The notes under the pieces are model-generated. The model saw only the letters and a program-made list of their open reading frames with translations, made no database searches and was not told the DNA's origin. From the NCBI GenBank assembly GCA_030445865.1, contig JASUSV010000010.1, forward strand, positions 1-46,189: a DNA stretch of 46,189 bases, given 5' to 3'. Made by a program: the position numbers and the translations under genes. Positions 1-46,189 of this stretch are shown piece by piece. Each line of letters begins with the position of its first letter. Within the stretch, counting starts at the first letter, position 1. Source of the DNA: Clostridia bacterium (GTDB taxonomy: Bacteria; Bacillota; DSM-521; Neomoorellales; Neomoorellaceae).

Positions 1-2
1 GG

Positions 3-47
3 TCGAATTTGCCGGGAAGTCCGCCGGAGCTTGAGGCCGAGCGCTAG
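3..47 (+). CDS. C-terminal tail of an upstream gene (partial)
   Basis: The frame starting at base 3 is open from the window edge to TAG at 45-47 and would encode the last 14 residues of a protein (ending PPELEAER). In related Clostridia the gene before rplU is often a ribonuclease G/E family gene, so this may be its end. Fourteen residues cannot establish identity, and the open frame could be chance. Confidence 0.3.
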   Translation, partial: SNLPGSPPELEAER

Positions 48-68
48 TTTGGCCCGCGAGGAGAATCC

Positions 69-104
69 TTTGCGAGCGTAAGCCAAAGCAGGCTGAAAAC
101 TGGG
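69..104 (+). repeat. 36-bp upstream element, copy 1 (before rplU)
   Basis: The segment beginning TTTGCGAGCGTAAGCCA and continuing AGCAGGCTGAAAA recurs almost base for base at 20342-20377 upstream of uppP, with only two or three differences. In both places it lies about 55-58 bp upstream of a TTGACA -35 box. A small inverted repeat (ACTG/CAGT, 100-111) follows this copy. Its function is unknown. It could be a regulator binding site, an UP-like element, or a dispersed repeat that carries a promoter. Confidence 0.7.
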
Positions 105-123
105 GAGTCAGTGCTGGCGAACC

Positions 124-153
124 TTGACAAGGCTTTTGCGGATGTGCTAAACT
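124..153 (+). promoter_or_regulatory. Sigma-A promoter of the rplU operon
   Basis: A perfect TTGACA (124-129) and TAAACT (148-153) are separated by 18 bp, 98 bp upstream of the rplU ATG. This is the only strong promoter seen in front of the ribosomal gene cluster. The uppP promoter has the same -35 and -10 hexamers. Confidence 0.75.
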
Positions 154-240
154 GCAGGAGCGAAAGCTTAAAACCGCACGGCCCGGGTTCAAAACGCCTG
201 CAAGGGGCTACCTGGGGACGGCGAGTCTTTGGCTTGGGAG
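154..240 (+). promoter_or_regulatory. rplU 5' leader, candidate L21 autoregulatory leader
   Basis: About 90 nt of untranslated leader separates the promoter from the rplU ribosome binding site (GGGAGGAAAT, 237-246). Firmicutes often carry a structured L21 leader RNA here. The leader is GC-rich with complementary blocks (CCCGGG near 182, CCTGGGG near 211), but I cannot confirm the Rfam L21-leader consensus by eye, so this rests mainly on position. Confidence 0.3.
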
Positions 241-250
241 GAAATATAAA

Positions 251-568
251 ATGTACGCCATTATTGAAACAGGCGGTAAGCAATACCGCGTCAGTGAAGG
301 CGAAAGCCTCCGAGTAGAAAAGTTGCCCGTTGCCGAGGGCGAGATGGTGACCCTGGATCGCGTCCTGGCCGTTGGTAGCGAAGAAGGCCTGAAGGTAGGC
401 AAACCCATTTTGCAGGGCGCCAGAGTGCTGGCCAGGGTAGAAAAGCAGGGCAAAGGCAAGAAAATCATTGTTTTCAAGTATAAGCCTAAAAAGAACTACC
501 GGCGCAAGCAAGGCCACCGCCAACCCTATACCCAGATCCGCATTGAAAAAATAGAAATCGGTCAATGA
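251..568 (+). CDS. rplU: 50S ribosomal protein L21
   Basis: This 105-residue protein begins [14 protein letters not shown], the typical L21 start, and has the basic RNA-binding segment [19 protein letters not shown] near residues 77-95, the usual family C-terminal signature. L21 binds 23S rRNA in the large subunit. The ATG at 251 follows GGGAGGAAAT at good spacing. The stop overlaps the ATG of prp (ATGA), so the two are translationally coupled. It is the first gene of a cluster running through prp, rpmA, a Spo0B-like gene and obg, the classical Bacillus/Clostridium order. Confidence 0.98.
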
Positions 569-903
569 CCAGGATAATAATCTGGCGGCAGGCCGAAGGC
601 GGGATAAAAGGCTTCGAAGTAAAAGGGCATGCCGGTTTCCAGGCTAAGGGGAAAGACATCGTTTGCGCCGCCGTTTCAGCCTTAACCCAAACCAGCGTTT
701 TGGGGCTGGAAAAATACTTGGCCACACCACCCCAGGTAAGCATTGAGGCCGGTAAATTAACCTGTTTTTTGCCGCCCGGATTGTCTGGCCAGGAAGAGGA
801 AAGAGCGCATATAATCCTGGAGACTATGTATTTAGGCTTGCGAGCCATCGCCGCAAGCTACCAAGATTACATCCAGTTAGAGACGAGGAGGTGGACCGAT
901 TGA
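565..903 (+). CDS. prp: Ribosomal-processing cysteine protease Prp
   Basis: This 112-residue protein belongs to the YsxB/Prp family. Prp removes the N-terminal extension of ribosomal protein L27 in Firmicutes and related bacteria, which is needed for a functional peptidyl-transferase centre. The expected dyad is present: His22 in KGHAGF and Cys34 in [13 protein letters not shown], the same spacing as in characterised Prp. The gene overlaps rplU by 4 bp upstream and rpmA, its substrate gene, downstream. The L27 encoded next carries the matching cleavage motif, which supports the assignment. Confidence 0.95.
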
Positions 904-1178
904 AATACATTGATTTGCAATTGTTTGCCCATAAGAAAGGCGTTGGTAGTTCCCGCAACGGCCGCGATAGCGAAGCAAAGCGTTTAGGTGTTAAAAGGCA
1001 TGACGGCCAGTTCGTGCGCGCGGGCAATATTCTGGTTCGCCAGCGAGGGACGAAAATTCACCCCGGCAAGAATGTTGGCCTGGGCAAAGACGATACCTTA
1101 TTTGCTCTTATCGACGGCATCGTGCGTTACGAGCAGAAGGGTCGGGATAAGAAACAGGTCAGCGTTTATGCCTGTTAA
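900..1178 (+). CDS. rpmA: 50S ribosomal protein L27 with Prp-cleavable N-terminal extension
   Basis: L27 of 92 residues from a TTG start at 900. The TTG overlaps the prp stop (TTGA) and follows AGGAGG at 886-891 with about 8 nt spacing. The in-frame GTG at 891 lies next to that ribosome binding site and is unlikely to be used. The protein starts [18 protein letters not shown]. The LQLF|AHKKG stretch matches the Firmicutes pro-L27 motif cut by Prp after Phe9, exposing the N-terminus that reaches the peptidyl-transferase centre. The body ([18 protein letters not shown]) is typical L27. Confidence 0.96.
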
Positions 1179-1182
1179 GGAC

Positions 1183-1210
1183 TTAACCCCTGGAAATCTC
1201 CAGGGGTTAA
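1183..1210 (+). other. Strong hairpin between rpmA and the spo0B-like gene
   Basis: TTAACCCCTGG (1183-1193) and CCAGGGGTTAA (1200-1210) form a perfect 11-bp stem with a 6-nt loop, just after the L27 stop. No T-run follows on the + strand, so it is not a canonical intrinsic terminator. It could protect the rplU-rpmA mRNA 3' end, be a processing site, or partly attenuate transcription between the abundant ribosomal genes and the low-demand downstream genes. Confidence 0.6.
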
Positions 1211-1236
1211 AAAATAATGGGGAGAGGTTCGAAGAT

Positions 1237-1776
1237 ATGGCCGGCCAGACCATCGAAGCCCTGGCCCTTTTACGGGCCCAGAGGCATAGTTTTTTAAACC
1301 ACCTACAGGTGATTTCAGGCTTTTTGCAGCTGGGTAAACCGGAACGCGCCCTTGATTATTTAAAAGAAGTTCAGCTTGAGCTAGAAAATTGGGGTAGGAT
1401 CATGCGGCTTAAGGTCCCCGAGGTGGCCTTTGTAAGTTTATGTAAACTTGAAAAGGCCCGTATGCAGGAGATAGCCACGAATATTGATACCAGCACTAAT
1501 TTAGCCGGCTTTAATTTAGAGGAAGATGTAGCATGTAGAATAACAGATGCCGCGTGGGAAGCGGCTTTGTCTCTGGCGGGCTATGGCGGCACCTTAAAAG
1601 TCAGCCTTAAACCCTCTCCGGAAGGTTATTGCTGGACGTTTAAAGTAAGTCCTTTAAAAGATGAGGGGGCCTGCTGGGCTTCCCATATTTACAGCCTGGA
1701 GGAGATGCTGGCCGGAACGCCGGGGAAATACTCCTGGGAACCCGATGCAGGGGAGCTTAAAGTATGGCTGGGTTAA
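1237..1776 (+). CDS. Spo0B-type sporulation phosphotransferase domain protein
   Basis: This 179-residue protein resembles the Spo0B / SpoOB-type sensor-kinase dimerisation domain. Residues 12-36 read LRAQRHSFLNHLQVISGFLQL, the signature in which the His (His17) accepts phosphate. An alpha-helical segment and a degenerate ATPase-like C-terminal part follow, as in Spo0B, which passes phosphate between Spo0F and Spo0A. The ATG at 1237 is preferred because GGGGAGAGG precedes it; the frame is open further upstream but overlaps rpmA. Position between rpmA and obg matches spo0B of Bacillus. Whether it acts in a full phosphorelay here cannot be told. Confidence 0.8.
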   Translation: MAGQTIEALALLRAQRHSFLNHLQVISGFLQLGKPERALDYLKEVQLELENWGRIMRLKVPEVAFVSLCKLEKARMQEIATNIDTSTNLAGFNLEEDVACRITDAAWEAALSLAGYGGTLKVSLKPSPEGYCWTFKVSPLKDEGACWASHIYSLEEMLAGTPGKYSWEPDAGELKVWLG

Positions 1777-1858
1777 AGAGCCCGGAAGCCTTTTACCCCG
1801 GCCGGGGGAGGAGCAATTAAAACCGGGATAGCTTGGCGGTTATTTAAGGTGGTAGCTC

Positions 1859-2875
1859 GTGTTTTACGATGAAGCCAAAATATACGTCCGCAGCGGCGAT
1901 GGCGGTAACGGAGCGGTGGCTTTTCGCCGGGAAAAATACGTCCCGCGGGGTGGCCCCAGCGGCGGGGATGGCGGCCGCGGCGGCAGCGTTATTTTAATAG
2001 CCGATCCCAGCCTACATACCCTTGTTGATTTTCGCTATAAGCGCCATTACTACGCCCAGAGAGGTGAGCACGGCCAGGGCAAGAATAAGCACGGGAAAAA
2101 CGCGCCCGATCTTATCTTAAAAGTGCCCGTGGGCACGGTTGTCCGCGATGCTCAGACGGGTGAATTGCTGGCCGATCTTTCCGAGGCCGGCCAGCAGGTA
2201 GTGGTGGCCGCCGGCGGCCGGGGCGGCCGGGGTAACGCCCGGTTTGCCACGCCTACGAACCGCGCCCCTACTTATGCCGAGAAAGGCGCGCCCGGGGAGG
2301 AGCGCTGGCTTTATTTAGAGCTTAAACTGCTTGCCGATGTGGGATTAATTGGCCTGCCTAACGCCGGCAAATCTTCCCTGCTTGCCAGGATATCGGCGGC
2401 CCGGCCCAAAATTGCCGATTATCCTTTTACTACCCTTACTCCCAATCTCGGCGTGGTGAGCTTGGGTGAAGGCCGCTCTATTGTGGTGGCCGACATTCCC
2501 GGCCTAATTGCCGGTGCCCATGAGGGAGCGGGTTTGGGGTTAAAATTTTTGCGGCACATCGAGCGCACCCGCCTTCTGCTGCATGTAATTGATGTAAGCT
2601 TCAAAAGCGGTCCGGAAATTTTAGCCGATTGGGAGACGGTCAGAAAGGAATTAAGGGCCTATGACCCCGAGCTAGAAGCGCGGCCGCAGATTGTGGCCGC
2701 TAACAAAATTGACCTACCGGGGGCCCGGGAAAATGTAGATTTGCTACGGGAAAAATTAGGATCGGAATACGAAATTGTTCCCATCTCGGCTTTGACCGGG
2801 GAAGGGATAGACGGGCTGCTTTATAGAATTGAGCAGAAGTTGCGCTCTACAGGACAGGGTGGGAGTAAAGTTTGA
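1859..2875 (+). CDS. obg: GTPase Obg (ribosome assembly / stress)
   Basis: Obg family GTPase of 338 residues. The N-terminal glycine-rich Obg fold (residues 1-158, e.g. [21 protein letters not shown]) is followed by a G domain with P-loop GLPNAGKSS (165-173), the G3 motif DIPGLI and G4 NKID. Obg acts in 50S maturation and, in Bacillus, in sporulation and stress signalling. The C-terminal OCT domain found in the longer B. subtilis protein is absent; it ends soon after the G domain. GTG start at 1859 with AAGGTGG upstream. The stop overlaps the TTG start of proB. Confidence 0.96.
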
Positions 2876-4008
2876 TCGAAGAAGCCTACCGTTCCAACCT
2901 TAAAAATGTCAGGCGTTTGGTAGTAAAGGTCGGCACCAGCATTTTGACTTACGCCACCGGAAGGTTGAATCTGGAGCGCATGGAGCGCCTGGTCCGCGAG
3001 CTGGCCGGGCTGGCCAATGCCGGCTACCAGGTTATTTTAGTTACTTCCGGTGCCGTAGGGGCGGGCATGGGGCGTTTGGGCTTAAAAGAAAGGCCCCGCA
3101 CTATGCCGGAAAAGCAGGCGGCGGCTGCCGTCGGGCAGGGGTTGCTCATGCATATGTATGAAAAATTTTTTAGCGAATACGGACGCGTAGTGGCCCAGAT
3201 TCTTTTAACTAAAGAAGACTTGGCCGACCGGCGGCGCTACCTTAATGCCCGCCACACATTGGGCGCCCTGCTGCGCCTGGGAGTTGTCCCCGTAATTAAT
3301 GAAAACGATACGGTGGCCGTTGATGAAATCCGCGTCGGGGATAATGATACCCTTTCGGCCCTGGTCGCCGGCCTGGCAGATGCCGAACTCCTGGTGCTGC
3401 TGACGGATATCGACGGCCTTTATACTGCCGATCCCCAGCACGACCCGGAAGCCACGCTCATACCCCTGGTTGAAGAGATTACGCCGGAAATCGAGGCTTT
3501 GGCGGGAGGAAGGGGTTCGCGCTGGTCGGTAGGTGGCATGCAGACTAAGTTGCAGGCCGCCCGGCTGGCGACCAGCTTCGGGATACCCATGGTTATTACC
3601 AGCGGCCTGGAGGCGGGCCGCCTGGCTGCCATCTTAGCCGGAAAAAGGGTCGGAACGCTCTTTCTGCCTAAAGAGCACCGCCTTCATGCCCGCAAGAAAT
3701 GGCTGGCCTACTGCCCCCCGGCTCCCGGTCTTATTAAGATCGACCCGGGCGCGGAGCGGGCGATACTAAATGAAGGCAAGAGCCTTTTGCCAAGCGGTAT
3801 TATAGAGGTGGTAGGGGATTTCGGCCAGGGCGCGGTGGTAAGCGTGGTTACAGTCGAGGGAAAAGAGATCGCCAAGGGCATGGTAAATTACCCTGCCGAA
3901 GATATCCGGCGTATTCAAGGGAGGAAAACGGGCGAGATTGTAGAAATTCTCGGATATAAGGATTATGACGAAGTTATCCATCGCGATAATCTGGTTATTT
4001 TAGTCTAA
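2872..4008 (+). CDS. proB: Glutamate 5-kinase
   Basis: ProB phosphorylates glutamate to gamma-glutamyl phosphate, the first step of proline synthesis. The 378-residue protein has the amino-acid-kinase fold (residues about 14-265: [50 protein letters not shown]) and a C-terminal PUA domain (about 285-365), the long form of the family. The TTG start at 2872 overlaps the obg stop (TTGA) behind GGTGGGAG. proA follows after 12 bp, so the two consecutive enzymes are made together. Confidence 0.97.
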
Positions 4009-4020
4009 GGAGGATTACCG

Positions 4021-5280
4021 GTGAACGAGATTGAAGCCGAAGTATTGGGTAAAGGTCGGCGGGCAAAAGAGGCGGCTAGGCGCCTGGCCGCCATAGGTAC
4101 GGAGATTAAAAATAAAGCCCTCGAGGCCATGGCCGCCGCCTTGGAAGAGAAGAGGGAGGAAATCCTGGCCGCCAACGAACTCGATATGGCGGCAGGCAGA
4201 GAAAAAGGGCTATCAAAGGCTTTGCTCGACCGCCTTCTTTTAAATCCAAAAAGAATTGCCGAGATGGCTGAGGGTTTAAGGGCTTTAGTGGCGCTCCCGG
4301 ATCCCGTAGGGGAAATCATGTCCATGTGGACGCGGCCTAACGGTCTGCAGATAGGCCGCATGCGCGTACCTTTAGGAGTAATTGGCATTATTTACGAAGC
4401 GCGCCCCAACGTGACGGTAGACGCTGCGGGCTTATGCCTGAAGACGGGCAATGCCGTAATTTTACGAGGCGGCTCGGAAGCCTTTAATTCCAACCGGGCC
4501 ATTACCCGCGTTATTAGCGCCGCGGCTACGGGGGCCGGTATTCCGGAAGGAGCCATTCAGCTTATTGAAACTACCGACCGCGAGGCCGTAAATATAATGC
4601 TTAAGATGAATGAATACCTGGATGTCTTGATCCCGAGAGGGGGCGCTAGCCTCATCCAGACGGTAGTTAAAAACGCTACCGTACCGGTCATCGAAACCGG
4701 GGTGGGCAACTGCCATGTTTATGTGGATGCAGGCGCCGACCTGGCCATGGCCCAGGAGATAGTTATAAACGCTAAAACGCAGCGGCCCGGCGTCTGCAAC
4801 GCCATGGAAACCCTGCTGGTGCATAAAGATGTGGCCGCCGAGCTCTTGCCTCCCCTGGCTAAAAGGCTTACGGAGCTGGGGGTGGAATTGCGGGGGGATG
4901 AGGTAACCCGTGCCCTGGTACCTCATGCTATCCCTGCTACCGAGGAAGATTGGGCTACGGAATACCTGGACCTCATTTTAGCTATTAGAGTAGTAAATAA
5001 CTTGGAAGAGGCTATAGAGCACATTCATAAATACGGCACCAAACACTCGGAAGCCATTGTTACTAACGATTACAACCGGGCGCGCCGCTTCTTGCAGGAA
5101 GTGGACGCGGCGGCGGTTTACGTCAACGCTTCCACCCGCTTCACCGACGGTTACCAGTACGGCTTTGGCGCTGAAATAGGTATCAGCACGCAGAAGTTGC
5201 ATGCCCGTGGCCCCATGGGCCCTGAACAGCTAACAACTTTTAAATATATCGTTTTCGGCAGTGGACAGATCCGCCAGTAA
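4021..5280 (+). CDS. proA: Gamma-glutamyl phosphate reductase
   Basis: ProA reduces gamma-glutamyl phosphate to glutamate semialdehyde with NADPH. The 419-residue length is normal. Family motifs are present: MRVPLGVIGIIYEARPNV, LRGGSEAFNSN, and the catalytic-cysteine segment QRPGVCNAMETLL. The C-terminus reads RFTDGYQYGFGAEIGIST. The GTG start follows AAGGAGG. No proC is visible in the window. Confidence 0.97.
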   Translation: MNEIEAEVLGKGRRAKEAARRLAAIGTEIKNKALEAMAAALEEKREEILAANELDMAAGREKGLSKALLDRLLLNPKRIAEMAEGLRALVALPDPVGEIMSMWTRPNGLQIGRMRVPLGVIGIIYEARPNVTVDAAGLCLKTGNAVILRGGSEAFNSNRAITRVISAAATGAGIPEGAIQLIETTDREAVNIMLKMNEYLDVLIPRGGASLIQTVVKNATVPVIETGVGNCHVYVDAGADLAMAQEIVINAKTQRPGVCNAMETLLVHKDVAAELLPPLAKRLTELGVELRGDEVTRALVPHAIPATEEDWATEYLDLILAIRVVNNLEEAIEHIHKYGTKHSEAIVTNDYNRARRFLQEVDAAAVYVNASTRFTDGYQYGFGAEIGISTQKLHARGPMGPEQLTTFKYIVFGSGQIRQ

Positions 5281-5289
5281 TTTGTTACA

Positions 5290-5928
5290 ATGGCAAAAGA
5301 AGTATTTTCTCGAAATACAGAGCGCCTGGGTATCATGGGTGGCACTTTTGATCCCATTCATTTCGGCCACCTGGTAACCGCCGAGGCGGCACGACATGAG
5401 TTTTCGCTGGAAAAAGTTATTTTTGTGCCTTCCGGACTCCCGCCCCACAAAAAGGGGTACCAGGTCACGCCGGCAGAGCATCGCTACCGGATGACTGTGC
5501 TGGCGACGCGAAATAACCCCTATTTTGCGGTTTCGCGGGTCGAAATCGACCGCCCTGGTTATTCTTACGCTATAGATACGGTGCTCGAGTTCCGGAAATG
5601 TTACGGTAAAGAGGTAGAGCTTTATTTTATTACCGGTGCCGATGCGATCCTAGAGATACTTACCTGGAAAGATGTTAATTTGCTTTTGCAGGAATGTCAA
5701 TTTATTGCAGCTACACGCCCGGGGTTTCACCTTGAAAGGCTCCAGGAGGCTCTTCCAGGTTTGCCGGTAGAGGGAAGGCACCGCATCCATTTCATCGAAG
5801 TCCCGGCCCTGGCCATCTCTTCTACGGACATCCGGAAAAGGGTTAAAGAAGGGAGACCGATAAAATACTTATTGCCGGACGACGTAGAAGAGTACATTCG
5901 CTGCCATGACCTGTACCTTGAAGGGTAG
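5290..5928 (+). CDS. nadD: Nicotinate-nucleotide adenylyltransferase
   Basis: NadD makes deamido-NAD from nicotinate mononucleotide and ATP. The nucleotidyltransferase signature [15 protein letters not shown] begins at about residue 14, and [13 protein letters not shown] near the C-terminus is the second ATP-binding motif. At 212 residues it is typical. The ATG at 5290 lies 9 bp after proA and has a weak ribosome binding site, so coupling to proA is likely. About 13 residues precede the core fold, so a slightly later start is possible. Confidence 0.94.
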
Positions 5929-6008
5929 GTTTTGGTCAGGGGGCAATGTATACTACAGGGGCAAGGACTATATACTAGTTATTACTAAAAAAGAAGAGGT
6001 GAAGTTTA

Positions 6009-6257
6009 TTGTCGCGGACCCTTTATGTCGGCAACCTGCCCTGGTCGACGACGGAAGAAGAGCTAGCCCGGGCTTTCGGTGCCCACGGGGAAGTAATCAG
6101 TGCCCGCATTATTACCGACCGCCAGACCGGTAGATCCCGCGGTTTTGGCTTTGTCGAAGTTAACGACGCCGATGCCGACCGCATGATCGCCGCTATGAAC
6201 GGTGCTGAACTAGGCAAGCGGGTACTGACGGTGAACGAAGCCAGGCCGCGTACTTAA
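6009..6257 (+). CDS. Small RRM-type RNA-binding protein
   Basis: This 82-residue protein is a single RNA recognition motif. RNP2 is LYVGNL (residues 5-10) and RNP1 is RGFGFVEV (about 44-51), with the usual beta-alpha-beta-beta-alpha-beta spacing. Such single-RRM proteins in bacteria bind RNA and are often cold- or growth-phase-related; the target here is unknown. TTG start at 6009 behind AGAGGTGA. An intrinsic terminator follows directly. No clear promoter is seen in the 80-bp gap after nadD. Confidence 0.9.
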   Translation: MSRTLYVGNLPWSTTEEELARAFGAHGEVISARIITDRQTGRSRGFGFVEVNDADADRMIAAMNGAELGKRVLTVNEARPRT

Positions 6258-6270
6258 GAGTACAGCCGGC

Positions 6271-6299
6271 AAACCTCCTATCTCGCATAGGAGGTTTTT
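6271..6299 (+). terminator. Intrinsic terminator after the RRM gene
   Basis: AAACCTCCTAT (6271-6281), a CTCGC loop and ATAGGAGGTTT (6287-6297) make an 11-bp stem running into TTTTT. This is a canonical rho-independent terminator that closes the unit ending with the RRM gene. Confidence 0.9.
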
Positions 6300-6324
6300 C
6301 TTCAATTTTAGAGGAGATGGTTTC

Positions 6325-6906
6325 TTGCTGGAGGAAAATTATTTATGCCGGCTTCTGGCCCAAAAACTACCGCCAGGGCGCTATCACCATTCTTTGCGGG
6401 TAGCCGAAGTTTCTCAGGAGCTGGCCGCCAGGTTCTCCCTTTCCGTGCCTAAAGCCAGAACGGCCGCGCTACTACACGACTACGCTCGCGATCTTCCGCC
6501 GGGAGAATTAGTCGCCTTAGCCAGGAAGGGTGGGCTGATTCAGAATCCCCTGGAAGAAAGGGCGCCGGTTTTGTTGCACGGCCCCGTCGGGGCTTGGCTT
6601 ATAGAACGCGACCTGGGAGTTATCGACCCCGAGATTTTGGAGGCGGTGGCCTGCCATACCGTAGGCCGGCCGGGTATGGGCCCGCTTGCCAGGTTGATTT
6701 ATCTGGCAGACGCCATCGAGCCGGGGAGGGATTATCCCGGAGTCTCTTCTTTGCGCGAGCTGGCGAAAAAAGATCTGGATGCAGCCCTGGCGGAAGCTTT
6801 TAAGGCCAGCATACTCTATATTTTATCTAAGCGTCAGCTATTGCACCCCTTGACGGTGGAAGCCTGGAATTACTTGCTTCTGGAAAGAGGTGATGGCTCT
6901 AATTGA
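6325..6906 (+). CDS. yqeK: YqeK-type HD-domain Ap4A hydrolase
   Basis: This 193-residue HD-superfamily metal-dependent phosphohydrolase has a helix with a His (YHHSLRVAEVSQELA) and the HD pair in AALLHDYARDLP, then further metal-ligand His residues (LLHGPVGA, ACHTVGRPGM) and LIYLADAIEPGR. YqeK proteins hydrolyse diadenosine tetraphosphate to ADP. TTG start at 6325 behind AGAGGAGA. Downstream, its stop overlaps the TTG start of rsfS (TTGA). The nadD-yqeK-rsfS neighbourhood is conserved in Firmicutes, here with an RRM gene inserted. Confidence 0.9.
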   Translation: MLEENYLCRLLAQKLPPGRYHHSLRVAEVSQELAARFSLSVPKARTAALLHDYARDLPPGELVALARKGGLIQNPLEERAPVLLHGPVGAWLIERDLGVIDPEILEAVACHTVGRPGMGPLARLIYLADAIEPGRDYPGVSSLRELAKKDLDAALAEAFKASILYILSKRQLLHPLTVEAWNYLLLERGDGSN

Positions 6907-7250
6907 CCCGGTCAGAGGAAATAGCCCGGCTGGTAGCTCGTATAGCATCAGATAAAAAAGGAATGGATGTAGTAATTCTCGATTTGCGAGGTATATCCTT
7001 AATAGCCGATTACTTCGTTATTACCAGCGGCGCCACTACCATCCAGGTGCAGGCCCTGGCCAGACATATTGAAGAAGGGCTGGGGCAGCTCGGGATCAGG
7101 CCGTTGCGGCGCGAGGGCTGGCGCCAGGCGAGCTGGATACTGTTAGACTACGGCGAAGTAGTGGTACACATCTTTTTAGAGGAGGTCCGCCGCTTTTATG
7201 ATTTAGAACGCCTGTGGGGTGATGCCGAAGTTGTCAACTGGGAAGGTTAA
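6903..7250 (+). CDS. rsfS: Ribosomal silencing factor RsfS
   Basis: RsfS binds L14 on the 50S subunit and blocks subunit joining when nutrients are scarce. The 115-residue protein has the family signatures DVVILDLRGISLIADYFVI, EGWRQASWILLDYGEVVVHIF and FYDLERLWGDAE. TTG start overlapping the yqeK stop. A promoter for the next transcript overlaps its 3' end. Confidence 0.96.
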   Translation: MTRSEEIARLVARIASDKKGMDVVILDLRGISLIADYFVITSGATTIQVQALARHIEEGLGQLGIRPLRREGWRQASWILLDYGEVVVHIFLEEVRRFYDLERLWGDAEVVNWEG

Positions 7251-7260
7251 GAGGTATAAT
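7231..7260 (+). promoter_or_regulatory. Candidate sigma-A promoter before leuS
   Basis: TTGTCA (7231-7236) and a perfect TATAAT (7255-7260) are 18 bp apart, inside the end of rsfS. Transcription would begin near 7267, about 90 nt before the leuS ATG and just upstream of a terminator-like hairpin. Confidence 0.65.
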
Positions 7261-7284
7261 AAATGAAGAATGGCGGGAAGTCTT

Positions 7285-7322
7285 AGCCTGCGCGGGCGGT
7301 TTAACCCGGGGAGGCTTTTTTA
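7285..7322 (+). terminator. Intrinsic terminator (possible attenuator) upstream of leuS
   Basis: AGCCT (7285-7289) pairs with AGGCT (7312-7316), with an inner CGGG/CCCG stem and a following run of seven Ts. It lies between the candidate leuS promoter and leuS, so it either ends the rsfS transcript or attenuates leuS. No T-box specifier or T-box consensus is recognisable, and the leader is too short for one. A 7-codon ORF (7263-7286) sits before the hairpin but has no leucine codons. Confidence 0.7.
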
Positions 7323-7354
7323 TTGGAACTGGTTAGAGGGGTGAATTTGATCCT

Positions 7355-9856
7355 ATGGAAGCAAAGTACAATTTCAAGGAGATAGAGCCCAAGTGGCAGC
7401 GGCGTTGGGAAGCGTTAGACCTTTACCGGGGCGTTGACGGCGATGACAAGCGCCCTAAATATTATTGCCTGGAGATGTTCCCTTATCCTTCGGGTAATTT
7501 GCATATGGGGCACGTGCGCAATTATTCCATAGGCGATGTTGTTGCCCGTTTCAAGCGCATGCGCGGGTTTAACGTTCTCCACCCCATGGGCTGGGATGCC
7601 TTCGGCCTCCCGGCCGAAAATGCGGCCATCAAGCACGGCGTGCACCCGGCGGAGTGGACGTGGCGCAATATTGCCAATATGCGGCGGCAATTGCACGAAC
7701 TGGGTATAAGCTACGACTGGGACAGGGAAGTGGCCACCTGCCATCCCAATTATTATAAATGGACGCAGTGGCTTTTTTTGCAGATGTATAAACACGGCCT
7801 TGCTTACCGCAAAAAGGCGGCCGTGAACTGGTGCCCTTCCTGCGCCACGGTTCTGGCCAACGAGCAGGTAGTGGCCGGCGCCTGTGAGCGCTGCGGCACG
7901 CCTGTGACCCGTAAGGATCTGGAACAATGGTTTTTCCGCATCACCGCCTACGCCGATTGGTTGCTGGAGGACTTAAAAAACCTTCCCGGCTGGCCGGAGA
8001 AAGTAAAAATAATGCAGGAAAACTGGATCGGGAGGAGCTACGGCGCGGAAGTAATTTTTAAAGTGGCCGGCTCCGGAGAAGAAATCCCGGTTTTCACTAC
8101 CCGGCAGGATACCCTTTATGGAGTGACCTACCTTGTGCTGGCGCCGGAACACCCCCTGGTAAATAAACTGGTGGAAGGTACGCCTTATGCCGAAACGGTG
8201 CGGGACTTTGTAGAGGCGGCCCGGAACTTAAGCGAGCTCGACCGCACATCAACGGAAAAAGAAAAAGAGGGGGTTTTTACCGGAGCCTACGCCATAAACC
8301 CCGTCAACGGTGAAAAAGTGCCCATTTGGGTCGCCAACTACGTATTGATGGAATACGGCACGGGTGCGGTTATGGGTGTACCGGCCCACGACCAGCGGGA
8401 TCTGGAGTTTGCCCGCAAGTACGGCTTGCCTGTGCGGGTAGTAATCCAGCCTCCGGACAAGCTGCTGGAGCCGGATACCCTTACTGAAGCTTATGTTGAT
8501 AACGGGATCATGGTAAATTCCGGTCCCTTTGACGGCTTGCCCAGCGCGGAAGGCAAAAAGAAAGTGATCGAGTATTTAGAGAAGAACGGTTGGGGTAGGC
8601 GCAAGGTAAATTATCGCCTGCGGGACTGGCTGATATCGCGCCAGCGTTACTGGGGCGCTCCCATCCCCATCGTTTATTGCGATCACTGCGGCATCGTCCC
8701 AGTGCCCGAAGAGGATCTGCCGGTAGTCTTGCCCGAAAACGTAGAATTCAGGCCGACGGGGGAATCGCCGCTTAAATATTGCCCGGATTTCGTCAATACC
8801 GAGTGCCCGCGGTGCGGCCGGCCGGCGCGGCGGGAAACCGATACCATGGATACCTTTGTGTGTTCTTCCTGGTATTTCTTGCGCTTCACTTCTCCCAAAG
8901 AAGCAGATGCGCCTTTCAAACGGGCTAGATTAGATTACTGGATGAACGTAGACCAATACATCGGCGGCGTAGAGCACGCCATCTTGCACCTCATGTATGC
9001 CCGTTTCTTTACCAAGGCCCTGCACGATTTCGGGCTGGTTGGGGTAGAGGAACCTTTCCAAAACCTCTTAACCCAGGGCATGGTGATCAAAGATGGAAGC
9101 AAGATGTCCAAATCTAAAGGTAATATAGTCAGCCCGGAGGAAATTATCGACCGCTATGGCGCAGATACGGCCAGGCTTTTCATCCTTTTTGCCGCGCCCC
9201 CGGAGCGCGACCTGGAGTGGAGCGACCAGGGCGTGGAGGGCTGCTACCGCTTTTTAAACCGCGTCTGGCGCCTGGTATACAATTACTGCCATAAAGTACG
9301 TACCTTTGGGACCGGAAACGCCCAGGCAACCCCTTTATCAGCGGCGGATAAAGAATTGAAGCGAGTTATCCATGCCACTATTAAGAAGGTTACCGAGGAC
9401 ATCGAGGAACGGTTTAACTTCAATACGGCCATAAGCGCTATCATGGAAATGGTAAATGCCTTCTACCGTTACCAGGACGAGGTGCCGCCGGAGGAGCAAA
9501 ATTTAGGGCTGGTTAAAGAAGGGCTGTCCACCCTCATTATTCTTCTGGCCCCCTTTGCCCCCCATATCGCCGAGGAGCTCTGGCAGGGCATCGGCCGGGA
9601 AGGCAGCGTCCACCTGGAAAGCTGGCCCGTTTACGACCCGGAGGCTCTGGTCCAGGAAGAAGTTACGGTAGTCGTTCAGATTAACGGTAAAGTTCGCGAC
9701 CGCATCCAGGTGGCCGCGGGCTTGAGCGAGGCGGAATTAAAGAAGGAGGCCCTGAGCCGGGATAAAATTGCCGCCCTGCTGGCCGGCCAGCAAGTGGTCA
9801 AGGTAATTGTTGTACCGGATAAGCTCATCAACGTCGTGGCACGCCGTGCTGGTTAA
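7355..9856 (+). CDS. leuS: Leucyl-tRNA synthetase
   Basis: Class I synthetase of 833 residues. The HIGH-type motif is HMGH (in [15 protein letters not shown]), the KMSKS loop is KMSKSKGN, and the CP1 editing domain contains [13 protein letters not shown] and [16 protein letters not shown]. CxxC zinc-type pairs (CPSCA, CERCG) are visible. It charges tRNA-Leu and edits misactivated amino acids. The ATG at 7355 follows GAGGGGTGA at slightly long spacing. It is a monocistronic-looking gene flanked by hairpins. Confidence 0.98.
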
Positions 9857-9867
9857 GCTGGCTGGAC

Positions 9868-9890
9868 CGCGGGGCCTCTAAGGCCCCGCG
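9868..9890 (+). terminator. Hairpin after leuS (weak terminator)
   Basis: CGCGGGGCCT and AGGCCCCGCG form a perfect 10-bp GC-rich stem with a 3-nt CTA loop, 12 bp after the leuS stop. The tract that follows is AT-rich rather than a pure T-run, so termination may be incomplete or depend on other factors. Confidence 0.6.
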
Positions 9891-9960
9891 ACCAATAATT
9901 AAATTAAAACAAAAAGCAGGATTTTAGCAGGATTTGTAGAATCTTGATTCTTGTTTTGAG

Positions 9961-9990
9961 TTAACAAGGACATATACAAAAAAGTATAAA
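9961..9990 (+). promoter_or_regulatory. Candidate promoter of the antiporter operon
   Basis: TTAACA (9961-9966) and TATAAA (9985-9990) are 18 bp apart in an AT-rich stretch after the leuS hairpin. It lies about 105 bp before the first antiporter gene. No competing candidate is as good in the 200-bp gap. Confidence 0.5.
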
Positions 9991-10008
9991 CGTTATTTAT
10001 GAGTCATA

Positions 10009-10078
10009 CCTGCCGCCGTCTCACCACGAAGGGTGAAGAATTATTTTCAGCAGGAAGGAAGTTATAACATCATCTTCC
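10009..10078 (+). promoter_or_regulatory. Foldable leader RNA upstream of the antiporter operon
   Basis: Between promoter and first gene the transcript can fold. CCTGC (10009-10013) pairs with GCAGG (10050-10054) and encloses the hairpin TCACC-ACGAAG-GGTGA (10021-10036). A second stem, GGAAG/CTTCC (10057-10061 / 10074-10078), follows and ends just before the GGGGTGG ribosome binding site, so it could control its access. I cannot match it to a named riboswitch class by eye. Confidence 0.4.
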
Positions 10079-10094
10079 GGGGTGGATATTCTTA

Positions 10095-10667
10095 ATGGGC
10101 AAAAGCGAGACTAAAGAAACTAAAAAAAGTATTAACTCAGGATTTACCTCCTCTTTATTTTTAACTCTCGCTCTTTATATTTTTTGGATCGTACTTTCTG
10201 GTAAAATGGAGGCCAAATATTTAATTATCGGTTTTTTAAGCGCGGTAATCATAACCCTTCTTACCCGCCCTTTATTGCTTGTATCTATAGGTTCAAGCAA
10301 AGGAATCTTACGATCTGTATACGATTTACCCTGGCTTAGATTGATGGCTTATTTTCCCTGGCTCATGTGGCAGATAGTGCTAGCCAATCTCCAAGTTGCC
10401 GCCGTAATTATAAATCCCAAGATGCCAATCCAACCCCAATTAATTACTTTCCGTAAAAAATTACCGGGTCCGGTTGCTTATCTTACCCTGGCCAATTCCA
10501 TTACTTTGACTCCCGGAACCATCACTGTCGATCTAGAGGGCGACAAATACCTGGTACATGCTCTAATAGGGGACGCAGCGGCCCAATCCCTCGCCCCGGA
10601 AGTCGGCGAGGGAGAGATGCCCTATAGAGTAAGCTGGGTTTTTAGCGGCTGGGAAAAGGAACATTAG
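10095..10667 (+). CDS. mrpE: Mrp/Mnh-type antiporter subunit E
   Basis: This 190-residue membrane protein is of the MnhE/MrpE family. It has N-terminal hydrophobic segments (about residues 20-37 and 45-70) and the family core around PWLMWQIVLANLQVAAVII and TLANSITLTPGTITVDLEGD, then a soluble C-terminus. It is an accessory subunit of the multisubunit Na+/H+ antiporter. ATG at 10095 behind GGGGTGG. First gene of an eleven-gene operon; starting with E-F-G differs from the classical A-B-C-D-E-F-G order of Bacillus mrp. Confidence 0.92.
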   Translation: MGKSETKETKKSINSGFTSSLFLTLALYIFWIVLSGKMEAKYLIIGFLSAVIITLLTRPLLLVSIGSSKGILRSVYDLPWLRLMAYFPWLMWQIVLANLQVAAVIINPKMPIQPQLITFRKKLPGPVAYLTLANSITLTPGTITVDLEGDKYLVHALIGDAAAQSLAPEVGEGEMPYRVSWVFSGWEKEH

Positions 10668-10703
10668 CCGCTCTACACTAAAAAAGAAGATTGGGGAGTT
10701 GCT

Positions 10704-10976
10704 ATGTATTACTTCTTTTTAATATGCGTTGCGGCCATATCTTTAAAGATACTTATCGTACTCTACCGCGTTTTGCAGGGGCCAACCGTTTTTGACCGTA
10801 TAATCGGGTTGGGGGTTATTGGGACCGATATAATTTTATTTCTATTATTAATCGGTGCACTTAAAAATCGGTTGGATATGTTTGTAGATATGTCTATTGC
10901 TTATGCTGCCCTGGGGCTTATCAGCTATCTAATTCTGGCCAAGTATTTCGAAAGGAAAGGGAATATAGATGGCTGA
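10704..10976 (+). CDS. mrpF: Mrp-type antiporter subunit F
   Basis: Small 90-residue membrane protein with three predicted helices. The family segment YRVLQGPTVFDRIIGLGVIGTDIILFL (about residues 22-48) is diagnostic for MnhF/MrpF. It is part of the integral membrane complex. ATG behind TTGGGGAG. The last bases overlap the mrpG start by 8 bp. Confidence 0.93.
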   Translation: MYYFFLICVAAISLKILIVLYRVLQGPTVFDRIIGLGVIGTDIILFLLLIGALKNRLDMFVDMSIAYAALGLISYLILAKYFERKGNIDG

Positions 10977-11271
10977 TTTTATCGCGGCGGTTTTGATGTC
11001 GGCAGGTTTATTTTTTCTCCTTGTAGGGGCGATAGGGTTGGTGCGGCTGCCCGATTTTTATACGCGGCTGCACGCTGCGAGTTTAGGCGATACACTGGGC
11101 CTTACGCTTTTTTTGGTGGGCTTGATGGTTCATGAAGGTGTAACTTTAACCAGCTTTAAGATGCTAATCATTGAGCTATTTATGCTGCTGGCCAGTCCTA
11201 CTGCCACGCATGTTTTGATTCGCGCTGCTTACCAGGTCGGCCTTAAACCCTGGACACGGGAGGAAGGTTAG
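10969..11271 (+). CDS. mrpG: Mrp-type antiporter subunit G
   Basis: This 100-residue MnhG/MrpG protein has three hydrophobic segments and the signature GAIGLVRLPDFYTRLHAASLGDTLG (about residues 22-46), then the third helix and SPTATHVLIRAAY. It completes the E-F-G accessory trio. It overlaps mrpF and is followed after 6 bp by the DUF4040 subunit. Confidence 0.94.
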   Translation: MADFIAAVLMSAGLFFLLVGAIGLVRLPDFYTRLHAASLGDTLGLTLFLVGLMVHEGVTLTSFKMLIIELFMLLASPTATHVLIRAAYQVGLKPWTREEG

Positions 11272-11277
11272 GGGATA

Positions 11278-11514
11278 ATGATATCGGTCCAAGCGCTCTT
11301 TCTTGTTTTATTAATTGCATGTGCAATTGCGGCTTTTGTTACTCATGATCTGCTGATATCGGTAATCCTATTTGGATTCTTTAGTTTTTTTGCAGCCACT
11401 CTTTATACCTTGATGATGGCCGTCGATGTAGCTTTCACTGAGGTGGTTATTGGTGGGATAACTACTATATTTTATGTGACAGTTGTACATCGGACTAAGA
11501 GAGGGAGCTCTTGA
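11278..11514 (+). CDS. MbhD-like (DUF4040) antiporter subunit
   Basis: This 78-residue membrane protein has about three helices. The segment SVILFGFFSFFAATLYTLMMAVDVAFTEVVIG resembles the DUF4040/MbhD domain, which in Bacillus MrpA is fused in the C-terminal part of that large protein. Here it is a separate gene, as in archaeal Mbh/Mbx and some thermophile Mrp clusters. ATG at 11278 behind GGAGGAAGG. The stop overlaps the next ATG by one base. Confidence 0.8.
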   Translation: MISVQALFLVLLIACAIAAFVTHDLLISVILFGFFSFFAATLYTLMMAVDVAFTEVVIGGITTIFYVTVVHRTKRGSS

Positions 11515-11813
11515 TGAAAAAGGTTGCGCTCATTCTTTTGCTTTTGCTGGCCGGTTTATTTATTTATACATCATTTGACCTGCCGCCTACCAATGACTTA
11601 AATTCGCCGCCGGCAGCTCATGTTTCGCCGCGCTATATCGAAATGGCCCACGAGGAAACGGGGGCAGTAAATATGGTGACGGCAGTCCTGGCGGACTACC
11701 GCGGTTATGATACTCTGGGCGAAACTACCGTCATTTTTACCGCTGGTATATCTTGCTTGCTAATACTTGAGGCCCGGAGAAAGCAGAAAAGAAATAAACG
11801 GGGAGGGAGATAG
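11514..11813 (+). CDS. MbhE-like antiporter subunit
   Basis: This 99-residue protein starts at ATG 11514; the TTG at 11511 is less likely given the GAGGGAGC ribosome binding site. It has an N-terminal helix (residues 3-18), a conserved-looking soluble stretch (AHEETGAVNMVTAVLADYRGYDTLGETTVIFTA) and a second helix. The NxVTAVLxDYRGYDTLGE pattern is that of the MbhE region found at the C-terminal end of MrpA or the N-terminal extension of MrpB. It separates the DUF4040 subunit from MrpB. Confidence 0.78.
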   Translation: MKKVALILLLLLAGLFIYTSFDLPPTNDLNSPPAAHVSPRYIEMAHEETGAVNMVTAVLADYRGYDTLGETTVIFTAGISCLLILEARRKQKRNKRGGR

Positions 11814-12242
11814 GTGCGCGAGCGTTATGGGACCACCATCCTGGATACAGCTATCCGTTTGCTCGTACCATTTTACCTTCTTTATGCGGTTTATGTCTTA
11901 GTTCACGGCCATTACAGTCCGGGGGGCGGGTTCCAGGCAGGAGTCACTCTTGCCGCCAGCATTTTGCTGGTAAATATGGTTCAAGGGGATGAGGTAACCT
12001 GGGGTGTAAATAAACAAACCGCCGTCATCCTGGCTTCTATTGGTACTTTTATTTATGCCGGAATAGGTATCTTAGCTCTTTTTTGGGGCGGCAATTTTCT
12101 GGACTACGGCGTACTTCCCTTGGGGGAAATAGAGCCCAAAGTACGCGCCTTAGGAACCCTGGGCATTGAAACAGGGGTCACCCTTGGTGTTATGGGCACC
12201 TTTATTGTCATCTTCAATCTGTTGACTGGAAGGGAAGAATAA
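11814..12242 (+). CDS. mrpB: Mrp-type antiporter subunit B
   Basis: This 142-residue MnhB-domain protein has four hydrophobic segments and the family signature VHGHYSPGGGFQAGVTLAAS (about residues 31-50). A GIETGVTLGVMGTF segment near the C-terminus is also typical. GTG start at 11814 behind GGGGAGGGAG, 1 bp after the previous stop. Confidence 0.93.
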   Translation: MRERYGTTILDTAIRLLVPFYLLYAVYVLVHGHYSPGGGFQAGVTLAASILLVNMVQGDEVTWGVNKQTAVILASIGTFIYAGIGILALFWGGNFLDYGVLPLGEIEPKVRALGTLGIETGVTLGVMGTFIVIFNLLTGREE

Positions 12243-12246
12243 CGCC

Positions 12247-12618
12247 ATGTTAACCGCAGTAGCAGGCTATATAAATTTTTGGCTTATTGCTATCTTGCTT
12301 CTGGTGGGGGTCTACGGCATAATCGCCACAGAAAATTTATTAAAAAAATTAATGGCTTTAAATGTTATCTCCGTAGCTATCATACTTTTTTATCTCAACT
12401 TGGGTCAAAAAGCCGGCAGTACGGTGCCAATTCTTCTGCCTGGGGCTGAGGTAGGAGTTGTCAATGCTTATGCCAATCCTTTGCCCCACACCCTTATGCT
12501 GACCGCTATCGTAGTGGGAGTGGCTACTACTGGTGTGGGCCTGGCAATGTTATATAAGATTTATCACCGGTACGGTAGCCTTGAAGAACCAGATGTATTA
12601 AAGGAGATGCGCCAGTGA
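12247..12618 (+). CDS. mrpC: Mrp-type antiporter subunit C (NuoK-like)
   Basis: This 123-residue protein is homologous to complex I NuoK. It has three helices, with YGIIATENLLKKLMALNVISVAIIL and NPLPHTLMLTAIVVGVATTGVGLAM, the latter being the strongly conserved MnhC segment. The stop overlaps the GTG of the next gene (GTGA). Confidence 0.95.
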   Translation: MLTAVAGYINFWLIAILLLVGVYGIIATENLLKKLMALNVISVAIILFYLNLGQKAGSTVPILLPGAEVGVVNAYANPLPHTLMLTAIVVGVATTGVGLAMLYKIYHRYGSLEEPDVLKEMRQ

Positions 12619-14111
12619 CAGCTCATTTACCAGCCTTAATCGTAATATCTCCATTAGCGATTGCTCTCTTACTGCCGGTATTGGTACGTCTATCAGCAGA
12701 ACTCGTACGGGTTGTTGCCATTACCTCCGCGCTTATTTCTTTTACAAGTTCAATAGGCGCTTTAAAATATGCCCTGGCAAAAGGCAACTGGCATTACTTT
12801 TTTGGTGGTTGGCCTGCGCCCTGGGGTATAGAATATGTAATTGATCCCCTGGCGGGCGGTATGGCTGTTCTGGTATCTTTTTTCAGTCTGCTGGTAATAA
12901 TTTATGCCGGTCCTTATCTGGTAAATAAACCGGCGAGGGAAAAAGGTTATTTTTATACCTTGTACCTTTTGCTTACAGCCGGTCTTTTGGGTATAGTCGT
13001 AACGGGTGACGTTTTTAACCTCTATGTCTTCCTTGAAATATCTTCCCTGGCAGCCTATGCCCTTATAGCCTCAGGAGGTCACCGGGCAACAGTAGCTGCC
13101 TTTCGCTACCTTCTGATCGGAACTGCTGCTGCTTCTTTTTACCTTTTAGGTATTGGTTACCTTTATGCGATAACTGGTTCCTTAAATATGGCCGACCTGT
13201 CCGAATTGTTGCCACCGTTGATGGATTCTCGGGCTGTTGTTATTGCTGTAGCTCTGATTGTGATTGGGCTGGGCATAAAAATGGCACTCTTTCCATTGCA
13301 TGGCTGGTTGCCCGATGCCTACAGTTATGCGCCTGCACCGGTGATCGGTTTTATTGCTGCCGTGATGGCCAAGGTTAGTGCCTACGCTCTTTACCGCGTG
13401 CTTTATTTCGTGTTGAAGGCAACAGGACCGGTGTCTCTCGCATTAGATGTAATGGGATGGATGGCGGCGGCCGGTATTCTTTTTGGCTCCATTATGGCTA
13501 TTCTTCAGCGCGATTTCTGGCGTATGCTGGCCTATTCGAGTGTGGCCCAAATGTGTTATATTGCTTTAGGGATTTCGCTGGCAAATACGATGGGACTTTT
13601 TGGAGCTCTCCTGCATATTCTCAATCATGCCGTTACCAAGGGATGCCTTTTCCTGGTGGCTGGTAGTGTAAATTGGCAGACAGGCGTCCGTGAGATCCAC
13701 CGGTTTGTTAAGATGAGCCGCCGTATGCCGCTAACCATGGGCGCATTTATCATAGCAGCGTTATCCATGATCGGTCTACCACCGACCGCCGGCTTTTTCA
13801 GCAAGTGGTACTTGGTTTTGGGGGCTATCCAATCCGGTGCGTGGGCTTTTGTAATCGTACTTGCGCTCAGCAGCTTGCTTACTGCAGTATACTTCTTCCG
13901 GATCATAGAGCATGCCTACTTTAAGGAACCTCTCAAGGGAAAGGACGGACAACGGCACGCGACCGAGCCGGCGAAGGAAGGGTGGGAGTTGTATCCTACC
14001 ATGTTGGTACCCATCTTGATCTTGGGCATTGGTATCCTGGCTCTGGGAATTCTCAGTGAACAAGTTATAACTCATTTACTTCAGTTTGCTCTTCCGTGGA
14101 GGGCGTTTTAA
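12615..14111 (+). CDS. mrpD: Antiporter subunit D-type (proton-translocating, copy 1)
   Basis: This 498-residue, highly hydrophobic protein is of the NuoL/M/N-MrpD family (about 14 helices). It has the conserved helix-5 glutamate (VFNLYVFLEISSLAAYALIA), the discontinuous-helix segment GIKMALFPLHGWLPDAYSYAP and the lysine/histidine-bearing region AYSSVAQMCYIALGI...LLHILNHAVTKGCLFL. These residues form the ion path in complex I-like antiporters. It is the first of three such subunits here. The stop overlaps the next ATG (TAATG). Confidence 0.94.
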   Translation: MTAHLPALIVISPLAIALLLPVLVRLSAELVRVVAITSALISFTSSIGALKYALAKGNWHYFFGGWPAPWGIEYVIDPLAGGMAVLVSFFSLLVIIYAGPYLVNKPAREKGYFYTLYLLLTAGLLGIVVTGDVFNLYVFLEISSLAAYALIASGGHRATVAAFRYLLIGTAAASFYLLGIGYLYAITGSLNMADLSELLPPLMDSRAVVIAVALIVIGLGIKMALFPLHGWLPDAYSYAPAPVIGFIAAVMAKVSAYALYRVLYFVLKATGPVSLALDVMGWMAAAGILFGSIMAILQRDFWRMLAYSSVAQMCYIALGISLANTMGLFGALLHILNHAVTKGCLFLVAGSVNWQTGVREIHRFVKMSRRMPLTMGAFIIAALSMIGLPPTAGFFSKWYLVLGAIQSGAWAFVIVLALSSLLTAVYFFRIIEHAYFKEPLKGKDGQRHATEPAKEGWELYPTMLVPILILGIGILALGILSEQVITHLLQFALPWRAF

Positions 14112-15625
14112 TGATCGTAGACTTCTTTCTGACCAACCGCCCTTTGTGGGCAGTGTTGATTTCACTTGTTGCTGCAGGTCTCATTCTGCTTAGCGATCGC
14201 CGTCCTAATCTGCGCGAGACGATAACTATGTTAGCGGCCGTAGGGAAGTTTGTCATTGTCTTGACTATGCTACCGGACGTTCTCGCCGGCCAGGTAGTAG
14301 AATCAGCACCCCTCAAGCTGGCACCCGGCATCTCCCTTCACTTGCGGGCAGATGCCTTGGGGCTTTTGTTTGCCCTGCTTTCTTCCGGTCTATGGGTAGT
14401 AACATCCGTTTATTCTATCGGTTATATGCGGTCGATGAAATACGGCCATGAAACGGGATATTATGCCAGCTTTGCCGTTTGTCTTTCGGCGGCCGTCGGC
14501 ATTGCCCTTGCCGCCAACCTGTTGACTTTCTTTGTCTTCTATGAAATTTTGACCATAGCCACTTACCCCTTGGTTGTACATGCCCGGACGCCGGAAGCTG
14601 TTTCAGGTGGCCGAAAGTACTTGGTGTATACCCTCACTGCCGGCCAGTTACTGCTTATTGCCGTAGTTTGGGCTCAGGTCGTTGCTCCTGGCGCCGAATT
14701 TCGTCCTGGCGGTTTTCTTGCCGGTAGAATTACCCCTCCCGCTCTTGACATTATGTTCATTCTTTTTATTTTGGGATTGGGCGTTAAAGCCGCTATCATG
14801 CCACTCCACGACTGGTTACCGACGGCTATGGTTGCACCAACGCCGGTTAGTGCATTGCTGCATGCTGTGGCGGTTGTCAAGGCCGGCGCTTTCGGGTTTC
14901 TAAGGATAACGGGGTACGTATTTGGCCCCGAGTTGCTAAAAGAGACCAATCTGGGATCGTTACTGGCCTGGATTGCTGCCTTGACTATTATTGTTGCTTC
15001 CCTTCGAGCTCTAGCCGAGGATAATTTGAAACGGAGACTGGCGTATTCTACGGTAGGCCAGCTTTCTTATGTTGTGCTCGGCGCTGCCCTCATTACGCCG
15101 ATGTCCTTAGTCGGGGGGATGTTTCATATTGTAGCCCATGCCTTTATGAAGATTACCCTCTTTTTTTGCGCGGGCGCAATTTATGTTACTACTCATAAAG
15201 AAAATGTTAGTGAAATGGATGGCATAGGGCGCCAGATGCCGCTGACTATGGGGGCGTTTACTTTAGGTTCCCTTGGTATTGTCGGGATGCCATTCGTAGT
15301 TGGTTTTGTAAGTAAATGGAATCTAGGATTAGGGGCTTTACAGGCTGGGCACCCGATCTTTGTTGCCGTACTTGTAGCGAGCGCCCTCCTGAGCACCGGT
15401 TATTTTTTCCCGATAGTCTATAAGGCTTACTTCGGGCAAACCAGAGAAACCTATTCCCGGCACGAGGCCAAGCCTTCTCTGCTATATCCTCTAGTTCTCA
15501 CTGCTTTGGTTTCTCTGGTATTGGGGATTATGCCGAACTTTGGCCTAAGCTTTTATCAACTAGCCAAGATGGCGGCTAAGAGTATTATTGCTTCCGGTAT
15601 GGTACTGGCCGGAGGAGGGCAGTGA
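14111..15625 (+). CDS. Antiporter subunit D-type (proton-translocating, copy 2)
   Basis: This 504-residue second NuoN/MrpD-like subunit starts at ATG 14111 with GGAGGG upstream; an in-frame GTG at 14096 lies in that site and is not preferred. Helix-5 glutamate in TFFVFYEILTIATYPLVVH; GVKAAIMPLHDWLPTAMVAPTP; and a late region STVGQLSYVVLGAAL...HIVAHAFMKITLFF. It differs clearly from copy 1 in the loop sequences, so the pair is an old divergence rather than a recent duplication. Confidence 0.92.
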   Translation: MIVDFFLTNRPLWAVLISLVAAGLILLSDRRPNLRETITMLAAVGKFVIVLTMLPDVLAGQVVESAPLKLAPGISLHLRADALGLLFALLSSGLWVVTSVYSIGYMRSMKYGHETGYYASFAVCLSAAVGIALAANLLTFFVFYEILTIATYPLVVHARTPEAVSGGRKYLVYTLTAGQLLLIAVVWAQVVAPGAEFRPGGFLAGRITPPALDIMFILFILGLGVKAAIMPLHDWLPTAMVAPTPVSALLHAVAVVKAGAFGFLRITGYVFGPELLKETNLGSLLAWIAALTIIVASLRALAEDNLKRRLAYSTVGQLSYVVLGAALITPMSLVGGMFHIVAHAFMKITLFFCAGAIYVTTHKENVSEMDGIGRQMPLTMGAFTLGSLGIVGMPFVVGFVSKWNLGLGALQAGHPIFVAVLVASALLSTGYFFPIVYKAYFGQTRETYSRHEAKPSLLYPLVLTALVSLVLGIMPNFGLSFYQLAKMAAKSIIASGMVLAGGGQ

Positions 15626-15626
15626 T

Positions 15627-15848
15627 ATGAAACGAAGGTTAGGAGTAATGGGGATTGCGGCCTTTGTACTTACTTTCTTGCTAGATATTATCTTCCTTGA
15701 TCCCCATCATGTGGAACTCTGGTGGCATAAGGTGCCAGGTTTTGATATTATTTTCGGGTTCATCGGCTGTGTGGCCATTATTATAGTCTCGAAGTGGCTG
15801 GGCAAACATTTTCTTCAACGCCATGAGCGATACTATGAAGGAAGGTAA
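15627..15848 (+). CDS. Small membrane protein of the antiporter operon, function unknown
   Basis: This 73-residue protein starts at ATG 15627 behind GGAGGAGG. It has two predicted helices (about residues 5-21 and 37-56) separated by DPHHVELWWHKVPGF, and a basic C-terminus (KHFLQRHERYYEGR). I do not recognise a named family. It is embedded without a gap between two antiporter subunits, so it is probably a complex-specific accessory or assembly subunit. Confidence 0.75.
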   Translation: MKRRLGVMGIAAFVLTFLLDIIFLDPHHVELWWHKVPGFDIIFGFIGCVAIIIVSKWLGKHFLQRHERYYEGR

Positions 15849-15860
15849 TGGTGCTTATCA

Positions 15861-17528
15861 ATGGCTAGTTTGCATCCTTCACTTATTCTAATCATAACGG
15901 CCTTGGCTGTTTATATTCTTCCCGGACGATTGCGCCAAATCGGTCTTATTGGCGGGCCGTTATTGGCTATTCTGGCCTCGTTGAAATTAGAGCCAGGAGC
16001 GACGTGGTTCCATCCTTTCCTAGGGTATGAATTAATAATCCTTAAGGCAGATGCTCTATCTCTTGTTTTTGCTCTCATCTTTAGTATAATGGCTTTTCTA
16101 GGCGCGGTTTATGCCCTGCACGTTGAAAACCGCGGTGAACATATTGCCGCCTTGCTTTACGCTGCCGGTTCTCTGGGCGTCGTCTTTGCCGGCGACTGGC
16201 TCACATTGTTTTTCTTTTGGGAGTTAATGTCTGCTTCTTCAGTCTTTCTCATATGGTATCGCGGCAAGAAACAGTCGCTGGCTGCCGGCTTCCGGTACCT
16301 TTTAGTGCATTTTTTGGGAGGAAACCTTTTACTATTCGGGATCCTGCTGCTTATCGGTAGCGGCAACTTGGCCGTATCGACGTTGACGGAGTCAAATAGC
16401 CCCGCTTTCTGGCTTATCCTTCTGGGAGTGGCCATTAATGCTGCCATCCCCCCCCTTCATGCCTGGCTAACCGACGCCTATCCCGAAGCAACGATAAGCG
16501 GAAGTGTTTTTCTAAGCGCCCTTACCACTAAAGTGGCCGTCTATGTGCTGGTACGGGTTTTCCCCGGAACCGAACTTTTGCTTTGGGCCGGCGTGGTTAT
16601 GGCGCTTTATGGTGTGGTCTACGCCGTTCTGGAAAACAATATTCGCCGCCTGCTGGCCTATCACATTATAAGCCAGGTTGGCTACATGGTGGCGGCGGTA
16701 GGAATGGGAACGGAATTAGCCCTAAACGGCGCTACCGCCCACGCTTTCAGCCATATTTTGTACAAGGCTCTTTTGTTTATGGGTGCCGGGGCCGTGATTT
16801 ATGCCACCGGCCGGGAGAAGCTCACCGAGCTTGGCGGTATCGCCCGCGCCATGCCGCTGACATTTATTCTTTATAATATAGGAGCGTTTTCCATTTCTGG
16901 AGTTCCTCTTTTCAACGGATTTATCAGTAAATCTATCGTTGTTACCGCTGCTGGTGTTAGCGGGTTAGGAATTGCCGAACTCCTTTTGACCCTGGCCGGC
17001 GTAGGAACCTTTTTGTCCATCGCCCTCAAGCTGCCGTATTTCACGTTTTTCGGCCAGGACCGTGGCCTTAAGCCACAAAAGCTGCCATTGAACATGTATA
17101 TAGCTATGGCAGGGGGAGCTTTCCTCTGTATCTTATATGGTATCTTCCCCGACCTGCTATACACCAGGCTTCCTTACCCCTTGAGCTATGAGCCGTATAC
17201 TATGGACCACGTAATATCTACTATACAGCTCCTTTTGGCTACTGCCCTGGGATTTTGGCTATTTTTAGCTAAACTTAAGAGCGAACCCGCAATATCCCTT
17301 GACACCGACTGGTTTTACCGGAAACCGCTTGCGGCACTCCTTCAGGGAATTGTTTACGGACTAAAGCAGATGAAAGTAAAATTAGAAGAGGGAGTCATGC
17401 TCCTTTTCCGGGCTGCGGGACCCTATTTCGAATCTTATAATGAAAACCGCTATCGTTTCCCCGTAGGCCTAAACTTTCTACTAGGCATAATCTTTCTGGG
17501 TTTTATAATTATCTTGGCTTTAGTTTAG
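15861..17528 (+). CDS. Antiporter subunit, MrpA-N/NuoL-like (copy 3)
   Basis: This 555-residue membrane protein is the third large antiporter-like subunit. The family core runs from about residue 60 to 400 (VFAGDWLTLFFFWELMSASSVFLIW with the helix-5 Glu; NAAIPPLHAWLTDAYPEATISGS; AYHIISQVGYMVAAVGMG; HAFSHILYKALLFMGAGAV). It has a longer C-terminal extension with extra helices (ending about 535-552), more like NuoL/MrpA than MrpD, but it lacks the fused MbhD/MbhE domains of true MrpA, which are separate genes here. It is the last gene of the operon; comEA begins 12 bp later. Confidence 0.9.
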   Translation: MASLHPSLILIITALAVYILPGRLRQIGLIGGPLLAILASLKLEPGATWFHPFLGYELIILKADALSLVFALIFSIMAFLGAVYALHVENRGEHIAALLYAAGSLGVVFAGDWLTLFFFWELMSASSVFLIWYRGKKQSLAAGFRYLLVHFLGGNLLLFGILLLIGSGNLAVSTLTESNSPAFWLILLGVAINAAIPPLHAWLTDAYPEATISGSVFLSALTTKVAVYVLVRVFPGTELLLWAGVVMALYGVVYAVLENNIRRLLAYHIISQVGYMVAAVGMGTELALNGATAHAFSHILYKALLFMGAGAVIYATGREKLTELGGIARAMPLTFILYNIGAFSISGVPLFNGFISKSIVVTAAGVSGLGIAELLLTLAGVGTFLSIALKLPYFTFFGQDRGLKPQKLPLNMYIAMAGGAFLCILYGIFPDLLYTRLPYPLSYEPYTMDHVISTIQLLLATALGFWLFLAKLKSEPAISLDTDWFYRKPLAALLQGIVYGLKQMKVKLEEGVMLLFRAAGPYFESYNENRYRFPVGLNFLLGIIFLGFIIILALV

Positions 17529-17540
17529 GAGGATTGTGCT

Positions 17541-18245
17541 TTGTGGGAATGGGACGGCAGGGTTAAATGGGTGGCAGTGTTAATCGTTGCCGCCCTGCTT
17601 TTCGGCGGCGGCTTGCAGTTGGGGCGCTGGCAGGCGGGGAAAGAGAAGGTACCGGAAGTACCGGTGGTCATAAAGGGAGTGGGGCAGCAAGGGATTTCAG
17701 CCCCAGCGGAAGCCGGCCAGGGTAGAGAACCTTCATTAATCTCAGAAGCTGTAGGCATGGGCGGGGCCCAGGAAAAAAGGATTCTGGTGCACGTGGCCGG
17801 CGCTGTCAGCCAGCCCGGCGTCTATGAGTTGGCGGCCGGAGCGAGGGTCGGCGAGGCCGTAAAGCTGGCCGGGCCTTCGCCGGAAGCTAACCTCGATGTT
17901 TTAAACTTGGCTGCCCCCTTAAGCGATGGCCAGAAAGTAGTGGTGCCGAAAAAAGGTGAGGAGATTAATTTACCTTCAGGCGGAGCTTTTAGCCAGGGTA
18001 GCGCCGGCTACGTTTCCGGAGGTACGACCGGGAGCGCGGCGCCGGCCGGCGCCAAGGTTAATATCAACACCGCCGGCCTGGCCGAACTCGATAGCCTGCC
18101 GGGTATAGGGCCGGCCCTGGCCCAGCGCATTATCGACTACCGCAATACCTACGGCCCTTTTCGCAGCATAGAAGACCTGCAGAACGTTTCCGGCATTGGC
18201 GCCAAGCGATTCGAGGAACTGAAGGATAAAATTACGGTAAATTAA
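17541..18245 (+). CDS. comEA: Competence protein ComEA (DNA receptor)
   Basis: ComEA binds double-stranded DNA at the cell surface for uptake through ComEC. The 234-residue protein has an N-terminal membrane anchor (residues 9-25), a variable linker, a soluble-ligand-binding beta-grasp domain (about 78-140, ILVHVAGAVSQPGVYEL) and a C-terminal helix-hairpin-helix DNA-binding domain (about 172-234, NINTAGLAELDSLPGIGPAL and LQNVSGIGAKRFEEL). TTG start at 17541 behind AGGAGG. It sits 12 bp after the antiporter operon with no visible promoter, so it is probably read from that operon. comEC lies 12.5 kb away instead of next to it. Confidence 0.95.
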   Translation: MWEWDGRVKWVAVLIVAALLFGGGLQLGRWQAGKEKVPEVPVVIKGVGQQGISAPAEAGQGREPSLISEAVGMGGAQEKRILVHVAGAVSQPGVYELAAGARVGEAVKLAGPSPEANLDVLNLAAPLSDGQKVVVPKKGEEINLPSGGAFSQGSAGYVSGGTTGSAAPAGAKVNINTAGLAELDSLPGIGPALAQRIIDYRNTYGPFRSIEDLQNVSGIGAKRFEELKDKITVN

Positions 18246-18254
18246 CACATGAAC

Positions 18255-18274
18255 AATAATTAGAGCTAATTATT
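18255..18274. promoter_or_regulatory. Palindrome upstream of yeiH, candidate LysR operator
   Basis: AATAATTA-GAGC-TAATTATT is a perfect 8-bp inverted repeat with a 4-bp centre. Its AT-rich symmetric form fits the interrupted-palindrome sites bound by LysR-type regulators. It lies about 90 bp upstream of the yeiH start and 10 bp after comEA. It could instead be a weak hairpin ending comEA. Confidence 0.4.
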
Positions 18275-18320
18275 CGTATAAAATAGCTGTATTTTACTGT
18301 TTTCTACCCCCGGTGCTATA

Positions 18321-18345
18321 TTAAATTTAAATTTAAATTTAAATT
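18321..18345 (+). repeat. AT-rich hexamer tandem repeat upstream of yeiH
   Basis: About four copies of the 6-bp unit AAATTT run together between a poor candidate -10 (TATATT, 18317-18322) and the yeiH ribosome binding site (GGGGAGG). Such slippery repeats can vary in copy number, and here this would alter the promoter-to-start distance. Confidence 0.7.
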
Positions 18346-18366
18346 CATGCGGGGAGGTAGAGAGCA

Positions 18367-19383
18367 GTGGCAGTACAGCAAAGTGCTAGCGCCGGAGCCT
18401 ATAGCCGTTACCTAGGCGTGGCCCAGGGTTTGGGTTTAACCCTGGTTCTGGCCTTCCTGGCCCGCAATCTGGCGGCATATCCTTTCTTGAGTATTTTAGG
18501 CAGTATGGTCCTGGCTATCATCCTGGGTTTGACCTGGAGGGCGGTAATGGGGGTTCCGGTAGAAGCGGGAGCAGGCATCGACTTGGCGGCCAAAAAGGTT
18601 TTGCGCTTGGGGATTATCCTCATGGGTCTGCGGCTGGACATTCCCCGTATCCTGGCGGCCGGGCCCAGAGTAATCCTGCTCGATGCCCTGGTTATTGCCT
18701 TCGCTTTTTTCACCCTTTACTTAATCGGCCGCAAGCTGTCTGTGGGTAAGAAGATGGCTGCCCTTATAGGAGTAGGTACCGGAGTATGCGGAGCGGCGGC
18801 CATTGCAGCGGCGGCGCCTTCTGTCAGGGCCAGGGATGACGAGACGGCGGTGGCCGTATCTATTATAGCCCTTTTGGGCACCCTCTCTACGTTAATTTAT
18901 ACCTTTTTATACCCTTTTTTAAATCTGTCGGCTTACCAATACGGCGTCTTCTCCGGCGCCACCCTCCATGAACTGGCCCACGTCATTGCTGCGGCCCAGG
19001 CGGGCGGGGCAGAGAGCATAGATACGGCTATCCTGGTTAAGCTGGGCCGGGTGGCCTTGTTAGCACCGGTAGTAATTTTGTTGGGGTTGTTTTTTGACGG
19101 GCAAAGGAGGGGGGTGCGGCAGCCGCTACCCATTCCCTGGTTTATTTTCGGTTTCCTGGCCATGAGCGGAGTTAATACCCTGGGCCTGCTCGGCGATTTG
19201 GTGCAGAACTATTTAATACAATTCAGCGCCTTTTTGATTACCATTGCCATGGCCGGTCTGGGCTTAAATGTTGAGCTTGGAATGTTCAAGCGGCTGGGCG
19301 CCAGAGGCTTGGGCGCAGGTGTTATCGGCTCCGCAGCCTTAAGCATCTTCGGCAGCCTGCTCCTTCATGCCTTTAAATTCTAG
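18367..19383 (+). CDS. yeiH: YeiH family putative exporter (UPF0324)
   Basis: This 338-residue polytopic membrane protein (about ten helices) has UPF0324/YeiH hallmarks: LGLTWRAVMGVP, KKVLRLGIILMGLRLDIPRIL, GVGTGVCGAAAIAAAAPSVRARDDETAVAVS and GATLHELAHVIAAA. Family members are annotated as putative sulfate/sulfonate-related exporters; the substrate is not established. GTG start at 18367 with GGGGAGGTAGAG upstream. The convergent LysR gene overlaps its last 11 bp, a pairing that recalls yeiH-yeiE of enterobacteria. Confidence 0.92.
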   Translation: MAVQQSASAGAYSRYLGVAQGLGLTLVLAFLARNLAAYPFLSILGSMVLAIILGLTWRAVMGVPVEAGAGIDLAAKKVLRLGIILMGLRLDIPRILAAGPRVILLDALVIAFAFFTLYLIGRKLSVGKKMAALIGVGTGVCGAAAIAAAAPSVRARDDETAVAVSIIALLGTLSTLIYTFLYPFLNLSAYQYGVFSGATLHELAHVIAAAQAGGAESIDTAILVKLGRVALLAPVVILLGLFFDGQRRGVRQPLPIPWFIFGFLAMSGVNTLGLLGDLVQNYLIQFSAFLITIAMAGLGLNVELGMFKRLGARGLGAGVIGSAALSIFGSLLLHAFKF

Positions 19384-20281
19384 TTTTCCAGGAACCGGGT
19401 TCTCGTAAAACTCCTAGGAAAGTTTCGGCCGCGTGCGTGCGGAATTTGTGGCGGTTGTAGGCTACCTGGAAGGTGCGCCGGAAGGGTTTTTCTTTAATGT
19501 AAACTTCTTGGAGCAGGTTATACCTGCTCTCTATTTTTACCGCTAGACGGGAAATTATGGAAATACCCAATCCTGCTTTTACGGCTTCTTTAACGGCTTG
19601 GGTGCTGCCGAGTTCCATAACTATCTTTAGGTTTGCCGGGTCAACACCCAGGCTTCTTAAGTTTTCTTCCATTACCGTCCGCGTCCCAGAGCCGATCTCG
19701 CGTACGATAAAAGGCTGGCCGGTAAGTTCATTTACCGACACGCTTTCCCGGCCGGCCCAGGGATGATTCGGGGGCACGACTACTACCAACTCGTCCTGGA
19801 AGAAATCTTCCAGGATTATATCCGGGTGGGAGGCCGGGCCTTCGATAAGGCCTAAATCTAAAGTATGTTGCACGACGCGGCGGACGATGCGCTCGGTATT
19901 GGCTATTTCCAGCGTCAGTTCGACTTCAGGGTAGAGGGACTTATAGTAGCCGATTGCCTGGGGCAAGACGTATTCACCGATAGTCAGGGTTCCGCCCAGC
20001 AAAAGGTGCCCTTTTACCATGCCGTTTAGTTCAGCCATGGCCTTTTCGGCCTGCTCGTAGAGTTTGCTTAACTGGACGGCGTAATTATAAAGCACCTTGC
20101 CGGCTTCGGTTAAACTTACTTTTCTATTGGTTCTATCCAGCAGGCGGATGCCGAAACGATCTTCCAGTGATTGGATGTGCACGCTGATGGCCGGCTGGCT
20201 AATATGCAAAAGGCGCGCCGCCTGGGAAAAGCTTTTCTTTTCGACTACCGCTTTAAAAACCAGAAGCTGTGTGTCCAACAT
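19373..20281 (-). CDS. LysR-type transcriptional regulator
   Basis: A 302-residue regulator with an N-terminal winged HTH (residues 1-60: FKAVVEKKSFSQAARLLHISQPAISVHIQSLEDRFG) and a periplasmic-binding-type effector domain (about 90-290). I place the start at ATG 20281 (MLDTQLLVF) because GAGGTGG lies just upstream. The longer GTG start at 20290 falls inside that site. It is closest in style to the CysL/YeiE/CbbR group, whose members sense sulfur or carbon metabolites. It is transcribed towards yeiH, overlapping it tail to tail, and divergently from uppP. Confidence 0.93.
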   Translation of the reverse strand: MLDTQLLVFKAVVEKKSFSQAARLLHISQPAISVHIQSLEDRFGIRLLDRTNRKVSLTEAGKVLYNYAVQLSKLYEQAEKAMAELNGMVKGHLLLGGTLTIGEYVLPQAIGYYKSLYPEVELTLEIANTERIVRRVVQHTLDLGLIEGPASHPDIILEDFFQDELVVVVPPNHPWAGRESVSVNELTGQPFIVREIGSGTRTVMEENLRSLGVDPANLKIVMELGSTQAVKEAVKAGLGISIISRLAVKIESRYNLLQEVYIKEKPFRRTFQVAYNRHKFRTHAAETFLGVLREPGSWKTRI

Positions 20282-20299
20282 CAGTTCCACCTCTTTATT

Positions 20300-20329
20300 C
20301 TATAATTATAGCAAATATAGGGGCCTATA
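20300..20329. promoter_or_regulatory. Two palindromes upstream of the LysR gene
   Basis: CTATAATTATAG (20300-20311) is a perfect 12-bp palindrome. TATAGG-GG-CCTATA (20316-20329) is a 6-bp inverted repeat with a 2-bp centre. Both lie 19-48 bp upstream of the LysR start in the intergenic region shared with uppP. LysR genes are commonly autoregulated from such sites. Confidence 0.5.
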
Positions 20330-20341
20330 GTTTTTTATAAA

Positions 20342-20377
20342 TTTGCGAGCGTAAGCCAGAGCAGGCTGAAAAGTGGG
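20342..20377 (+). repeat. 36-bp upstream element, copy 2 (before uppP)
   Basis: This is near-identical to 69-104: TTTGCGAGCGTAAGCCAGAG then CAGGCTGAAAAGTGGG. It is followed by a clear hairpin AAGTGG-GCATTCG-CCACTT (20371-20389) and, 58 bp from the element start, by a TTGACA box. The matching placement before two unrelated genes suggests a shared regulatory or promoter-carrying element. Confidence 0.7.
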
Positions 20378-20399
20378 CATTCGCCACTTCGGTTTTATC

Positions 20400-20428
20400 T
20401 TGACAGGAGTCTTCAGCGGGGCTAAACT
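20400..20428 (+). promoter_or_regulatory. Sigma-A promoter of uppP
   Basis: TTGACA (20400-20405) and TAAACT (20423-20428) are 17 bp apart, 36 bp before the uppP start. Both hexamers are identical to those of the rplU promoter. Confidence 0.75.
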
Positions 20429-20463
20429 GGCGATATGAATGTCATCAGACAAGGAGCGAAAAA

Positions 20464-21249
20464 ATGAGTATATGGCAGGCAATGGTAATGGGTCTGGTGC
20501 AGGGACTGGGCGAATTTTTGCCCATCTCCAGTTCGGCCCACCTGGTGCTTACCCCCTGGTTATTCAACTGGCCGGACCCCGGCTTGAGCTTTGACGTGGC
20601 CCTACATATCGGTACCCTGATCGCCGTGGTAGCTTATTTCTGGCGCGATTGGTGGGTACTTTTAGTAAAGGGGCTGACGAGTCCCAGGGAGCAGGAAGGG
20701 AAAATATTCTGGTACCTGGTGGTTGCATGCATTCCGGGCGCCCTTTTCGGACTGGTTCTCGAACATCTGGCTGAAACGGTTTTCCGCACGCCGCTTTTAG
20801 TGGCCCTGATGCTTTTTTTAATGGGCGTTTTTCTTTACTGGTCTGACCGGGCGGGCAAAAAGACCAAAACTTTTGCCCAGATAACTTTCTGGGACAGCCT
20901 CTTCATCGGTTTCTCCCAGGCTTTAGCCATTATCCCCGGCGTTTCCCGATCGGGCATCACCATGTCCGCGGGCCTGCTGGCGGGTTTAAGCCGGGAGGCC
21001 ACGGCCCGTTTTTCTTTTCTGCTTTCCGCCCCCATTATTTTCGGCGCCGGCCTGGTTCAGCTTAAAGATATACCGGTTGGTCAAATGGATGCGGCTTTTT
21101 GGGTGGGGGTATTGACTTCCATGGTAACCGGGTTTCTGGCCATTAAGTTCCTTCTGCACTACCTTAAGCGCGGCAGCTTTTTAATTTTTGCCTGGTACCG
21201 GTTTTTGCTGGCCGCCGCCGTAGTTATAACGACCTTTTGGCGGGCTTAA
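20464..21249 (+). CDS. uppP: Undecaprenyl-diphosphatase UppP (BacA)
   Basis: This 261-residue integral membrane enzyme dephosphorylates undecaprenyl diphosphate to recycle the carrier lipid for peptidoglycan and confers bacitracin tolerance. Conserved active-site segments are LGEFLPISSSAHL (about residues 16-28) and PGVSRSGITMSAGLLAG (about 158-174), with about eight helices. ATG at 20464 directly after AAGGAGCGAAAA. Single gene with its own promoter. Confidence 0.96.
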   Translation: MSIWQAMVMGLVQGLGEFLPISSSAHLVLTPWLFNWPDPGLSFDVALHIGTLIAVVAYFWRDWWVLLVKGLTSPREQEGKIFWYLVVACIPGALFGLVLEHLAETVFRTPLLVALMLFLMGVFLYWSDRAGKKTKTFAQITFWDSLFIGFSQALAIIPGVSRSGITMSAGLLAGLSREATARFSFLLSAPIIFGAGLVQLKDIPVGQMDAAFWVGVLTSMVTGFLAIKFLLHYLKRGSFLIFAWYRFLLAAAVVITTFWRA

Positions 21250-21274
21250 ACCGGAGTTTTAAACCTGGAAATGC

Positions 21275-21302
21275 TTGCATGGCCGGCCTTAAAGGGTATA
21301 AT
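21275..21302 (+). promoter_or_regulatory. Promoter of the first dehydratase-activator unit
   Basis: TTGCAT (21275-21280) and TATAAT (21297-21302) are 16 bp apart, 25 bp before the TTG start of the next gene. The -10 is perfect, the -35 moderate. Confidence 0.65.
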
Positions 21303-21327
21303 AGGGAATAGCAAGAGGTGAAAACTT

Positions 21328-23568
21328 TTGGCGACGACCATAGGCATACCCAGAGGCCTGGCTTATTACTACCTCTATCCTTTTATGGAGGGTTTTCTGC
21401 GCCATCTCGGTTTGGAAGTCGTTGTATCTCCTCCCTCGGACAGCCGTACCTTTAAAGATATGGCCTGCTGTCCCACAGACGAGCCCTGCGTATCGGTAAA
21501 ACTCTTTTTTGCCCACGCCAAGTATCTTTTAGACAAAGGCGTTGATTACCTATTCCTGCCCGTGCTTTCCAGCGTGGAACCCCAGAATTATTGCTGTCCC
21601 AAGCTTATAGGCGCGGCGGCCATGGTGCAGAACGGCTTTAACCTACCGCCGGAGCGCGTTTTAGCTCCCGAGATCAATGAGCGCGAAAAACCGGGCGCCT
21701 GGCGGGATAATTTTATTGCCGTAGCGGCCCGCCTGGGCAAAAGCCGTAAGGCGGCCCTGGAGGCCCTGGAAAGGGGTTTGGCCCGGCAGCAGGATTATTA
21801 CCGGCTGGTGCAGCAGGAGGGCCTGACCCTGCCGGAGGCTTACCGCCGCCTTGTGGGTTCTCCGGAACTTAAGAGGCGCGTTTTTGACACCCAGGCCCAG
21901 TTTGATCCGGAGCAGGTTATAGGGGTGATGGGGCATCCCTATATCCTTTATGACCTGGTGGGGCATAATGTGGTGGAGCGGCTGCGGGAATACGGCAGGG
22001 TCATCACCCCGGAGATGGTTAACCCGGAAGATTCCCGGCCGGAGCTGGCCAGCATTTACGAGGGTGAGAAGATGTGGGCTTACGAGGGCCGTCTTTTAAG
22101 CGCCGCCCTTTATTTATTGCGGCGGCACCTGGTAAACAAGATGGTTTTAATGGAGGCTTTTGAGTGCGGCCCGGCTTCTATCATTGAAGCTTACATAGAA
22201 GCGGAGGCCGAGCGCCAGGGTATTCCTTTCTTGATCCTGACGGTGGACGAGCATACGGGCGAAGCCGGCCTAGTAACTCGCCTTGAGGCCTTCGTCGATA
22301 CGGCTGCCGGCCATAAGTATGGGCAAAAAATAGCAGAACGGGCAGTAGAGGCGAAATCGGCCGGACAGGGTATATCGCTAACGGGCAACCTGGCTGCTGC
22401 CGTTCCCGGCCCGCGGCCGGCGAAGATTAAGGTGGGCGCACCTTCTATGGGCTGGACCGATGTAGCCCTGGTCACGGTCCTACAAGAGTGCGGCGTGGAA
22501 ATGGTGCCGGCGCCGCCGGTGACTAAAAGAACGGCGGAGCTGGGCAAGGAGCTGGCGCCGGAATTTATCTGCTACCCTATGGTGACCACCCTGGGCCAGA
22601 TCCGGGAAGTTCTGGAGGCCGGAGCCGATACCATTATTATGGTGGGGGGCAAAGGCCGCTGCCGTTTAGGCTGGTATGCCCAGTTGCAGGAGCTACTGCT
22701 ACGGCAGAAGGGCTATGATTTTAATTTAACCATCATCGATTCTCCTGTCCCCTGGCGCCAGAACTGGCCGAAATTTAGGGACGCCGTCAGGCCGGTTATC
22801 GGCAATGTTTCCTGGTTGAAGGTTATAGGGGCCTTATACTTGGCCTACCAGAAAATGCGGGCCATTGACGAGATCGAAAGTCTGGTTCGCCGCAAGCGGG
22901 CTTACGAAGTAAAGCGCGGCGCGGCCGACAAACTCGGCCGGCGTTTTATCCGCCGTCTCGAGGGCTTAAGCAGTACCAAAGAGATCAAAAAGCTCCTCAA
23001 AGAATTTCACGAGGAACTGGCGGCCATAGAAGAAGAAGATACGGCACCGCTAAAGATTAAAGTGGTGGGTGAGATATACGCTGTCCTGGAGAATTTTGTC
23101 AACCATGACCTGGAACGTTTTCTGGCCTCGCGTCCCGGCTTGAGGGTTTATGTCCGACGCGAGATGTCGGCCAAGGGGTGGTTTGACCTGCACGTTTTAC
23201 ATAAGAAGCAGGCCGTACGTCATTACCATCGAGTTCTGGCCGCCGCGCAGCCGTACCTGCCTTATGCGGTAGGCGGCCACGGCCAGGAAAGTGTGGGCGA
23301 AACTATCCTGGCGAAAGAAGAAGGTTTTGACGGTGTGATCCACCTTTTACCTTTTACCTGCATGCCGGAAATCGTGGCTCAAAATATTTTAGTGCCTCTC
23401 TGTGAAAAAATAGATATGCCTTTTCTTTCTCTCGTCTTGAGCGAGCAGACGGGAACGGCCGGGTTGGAGACGCGGCTGGAGGCCTTTTTAGAAGTTTTGC
23501 TGGAGCGCAGGGAGAGAAAAGAGCGACTTTTTGGAGGTGAAGCGGTTGGACTGCTTCCTGGGTATTGA
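21328..23568 (+). CDS. Tandem-domain acyl-CoA dehydratase activase-related protein (DUF2229-like)
   Basis: This 746-residue protein has two homologous halves. The first (about 1-350) starts GIPRGLAYYYLYPFMEGFL, has ACCPTDEPCVSVKLF and NYCCPK cysteines, and ends with DEHTGEAGLVTRLEAF. The second (about 365-746) starts KVGAPSMGWTDVALV and ends with SEQTGTAGLETRLEAF. Both match the CoA-activase-related DUF2229/2-hydroxyglutaryl-CoA dehydratase fold that is usually encoded by two separate genes. A basic helical linker (about 515-575) separates the conserved blocks. The true substrate is unknown. TTG start behind AAGAGGTGA. The next gene, an activator ATPase, overlaps its end by 23 bp. Confidence 0.82.
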   Translation: MATTIGIPRGLAYYYLYPFMEGFLRHLGLEVVVSPPSDSRTFKDMACCPTDEPCVSVKLFFAHAKYLLDKGVDYLFLPVLSSVEPQNYCCPKLIGAAAMVQNGFNLPPERVLAPEINEREKPGAWRDNFIAVAARLGKSRKAALEALERGLARQQDYYRLVQQEGLTLPEAYRRLVGSPELKRRVFDTQAQFDPEQVIGVMGHPYILYDLVGHNVVERLREYGRVITPEMVNPEDSRPELASIYEGEKMWAYEGRLLSAALYLLRRHLVNKMVLMEAFECGPASIIEAYIEAEAERQGIPFLILTVDEHTGEAGLVTRLEAFVDTAAGHKYGQKIAERAVEAKSAGQGISLTGNLAAAVPGPRPAKIKVGAPSMGWTDVALVTVLQECGVEMVPAPPVTKRTAELGKELAPEFICYPMVTTLGQIREVLEAGADTIIMVGGKGRCRLGWYAQLQELLLRQKGYDFNLTIIDSPVPWRQNWPKFRDAVRPVIGNVSWLKVIGALYLAYQKMRAIDEIESLVRRKRAYEVKRGAADKLGRRFIRRLEGLSSTKEIKKLLKEFHEELAAIEEEDTAPLKIKVVGEIYAVLENFVNHDLERFLASRPGLRVYVRREMSAKGWFDLHVLHKKQAVRHYHRVLAAAQPYLPYAVGGHGQESVGETILAKEEGFDGVIHLLPFTCMPEIVAQNILVPLCEKIDMPFLSLVLSEQTGTAGLETRLEAFLEVLLERRERKERLFGGEAVGLLPGY

Positions 23569-24565
23569 TGTAGGTAGTGTCAGCACCAAATTGGTAGTCG
23601 TAAATGAATCCAAGGAGTTGATTTTTGAAACTTACCTCAGAACTCACGGTGGCCCCATTGAGGCGCTGCAGTTAGGTTTCCGGCAATTAAAAGACGAAGT
23701 AGGAGACCTCAATATCCGGGCCGTAGGTACCACAGGTTCGGGCCGGCACCTGGCGGCCGTCATGGTGGGTGCCGATACTATTAAAAACGAGATCACGGCT
23801 CATGCCGTGGCAGCGCGGGAAGTGGAGCCGGAGGTGCGCACGGTCATCGATATAGGCGGGCAGGATTCTAAGATCATTTTTCTTAAAGACGGCGTTACTA
23901 CCGGATTTAATATGAATAGCGTCTGCGCTGCCGGGACGGGCTCTTTTCTCGACCACCAGGCCAGCCGGCTAAACATTCCCATTGAGGAATTTGGCGAAAT
24001 GGCCCTGCGTTCCAAAAGCCCGGTACGTATTGCCGGCCGCTGTGGGGTTTTTGCCGAATCCGATCTGATCAGCAAACAGCAAATGGGTTATAAAAAAGAG
24101 GATTTGATTGCCGGTTTGTGCCTGGCCCTGGCGCGTAATTACCTGACCAACGTGGCCAGGGGGAAGGAAATAAGGCCGGTAGTACTCTTCCAGGGCGGCG
24201 TGGCGGCTAACGTGGGCTTGAAGGCCGCCTTCGAAACCCTTTTAGGCCTGCCTATTATTGTGCCGCCCCATTTCCGGGTTATGGGTGCCCTGGGAGCGGC
24301 CCTCCTGGCGCGAGAGCGGTGGCAAAAGAGCCGACAACCGAGCCGTTTCCGGGGGCTAAAGGCTATTGCCGATTTTCGTTATACTCCTCGCAGTTTTATC
24401 TGTGGCGACTGCGCCAACGACTGCGAGATCAGCGAGCTTTACATTGACGGCCAACTGGCTGGCAGGTGGGGCAGCAGGTGCGGCAAATGGTCCAATTTGC
24501 GCCTGTCTTCTGCCCAGCGGGAAGACGAACGCGAAAATATCGTATTGTTGCGTACGGTAGTTTAG
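23546..24565 (+). CDS. BcrAD/BadFG-type ATPase (dehydratase activator-like)
   Basis: A 339-residue ASKHA-fold ATPase. Phosphate loops are GIDVGSVSTKLVVV and VIDIGGQDSKIIFL. The two cysteines that usually ligate the bridging [4Fe-4S] cluster are seen in SVCAAGTGSF and GRCGVFAESD. A C-terminal extension of about 75 residues adds a cysteine-rich motif (CGDCANDCE and a later SRCGKW), absent from short activators such as the one at 35.8 kb. TTG 23546 is chosen because GGAGGTGA lies just upstream; TTG 23531 precedes that site. It probably energises electron transfer to its overlapping partner or another dehydratase-like protein. Confidence 0.88.
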   Translation: MDCFLGIDVGSVSTKLVVVNESKELIFETYLRTHGGPIEALQLGFRQLKDEVGDLNIRAVGTTGSGRHLAAVMVGADTIKNEITAHAVAAREVEPEVRTVIDIGGQDSKIIFLKDGVTTGFNMNSVCAAGTGSFLDHQASRLNIPIEEFGEMALRSKSPVRIAGRCGVFAESDLISKQQMGYKKEDLIAGLCLALARNYLTNVARGKEIRPVVLFQGGVAANVGLKAAFETLLGLPIIVPPHFRVMGALGAALLARERWQKSRQPSRFRGLKAIADFRYTPRSFICGDCANDCEISELYIDGQLAGRWGSRCGKWSNLRLSSAQREDERENIVLLRTVV

Positions 24566-24582
24566 GGGCGGCATTCCGTGGG

Positions 24583-24603
24583 GAAGAAGTGGGCCTTCTT
24601 TTG
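24583..24603 (+). terminator. Weak terminator-like hairpin
   Basis: GAAGAAG and CTTCTTT form a 7-bp stem with a TGGGC loop followed by only a short T stretch, 18 bp after the activator ATPase stop. It may partly end the dehydratase-activator transcript. A second small stem GCCGC-AAAG-GCGGC follows at 24614-24627. Confidence 0.4.
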
Positions 24604-24648
24604 TAATTTGGGGGCCGCAAAGGCGGCTTCCTGAGGCGGTAATTTTTC

Positions 24649-25263
24649 ATGGAAACGTTAAAAGAAAGGTTTAAAGAAAGATGTAAGAGAGGCATCTTGC
24701 AGGTCCATTACTATACCCGATCGGCCGTGCTCCTGCCGCTTTTACGCGACGGGCGCGGTGATTGGCGGGTGTTATTTGAGGTACGTTCAGCGCAGCTTAA
24801 AGCCCAGCCCGGCGAGATTTGCTTTCCCGGCGGCCGGGTAGATGATGGCGACGCCGACGAATGCGAGGCGGCGGTGCGGGAGGCCTGCGAAGAGCTGCAG
24901 ATCCCACCTTCCTCTATAGAGATCTGGGGAGATTTAGGCGTTTTAATGACCCCTTTTCAGCAGATTCTTTACCCTTTTGTGGGAGTCCTTCTGCAGCCCG
25001 AACGCATCACTCCCAACCCCAGAGAAGTAGAAGAGGTATTTACTTTGAGGCTCGCCTCTTTACTGGCGGTTGATCCTGCTTACCACCAAATCCCTATTCG
25101 CGTCCACCCTCCCGATGATTTCCCCTTTGAAAAGATTCCGGGTGGCAGGAACTACCCCTGGCGCGAGGGCTTCCTGCCGGAATTTTTTTATGAACTCGAA
25201 GGCAGGATTATCTGGGGTTTGACGGCCCGCATCCTGCACAGTTTTTTGGAGGTCATACGCTAG
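24649..25263 (+). CDS. Nudix hydrolase, CoA pyrophosphatase-like
   Basis: This 204-residue protein carries the Nudix box in the CoA-ase form (FPGGRVDDGDADECEAAVRE followed by ACEELQI, about residues 63-90) and the downstream VLMTPFQQILYPFVGVL segment typical of YeaB/NudL-like enzymes, which split CoA into phosphopantetheine and 3',5'-ADP. ATG start behind GAGGCGG. It ends 20 bp before the helicase fusion gene. Confidence 0.88.
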   Translation: METLKERFKERCKRGILQVHYYTRSAVLLPLLRDGRGDWRVLFEVRSAQLKAQPGEICFPGGRVDDGDADECEAAVREACEELQIPPSSIEIWGDLGVLMTPFQQILYPFVGVLLQPERITPNPREVEEVFTLRLASLLAVDPAYHQIPIRVHPPDDFPFEKIPGGRNYPWREGFLPEFFYELEGRIIWGLTARILHSFLEVIR

Positions 25264-25283
25264 AGAAAAGAGGCGAAAAAGGC

Positions 25284-28200
25284 ATGAAGTTTGTGGCCGA
25301 TCTCCACTTTCACTCCCATTACTCCCGGGCGACAAGCCAAGACGCCCGCCCGGAGAACCTTTACCGGTGGGCGGTTTATAAAGGCGTTACCCTGGTGGGG
25401 ACCGGCGATTTCACCCACCCGGAGTGGCGGGAAGAACTGAAAGATAAGCTGGAGCCAGCCGAAGAGGGGCTTTATCGCCTTAAAGAGGAATTCCGCCGGT
25501 TGGCCGAAGAATCCCAGGAGCCGGGGACCAGGTTGGCCGGCCTCTGGAGCGTCGAGTCCCCTTATATCCACCTGGATTCTTCCGGTAGGCCCCTGGTGCG
25601 CTTTATCGTTTCGGGCGAAATTAGCGCCATATATAAAAAGGGAGGAAAAGTCAGGAAGATCCACCACCTCGTGTTCTTTCCCAGTTTTGAGGCTGCGGAT
25701 GAGTTCAGCCGCCGTTTAGAAGGCATCGGGAATATCCGCTCCGACGGCCGGCCTATCGTCGGCCTGGATAGCCGTTACCTTCTGGAGATGGCCCTGGAGG
25801 TATGTTCCGAGGCGCTTTTTATTCCGGCCCATATCTGGACCCCGCACTTTTCCCTCTTTGGAGCTAATTCGGGGTTTGACAGCATGGAAGAATGTTTTGG
25901 GGATCTGGCGGATTATATTTATGCCGTTGAGACCGGTCTCTCCTCAGATCCGCCCATGAACTGGCGCTTATCCAGCCTGGATCGCTTTGTCTTGGTTTCT
26001 AACTCCGATGCCCATTCGCCCAGGAATCTGGCTCGGGAGGCCAACCTTTTTGACACGGATCTTTCTTATTCCGCCATCTACAAAGCATTGAAAGATCGCG
26101 ACCCTGCCCGTTTCCTGGGAACACTGGAGTTCTTTCCCGAGGAGGGTAAATATCACTACGATGGGCACCGGGGCTGCAATATCCGGTGGAAGCCCTCCCA
26201 GACACGAGCCGCGGGCGGGATTTGCCCTGTCTGCGGGCGGAAGGTAACCGTGGGCGTGCTCCATCGGGTGGAGGAACTGGCCGACCGGGAAGAAGGCTAC
26301 CGGCCTAAAGGAGCCCGTCATTTTGAAAGCTTAGTCCCCCTTCCCGAAGTAATTGCTTCCGCTCTTGGCGTCGGGGTATCTTCTCGACAAGTTATGCGGC
26401 GCTATTTCTCCCTTATCCACAAATTGGGCCCAGAACTGGTAGTTTTACGCGAGGCGCCCCTTGGAGAAATTGCCCGGGTAGGTGGGGCGCCGGTGGCCGA
26501 GGCCGTCCGGCGGGTGAGGGAAGGTGAGGTAGAGGTTTTGCCGGGATTTGATGGGGAGTACGGCAAGATAATATTATTACGTCCCCAAGAACGGCAGGGT
26601 TTCTTCCAGCAGGCCACCTTGTTTGGAGAGACCAAAAAGGGCGCGGCTTCTCCGGAGATCGCGGCAACGGCGGCACCGCCTCTTTCAATGGTTGCAGGGG
26701 AGGCAACGGCTGTTCCTTCTAAGGTCAAAGAAGCGCCCCTCCGGCAACCTGCACCGGAAGACGAGGGGGTTCTCGCCGGCCTTAATCCGGGGCAATGGGA
26801 GGCCGTTACCGCGGAAAACGGCCCTATTATGGTAATTGCCGGGCCGGGTACGGGCAAGACCCGCACTTTAGTTTACCGTATCGCCTATCTTATCGGGGAA
26901 AGGGGCGTAGCCCCGCAACACATTACTGCCGTTACCTTTACCAATAAAGCCGCCTCCGAGATTCGCGATCGCGTAATGGAGCTCCTGGGCGATATTCATG
27001 GAATCGAATTTTTGACTATCGGCACCTTCCACAGTATTTGTCTTGACGTGCTTAAGAATCATGCGGCGCAAAATCAGTCCCGCCTCACCGTTCTCGACGA
27101 GGCGGACTGCCGGGAAATTCTCAAAGAGATTTTACAGGGAGCCGGCAAGTCCAGGCCCCAAAACGTACTGGAAATCCAGAGAAGGATTTCTTTTCTTAAA
27201 AGCCGCGGCCTCCTCCCGTCTTATCCCGGAGTCCCCGAAGATTTGCGCCCCATTTTTCTGGCCTACCAGGAGCGCCTTTTGTACTATCGAGCTCTGGACT
27301 ACGATGATATTCTCCTGGAGTCAGCCCGAGTATTTGAAAAGGCTACAAGCGCTTTAACCCGGTTTACCCACCTGTTGGTGGACGAATTCCAGGACGTTAA
27401 CCCTCTACAGTATACACTGGTCAAATTATGGGCCCGGGAGGGAAATAATCTTTTCGTCATAGGCGATCCCAACCAGGCTATTTACGGATTTCGCGGCGCC
27501 GACCACCGGTTTTTTTGGCAGCTCAAAAAAGACTTTCCGCAAGGGCGCTTTCTCTATCTCTCCCAAAATTACCGCTCCACCCCCGTCATTCTCCGCGCAG
27601 CCTCGGCCGTAGTAGCTAATAACCCGGAGGACAAGCTTTTACCGGTACAAAAGAGCGAGCTGGTTGCTACTAAGAGAGACGGACCCAGAATTCAGCACCT
27701 GGAGGTCCCGGACGAGTTTTACGAGGGCATGGCGGTTGTTGGGGAGATCGTCCGTATGGTCGGCGGCACCACCATGTTGCAGGCCCACGGGCAGGGCAGG
27801 AAGGCAATTGGAAAAGGCTCGCAGGTCAGGGAGCGGGTCTGGAGCTTTTCGGATATAGCCGTCCTCTTCCGGACGGGCCGTCAGGGCGAGACGTTGGAAG
27901 AATGTTTTCTCAAGGAAGGAATACCTTACCGGGTGGTGGGCCGGGAAAGCTTTCTAGAAGACCGGGCCGTGCGGGAAACCCTGGCCTTTTTCCGGTGTGT
28001 GGTAGACCCGGAAGACGATTTCCACCTCTTCCGCTGCCTGTCCGGGGGAAGTTTCGGCCTGAGCCCGGAAGGCGTAGCTCTGGTCCAGGATGCGGTTGAG
28101 CAGTTGGGGGGCCCGGCCTGGAGGGCTATTGCCGAATTAACTGGAGGCGGGCCATCGCCAGGGCCGGCAGCTTTTAAGAAGCTGCTTGCCTTTAAAACTG

Positions 28201-28772
28201 CCATAGAGACTTACAGGTCCTTAATGGGATCGGAGCCCCCCGACCGCCTCTTGGCCCGCTGGATAGAGGAAAACAACCTCGGGGAAATGGAAGCAATGAA
28301 ACGTCTTGTAAGGGTTGCTTCGCGTTTCAACGATCTCCCCTCTTTCATGCGCGGGATCGTCCTGGCCCAGGAGGCGGACCACGAGCGCATGGGAAGCAAC
28401 GCCACTTCTCCCGAGGCAGTAACCCTTATGACTTTGCATGCCGCCAAGGGGCTGGAGTTCCCCGTGGTTTTTATCACCGGCGTTGAAGATGGGCTAATAC
28501 CTCTTCGGGATCGCGAAAACCCCTCGCCGGCCGAGGATGCCCTGGCAGAAGAACGCCGGCTCTTCTATGTCGGTATGACCCGCGCTATGGAGGAGCTTAT
28601 CCTGGTGTCCGCCCGGAAGCGAATGCGATTTGGAGAGAAAGTACCCGGCAAACCCTCCCCGTTTATTCGGGAGATCCCCCAGGAGTGCCTGGAAAGCGTT
28701 TTCTGGGAAGCCCGACCGGGAAGAAAAAAGGGGGGCGGAGGGGAAAAATATACGCAGCTCACCCTGTTTTAA
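25284..28772 (+). CDS. PHP-domain (EndoQ-like) nuclease fused to UvrD/Rep helicase
   Basis: A 1162-residue two-part protein. Residues 1-~420 form a PHP domain of the EndoQ/TIGR00375 type: metal ligands in DLHFHSHYS (Asp6, His8, His10, His12), GTGDFTHPEW, SNSDAHSPRN, plus a zinc finger with Cys298 and CPVC (Cys314, Cys317). Stand-alone EndoQ nicks DNA 5' of deaminated bases. Residues ~500-1160 are a complete SF1A helicase: Walker A AGPGTGKT (519-526), DEFQD, GDPNQAIYGFRGA, TLHAAKGLEFP and YVGMTRA. The fusion links lesion nicking to unwinding. A Gly/Ala/Pro-rich linker joins them. ATG at 25284; the upstream Nudix gene is probably co-transcribed. Confidence 0.92.
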   Translation: MKFVADLHFHSHYSRATSQDARPENLYRWAVYKGVTLVGTGDFTHPEWREELKDKLEPAEEGLYRLKEEFRRLAEESQEPGTRLAGLWSVESPYIHLDSSGRPLVRFIVSGEISAIYKKGGKVRKIHHLVFFPSFEAADEFSRRLEGIGNIRSDGRPIVGLDSRYLLEMALEVCSEALFIPAHIWTPHFSLFGANSGFDSMEECFGDLADYIYAVETGLSSDPPMNWRLSSLDRFVLVSNSDAHSPRNLAREANLFDTDLSYSAIYKALKDRDPARFLGTLEFFPEEGKYHYDGHRGCNIRWKPSQTRAAGGICPVCGRKVTVGVLHRVEELADREEGYRPKGARHFESLVPLPEVIASALGVGVSSRQVMRRYFSLIHKLGPELVVLREAPLGEIARVGGAPVAEAVRRVREGEVEVLPGFDGEYGKIILLRPQERQGFFQQATLFGETKKGAASPEIAATAAPPLSMVAGEATAVPSKVKEAPLRQPAPEDEGVLAGLNPGQWEAVTAENGPIMVIAGPGTGKTRTLVYRIAYLIGERGVAPQHITAVTFTNKAASEIRDRVMELLGDIHGIEFLTIGTFHSICLDVLKNHAAQNQSRLTVLDEADCREILKEILQGAGKSRPQNVLEIQRRISFLKSRGLLPSYPGVPEDLRPIFLAYQERLLYYRALDYDDILLESARVFEKATSALTRFTHLLVDEFQDVNPLQYTLVKLWAREGNNLFVIGDPNQAIYGFRGADHRFFWQLKKDFPQGRFLYLSQNYRSTPVILRAASAVVANNPEDKLLPVQKSELVATKRDGPRIQHLEVPDEFYEGMAVVGEIVRMVGGTTMLQAHGQGRKAIGKGSQVRERVWSFSDIAVLFRTGRQGETLEECFLKEGIPYRVVGRESFLEDRAVRETLAFFRCVVDPEDDFHLFRCLSGGSFGLSPEGVALVQDAVEQLGGPAWRAIAELTGGGPSPGPAAFKKLLAFKTAIETYRSLMGSEPPDRLLARWIEENNLGEMEAMKRLVRVASRFNDLPSFMRGIVLAQEADHERMGSNATSPEAVTLMTLHAAKGLEFPVVFITGVEDGLIPLRDRENPSPAEDALAEERRLFYVGMTRAMEELILVSARKRMRFGEKVPGKPSPFIREIPQECLESVFWEARPGRKKGGGGEKYTQLTLF

Positions 28773-28949
28773 AGCGGGCGCGTACACCCTCTGAAAATCG
28801 CTGAAATGGAGAATTGCCGTACGCGACGTCGGCGGCAGTTGCCGGGCGTGGTTTGATGTTACTCAGGATATTACCGGCATTCGGTCCTTGCAGGGAGAAA
28901 CGCACCCCCGGGTCGGAAACTGTTATAAATTAAGATCAGGAGGAACAGA

Positions 28950-29357
28950 ATGGGTTCCGGGATAATTGAATTTAAAGTCAGAACTTCTCAAAGGGAAGAG
29001 TTCGTAGATATAACGCCTCTGGTGCAGCAGGCCGTCACCCAGAAAGGGGTTGATTCCGGTATCTGCCACATCTTCGTACCCCATACCACCTGCGGCATAA
29101 CCATAAATGAAAATGCCGACCCTGATGTGGTTACCGACCTCTCAGAAACTCTCGATAAACTGGCCCCGGCAGAGGGCGGCTACCGGCATAAAGAAGGAAA
29201 CGCACCTGCCCACGTTAAAGCTTCCCTGGTGGGTTCAAGCGAGTCTATATTTATCGAAGGCGGGCGCCTCTGCCTGGGCACCTGGCAGGGAATTTTCCTG
29301 TGCGAATTTGATGGCCCCAGGCAGAGAAAAGTATGGGTGAAGGTTATAGATGATTGA
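28950..29357 (+). CDS. yjbQ: YjbQ family protein (UPF0047)
   Basis: This 135-residue protein has the UPF0047 signature GICHIFVPHTTCGITINENADPDV (residues about 37-60) and HVKASLVGSSESIFIEGGRLCLGTWQGIF near the C-terminus. Family members show weak thiamine-phosphate synthase activity; the physiological role is unclear. ATG at 28950 behind AGGAGG. The 177-bp gap before it contains a long-range inverted repeat (CGCGTAC 28779-28785 / GTACGCG 28819-28825) but no clear promoter. Confidence 0.93.
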   Translation: MGSGIIEFKVRTSQREEFVDITPLVQQAVTQKGVDSGICHIFVPHTTCGITINENADPDVVTDLSETLDKLAPAEGGYRHKEGNAPAHVKASLVGSSESIFIEGGRLCLGTWQGIFLCEFDGPRQRKVWVKVIDD

Positions 29358-29406
29358 TTTTTCCTAGGAAAACGGACCCATTAGTTAGCCATCCGCGACG
29401 GCGGAG

Positions 29407-29458
29407 ACCTCGCTCTCCTGTGGGTTTTTTCGCCCGAGGAGCGAGGTTCTTTTCTTTC
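29407..29458 (+). terminator. Intrinsic terminator after yjbQ
   Basis: ACCTCGCTC (29407-29415) pairs with GAGCGAGGT (29439-29447), with an inner GGG/CCC stem, then TTCTTTTCTTTC. It separates the yjbQ transcript from the convergent corA gene. Confidence 0.85.
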
Positions 29459-29495
29459 AGCCAGGTTGAAAGCTTTTAGTTTCTTTAGGAACAGG

Positions 29496-30455
29496 CTAGA
29501 ACATATGCTTTTTACGGAAAATCATGACCGTTATTAAGGAAAGCAATGCTGAGACAGCTAGGATTCCGCCAAAGGCGTGAGGCGAATGTTGCCCCGGGAG
29601 GGATACATTCATGCCGTAGAAGCTGGCCACCGCGGTGGGGATCATTAAGACGATGGTTACCGCGGTAAGAAACTTCATAACAATATTCAAATTGTTGGAG
29701 ATAACCGAGGCAAAGGCATCCATGGTGCTGTTCAGGATGCTGGTATAGATATCACCCATCTCGATGGCTTGCTTATTTTCAGTAATCACTTCTTCTAAGA
29801 GTTCTTTATCTTCCTCGTACATTTTAATAAGGGACGCTTGTTTTTCTAAATCCGGCTCTTTAAGCAGATAAGATTTAAGCAGTTTTTCCATTACAATTTC
29901 GTTAGACCTTAGGGAAGTAGTAAAGTAGACGAGGCTTTTGCCCAGGTCCAGCAACTGAATTAATTCCTCATTCCTTGTGGAGCGCTGCAACTTCAGGCGA
30001 ATCACTTCGCTTTTTTTATCGATCTGCCGGAGATAGCGTAAATAAAGCGTCGATGTGTGATAAAGGATATGCAAAAGAAACCGAGTCTTTTTGAAGGTGT
30101 AAAACCCCTTGACCCTGCTTAAACCAAGTTCTTCCGTTATCATGTTATTTTCCAGGCAGACGGTAATCACCAGGTCCTCGGTGATAATGATTCCTAACGG
30201 GACGGTATCATAAGCTTCGCCGCGCACCACCGGGATTTTAATAATTATCAGGATCTCTTTCTCCCCAAATTCGATGCGCGAGCTCTCCTCTTCATCCAGG
30301 GGGTACTCCAGAAAATCAAGCGGCACCCCGGTCTCAAGACTAACTTTTTCTTTTTCCTCCTGCGTAGGGTTTATGAGGCAGATCCAGCTTCCCTTGACTC
30401 CGATATTTTCCAGTTCCACAAGTTTTTCGTCCTGAGATTCGTAAACCTTGAGCAA
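29496..30455 (-). CDS. corA: CorA-type Mg2+/Co2+ transporter
   Basis: The CorA family signature YGMN, followed by VSLPG, lies between two C-terminal helices (FLTAVTIVLMIPTAVASF and LAVSALLSLITVMIF), after a long N-terminal cytoplasmic domain. The pentameric channel imports Mg2+. I choose TTG 30455 (MLKVYESQDEK, 319 residues) because GGGAGGTGG lies just upstream; GTG 30464 sits inside that site. The gene is preceded by an M-box Mg2+ riboswitch and terminator, so expression is expected to fall when Mg2+ is plentiful. Confidence 0.95.
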   Translation of the reverse strand: MLKVYESQDEKLVELENIGVKGSWICLINPTQEEKEKVSLETGVPLDFLEYPLDEEESSRIEFGEKEILIIIKIPVVRGEAYDTVPLGIIITEDLVITVCLENNMITEELGLSRVKGFYTFKKTRFLLHILYHTSTLYLRYLRQIDKKSEVIRLKLQRSTRNEELIQLLDLGKSLVYFTTSLRSNEIVMEKLLKSYLLKEPDLEKQASLIKMYEEDKELLEEVITENKQAIEMGDIYTSILNSTMDAFASVISNNLNIVMKFLTAVTIVLMIPTAVASFYGMNVSLPGQHSPHAFGGILAVSALLSLITVMIFRKKHMF

Positions 30456-30502
30456 GATGTCCACCTCCCGGTTTCAGGCTTTTAAAGAAACAGGGGAGCT
30501 CT

Positions 30503-30537
30503 AAAAAATAAAAGGCCTTTTCCCGTAGGATAGGCCT
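30503..30537 (-). terminator. Riboswitch-controlled terminator before corA
   Basis: Read on the minus strand, AGGCCT (30537-30532) pairs with AGGCCT (30518-30513) and is followed by TTTATTTTTT. It lies between the M-box aptamer and the corA ribosome binding site, the expected expression platform. Confidence 0.85.
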
Positions 30538-30559
30538 CTCCCATTCCCAAAAATGAATA

Positions 30560-30714
30560 CTCCCCTCGTCGAGCTTTGGCACTGCATGACGTAGAGTTTC
30601 CTCAGCCGCCTTAAGCATAGCCTTAGGCCGGCCATGCCTGTTTTACCCGTTAGCGTCTTTCGACGTTTCCGGGCAGCGGCTTCTGTTCATGCAGGAACCT
30701 CACCTAACGGGAAC
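30560..30714 (-). promoter_or_regulatory. M-box (ykoK) Mg2+ riboswitch
   Basis: The minus strand carries the conserved M-box segments in order: CGTTAGGTGAGGTTCCTG, GCTGCCCGGAAACGTC, GAAAGACGCTAACGGG, AAAACAGGC and, near the 3' end, GCAGTGCCAAAGCTCGACGA. M-box RNAs fold in Mg2+ and stop transcription of Mg2+ transport genes. The aptamer starts at about the predicted transcription start and is followed by a terminator and corA. Confidence 0.95.
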
Positions 30715-30720
30715 ACCCCA

Positions 30721-30750
30721 AATATAACATTTTTAATCTAAAATTGTCAA
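30721..30750 (-). promoter_or_regulatory. Promoter of the M-box/corA transcript
   Basis: On the minus strand a perfect TTGACA (30750-30745) and TATATT (30726-30721) are 18 bp apart. Transcription would start near 30714, exactly at the first conserved M-box bases. Confidence 0.8.
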
Positions 30751-30790
30751 TGAGCAGGAAATCCAGCTATTTAGGTCGTAATTACCAGGT

Positions 30791-33208
30791 ATGCGCCAGC
30801 GCCCGCTTGTTTCAATGAGTATAGCCTTTATAACCGGCCTCATTTTAGCCCGCTGGATGAATTTGCCTCTCCTGCTGACAGCTACTTTAATTGTATTTCT
30901 TTTTGCTGTTCCCCTTTTCTTATTGCCCAGGGCTTGCCGGACGACCCGATATTATTTTTTTCTAACCGCCTTTTTAACTTTAGGCCTTTTTTGGGCTACC
31001 TGGGACAACGAACGTCACCAGAGCCAACTATTAAGTGATTTAAACACTTTTCTTGATATTACTGGAGTTGTAGTGGAGGAGCCCAAAATCTACCCCAACC
31101 GGGTCCTCTACACCCTGGAGGTAAAAGAGATAAGGCAGGGGAATTACCGGCGTAAAGTAAAAGAAAAGGTAGAGGTAGTACAGTATTATCCCAAGCAAGC
31201 GAAAAATAAAACTAATCCGGAAAAGCAACAACCTTTCTACCACTACGGCGACATCTTAAAGATCCACGGCCAGTTAAAACTCCCTCCCCAGGCCCGCAAC
31301 CCCGGTGAGTTCGATTACCGCGCCTATCTCGCTCGCCGCTATATCTATACCCGCATGGCCGTAGAGGACCCCCTGGCAATATCGAAGATAGGTAGTGTCG
31401 TTGGCAACCCCCTCAGGCGCCTGGCCCTGAGCGCTAAGGGCAAGGTTGCGGCGGCTATAACTCGGGCTTTGCCGCCGAGGGAAGCCGCTGTCCTGCAGGC
31501 CCTTCTTTTTGGAGACAAGGAGCAGCTCGATGAAAACGATGTAGAAGCCTTCCAAAACCTGGGTATAATGCACCTTCTGGCCGTGAGCGGGTCGAATGTT
31601 GGCTTCGTTTTGCTTTTGGTTATGACTGTAGCCGGCCTCTTGGGTTTGGGGCGTGGCGCCGCCGTAATGCTGGGGCTGGGCGGCCTTTTCTTTTACGCCG
31701 CCCTCTGCGGTTTTACGTCTTCGGTAACGCGGGCCTCGATTATGGCCGGCTTGGGACTTCTGGCTTACCGGGAAAGGGAGCGCCGCGATTTTTATACCGC
31801 CCTGGCGCTGGCTGCCCTATTCATTTTGTTCTTCAACCCCAGGTCCTTGTATGAGAGCGGCTTTCAACTTTCCTTTGTGGCCACATGGGGCATCGTCTAT
31901 TTTTACCCGCTCTTCGACGGTTTGCTGGCGCGTTTACCTTCATGGCGCTCCTATTTAGCAGCCGCTCTGGCCGCTCAGCTGGCCGTCTTGCCGCTCCAGG
32001 TTTATTATTTTAACCTCATCCCTTGCCTGGGCCTGCCGGTAAACATTATAACCTTAGGCCTGGCGGGGGTATTGGTTATCACCGGCCTGGCCGCTTCTGT
32101 CCTGGTCCTGTTGTTTCCGCCCTTGGCCTACCCATTGCTCCTGGCTGCTGGGGTTATAATTCATTTTCTGCTGGCGCTTTTGAGTAAAATGGCCTCCCTT
32201 CCGGGCGCAGTTTTATCCGTGGGTACGCCGGGACCGGCCTTAATTTTGGGTTATTATATCCTGGCTGCCGCCTTTCGCGAAATTTACCTGCATAGACAAG
32301 AGCCGCGGCTTCTGTGGTTCTGGCGCTGGCAGGGCCAGAAGGTTGTACTGTTGGGTCTAACCGCCGCCGCTCTTTTTCTCTGGCTGCCCCGGCAGGGTCG
32401 AGATGATTTTAAAATCGTGTTCCTGGATGTGGGCCAGGGGGATGCCATATACATCCATACCCCCAGGGGTAAAAATATCCTGGTTGACGGAGGCGGCCGG
32501 CCTTATAACCCGGATTCCAATTTTGATGTCGGCGAAGATATTGTGGTGCCTTTTTTAAGGCGCCAGGGAGTGCGGCGGTTGGATCTGGTGGTAAGCACCC
32601 ATCCCGATGCCGATCACCTGGGTGGCCTGGCGGCCGTTATACGGCAGTTGCCTGTTTCCCTGGTGATTACCCCGCCGCCGGGGGCCATGTTCCCCGATTA
32701 TAAAGATTTTTTAGTGGAGGTAGCTGCGAGAAAGATTAATTGGGCTGTAGCCGGCCGGGGGGATAAGGTGGTTATCGACCCTGATCTGGAAATTTTAGTC
32801 CTGCACCCCGGCAGGGAAATAAAGGGGAGCCGGGCGGATGGCAACAATAATTCCCTGGTCCTGCGTTTGGGGCACGGCAGAAATACTTTTCTTTTGGCGG
32901 GCGACATTGAAACCGAAGCCATGGCCGATCTGGTAGCGACCGATTTACCCCTGCGGAGTACCGTTTTCAAAGTACCTCACCACGGCAGCCGTTACGGCCT
33001 GAAGGAGGATTTTTTGGCGGCCGTTGATCCCGAGGCGGTAATTATTTCCGCAGGGGCCGACAATAATTTCGGGCACCCTGCACCGGAGATCCTGGCCTAC
33101 TGGCAAAGAGAGGGGGCGAAAATTTACCGTACCGATCGCCAGGGGGCCATAACTATAACCAGCGACGGGGAAAGCTGGCAGGTAAAGCCCTTTATCAGCC
33201 CGAAATAA
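30791..33208 (+). CDS. comEC: DNA internalisation channel ComEC/Rec2
   Basis: This 805-residue polytopic protein has N-terminal helices and a DUF4131/OB region (about residues 1-200), then the competence domain with many helices (about 220-520; GIMHLLAVSGSNVGFVLLL, TSSVTRASIMAGLGLL), and a C-terminal metallo-beta-lactamase-like domain (about 540-800) with DVGQGDAIYI, LVDGG and the metal-site motif HPDADH (604-609). ComEC moves single-stranded DNA across the membrane during transformation and receives it from ComEA. The ATG at 30791 has a poor ribosome binding site; a start a few codons later is possible. Confidence 0.95.
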   Translation: MRQRPLVSMSIAFITGLILARWMNLPLLLTATLIVFLFAVPLFLLPRACRTTRYYFFLTAFLTLGLFWATWDNERHQSQLLSDLNTFLDITGVVVEEPKIYPNRVLYTLEVKEIRQGNYRRKVKEKVEVVQYYPKQAKNKTNPEKQQPFYHYGDILKIHGQLKLPPQARNPGEFDYRAYLARRYIYTRMAVEDPLAISKIGSVVGNPLRRLALSAKGKVAAAITRALPPREAAVLQALLFGDKEQLDENDVEAFQNLGIMHLLAVSGSNVGFVLLLVMTVAGLLGLGRGAAVMLGLGGLFFYAALCGFTSSVTRASIMAGLGLLAYRERERRDFYTALALAALFILFFNPRSLYESGFQLSFVATWGIVYFYPLFDGLLARLPSWRSYLAAALAAQLAVLPLQVYYFNLIPCLGLPVNIITLGLAGVLVITGLAASVLVLLFPPLAYPLLLAAGVIIHFLLALLSKMASLPGAVLSVGTPGPALILGYYILAAAFREIYLHRQEPRLLWFWRWQGQKVVLLGLTAAALFLWLPRQGRDDFKIVFLDVGQGDAIYIHTPRGKNILVDGGGRPYNPDSNFDVGEDIVVPFLRRQGVRRLDLVVSTHPDADHLGGLAAVIRQLPVSLVITPPPGAMFPDYKDFLVEVAARKINWAVAGRGDKVVIDPDLEILVLHPGREIKGSRADGNNNSLVLRLGHGRNTFLLAGDIETEAMADLVATDLPLRSTVFKVPHHGSRYGLKEDFLAAVDPEAVIISAGADNNFGHPAPEILAYWQREGAKIYRTDRQGAITITSDGESWQVKPFISPK

Positions 33209-33398
33209 AGGGGACCAAAATGAAAAGGCGAGTTCCGTTTTCAGGGTGGCCAGCATTGAATAAAGGCTCGACGGTAGAGCGAAGGTGAGATAAAATATGG
33301 AAGGAAGCGACGAGCATATATGGGATTAAAGCCGCTCAGGATTGGGAAGCAGGTATGAAAATACCGCAGCTAAAGTCTGGTAAGAGGGAAGAAGTTCG
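33209..33398 (+). other. Gap between comEC and the next gene, with short ORFs and a GNRA hairpin
   Basis: No recognised gene. A 10-codon ORF (33297-33329) follows GAAGGTGAG at good spacing, and another very short frame follows it. GGTAT-GAAA-ATACC (33352-33365) makes a 5-bp stem with a GNRA tetraloop shortly before the next ribosome binding site (AAGAGGGA). GCTC...GAGC (33266-33280) is a second small inverted repeat. This may be a structured leader for the following dehydratase gene; no match to a named riboswitch class is evident. Confidence 0.3.
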
Positions 33399-35756
33399 GT
33401 GCGCCTAGCCCTCAACTGCAGCTACTTGCCGCCTGAGATACCTTATGCTTTAGGCCTGGAACCTTTCCGACCTTGGGGTGCCGGGGAGGACCTGGCCGGG
33501 GGCGAAGCTTATTTGCCCCGTGACTACTGCCCCTATGCTAAAGCCCTGGTAGGCAGTTTCTCGAGCCAAAATATGAAGGAAAGCCGGAAAAACTGTATAG
33601 GGCTGGCTGCCGCTCTCTGTTGTGATCCCATGCGCCGGGCCGCGGATGTGGTAAATTTTTATCGCCTTGCTCCCCGGGTTTTCCCGGTAGAAGTGCCCAG
33701 GTTGACGGGCAGCACGGAAATAGCTTATTTCCGAACGCAGCTGGCCTCCTGGCAGGCGGAACTGGCCTGCGCCTTGGGGGTGGAGCTCGATCAGGAGGCC
33801 CTGCGCCGTTCCATTTGGGAATACAATGCCTGGAGGCGCCTCTGTAAGCGCTTAAGTTTTTCTGGCAGTAGTTGGTTGGATTTACTAACGGCTACCAGCC
33901 TTTTGCCGGAAAAACCTTCGTTTCCCGACAGGGAAATAGGCGGCGCCTTTTCCGATACCCGGCCCCGCCTGCTTCTGGGAAGCACCTGCCTTTTAGATGC
34001 CGGCTTGGTCGAACTGATAGAGAGCTGCGGCGCCAGAGTGGTAGGCGTAGATTCCTGTTTCGGCGAGCGGACCTGGAACTTTGAAGTGGCCGAAGACGGC
34101 GACCCTTTGACGGCGCTGGCGGCGTCCTATTTAAGGCGTCCTCCTTGCCCCCGGAGCCAGAATATCCCTGAGCGCCGGGCCTGGCTTCAGAATTTGCTGG
34201 AAGGGCGCCGGGCGGAAGGCCTGATCTGGTTTATACCCAAGTTCTGCGATCACGCTCTTTACGAAGCCGCCTGGCTGCGCCAGAACATGGCCGGTTGGCC
34301 GCTGCTGGTTATCGAGGGAGAATACGGCGCCGGCCGCCAGGGGCAGGTGCGCACGCGCGTAGAGGCGTTTATAGAACAATTGGAATGGTTTCGGGAGCAG
34401 GCAGGGAGAAAAAGCCGCGACCGGCAGGGAAATAAGCGGGCTCCGGTTAGCTGGCCTGCCCGGAAAAAAGCGGTCCGGATCTTCCCGGGGCGCCAGGCAG
34501 CTGATCTTTCGTCTCCTGCCTTGCGTACGGCCCTGCGGACAGGGCCGTTTTACGCCGCGGCCGGGACGCTAGTTAAGTGGCGAAAACCCAAATGGGCTTG
34601 CCGCCACGAACGGTCCGGCGTTGCCCTAGCCCTGGAGTTAACGCGCCAGGCCTATCAGAGGCGCCGGCCGGTGATCTGGGCCAGTGTTTACGTGCCCACG
34701 GAGCTTATCTACGGCCTGGGAGGCGTACCTTTCATGCCCGAGGTGGCTGCCGCCTTTGGGGCTTCTTTGAAGCGCGCTCCAGCCATGTTGGCTGCGGCGG
34801 AGTCTGCCTGGTACTTGAGCGACCTTTGCAGCTTTCACCGCTGCGCCTGCGGGATGGCTTTAAAGGGTTTTCTTCCCCGGCCTGACGCCGTTCTGGCCTC
34901 GGAATCCCTCTGCGATGGGGCTAAGCGATTCCTGCAGCAGCTGGCCGAGCGTTACGGCGCTCCTTTTTACCTGTTGGAAGTTCCTTATGAAGAAAGCGAG
35001 GGGACTTACAAGCAGCTCGCGGCCCGTCTGGAAGGAGTTGCCCGGAATCTAATCGATCGCTCAAAAGGGCGCCTGAAGCTTGACGGCCTGCCTGAAGCTA
35101 TAGAGCTTTCCAACCGGGCGCGCGCCGCTTATTTGGAAGCCTGCCGCTGGCGCCGGGCGGCGCCGGCACCCTGGTCCGGGAGCCGGGCTTTAAATTACCT
35201 GGCCTTCTTTTTCCTGGCCTTTGGCTCGCCACGGTTGGTAGATTTTTATGAGGATCTGGCCGCCGACCTGGCAGAAAGGGTGGAGGCCGGTTATGCCGCC
35301 GTACCCGGTGAAAAATACCGCCTCCTCTGGCTGCACATGCGGCCCTATTACGGCAGCGAGCTCTTTAATTTTTTAGAAGGAGAGAAGAAGGCGGCCCTGG
35401 CCTTTGAGGAGTATAATTACCTATACTGGCCCGAGCTTGACCCCAACCGGCCTTTTTTAAGCCTGGCCAGAAAGATGCTGGCCCATCCTGGCTGGGGTCC
35501 GGTGGAGCGCCGCCTGGCCTCAATTTTAGAAATGTGCAGGACGTACCGGGTAGAGGGCGTCGTCCACTTCGGCCAGTGGGGATGCCGGCAGACCAACGGC
35601 GGCGTCCGGGTTATCAAAGACGGCCTGGCCGCCGCCGACATACCCTTCCTTAATCTGGACGGCGACAGCATCGATAGCCGTAACTTTTTGGCAGAACAGG
35701 CCCGAACCCGCCTGGAAGCTTTTCTGGAACTTATAGATTTTAAGCGGGGGAAGTGA
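33399..35756 (+). CDS. Tandem-domain 2-hydroxyacyl-CoA dehydratase-like protein
   Basis: A 785-residue protein with two HgdB/HgdD-like halves. The first (about 1-340) has YCPYAKALVGSF, LCCDPMRRAADVVNFYRL and ends GQVRTRVEAFIEQLEWF. The second (about 395-785) has IWASVYVPTELIYGLGGVPF, SDLCSFHRCACGMAL, HFGQWGCRQTNGGVRV and ends ARTRLEAFLELIDF. These are cysteine positions and motifs of the [4Fe-4S] dehydratase subunits that remove water from 2-hydroxyacyl-CoA, but the halves are normally separate proteins. GTG start behind AAGAGGGA. The next gene is a BcrAD-type activator. The substrate cannot be inferred; an unusual two-electron reductase is equally possible. Confidence 0.82.
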   Translation: MRLALNCSYLPPEIPYALGLEPFRPWGAGEDLAGGEAYLPRDYCPYAKALVGSFSSQNMKESRKNCIGLAAALCCDPMRRAADVVNFYRLAPRVFPVEVPRLTGSTEIAYFRTQLASWQAELACALGVELDQEALRRSIWEYNAWRRLCKRLSFSGSSWLDLLTATSLLPEKPSFPDREIGGAFSDTRPRLLLGSTCLLDAGLVELIESCGARVVGVDSCFGERTWNFEVAEDGDPLTALAASYLRRPPCPRSQNIPERRAWLQNLLEGRRAEGLIWFIPKFCDHALYEAAWLRQNMAGWPLLVIEGEYGAGRQGQVRTRVEAFIEQLEWFREQAGRKSRDRQGNKRAPVSWPARKKAVRIFPGRQAADLSSPALRTALRTGPFYAAAGTLVKWRKPKWACRHERSGVALALELTRQAYQRRRPVIWASVYVPTELIYGLGGVPFMPEVAAAFGASLKRAPAMLAAAESAWYLSDLCSFHRCACGMALKGFLPRPDAVLASESLCDGAKRFLQQLAERYGAPFYLLEVPYEESEGTYKQLAARLEGVARNLIDRSKGRLKLDGLPEAIELSNRARAAYLEACRWRRAAPAPWSGSRALNYLAFFFLAFGSPRLVDFYEDLAADLAERVEAGYAAVPGEKYRLLWLHMRPYYGSELFNFLEGEKKAALAFEEYNYLYWPELDPNRPFLSLARKMLAHPGWGPVERRLASILEMCRTYRVEGVVHFGQWGCRQTNGGVRVIKDGLAAADIPFLNLDGDSIDSRNFLAEQARTRLEAFLELIDFKRGK

Positions 35757-35758
35757 GT

Positions 35759-36535
35759 ATGTTGGCTGTTGCCGGTATCGATATTGGCTCGGCGACCACC
35801 AAAGCGGTGATTTTAGAGGGGAACAAAATCTTAGCCTTCCACCTGGAGCCTACCGGGGCCAATGCCAAAGAGACCGGGGACCGGGCCTTGGCGTTCGCCC
35901 TGCAGGAGGCTGGGATCGACCTTGCAGACCTGGGGGCTATTGTGGCCACCGGTTACGGCCGCATCAGCGTCCCCTTTGCCCGGCGGCGCGTAACTGAGAT
36001 TACCTGTCACGGTCGCGGCGCCTCTGCCCTTTTCCCCGCCACGCGTACGGTGATCGATATCGGCGGCCAGGACAGCAAAGTAATCCGCCTGGACGCCGGC
36101 GGTATGGTGAGCGACTTTATTATGAATGATAAATGCGCTGCCGGCACCGGCCGTTTTCTTGAAGTTATGGCCGGGGTCCTGGAGATAAGAGTGGCGGATT
36201 TGGGCGCATTAGCTTTGAAAGCTAGAAGGGGAGCGGCTATTTCCAGCACCTGCACCGTGTTTGCCGAATCCGAAGTCGTGGGCTTGATCGCCAGAGGTTG
36301 TCCGAAAGAAGAGATTGCCCTAGGGCTTTGCGAGGCGGTAGCGGCCAGGCTGGAAGGCATGGTGCGCCGCGTCGGCCTTGAAGGAGAAGTAATGCTGACG
36401 GGGGGCGTGGCCCTAAATGAAGGTGTGCGCCGGGCCCTGGAGCGCCGCCTAGGGGTAAAACTCCGGGTGCCGCCTCAGCCGCAATTGGTAGGCGCCTACG
36501 GTGCCGCCCTCCTGGCGCGCGATCTGAATGCTTAA
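35759..36535 (+). CDS. 2-hydroxyacyl-CoA dehydratase activator-like ATPase
   Basis: This 258-residue short BcrAD/BadFG ATPase, of HgdC/activator length, has GIDIGSATTKAVIL, VIDIGGQDSKVIRL, DKCAAGTGRFLEVMA and SSTCTVFAESEVVGL, including the two cluster-ligating cysteines, then LTGGVALNEGVRRALE. ATG 35759 has a better-spaced GCGGGGGA than the GTG at 35753. It is placed 2 bp after the tandem dehydratase-like gene and so is presumably its ATP-driven electron donor. Confidence 0.92.
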   Translation: MLAVAGIDIGSATTKAVILEGNKILAFHLEPTGANAKETGDRALAFALQEAGIDLADLGAIVATGYGRISVPFARRRVTEITCHGRGASALFPATRTVIDIGGQDSKVIRLDAGGMVSDFIMNDKCAAGTGRFLEVMAGVLEIRVADLGALALKARRGAAISSTCTVFAESEVVGLIARGCPKEEIALGLCEAVAARLEGMVRRVGLEGEVMLTGGVALNEGVRRALERRLGVKLRVPPQPQLVGAYGAALLARDLNA

Positions 36536-36549
36536 GGTGGGAGGAAACT

Positions 36550-37575
36550 ATGTCCTGGTCCCAGCTGGAAAAAACTCTTAAAGGCGGTCGCTTCGCTCCT
36601 GTCTACCTTTTTTACGGGCAGAATGACTACCTTATGGAGCGGGCGGTTAAAACCCTGCGCTCCAGGTTATTGGGTGGCGAATTTACATCCCTGGATTACC
36701 AGGAGCTTGATGGCCGGGAAGTTGGCGCGGAGGAGATATGCGAATTTGCTTCTACTATGCCTATGATGGCTGAAGTTCGCCTGGTAGTAGTGAAAGAGCC
36801 CCCTTTTTTTCAAAAAAACATCAAAGAATCCGAAAGAAGGGCCCTGCTCGCCTATTTAGAAGCGCCCGCGCCGACCGCCTGCTTGGTTTTTGTTGTCAGC
36901 GGCCAAGTGAATAAACAGGAAAAACTGATCCAGGCCATCGCCCGGGCGGGAGAGGTTATCGAGTTTTCCCGATTGAAAGAAGAGGAGTTTAACGCCATCC
37001 TTAAAAAGGAAGCGGCCAGATATGGCCGCAAAATTAATCCCCAGGCTTTAATTTTATTGGCCCAGGCTTGCAACTTTGACCTGCGCCTGGCCCTTCAGGA
37101 ACTGGAAAAACTCGATCTTTACCTGGAACCCGGCCAAGAAATAACGGTCCAGGTGGTTAGTAAAAATATTCCTGGTGTCCTGGCGGAAAATGCCATCTTT
37201 AGGCTGGTTGACGCCCTTGGTTCCAGGAAGCCGGCAGCGGCTGTTAAATATTTACGGGAATTACTATTAAACAACGAAGCGCCTTTAAGTATCCTGGGGA
37301 TGATCGGGCGCCAGATGCGCCTCATTTTCTTTAGCAAAATACTGGTGGAACAGGGTTATAGCGGTGACAACCTGGCTGCAACTTTAGGAGTCCCTGCCTT
37401 TGTGGCCCGCAAAATTGTCCACCAGGGGACTAGCTTTTCTTTAGGCGAACTCAGGCAAATTTTTGATTTTTTATTAACAACGGACCTGGCTCTGAAGAGC
37501 GGCGCCGGCGATCCCGGTCTTTTATTAGAGCAGGCTATCTGGCATATTTGCTCTAAAATTAAGGGAGCAGGTTGA
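36550..37575 (+). CDS. holA: DNA polymerase III delta subunit
   Basis: This 341-residue clamp-loader delta subunit has APVYLFYGQNDYLMERAV at the N-terminus, a central AAA+-like region without a P-loop, and the C-terminal collar domain with EAPLSILGMIGRQMRLIF. It opens the beta clamp during loading. ATG at 36550 behind GGTGGGAGG. comEC-holA-rpsT is a conserved Firmicutes order; here the tandem dehydratase pair is inserted between comEC and holA. Confidence 0.95.
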   Translation: MSWSQLEKTLKGGRFAPVYLFYGQNDYLMERAVKTLRSRLLGGEFTSLDYQELDGREVGAEEICEFASTMPMMAEVRLVVVKEPPFFQKNIKESERRALLAYLEAPAPTACLVFVVSGQVNKQEKLIQAIARAGEVIEFSRLKEEEFNAILKKEAARYGRKINPQALILLAQACNFDLRLALQELEKLDLYLEPGQEITVQVVSKNIPGVLAENAIFRLVDALGSRKPAAAVKYLRELLLNNEAPLSILGMIGRQMRLIFFSKILVEQGYSGDNLAATLGVPAFVARKIVHQGTSFSLGELRQIFDFLLTTDLALKSGAGDPGLLLEQAIWHICSKIKGAG

Positions 37576-37583
37576 CCTGCTCC
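37564..37583 (-). terminator. Terminator hairpin for rpsT (overlaps holA stop)
   Basis: GGAGCAGG-TTGA-CCTGCTCC is a perfect 8-bp stem containing the holA stop codon. On the minus strand it is followed by CTTAATTTTAG, a T-rich tract, so it probably ends rpsT transcription. On the + strand no T-run follows. Confidence 0.6.
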
Positions 37584-37636
37584 TGGAAATTCAAGGATTC
37601 CGTCGTCAATTCCTACCTGGGGCCGTTACTAGGGAG

Positions 37637-37912
37637 CTACTGGCCGGACGCGATCTCTTTATTAAAGAGCCGTTGCAGGCGGGATTTTTTCCTGGCGGCG
37701 GTATTGGGATGTAGGACGCCTTTGGTTACGGCCTTGTCCAGTATCCTAATGGCGTTACGCAGGGAAAGTTGTTTCTGTTCCAGCGTACCTTCCATGAGGG
37801 CGGTGCGGAATTTTTTAATGGCCGTCTTGACCTGGGATTTAACGGCTTTATTTCTTAAAGTACGCTTGGCCGTGATTTTTACCCTTTTGGCTGCTGATTT
37901 GATATTCGGCAC
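37637..37912 (-). CDS. rpsT: 30S ribosomal protein S20
   Basis: This 91-residue basic protein begins MPNIKSAAKRVKITAKRTLRNK, the standard S20 start, and ends RKKSRLQRLFNKE. The GTG at 37912 is chosen because it gives the normal family N-terminus, and GGAGG lies upstream; an in-frame GTG at 37924 is inside that site. S20 binds 16S rRNA early in 30S assembly. It is convergent with holA. Confidence 0.96.
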   Translation of the reverse strand: MPNIKSAAKRVKITAKRTLRNKAVKSQVKTAIKKFRTALMEGTLEQKQLSLRNAIRILDKAVTKGVLHPNTAARKKSRLQRLFNKEIASGQ

Positions 37913-37937
37913 TTTATCTTCCACCTCCGACTAAACC

Positions 37938-37966
37938 ATTTTAGCATGAGATTTGACCATTAGCAA
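37938..37966 (-). promoter_or_regulatory. Promoter of rpsT
   Basis: On the minus strand TTGCTA (37966-37961) and TAAAAT (37943-37938) are 17 bp apart, 25 bp upstream of the S20 start, leaving a short leader that contains the GGAGG site. Confidence 0.65.
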
Positions 37967-38071
37967 CTTTTGTTTTTAAGTCGAGCAATACGGCCAACGC
38001 CAATGATGGCTGCCCGGTACCAGGAGGCCTTTGCTTTTCAATTTTCCTTCGAGGAAGGGCTATCGCCTTGT

Positions 38072-38518
38072 TTAACCCGGAAATGGTTTCGCTTCTGGAA
38101 CAACCTTAAGCTTCATAGCACATAGAGCCTCCCACAACCGCATGTCCCAGCAGGCTGCTACGATGCGGCTTTTTACCTGGGTCTTCAGGGTTACTGCGGC
38201 AGCAAGATGTATGGCGTCGAAACCTCTTAGACGATGTTTTTCAGCCAGTTCTCCTGCAAGCCAAACGAGGGAATCCGATACTTCTAGTGCAAGATACTTT
38301 AGCCAATCGTTCTGAAGGGCTACCACAACCTCGTGATAATCCTTTTCTTTCAGCAGACCTTCGCGGAAACCCCGAGCCAGGGCGGCCCGCGCTTCTGGGT
38401 AAGCCACCTTACTGGTAGCTACCACTGAAGCTGCGTCCACTAATTTACGCACAATCTCCGAGCCCTCTTCGTACACATACAGCTTCACTAGAGCGCTGGT
38501 ATCCAGGTAGCAGATCAT
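38072..38518 (-). CDS. VapC-like PIN-domain toxin
   Basis: This 148-residue PIN ribonuclease has the acidic active-site residues Asp6 (CYLDTSALVKLY), Glu42 (YPEARAA), Asp101 (GFDAIHLAAA) and Asp125 (CWDMRLWE). VapC toxins cut tRNA or rRNA when released from their antitoxin. The start overlaps the antitoxin stop by 4 bp (ATGA), a usual toxin-antitoxin arrangement. It is the first gene after the conserved comEC-holA-rpsT block, at the edge of the accessory region. Confidence 0.9.
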   Translation of the reverse strand: MICYLDTSALVKLYVYEEGSEIVRKLVDAASVVATSKVAYPEARAALARGFREGLLKEKDYHEVVVALQNDWLKYLALEVSDSLVWLAGELAEKHRLRGFDAIHLAAAVTLKTQVKSRIVAACWDMRLWEALCAMKLKVVPEAKPFPG

Positions 38519-38781
38519 CGGCGGTCCTCCACAACTAACGCTGCGATCGAGGAAGTGCCGGGAATTGTCGGCGGCGTGGCCGCCCCGCGTGGCTTGCCCC
38601 CCTGCCAGGAAGCCACTCCCTCTTCTACCAGGGTTAAAACGGGAAGCTGTTCCTTTTCCTGAACCGGCACCAGCCTGGCAACAGGAACGTTACGTTCGGT
38701 GATAACGAGTATTTCACCCTGCTTAACCCGTCTAAGGTATTTGCTGAAGTGGTTTTTGACCTCTCTGATACCCGCTTCCAT
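38515..38781 (-). CDS. Phd/YefM-type antitoxin
   Basis: This 88-residue protein begins MEAGIREVKNHFSKYLRRVKQGEILVITERNVPVARLVP, the Phd/YefM DNA-binding fold, followed by a flexible tail that would cover the toxin. ATG 38781 follows GGAGGTGAT; longer upstream starts would overlap the promoter. It should bind the direct and inverted repeats just upstream and repress the pair. Confidence 0.88.
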   Translation of the reverse strand: MEAGIREVKNHFSKYLRRVKQGEILVITERNVPVARLVPVQEKEQLPVLTLVEEGVASWQGGKPRGAATPPTIPGTSSIAALVVEDRR

Positions 38782-38794
38782 AAAATCACCTCCA

Positions 38795-38834
38795 GTAGCC
38801 ACATTATAGCACACATGAAGCCACATTTTCAAAT
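38795..38834 (-). promoter_or_regulatory. Toxin-antitoxin promoter with repeat operator
   Basis: On the minus strand TTGAAA (38830-38825) and a perfect TATAAT (38806-38801) are 18 bp apart. A 9-bp direct repeat, AATGTGGCT, occurs at 38825-38817 and 38803-38795, offset by 22 bp (two helical turns) and flanking the spacer. ACATTT-TC-AAATGT (38821-38834) is an inverted repeat over the -35. These are good candidates for antitoxin-binding sites. Confidence 0.7.
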
Positions 38835-38913
38835 GTTTCTAACCAAACTTCCGCGCTCTGGCCTTATGCGGTCCACTATTTGGCGGCCTTCGCACATCGC
38901 ACTTGATATAGCC

Positions 38914-38942
38914 TTGACATAAGCCACGCGATCCTGTATGCT
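38914..38942 (+). promoter_or_regulatory. Promoter of the helicase-methyltransferase unit
   Basis: A perfect TTGACA (38914-38919) and TATGCT (38937-38942) are 17 bp apart, 44 bp before the GTG start. It diverges from the toxin-antitoxin promoter about 80 bp away. Confidence 0.7.
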
Positions 38943-38985
38943 CTTAGCAAGAGAATCCTTCGTTGGATGAAAATGGAGGACAAGA

Positions 38986-41900
38986 GTGGAGTATATCCCT
39001 CAGGATTATCCGGACCGGATCAGGCGGCTGCGGGCCAAATTGGGCTTGAGCCAGAAGCGCCTCGCGGAACTTCTGGGCGTCTCCTTTGCGTCCGTCAACC
39101 GGTGGGAGAACGGGCAGACACGCCCCAACCGCCTGGCGTGGGGTCAGATCTTACGCCTTGAAATAGATGGTCTCGAGGGGTTACTTAAACCGCCGCTCAC
39201 CGGCAACAGCAGTCAGTTAGCCGGCGCACTATTTGCGGCCGAAGACAAAGCGGCCTACCGGCTGTCCGACGAGCCGCCGGAGCCGCATGAGCCGGACAAG
39301 GTCGATTTCACCGCCCCGCCGGAGATCGTCCGCCTGGCCGTCGAAGCCGAGCGTTTAACTTACGGCCACCTTTTCAGCCCGGCCTTTGCCACCGAAACCT
39401 CACTGATTGACCCGTTGCCACACCAGCGCATCGCCGTGTATGACCATATGCTTCCCCAGCCTAGGCTGCGGTTTTTGCTGGCCGATGATGCCGGTGCCGG
39501 CAAGACCATTATGACCGGTCTCTATATCCGCGAGATGCTCACCCGGCGGCTGATCCGGCGTGTCCTAATCGTACCGCCTGCAGGCCTGGTTGGGAACTGG
39601 CAAAGGGAAATGCGAACACTCTTCAGCCTTCCGTTTAAAATAGTGACCGGCGCGGATGCGCGCGTTGGCAACCCCTTCACCGGGCCGGAAAGCGACCTGG
39701 TTATCGTCAGCGTGGACACGCTCTGTAGCACGCAAACCTTTGCCCGTCTCCGCGAGTCCGGCGTGGAGCCCTACGATCTGGTTGTTTTCGATGAGGCGCA
39801 TAAGCTGGCGGCCGACCGCAATCCCGACTTCACCGTCCGGAAGACCGACCGCTACCGCCTGGCCGAAGCGATCGCGGGAGCCTCGGACGACCCCGACTGG
39901 GTGCTACCCTGGCGGTGCCACCACCTGCTCCTCCTCACCGCCACGCCCCATATGGGCAAAGACTTCCCCTACTTCTGCCTGTGGCGGCTGCTGGAACCGG
40001 AGATACTCTCCACTATAGACGCCTTCAACGCCTATCCGGCGGAGGCGCGGCGGCGCCATTTCCTCCGGCGAACCAAAGAAGAAATGGTGCGGTTTGACGG
40101 CACGCCGATTTATCCGAAAAGGGAATCCCGCACGTTGAGCTATGACCTGGGACCTGCCGAGCAGCGGCTCTACGACGAGACTACCAGTTACATCCGGACC
40201 TATTATAATCGCGCCCGGATTCTCAACCGTTCGGCCGCCCGCCTGGCCATGAGCATCTTCCAGCGCCGGCTGGCGAGTTCCACGTGGGCTCTGTTGCGGT
40301 CTCTCGAGCGGCGGCTGGAAAAATTGGACGGGCTGATCGAGGATATTAGGAGCGGCCGGCTTACGGAGGAACAGCTTACCGCCTACCAGCGGAAGGTAGA
40401 CAAAACGGTCGATATTTTTGACCGGATGACCGCCGACGAAGAGGAGCCGCAGGAGGGCCACGAGCAAAACGAGGTGGTTGAGGACCAGGCCCTAAAAGGG
40501 GTGGTCGCCACTTCCCTATCCGAGCTTCAAGCTGAGCGGATGCAGGTTGAGGACCTGCTTGGCCTGGCGCGGCGGGTGTTTGCGTCCGGCGAGGAGGCGA
40601 AGTTCGAAAAACTGCGCGAGGTGGTGCAGGACGAGCGTTTCAAGGACGAAAAGATCCTGATTTTCACCGAGCACCGGGATACTCTCGATTTCCTGATCCG
40701 GCGCCTGGAAGGCCTGGGCTATACGGGAAGGGTTGCCGCTATCCACGGCGGCATGGACTACCAGGAACGCGAGGCGCAGGTGGCCTTCTTCAAGCGGCCG
40801 GCTAGGGAAGGCGGCGCGAACCTGATGGTCGCCACCGATGCTGCCGGGGAGGGGATTAACCTCCAGTTCTGCTGGTTGATGGTGAATTACGACATTCCCT
40901 GGAACCCGGCGCGACTTGAGCAGCGGATGGGACGCGTCCACCGCTACAAGCAGATGCACGACCCGGTGCTGATCTTCAACCTGGTGGCGGGGAAAACCCG
41001 GGAGGGCAAGGTGCTTAAAACGCTGCTCGAGAAATTAGAGCAGATCCGTCGCGAACTCGGGTCGGATAAGGTTTTCGACGTTATCGGAATGCAATTCGAA
41101 GGAGTTTCGCTAAAAGAGTTAATTCTGCAGGCGGTGGTGGACGAGCAGAGCGATGAGGCCGTCCGGCAGGTTGAGGGTCGCCTTACGCCGGAACAGGTCA
41201 AGGCGCGGCTGGCGCAGCGGGAAAAGCTTCTCGGTGCCGGCGGGGATATTGCCCTTCAGTTACCTGAACAACGGGCCAAATTGGAGCGCGAAACGTTTCG
41301 GCGGCTGCTGCCGGGATATGTCCGCCGCTTTATCGAGAAATCGGCACCGCTTTTAGATATCGGCATTGACGGCGATCTGGAGGGCTATTTCTCCTTCAGG
41401 CCCCTCCGACCGGGGGCGCTTGACCCCTTATGGCCCGTCCTGGAAAGTTACGACCCCGCAAGGTGGGAGCGGTTGACCGTTTATAAGCCGCCCGAGGGCG
41501 AGCAGGCGGTCTTCCTGCACCCTGGTGAACCGCTCTTTGACCGTTACTGTTCGCTGGTGCGCGGCCGGTTCGCGGCTCCGGCGCGAAAGGGCGGCGTTTT
41601 TGTTGATCCTTATGCGGAGCGCCCCTACCTTTTCCACGTGGTACTGGTCAGGATTATGCGGCGGGCTGATCCGGCGCTGCCCGAGGTTTTTGGCCGGGAA
41701 GAACTGGTGGAGTCGCGTTTGGTGGCGTTGCGGCAGGACGAGACCGGGAAAATCGAGGAGTGCGCGGTGGAGCACCTTATGTTATTGCGCGGCGCGCCAA
41801 CAATCCCCGCGGCGGCTATCCCTCTTGTTTCCACGATCGCCGCTGCCTGCGAGCAGGCGAAAAACTTTGTTGTGGAGCGGATTGCCGAACCACTTGCCGC

Positions 41901-42606
41901 GGCCCGCAGGCAGGCACTGCTCAATACCCTGGCCGGGCGGGAGGAGTTTATCCTCCGGGGTTACGCTTACCAGGAAGCAGAACTCGCCTTGAAACGGACC
42001 CGCCTTTCCGAGCGGGCCAACGCGGGCGATGCGGCGGCCCAGGGTGAACTGACGAAGGTTAAGAAGCAGCAGCGGGAACTCGCCGACCGGATCGAGCGAT
42101 CTCTGGCGGTGCTGCGGCGGGAGCCGGAACTGATCGTTCCGGGCGAGGTCCACTTTTTGGCGCACGCTTTAGTGGTGCCCTCTTATGATCCGGAAGACAG
42201 GGCGCGTTACGACCGGGAGATCGAACGGATCGCCGTCCGGGTGGCCTGGGGCTACGAGGAGAGCCGCGGCTGTACCGTCCGGGATGTTTCCGCCCCGGAA
42301 CTTGCCATACGTGCCGGCCTGGAGGCCTACCCCGGTTTCGATCTTTTGTCGCGCCACCCCGGTGGCGAGGAGCGCGCCATCGAGGTCAAGGGTCGGGCCG
42401 GCATCGGCGACATAGAACTTTCGGAGAACGAATGGGCCAGGGCCTGCAACCTGCGAGACCGCTACTGGCTCTATGTCGTCTACGACTGCGCCGGCGCCCA
42501 CCCGCGCCTTTTGCGCATCCAGGACCCTTTCGGGAAACTGCTGGCGCGGCGTAAAGGCGGCGTGGTGATAGGGGAACAGGAGGTCTTCGCAGCAGCGGAA
42601 GAATAG
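38986..42606 (+). CDS. XRE-SNF2 helicase-DUF3883 defence protein (DrmD-like?)
   Basis: A 1206-residue protein. Residues ~8-60 are an XRE-type HTH (LSQKRLAELLGVSFASVNRW). A SNF2/RapA-like SF2 motor follows: Walker A DDAGAGKT (167-174), DEAH (269-272), LTATPHMGKD, and the second RecA lobe with IFTEHRDTLDFLIRRL, TDAAGEGINLQF and QRMGRVHR (646-653). The C-terminus carries a DUF3883-type domain with Asp1119 in GFDLLS and IEVKG (Glu1133, Lys1135), a D...ExK layout. GTG 38986 follows AATGGAGGAC. SNF2-DUF3883 helicases occur in DISARM class 1 (DrmD) and related defence loci. The HTH suggests sequence-specific DNA binding or autoregulation. The partner is the DUF1156 methyltransferase. Confidence 0.85.
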   Translation: MEYIPQDYPDRIRRLRAKLGLSQKRLAELLGVSFASVNRWENGQTRPNRLAWGQILRLEIDGLEGLLKPPLTGNSSQLAGALFAAEDKAAYRLSDEPPEPHEPDKVDFTAPPEIVRLAVEAERLTYGHLFSPAFATETSLIDPLPHQRIAVYDHMLPQPRLRFLLADDAGAGKTIMTGLYIREMLTRRLIRRVLIVPPAGLVGNWQREMRTLFSLPFKIVTGADARVGNPFTGPESDLVIVSVDTLCSTQTFARLRESGVEPYDLVVFDEAHKLAADRNPDFTVRKTDRYRLAEAIAGASDDPDWVLPWRCHHLLLLTATPHMGKDFPYFCLWRLLEPEILSTIDAFNAYPAEARRRHFLRRTKEEMVRFDGTPIYPKRESRTLSYDLGPAEQRLYDETTSYIRTYYNRARILNRSAARLAMSIFQRRLASSTWALLRSLERRLEKLDGLIEDIRSGRLTEEQLTAYQRKVDKTVDIFDRMTADEEEPQEGHEQNEVVEDQALKGVVATSLSELQAERMQVEDLLGLARRVFASGEEAKFEKLREVVQDERFKDEKILIFTEHRDTLDFLIRRLEGLGYTGRVAAIHGGMDYQEREAQVAFFKRPAREGGANLMVATDAAGEGINLQFCWLMVNYDIPWNPARLEQRMGRVHRYKQMHDPVLIFNLVAGKTREGKVLKTLLEKLEQIRRELGSDKVFDVIGMQFEGVSLKELILQAVVDEQSDEAVRQVEGRLTPEQVKARLAQREKLLGAGGDIALQLPEQRAKLERETFRRLLPGYVRRFIEKSAPLLDIGIDGDLEGYFSFRPLRPGALDPLWPVLESYDPARWERLTVYKPPEGEQAVFLHPGEPLFDRYCSLVRGRFAAPARKGGVFVDPYAERPYLFHVVLVRIMRRADPALPEVFGREELVESRLVALRQDETGKIEECAVEHLMLLRGAPTIPAAAIPLVSTIAAACEQAKNFVVERIAEPLAAARRQALLNTLAGREEFILRGYAYQEAELALKRTRLSERANAGDAAAQGELTKVKKQQRELADRIERSLAVLRREPELIVPGEVHFLAHALVVPSYDPEDRARYDREIERIAVRVAWGYEESRGCTVRDVSAPELAIRAGLEAYPGFDLLSRHPGGEERAIEVKGRAGIGDIELSENEWARACNLRDRYWLYVVYDCAGAHPRLLRIQDPFGKLLARRKGGVVIGEQEVFAAAEE

Positions 42607-42614
42607 ATTTGTCT

Positions 42615-42667
42615 GGAGGGATGTGACGTGGCTGAAGGGAATGAAAAGCGAGGATTCGAAATCCTCG
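42615..42667 (+). pseudogene. tRNA-Ser(CGA)-like 5' fragment
   Basis: The sequence GGAGGGATG, then GTGGCTGAAGGGA, then a stem-loop CGAGGA-TTCGAAA-TCCTCG resembles the acceptor 5' strand, D-arm and anticodon arm of a serine tRNA (anticodon CGA in a 7-nt loop at 42655-42661). The D-stem 5' side is altered, about 8 extra bases precede the anticodon stem, and no T-arm or 3' acceptor strand follows, so it would be a truncated pseudo-tRNA. An alternative reading is a 20-codon ORF (GTG 42628 to TAG 42690) with GGAGGG upstream. It lies just after the helicase stop. Confidence 0.4.
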
Positions 42668-42781
42668 GGCACACGAACACAGATACTTAGATGAGCCATT
42701 TGTTGCCTTAGAAATGCTAGTATGGGCTAATCATTTAATACGGATAGTGAAAATGTCCAAGCGAACACGGAGGAAGTAATC

Positions 42782-45700
42782 GTGCGTAATAATAATGATT
42801 ATCCCCGTCTTATCGAGCACGCCTTCCCGCTGAAGCAGGCTTCGCTAGATTCGGTGCACGAGAAGAACGTGCGGCACGGGCACATCTCCACGTTGCACAT
42901 CTGGCCGGCGCGGCGGCCACTGGCGGCCTGCCGGGCGGCGCTGATCGCCACGCTGCTACCCGACCCCGGCACGCCGGAGGAGCGCCGGCGTATTCTTGAG
43001 AAGCTGGCGGGCCGGGTGGTGCGAAAGGTGGAGAAGAAGAAGCTGCCCGGTGGCAGAGTCATCGAGCGCATCCGGGAAGAAACAAAAGGCGGCATCCTGC
43101 ACTGGGGCCGGGAGAACGGCCCGGCGCTGGAATGGTTCCGCGAAGAGATCAAAAAGGCTTACGGCGGCCGGGCGCCCAGAGTGCTGGACCCCTTCGCCGG
43201 CGGCGGGTCAATACTGCTGGAGGCGATGCGGCTCGGCTGCGAAGTGACCGCCATCGATATCAACCCGGTAGCCTGGTTCATCCTCAAGTGCACCCTGGAA
43301 TACCCGCAGAAGCTGGCCGGGCAGAAAAGGCCGCTGCCGGAGTTTATTTTGGCCGACGAGGACTTTATGGAAGCCTTTTACAAGGTCCATCCGGGAATTG
43401 TTGGCCGGGGGCGGCCGCAGAAGGGACAACTTGATTTGGAACAACTTGATTTGGAAAGTTTACTTAGTCAGCCAGAAACCGGAGAGCTGCCGGTGCCGGA
43501 AGCGGATCTCTCCTGGCACGTGCGCGCCTGGGGGAGATGGGTGCTGACGCGGGCCCGCCAGGAATTAGCGCGTTACTACCCGGCCTACGCTGACTTCGAG
43601 CCGCTAAAACCGGACGGGCTTCCGTTTGAGCTGCGCGAACCCAGGCTGGTGCCGCTTAAAGAGGACGGTTCGCTCGACCTTGAAGCCTTGAATGCGGAAT
43701 TTACGGAGGAATATCTCCGGGACCCGCGCAACCCCCGGTGGGTGGCTAAGCCCACGGTGGCCTACCTCTGGGCGCGGACGGTGCAGTGTAAGAACTGCCG
43801 GGCGACGGTGCCGCTTCTGAAAACCCGCTGGCTCTGCAAGAAGGACAAGAAGCGCGTGGTGCTGACGATGGAGCCGAACCCGGATAAAACCGGCGTGGTC
43901 TTCGGCATCCAGAATGATGTGCCCGTGGCCGGCGGCAACGCGGCGCAAAGGCGTGAGCACGACCGGAAGGTCGGGGCCGGTACCATGTCCCGCTCCGGGG
44001 CGACCTGCCCCTGCTGCGGGACGATTATGACGATGGAGGATATACGCCTCGAAGGACGGGCGGGCCGGTTAGGGGCGGTGATGACCGCCGTCGTGGTGGA
44101 CGGGCCGAACGGTAAGGAGTACCGCCTGCCGACGGCGGAGGAGGTCCGCCTGGCGCAGGAAGCGGAGAAGGAACTCGACCGGGTTTTTGCGGAGATTCCG
44201 TTCGGGCTGCCGGAGGAGCCGACACCCAAAGGTGGAAGCGGCGCAAGCAGGGCCTTTTCCGTTGACGGCTACGGTTTCGACAAATGGTTCAAGCTCTTCA
44301 CTCCCCGCCAGCTCCTGGCCCTGGGCACCTTCGTAAAACACACCCGCGCCGCCCGCGACGCCATGCGGGAGGCGGGCTACCCGCCCGAGTGGGTGGAAGC
44401 GGTGGGGGCGTATTTGGCGCAGGCGTTAGATTTTGTGGCGAACCGTAATAGTGTGGTGTGTTCATGGACACTTACGAGAGAAACAACCCGCGGCACCTTT
44501 GCGAGATTTGCTCTGCCAATTGTGTGGGATTTTGCCGAAGCAAACCCGTCTGAAGAAGCTTCCGGAGGTTATCCAGGGGCGATTGAGTGGGTATGTCGTT
44601 ATATAGACCATGTATTGGTTTTTGGACAAGAAAGTCAATTTACGAGGGCCTTCCAGAAGACAGCTACAGAAGAATTGGGTAGTTTCTTAGACGTTATAGT
44701 CACCGACCCCCCTTACTACGACGCCATCCCCTACTCCGACCTGATGGACTTTTTCTATGTCTGGCTGCGGCGGACGCTGTACGGTCTTTCCCCAGAGATA
44801 GACGAGGTCTTCCGGGAACCGCTGTCTCCGAAGTGGGACCATGAAAAGAACGACGGGGAGTTGATCGACGACGCCAGCCGCTTCGGCGGCGACAGGCAGA
44901 AATCCAAGGCGGCCTACGAGGAGGGGATGTTCCGCGCCTTCCAGGCCTGCTACCGGGCGCTGAAGCCCGAAGGGCGGATGGTGATCGTCTTCGCCCACAA
45001 GCACCCGGACGCCTGGGAGACCCTGGTTTCGGCCATCATCCGGGCCGGGTTTGTGGTGGTCGCGAGCTGGCCCATTCAGACAGAGATGGGCAACCGCACC
45101 CGCGCCCTTTCTTCGGCGGCGCTTGCCTCCTCCGTATGGCTCGTCTGCAAAAAGCGACCGGAAACCGCCCGGCCCGGCTGGGACAACCGGGTGCTGGAGG
45201 AGATGCGGGATAAAATCTATGCCCGGCTGCGGGAGTTCTGGGACGCCGGCATCCGGGGGCCGGACTTCGTCTGGGCGGCCACCGGCCCGGCGCTGGAGGC
45301 TTACAGCAAACATCCGGTCGTCAAGAAGGCGAACGAGCCTGGGCAGGTCATGACTGTTTCCGAGTTCCTGCGGGCCGTCCGTCGGCTGGTGGTGGACTTC
45401 GTTGTCGGCCGGGTGCTCTCCCATAACGGCGGCGCGGAAGGCGCGAGCGGTTTAGACGACGTAACTACTTACTACCTTTTGCACCGCCACGACTTCGGCT
45501 TTGAGGACGTTCCGGCCGGAGCCTGCATCCTCTACGCCGTCTCCTGCGGCCTCTCGGACCGCGAACTCGTCGACCAGTACGACCTTCTGGTCCGCACCGG
45601 CGGTCAGGAGCAAGACGAAGAGGAGGAAGAAGCCGGGATCGAGGCGGGGGACGAAATCAAGGAAGGCACCGGCAGCAAGGTCCGGCTCAAACCCTGGCAG

Positions 45701-45988
45701 CAGCGCAGGCGCAAGACGCTGGGCCTGGACGCCGAGGGTCGTCCTGCGCCTCTCATCGACCAAGTGCACCGCCTCATGCACCTGTGGAAAGCAGGCGACG
45801 TGGTGAAGGTGGACGAATACCTAGACGCCCGCGGTCTTCGCCGCCACCGCCTCTTCCACCAGCTCCTCCAGGCCTTAATCGAGCTCGCCCCGCCCGGCAG
45901 TGACGAGCGCTCCCTCCTGGAGAGCATCAGTAATCACCTCGCCGCGCGGGGCACCGCACCGGGAGAACAACTGGAACTTTTCGTTTAA
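42782..45988 (+). CDS. DUF1156-type DNA methyltransferase (N6-adenine / N4-cytosine class)
   Basis: This 1068-residue protein opens with a DUF1156 domain (about residues 8-70: PRLIEHAFPLKQASLDSVHE, LHIWPARRPLAACRAAL). SAM motif I is DPFAGGGS (136-143), with AIDINPVAWFILK after it. A zinc ribbon has Cys336, Cys339, Cys352 and a CPCC pair at 409-412. The catalytic motif is DPPY (642-645). A large C-terminal region (about 800-1068) includes an acidic stretch. DPPY-type enzymes methylate exocyclic amino groups of A or C. COG1743-like proteins of this kind are typical of defence islands. GTG 42782 follows ACGGAGGAAG. It lies 175 bp after the helicase gene. Confidence 0.9.
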   Translation: MRNNNDYPRLIEHAFPLKQASLDSVHEKNVRHGHISTLHIWPARRPLAACRAALIATLLPDPGTPEERRRILEKLAGRVVRKVEKKKLPGGRVIERIREETKGGILHWGRENGPALEWFREEIKKAYGGRAPRVLDPFAGGGSILLEAMRLGCEVTAIDINPVAWFILKCTLEYPQKLAGQKRPLPEFILADEDFMEAFYKVHPGIVGRGRPQKGQLDLEQLDLESLLSQPETGELPVPEADLSWHVRAWGRWVLTRARQELARYYPAYADFEPLKPDGLPFELREPRLVPLKEDGSLDLEALNAEFTEEYLRDPRNPRWVAKPTVAYLWARTVQCKNCRATVPLLKTRWLCKKDKKRVVLTMEPNPDKTGVVFGIQNDVPVAGGNAAQRREHDRKVGAGTMSRSGATCPCCGTIMTMEDIRLEGRAGRLGAVMTAVVVDGPNGKEYRLPTAEEVRLAQEAEKELDRVFAEIPFGLPEEPTPKGGSGASRAFSVDGYGFDKWFKLFTPRQLLALGTFVKHTRAARDAMREAGYPPEWVEAVGAYLAQALDFVANRNSVVCSWTLTRETTRGTFARFALPIVWDFAEANPSEEASGGYPGAIEWVCRYIDHVLVFGQESQFTRAFQKTATEELGSFLDVIVTDPPYYDAIPYSDLMDFFYVWLRRTLYGLSPEIDEVFREPLSPKWDHEKNDGELIDDASRFGGDRQKSKAAYEEGMFRAFQACYRALKPEGRMVIVFAHKHPDAWETLVSAIIRAGFVVVASWPIQTEMGNRTRALSSAALASSVWLVCKKRPETARPGWDNRVLEEMRDKIYARLREFWDAGIRGPDFVWAATGPALEAYSKHPVVKKANEPGQVMTVSEFLRAVRRLVVDFVVGRVLSHNGGAEGASGLDDVTTYYLLHRHDFGFEDVPAGACILYAVSCGLSDRELVDQYDLLVRTGGQEQDEEEEEAGIEAGDEIKEGTGSKVRLKPWQQRRRKTLGLDAEGRPAPLIDQVHRLMHLWKAGDVVKVDEYLDARGLRRHRLFHQLLQALIELAPPGSDERSLLESISNHLAARGTAPGEQLELFV
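43426..43455 (+). repeat. 15-bp exact tandem duplication inside the methyltransferase gene
   Basis: ACAACTTGATTTGGA occurs twice back to back (43426-43440 and 43441-43455), in frame, so the protein contains QLDLEQLDLE near residue 216. The exactness at DNA level suggests a recent in-frame slippage event or a variable spot. Confidence 0.9.
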
Positions 45989-46077
45989 AGACGGTTGCCG
46001 GTATAATCGAAAAGGGCAGGAGTTAGAAACAGTTCTTTGCGTGGTAACGACTAATTAACAAATCTGTTGCAAAATAG

Positions 46078-46109
46078 CACCATTTGGTAGAAACTGATAC
46101 CAGGTGGTG
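46078..46109. repeat. Imperfect inverted repeat upstream of the IS607-like gene
   Basis: CACCATTTGGTA (46078-46089) and TACCAGGTGGTG (46098-46109) form a 12-bp stem with two G-T pairs and an 8-nt loop, ending 5 bp before the recombinase GTG and including its GGTGG ribosome binding site. It could be an operator or end-proximal recombinase site of the element, or an RNA hairpin that limits recombinase translation. Confidence 0.6.
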
Positions 46110-46114
46110 TTATC

Positions 46115-46189
46115 GTGAAACTCTATAACATCAGAGAATTCGCTGAAAAGCTTGGAGTGAGCATATCCACACTGCGCGCCTGGGACCGG
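46115..46189 (+). CDS. tnpA: IS607-like serine recombinase TnpA (N-terminal part; runs off the window)
   Basis: The 25 codons available begin MKLYNIREFAEKLGVS and end LRAWDR, a MerR-type winged-helix start characteristic of IS607-family transposases, in which this DNA-binding domain precedes a serine-resolvase catalytic domain. GTG at 46115 follows AGGTGGTG. A TnpB/IscB-type partner would be expected downstream but is outside the window. A plain MerR-family regulator cannot be excluded from 25 residues. Confidence 0.65.
   Translation, partial: MKLYNIREFAEKLGVSISTLRAWDR

Follow-up and report, generated by a model that had tools for sequence, protein, structure and literature searches.

Gene organization of the locus

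The window, by which we mean the whole 46,189-nucleotide stretch of DNA analyzed, carries a gene for a 785-residue protein followed by a gene for a 260-residue activator ATPase (Table 1). A sequence-only reading had described them as a double HgdB-like protein and a short activator, and the open reading frame positions and both family matches agree with that description. Pfam HGD-D (PF06050) matched the larger protein in two stretches (431.7 bits; cut-off, 28.4), and no Pfam family other than HGD-D was found in it. The smaller protein belongs to BcrAD_BadFG (220 bits in Pfam) and scored 288.3 bits against the acyl-CoA dehydratase activase model TIGR00241, whose cut-off is 125.4; its PDB matches were HgdC (1hux), HadI (4eht), and MbdQ (9gai). 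Its Cys128 and Cys167 were kept in 65 of 65 orthologues covering both sites and are presumably the cluster cysteines, a role that we take over from established knowledge of HgdC. The reductase and activator genes overlap by 4 bases, which suggests translational coupling. Three activators in the window genome scored above the cut-off, each beside its own HGD-D gene.

Table 1. Features of the fused reductase system and other genes in the window
Feature	Position	Strand	Basis
Fused reductase, 785 aa: N (predicted double-cubane) domain, linker, C (predicted catalytic) domain	33399..35756	+	ORF, GTG start; two HGD-D stretches
N domain, residues ~1-335, BzdN/DCCP-like	33399..34403	+	Profile alignment, six Cys, fold match
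N-domain Cys7, Cys44, Cys75, Cys220, Cys250, Cys283	33417, 33528, 33621, 34056, 34146, 34245		
Basic linker, residues ~336-365	34404..34493	+	Open in frame; not present as such in separate-gene orthologues
C domain, residues ~366-785, HadB/BzdO-like	34494..35753	+	Conserved residues, fold match
C-domain Cys477, Cys505, Cys729	34827, 34911, 35583		
C-domain Glu448	34740		
C-domain Phe479	34833		
Activator ATPase, 260 aa, BcrAD_BadFG/HgdC type	35753..36535	+	GTG start; TIGR00241
Activator Cys128, Cys167	36134, 36251		Places of cluster Cys in homodimeric activators
Flanking ComEC/Rec2, outside the system	30791..33208	+	TIGR00361, 277.5 bits
Flanking DNA polymerase III delta subunit (holA), outside the system	36550..37575	+	TIGR01128, 285 bits
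Other module, outside the system: 746-aa DUF2229/HGD-D protein and 344-aa activator, PlsA/Ger-like group (suggested)	21328..24565	+	PF09989, 175 bits; distribution

Elsewhere in the window, two large genes at 38986-45988 match the Hma defense system (an HmaA-like SNF2/DEAD helicase, 565 bits, and an HmaB-like adenine methylase, 388 bits), which may extend past the window end. At 25284-28772, a 1162-aa protein combines an N-terminal TIGR00375 match (178 bits) with a UvrD/PcrA-like helicase half. The same genome also holds a third, single-HGD-D system beside RNase PH (locus L058, G000:C12, 9157-11770), made up of an Asp/Glu racemase, a 324-aa HGD-D protein, and a 267-aa activator.

Predicted double-cubane ligands in the N half

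The [8Fe-9S] cluster of BzdN is held by Cys36, Cys73, Cys100, Cys263, Cys293, and Cys327 (PMC11971306). In a profile alignment, all six pair with cysteines of the N half (Cys7, Cys44, Cys75, Cys220, Cys250, and Cys283, respectively), as do all six double-cubane cysteines of DCCP, and each of the six N-half cysteines was present in 83 or 84 of 86 orthologues. A pairwise search had offered Cys66 as the equivalent of BzdN Cys100; family conservation and the profile alignment both give Cys75. HadC lacks a cysteine at two of these six positions and MbdN at three. The N-family profile gave full-length matches to BzdN (218 bits) and DCCP (217 bits). When the N and C halves were modeled separately with AlphaFold, the N-half model (mean pLDDT, 88.5) had two nearest folds of equal rank, those of DCCP (Z 37.3) and BzdN (Z 36.9).

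Catalytic site and binding pocket of the C half

The C half resembles the dehydratase HadB as closely as the reductase BzdO: the C-family profile scored best against BzdO (164 bits) and HadB (158 bits), and the C-half model (mean pLDDT, 92.9) was nearest in fold to HadB (Z 43.4) and BzdO (Z 39.8). Cys477, Cys505, and Cys729 match BzdO Cys95, Cys128, and Cys380, and Glu448 matches both BzdO Glu65 and the HadB Glu in the same place, with each of these residues present in 90 of 90 orthologues. A MAFFT alignment showed a gap in BzdO at Glu448 that stems from a BzdO sequence pieced together from alignments; the profile alignment pairs Glu65 with Glu448. None of the three second-cubane cysteines is conserved in the C half across the 90 orthologues. 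With these ligand patterns, we consider it very probable that the N domain binds an [8Fe-9S] double cubane and the C domain a [4Fe-4S] cluster.

The pocket around this predicted cluster differs from those of the characterized enzymes. BzdO holds the thioester oxygen of its substrate with Tyr97, Tyr298, and Gln274 (PMC11971306). A comparison of 18 HAD/BCR alpha subunits, three of them characterized, showed tyrosine at the Tyr97 and Tyr298 positions in every one. In the C family, the Tyr97 position is phenylalanine in 85 of 90 members (Phe479 in the window), and the Tyr298 position is mixed (23 Phe, 22 Met, 12 Tyr, and 10 Ile), the window protein keeping Tyr672. The BzdO His131 position is alanine or glycine, such that BzdO C128-C-S-H131 corresponds to C505-D-G-A508 in the window, and the BzdO Trp46 position is aromatic in 88 of 90. 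Residues W644, P649, R730-Q731, E670-E671, and H480 are specific to the family and invariant or nearly so. Since the thioester tyrosines are mostly replaced while these family-specific residues are retained, the pattern argues for a substrate class that differs from the HAD/BCR substrates. The substrate is probably neither an ordinary aryl- or 2-hydroxyacyl-CoA nor bound like the usual acyl-CoA.

A separate clade, and a fusion within it

In trees built with characterized references, a single branch (SH-aLRT 81) separated the C orthologues from HadB/HadC, BzdO/BzdN, MbdO/MbdN, and DCCP, and the separation of the N orthologues was almost complete. As judged from these trees, the N and C families form a clade of their own. 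The NCBIfam equivalog scores of the window protein were all far below cut-off, and these scores, together with the separate clade, speak against orthology to a characterized 2-hydroxyacyl-CoA dehydratase, as the sequence-only reading had expected. We found no biochemistry for any clade member.

Related loci were collected from other members of the family and order of the window bacterium and from named genomes; in the named genomes, a single-sequence scan returned no loci and an alignment-based scan returned 80. At about 90 related loci, the N and C halves are separate neighboring genes, N coming first, and the activator gene is usually next; no second fused N-C case was found among them. These loci span Bacillota (including Moorella thermoacetica), Chloroflexota, Deltaproteobacteria, and Actinomycetota. 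The C family occurs in 15 of the 22 genomes of the class, where the window copy alone is part of an extended open frame (790 aa) and the others measure 425 to 450 aa. Across the phylum, it occurs in 24 of 199 genomes and is fused in one, with a gap in the phylum scan between orthologues (at least 454 bits) and the next relatives (at most 284 bits).

The 785-aa gene thus joins two genes that normally stand apart, with a residual chance of assembly error. We regard it as very unlikely that an error in assembly or sequencing removed a stop codon and so made one ORF out of two genes. Such an artefact would fit the fact that every other N-C pair found consists of separate genes, the weakness of the codon signal of the linker (which scores best in frame 0, but weakly), and an assembly of 90 contigs. 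Against it, the junction has one open frame encoding a basic linker of about 30 residues, with the other two frames closed nearby; some 80 codons pass without an in-frame stop; and the flanking segments match the N tail on one side and the C leader on the other without a change of frame. Moreover, residues 340 to 420 contain no ATG or GTG start for a separate C protein and only one TTG, which lacks a Shine-Dalgarno sequence. Both window halves group with the same lineages, namely, Fermentithermobacillaceae and other deep Bacillota, which indicates that one N-C pair was fused. They do not group with copies from other genomes of their own taxonomic family, and this tree placement points to horizontal transfer or replacement of the module.

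Several other loci show related arrangements. A separate-gene version in another genome (locus L051 of G018, 5628-12967) also lies between holA and comEC; because that copy has the opposite orientation and branches elsewhere in the tree, the module may have come to occupy this site on two separate occasions. In a sister family (L057, 6284-9183), a 542-aa ORF fuses the activator with an N-type HGD-D unit, and the C-type gene stands alone upstream of it; long ORFs at L027, L028, and L029 seem to be the same N-type/activator fusion, cut by the locus ends.

Relationship to the 21-24 kb module

The window contains another module at 21-24 kb, in which a DUF2229/HGD-D protein and an activator are split over two ORFs (21328-24565). 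It had been noted as not closely similar to the 785-aa system, and indeed BLASTP between the two large proteins gave a single weak match (30% over 70 aa, E 0.001). Pfam finds DUF2229, which we take to be a mark of the PlsA/Ger group, in the 746-aa protein and not in the 785-aa protein. This domain content suggests a PlsA/Ger-like identity for the 21-24 kb module. Both PlsA and Ger, lipid ester reductases from the BCR/HAD family, convert lipid ester bonds to (vinyl) ethers and do not act on acyl-CoA (PMC12838417, PMC13274423). By analogy, and given that placement, HGD-D/activator systems can act on non-CoA substrates, in line with the guess in the sequence-only reading.

The suggestion that the two modules are a related pair was not supported. 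The DUF2229 type is found in 181 of 199 phylum genomes, often as one protein of about 1440 aa, versus 24 of 199 for the 785-aa family, and the two are unlinked elsewhere. Co-occurrence, which had been proposed as a check, is uninformative, with DUF2229 present in 24 of 24 module genomes and in 157 of 175 others. The two modules are not partners.

Neighborhood and a candidate partner

Only the N, C, and activator genes are conserved side by side across lineages; the flanks are unrelated housekeeping genes that vary by lineage, and a pathway could not be read from them. The sequence-only reading had argued that the substrate is not an acyl-CoA because no CoA-transferase gene is adjacent. That reasoning is weak because nothing beyond the N-C-activator set is conserved nearby in any case; its conclusion nevertheless gains some independent support from the lost thioester-binding tyrosines.

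In 11 of 94 loci, a radical-SAM/SPASM protein of about 460 aa is encoded close to the module, at a distance of up to about 5 kb; its gene precedes the module in Syntrophomonadaceae and follows it in Deltaproteobacteria. Of the module genomes, 23 of 24 contained the protein, compared with 66 of 175 others (Fisher test by genome, p 2e-8), and at the family level, 8 of 8 module families did (p 0.003), in tests that ignore shared ancestry beyond the family level. These 66 genomes have the protein without the module, and the copies in the window genome are on other contigs (C72 and C2). We treat the radical-SAM/SPASM protein as a candidate partner of the module. Genes for it adjoin the module in several unrelated lineages, on either side, at L074 (7252-8643), L084 (11997-13508), L126 (8052-9536), and L059 (3160-4545).

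Other associations were considered and set aside. Identification of the radical-SAM protein as Mss (membrane-spanning lipid synthase) was dropped, its nearest PDB matches being SkfB and PqqE, with tetraether synthase not among the matches. Regarding the Wood-Ljungdahl pathway, CdhC occurs in 14 of 24 module genomes versus 50 of 175 others and not in the window genome, and it is not a required partner. DCCP showed no enrichment (9 of 24 module genomes versus 57 of 175 others).

Proposed enzyme and its alternatives

We propose, as the probable reading, that the fused gene and its activator encode an ATP-dependent, very-low-potential reductase, a one-chain form of a two-subunit enzyme of the BCR-I/HAD/DCCP superfamily, probably with a nonstandard substrate. 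The earlier view of an independent tandem HgdB-like and activator system, probably carrying out an ATP-driven low-potential reduction, is supported. In the enzyme as we infer it, with its cluster types, electron path, and net reduction, an activator dimer reduced by ferredoxin or flavodoxin would hydrolyze ATP to push single electrons into the N-domain [8Fe-9S] double cubane, which would store at least two of them and hand them to the C-domain [4Fe-4S]-OH2/OH cluster; Glu448 and the cluster-bound water would then reduce the substrate by radical (hydrogen-atom) steps. HADs need no net electrons and have lost the double cubane, whereas BzdNO needs two and has kept it (PMC11971306), and by this analogy, net reduction is the more likely chemistry. 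The likeness of the C half to a dehydratase, as close as that to a reductase, weighs against it.

The nearest known systems each share part of this architecture. BzdNO (PDB 8s02) likewise has two HGD-D units, the layout predicted here of [8Fe-9S] in N and three-Cys [4Fe-4S] in C, and the conserved active-site Glu and Trp; however, it consists of two chains, it is served by an activator pair (BzdP/BzdQ) rather than one adjacent activator gene, and its His131, Tyr97, and mostly Tyr298 are not kept in the window family. DCCP (PDB 6eno and 7yyl; NF040772) shares the six N-half cysteines, the top fold match, and a single activator but is a homodimer with a double cubane per subunit, whereas the window C half has three ligands only; the window protein scored 201 bits over three stretches against the NF040772 cut-off of 350, and no true DCCP was found in the window genome. 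The (R)-2-hydroxyisocaproyl-CoA dehydratase HadBC (PDB 3o3m) shares the HadB fold, the three cysteines, the Glu placement, and a HadI-like activator.

This last likeness raises the possibility of an ordinary 2-hydroxyacyl-CoA dehydratase (HadBC, HgdAB, or FldBC type), merely fused, acting in amino acid fermentation. The modeled HadB fold of the C half, the HadB-type Glu with no His at the BzdO His131 position, and the single activator, as in HAD systems, all fit such an enzyme. We nevertheless think it unlikely, given that NF052455 and NF052456 gave 77 and 46 bits against cut-offs of 750 and 700, that the N half has the full six-Cys set lost in HadC, that the protein lies outside the HadB and HadC clades with the thioester tyrosines mostly lost, and that no CoA-transferase or HAD pathway genes are conserved nearby. 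A new class I benzoyl-CoA-reductase-like enzyme performing Birch-type reduction of an aryl-CoA thioester would share the predicted cofactor set of BzdNO and the aromatic residue at the Trp46 position. In addition, a PaaK-like acyl-CoA ligase lies in the flank of five loci, four with IorA, including those of Thermanaeromonas relatives, G005, and the L108 region (downstream). Scores of 77.6 and 58.4 bits against TIGR03191 and TIGR03190 (cut-offs, 448.6 and 453.8), the replacement of His131 by Ala or Gly, of Tyr97, and mostly of Tyr298, the one activator gene in place of two, and the lack of aromatic degradation genes at most loci make this reading improbable.

The third alternative, a lipid ester reductase analogous to PlsA/Ger in plasmalogen or ether lipid synthesis, draws on the precedent for non-CoA substrates in these enzymes (PMC12838417, PMC13274423) and on the presence of the module in Moorella species, M. 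thermoacetica being reported to make iso-diabolic acid lipids (PMC13274423). PlsA/PlsR (plasmalogen synthase) and Ger (glycerol ester reductase) are, like the window protein, fused multidomain members of the BCR/HAD superfamily with an ATPase activator, and they act without CoA. However, the 785-aa protein lacks DUF2229 (PF09989), our marker for this group, the 746-aa DUF2229 protein encoded in that genome fits a PlsA/Ger-like role better, and the candidate radical-SAM partner has no PDB match to tetraether synthase, with no link to Mss found; a lipid reductase is accordingly quite doubtful.

Returning to the proposed one-chain reductase, a bolder extension, which we put forward tentatively, is that the family is a new class of double-cubane ATP-driven reductases, spread over several phyla of anaerobes, that act on a substrate not carried by CoA and form one chain in the window species. 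Such a substrate could be, for instance, a product, peptide, or cofactor linked to the co-occurring radical-SAM/SPASM protein. Cluster-ligand variants of BzdNO have been reported to be unstable (PMC11971306). A natural fusion sets the N:C ratio at 1:1 and could ease both expression and the making of single-cluster mutants.

In sum, the window gene belongs to a widespread clade of predicted double-cubane reductases, within which its fusion is apparently unique. To our knowledge, very few enzymes have a double-cubane cluster, namely, DCCP and BzdNO. The present clade would add a third, predicted case, occurring in cultured organisms such as Moorella thermoacetica and combining a Bzd-like cofactor layout with a different pocket.

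Follow-up and report, generated by a model that had tools for sequence, protein, structure and literature searches.

Gene content of the locus

The window, that is, the whole stretch of 46,189 nucleotides that was analysed, is an entire contig (C20) of a spore-forming Bacillota genome (G000; 2.08 Mb in 90 contigs). Close to its right end lie two intact open reading frames of 1206 and 1068 aa, both on the plus strand and spaced by 175 bp, which we name hmaA and hmaB after the models that match their products best (Table 1). The domains claimed for the two proteins in an earlier reading made from the sequence alone were all recovered, namely HTH_3, SNF2, Helicase_C and a DUF3883-type NOV_C domain in the first, and DUF1156, N6_N4_Mtase, four cysteines and a DPPY motif in the second. 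The adjoining toxin–antitoxin pair of that reading is found as a Phd/PIN pair upstream of hmaA on the minus strand, and its transposase gene as the last 75 bases of the contig (46115-46189), which hold the first 25 codons of a serine recombinase/MerR-like tnpA of an IS607-type element, the family being named from sequence. The proposed promoter is likewise present as a sigma-70-like site before hmaA, but four such sites occur in the region versus 1.9 expected, an approximately twofold excess that makes for weak promoter evidence.

Table 1. Features of the Hma locus and its left flank; positions refer to the window unless another sequence is named.
Feature	Position	Strand	Basis or remark
holA (DNA polymerase III delta subunit)	36550..37575	+	named from sequence; chromosomal anchor left of island
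rpsT (ribosomal protein S20)	37637..37924	-	chromosomal anchor
PIN-domain (VapC-like) toxin	38072..38518	-	PF01850 3e-11
Phd/YefM antitoxin	38515..38832	-	PF02604 2e-10, TIGR01552 9e-11, both above cut-off
Sigma-70-like promoter TTGACA-17-TATGCT	38914..38942	+	consensus match only, 10/12
hmaA, SNF2 helicase with C-terminal PD-(D/E)XK nuclease	38986..42606	+	PADLOC HmaA 9.4e-170, residues 107-1169
XRE-type HTH at HmaA N-terminus, residues 12-48	39019..39129	+	PF01381 4e-11
PD-(D/E)XK (NOV_C/DUF3883) nuclease domain of HmaA, residues 1116-1176	42331..42513	+	PF13020 3e-15
hmaB, DUF1156 N6-adenine methyltransferase	42782..45988	+	PADLOC HmaB 2.3e-116
DUF1156 domain, HmaB residues 14-65	42821..42976	+	PF06634 1e-17
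Methyltransferase motif I DPFAGGG, HmaB 136-142	43187..43207	+	sequence motif
Zinc-ribbon-like CxxC...CxxC, HmaB C336, C339, C409, C412	43787..44017	+	all four invariant, 9 aligned sequences
Catalytic motif IV DPPY, HmaB 642-645	44705..44716	+	invariant, 9 aligned sequences
IS607-type element, left part	46022..46189	+	left end near 46022-46027, tnpA start 46115 (MKLYNIREFAEKLGVSISTLRAWDR), truncated by contig end
hmaC, DUF499 AAA+ ATPase, outside window	L005:14656-17970 (C47)	-	PADLOC HmaC 1.2e-75

To the left, the chromosomal genes holA and rpsT, which are neighbours in relatives too, adjoin the island, and since spoIIP lies within about 100 bp of rpsT in relatives, the island starts beyond rpsT. 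To the right, the window stops together with the contig at 46189, and the absence of genes on that side can therefore not be judged from the window.

The helicase-nuclease HmaA and the methyltransferase HmaB

The two proteins are close to those of two other genomes, G016 and G020, with 86-88% identity for HmaA and 84-87% for HmaB. The XRE-type HTH ahead of the helicase is found in 28 of 29 aligned HmaA sequences, and the possibility that it represents a novel fusion was accordingly rejected. At the opposite end of the protein, residues D1119, E1133 and K1135 of the NOV_C domain are invariant in all 29 aligned HmaA proteins, which places the seemingly missing nuclease within the helicase protein. 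The sequence-only reading saw no separate nuclease, but the locus needs none, and a nuclease is not lacking from it. From these residues HmaA is predicted to carry an active PD-(D/E)XK nuclease at its C-terminus, as does the helicase in 79% of the Type-1 DUF499-centred BREX-related (BR) systems (PMC12839542). For HmaB, a PDB search with the profile of the protein gave no match.

The probable third gene across the IS607-type element

Only one DUF499 gene was found in the genome, and it lies on another contig, C47. Its product, HmaC, is intact with 1104 aa, retains the Walker A (GGGKTH) and Walker B (LILMDE) motifs, and is 90% identical, in a gapless alignment, to the G020 orthologue that shares a locus with hmaA and hmaB. 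Read in the reverse direction towards hmaC, C47 opens with the last 71 codons of tnpB, which encode its zinc-ribbon end; these are followed by some 440 bp from the 3′ region of the element, a gene for a 140-aa protein of the PADLOC defence-candidate family PDC-M50A (1.6e-44), and then hmaC. In the 176 bp spacer between the latter two genes (L005:17971-18146), 47 residues match the C-terminus of a HEC-01B-like protein of G020 (VEQVLRQVKKPRSSAIYKLLAQRVSFERCIDPAFLKFKMVMQKWFGR), which shows that a HEC-01B-like module was once present at this locus and has since been lost.

The middle of the IS607-type element is absent from the assembly, the remainder resuming at the end of C47. The tnpB 3′ end of the element occurs in two copies, on C47 (L005:18603-19257) and at the end of contig C69 (L035:7288-7941), that share 96% identity over 655 bp before they diverge, and the point of divergence sets the right end of the element independently. 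With up to 3 mismatches allowed, the tnpA start was found nowhere else in the genome. The non-coding 3′ part of about 440 bp folds better than shuffled sequences (z -3.9) and gave no match in an Rfam search; it may represent the tnpB guide RNA region.

Two lines of evidence indicate which contig continues the window. First, contig C65 of genome G048 contains an uninterrupted junction in which the last 83 hmaB codons (83% identity) are followed by the M50A gene (93%), and this sequence can be aligned to C20 as far as 46022 and to C47 starting at the base where the element ends. Second, the order holA-rpsT-spoIIP-gpr-lepA is contiguous in four genomes (G001, G006, G011 and G012), and in G000 this group is divided, with holA and rpsT bordering the island on its left side on C20, and spoIIP, gpr and lepA following immediately to the right of hmaC on C47. 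Junction and gene order together argue strongly that C20 and C47 are the two flanks of one IS607-interrupted locus, and that HmaC accordingly appears to share a locus with hmaA and hmaB, as in a Type-1 BR system; as no read or contig crosses the element, the join is strongly inferred and has not been observed directly. As C69 also carries a tnpB 3′ end, it was considered as the continuation of C20 but rejected, because its flank is without an Hma gene and because C47 is favoured both by the junction in G048 and by the order of rpsT and spoIIP. There is a formal chance that recombination between the element copies on C47 and C69, with their 96% identical tnpB 3′ ends, has rearranged the flanks. 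The order of the assembled locus would be the Phd/PIN pair on the opposite strand, hmaA, hmaB, the IS607-type element, PDC-M50A, the HEC-01B-like scar and hmaC.

Two further loci encountered on these contigs may be mentioned in their own right. The G048 locus (L029:7779-8682) is an orphan remnant, in which the 83 hmaB codons run into a response-regulator-like fragment; an intact PDC-M50A gene comes next, hmaC is lacking, and the remnant adjoins a gene for a 932-aa type III restriction-like helicase. In G000, C69 encodes a 1636-aa DruE-like helicase (C69:6960-11870, L126:2961-7871; PADLOC DruE 2e-192) beside an ORF of 958 aa that matches no PADLOC model, possibly a Druantia-like locus elsewhere in the genome.

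Hma loci in related genomes

In two genomes with close orthologues the three genes are found together on one contig, as hmaA-hmaB-M50A-(AAA ATPase)-(HEC-01B-like)-hmaC in G020 and as hmaA-(DUF5343, HEPN)-hmaB-hmaC in G016. A wider survey covered genome contigs with an HmaB alignment (79 loci), the sample being the best-scoring 80 and consisting mostly of MAGs, and its counts therefore apply to this clade and not to all DUF1156 methylases. HmaA, HmaB and HmaC are all encoded in 38 of the 41 loci of this best-scoring sample that had enough flank (more than 6 kb left and more than 5 kb right of hmaB); of the other three, one has HmaA and a single HmaB-HmaC ORF and two are distant homologues without either partner. 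Where HmaB is close and the flank is sufficient, an HmaC match is present on the right in 32/32 loci (more than 5 kb; in one of them within the ORF of HmaB itself) and HmaA on the left in 34/34. The single ORF that matches both the HmaB and HmaC profiles (L064:9995-13423) is possibly a fusion or a deletion product.

The genes of these loci are often spaced apart. Within the clade survey, the hmaA-hmaB gap exceeds 600 bp in 27/32 loci and the hmaB-hmaC gap exceeds 400 bp in 15/32, inserts of 1-7 kb being normal between the latter two genes. This spacing fits the PDC families and the "Hma-embedded candidates" (HEC) that have been published (cited in PMC12988326).

Interpretation of the locus

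Very likely, the genes described here constitute a complete anti-phage locus of the Hma (Type-1 DUF499-centred BREX-related) kind, which sits between rpsT and spoIIP and carries an IS607 tnpA-tnpB element between hmaB and hmaC, at which the assembly is broken. The models for HmaA, HmaB and HmaC are the top PADLOC matches of the three proteins. That the locus looks like a pair of genes is due to the assembly, and it is an ordinary further example of the known Hma system. The sequence-only reading had offered both a larger locus that breaks off at the right edge and a compact stand-alone restriction-modification-like system; the former is borne out by hmaC on the other flank of the insertion, and the latter does not hold, given the intact hmaC on C47 and the partners present across the surveyed relatives. 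Its view that the usual defence partners are missing fails as well, as the DUF499 partner it did not see occurs in the same genome, beyond the window and within the locus, and the nuclease is fused to HmaA. The association of DUF1156 methylases with DUF499 ATPases, which it also named, was in turn the correct lead.

The sequence directly shows which genes are present, that their frames and catalytic motifs are intact, and that the element is inserted; restriction, a modification motif and hmaC expression behind the element are what we infer. Judging from the protein families, HmaB would methylate adenine at a specific motif of the host DNA, which it may recognize via its TRD/zinc-ribbon insert, and HmaC, a BrxC-like AAA+ ATPase, would assemble on or survey the DNA and signal the presence of unmodified foreign DNA, whereupon HmaA would translocate and cut the DNA with its fused PD-(D/E)XK domain. 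The XRE HTH of HmaA probably binds DNA, perhaps at the promoter of its own locus. The element and the approximately 2-3 kb that are added between hmaB and hmaC may lower the expression of hmaC, which leaves function in this strain uncertain.

It is conceivable, though rather unlikely, that the element has broken the locus, with hmaA and hmaB expressed from the 5′ promoter and hmaC silenced, so that a methylating but non-restricting remnant is left. The position of the element between hmaB and hmaC and the decay of the HEC-01-like module beside hmaC to a scar would agree with such a state, but all three frames are intact and align with close orthologues over their full length, and the inserts of 1-7 kb in relatives imply that transcription of hmaC must in many cases cross such inserts or be independent of them. 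A still more speculative proposal, to which we give little credence, is that the joints between hma genes are docking sites for swappable cargo, the hmaB-hmaC joint having taken up PDC-M50A, a HEC-01-like module of which a scar is left and, latest, an IS607 TnpB element whose 3′ RNA region is structured and which may be kept as cargo and not as a harmful insertion.

A stand-alone two-gene system of helicase-nuclease and methyltransferase that acts independently of DUF499 is very improbable: only hmaA and hmaB are seen inside the window, and in principle HmaC might not be needed for cutting by the nuclease domain of HmaA, but an intact hmaC lies on the far flank of the element, and HmaC is matched next to every close HmaB of the survey with sufficient downstream sequence. 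A partial class 1 DISARM locus (drmD-drmMI) with drmABC lost or never present can practically be dismissed, since the second-best match of HmaA to the DrmD model (6e-109) follows from both being RapA-like SNF2 helicases, a superfamily resemblance that reaches only 349 bits versus a cut-off of 610 for the DrmD equivalog (NF038317) and 143 versus 950 for NF038318, HmaB matches HmaB and not DrmMI best, the DUF1998/MZB genes are on other contigs (on C10, and on C69 at a distance from its end; the large one is DruE-like), and the join to C47 contradicts it.

Reading the locus as a complete but split Hma system removes a false lead, and suggests that helicase-methylase pairs at contig ends need to be checked against the remaining assembly before a new system is claimed. 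It also provides a clean example of one insertion element that breaks a defence locus and its assembly together, and of how the empty site of a relative and the chromosomal gene order can rejoin the parts. The scar of an embedded gene agrees with the published guilt-by-embedding view of Hma loci.

Comparison with known systems

Class 1 DISARM resembles the locus in having a RapA-like SNF2 helicase beside an adenine methylase. In contrast, drmA, drmB (DUF1998) and drmC (PLD) were not found in the ORFs examined around the locus, the DISARM models score below cut-off, and a DUF499 ATPase is present instead. In BREX type 3, BrxHII, BrxXI and BrxC form a homologous trio of helicase, methylase and AAA+ ATPase (PMC12839542), and HmaA also matches BrxH models; the locus differs in the DUF1156 N-terminus of its methylase and in the DUF499 ATPase that replaces DUF6079, and none of PglZ, BrxA, BrxB or BrxL was noticed beside it.

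DUF499 ATPases in an operon with an SNF2-DUF3883 fusion were noted earlier, with DUF3883 called a restriction-endonuclease domain (PMC3710099). Hma itself was introduced as an operon of three genes, for a helicase, a methylase and an ATPase, that is present in 26 phyla (Payne et al. 2021, PMC8565338), and redescribed as the Type-1 DUF499-centred BR system, in which the helicase usually has a C-terminal PD-(D/E)XK domain (PMC12839542). The locus shares with Type-1 BR systems the DUF499 ATPase, the DUF1156 N6-MTase and the SNF2 helicase with a C-terminal PD-(D/E)XK nuclease; a further likeness is that DUF3780 was not noticed here, albeit without a dedicated search. It may depart from their description in PMC12839542 in the N-terminal part of the helicase, given there as TUDOR: in G000 and most close relatives (28 of 29 sequences) an XRE HTH comes first, and a TUDOR might follow it. 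With respect to Hma as first described, the locus is peculiar in being split by the IS607-type element and in having PDC-M50A between hmaB and hmaC, and the DPPY motif of its HmaB indicates N6-adenine methylation, whereas PMC8565338 calls HmaB an m5C methyltransferase. It nevertheless follows the order hmaA-hmaB-hmaC, and all three proteins match the Hma models best.
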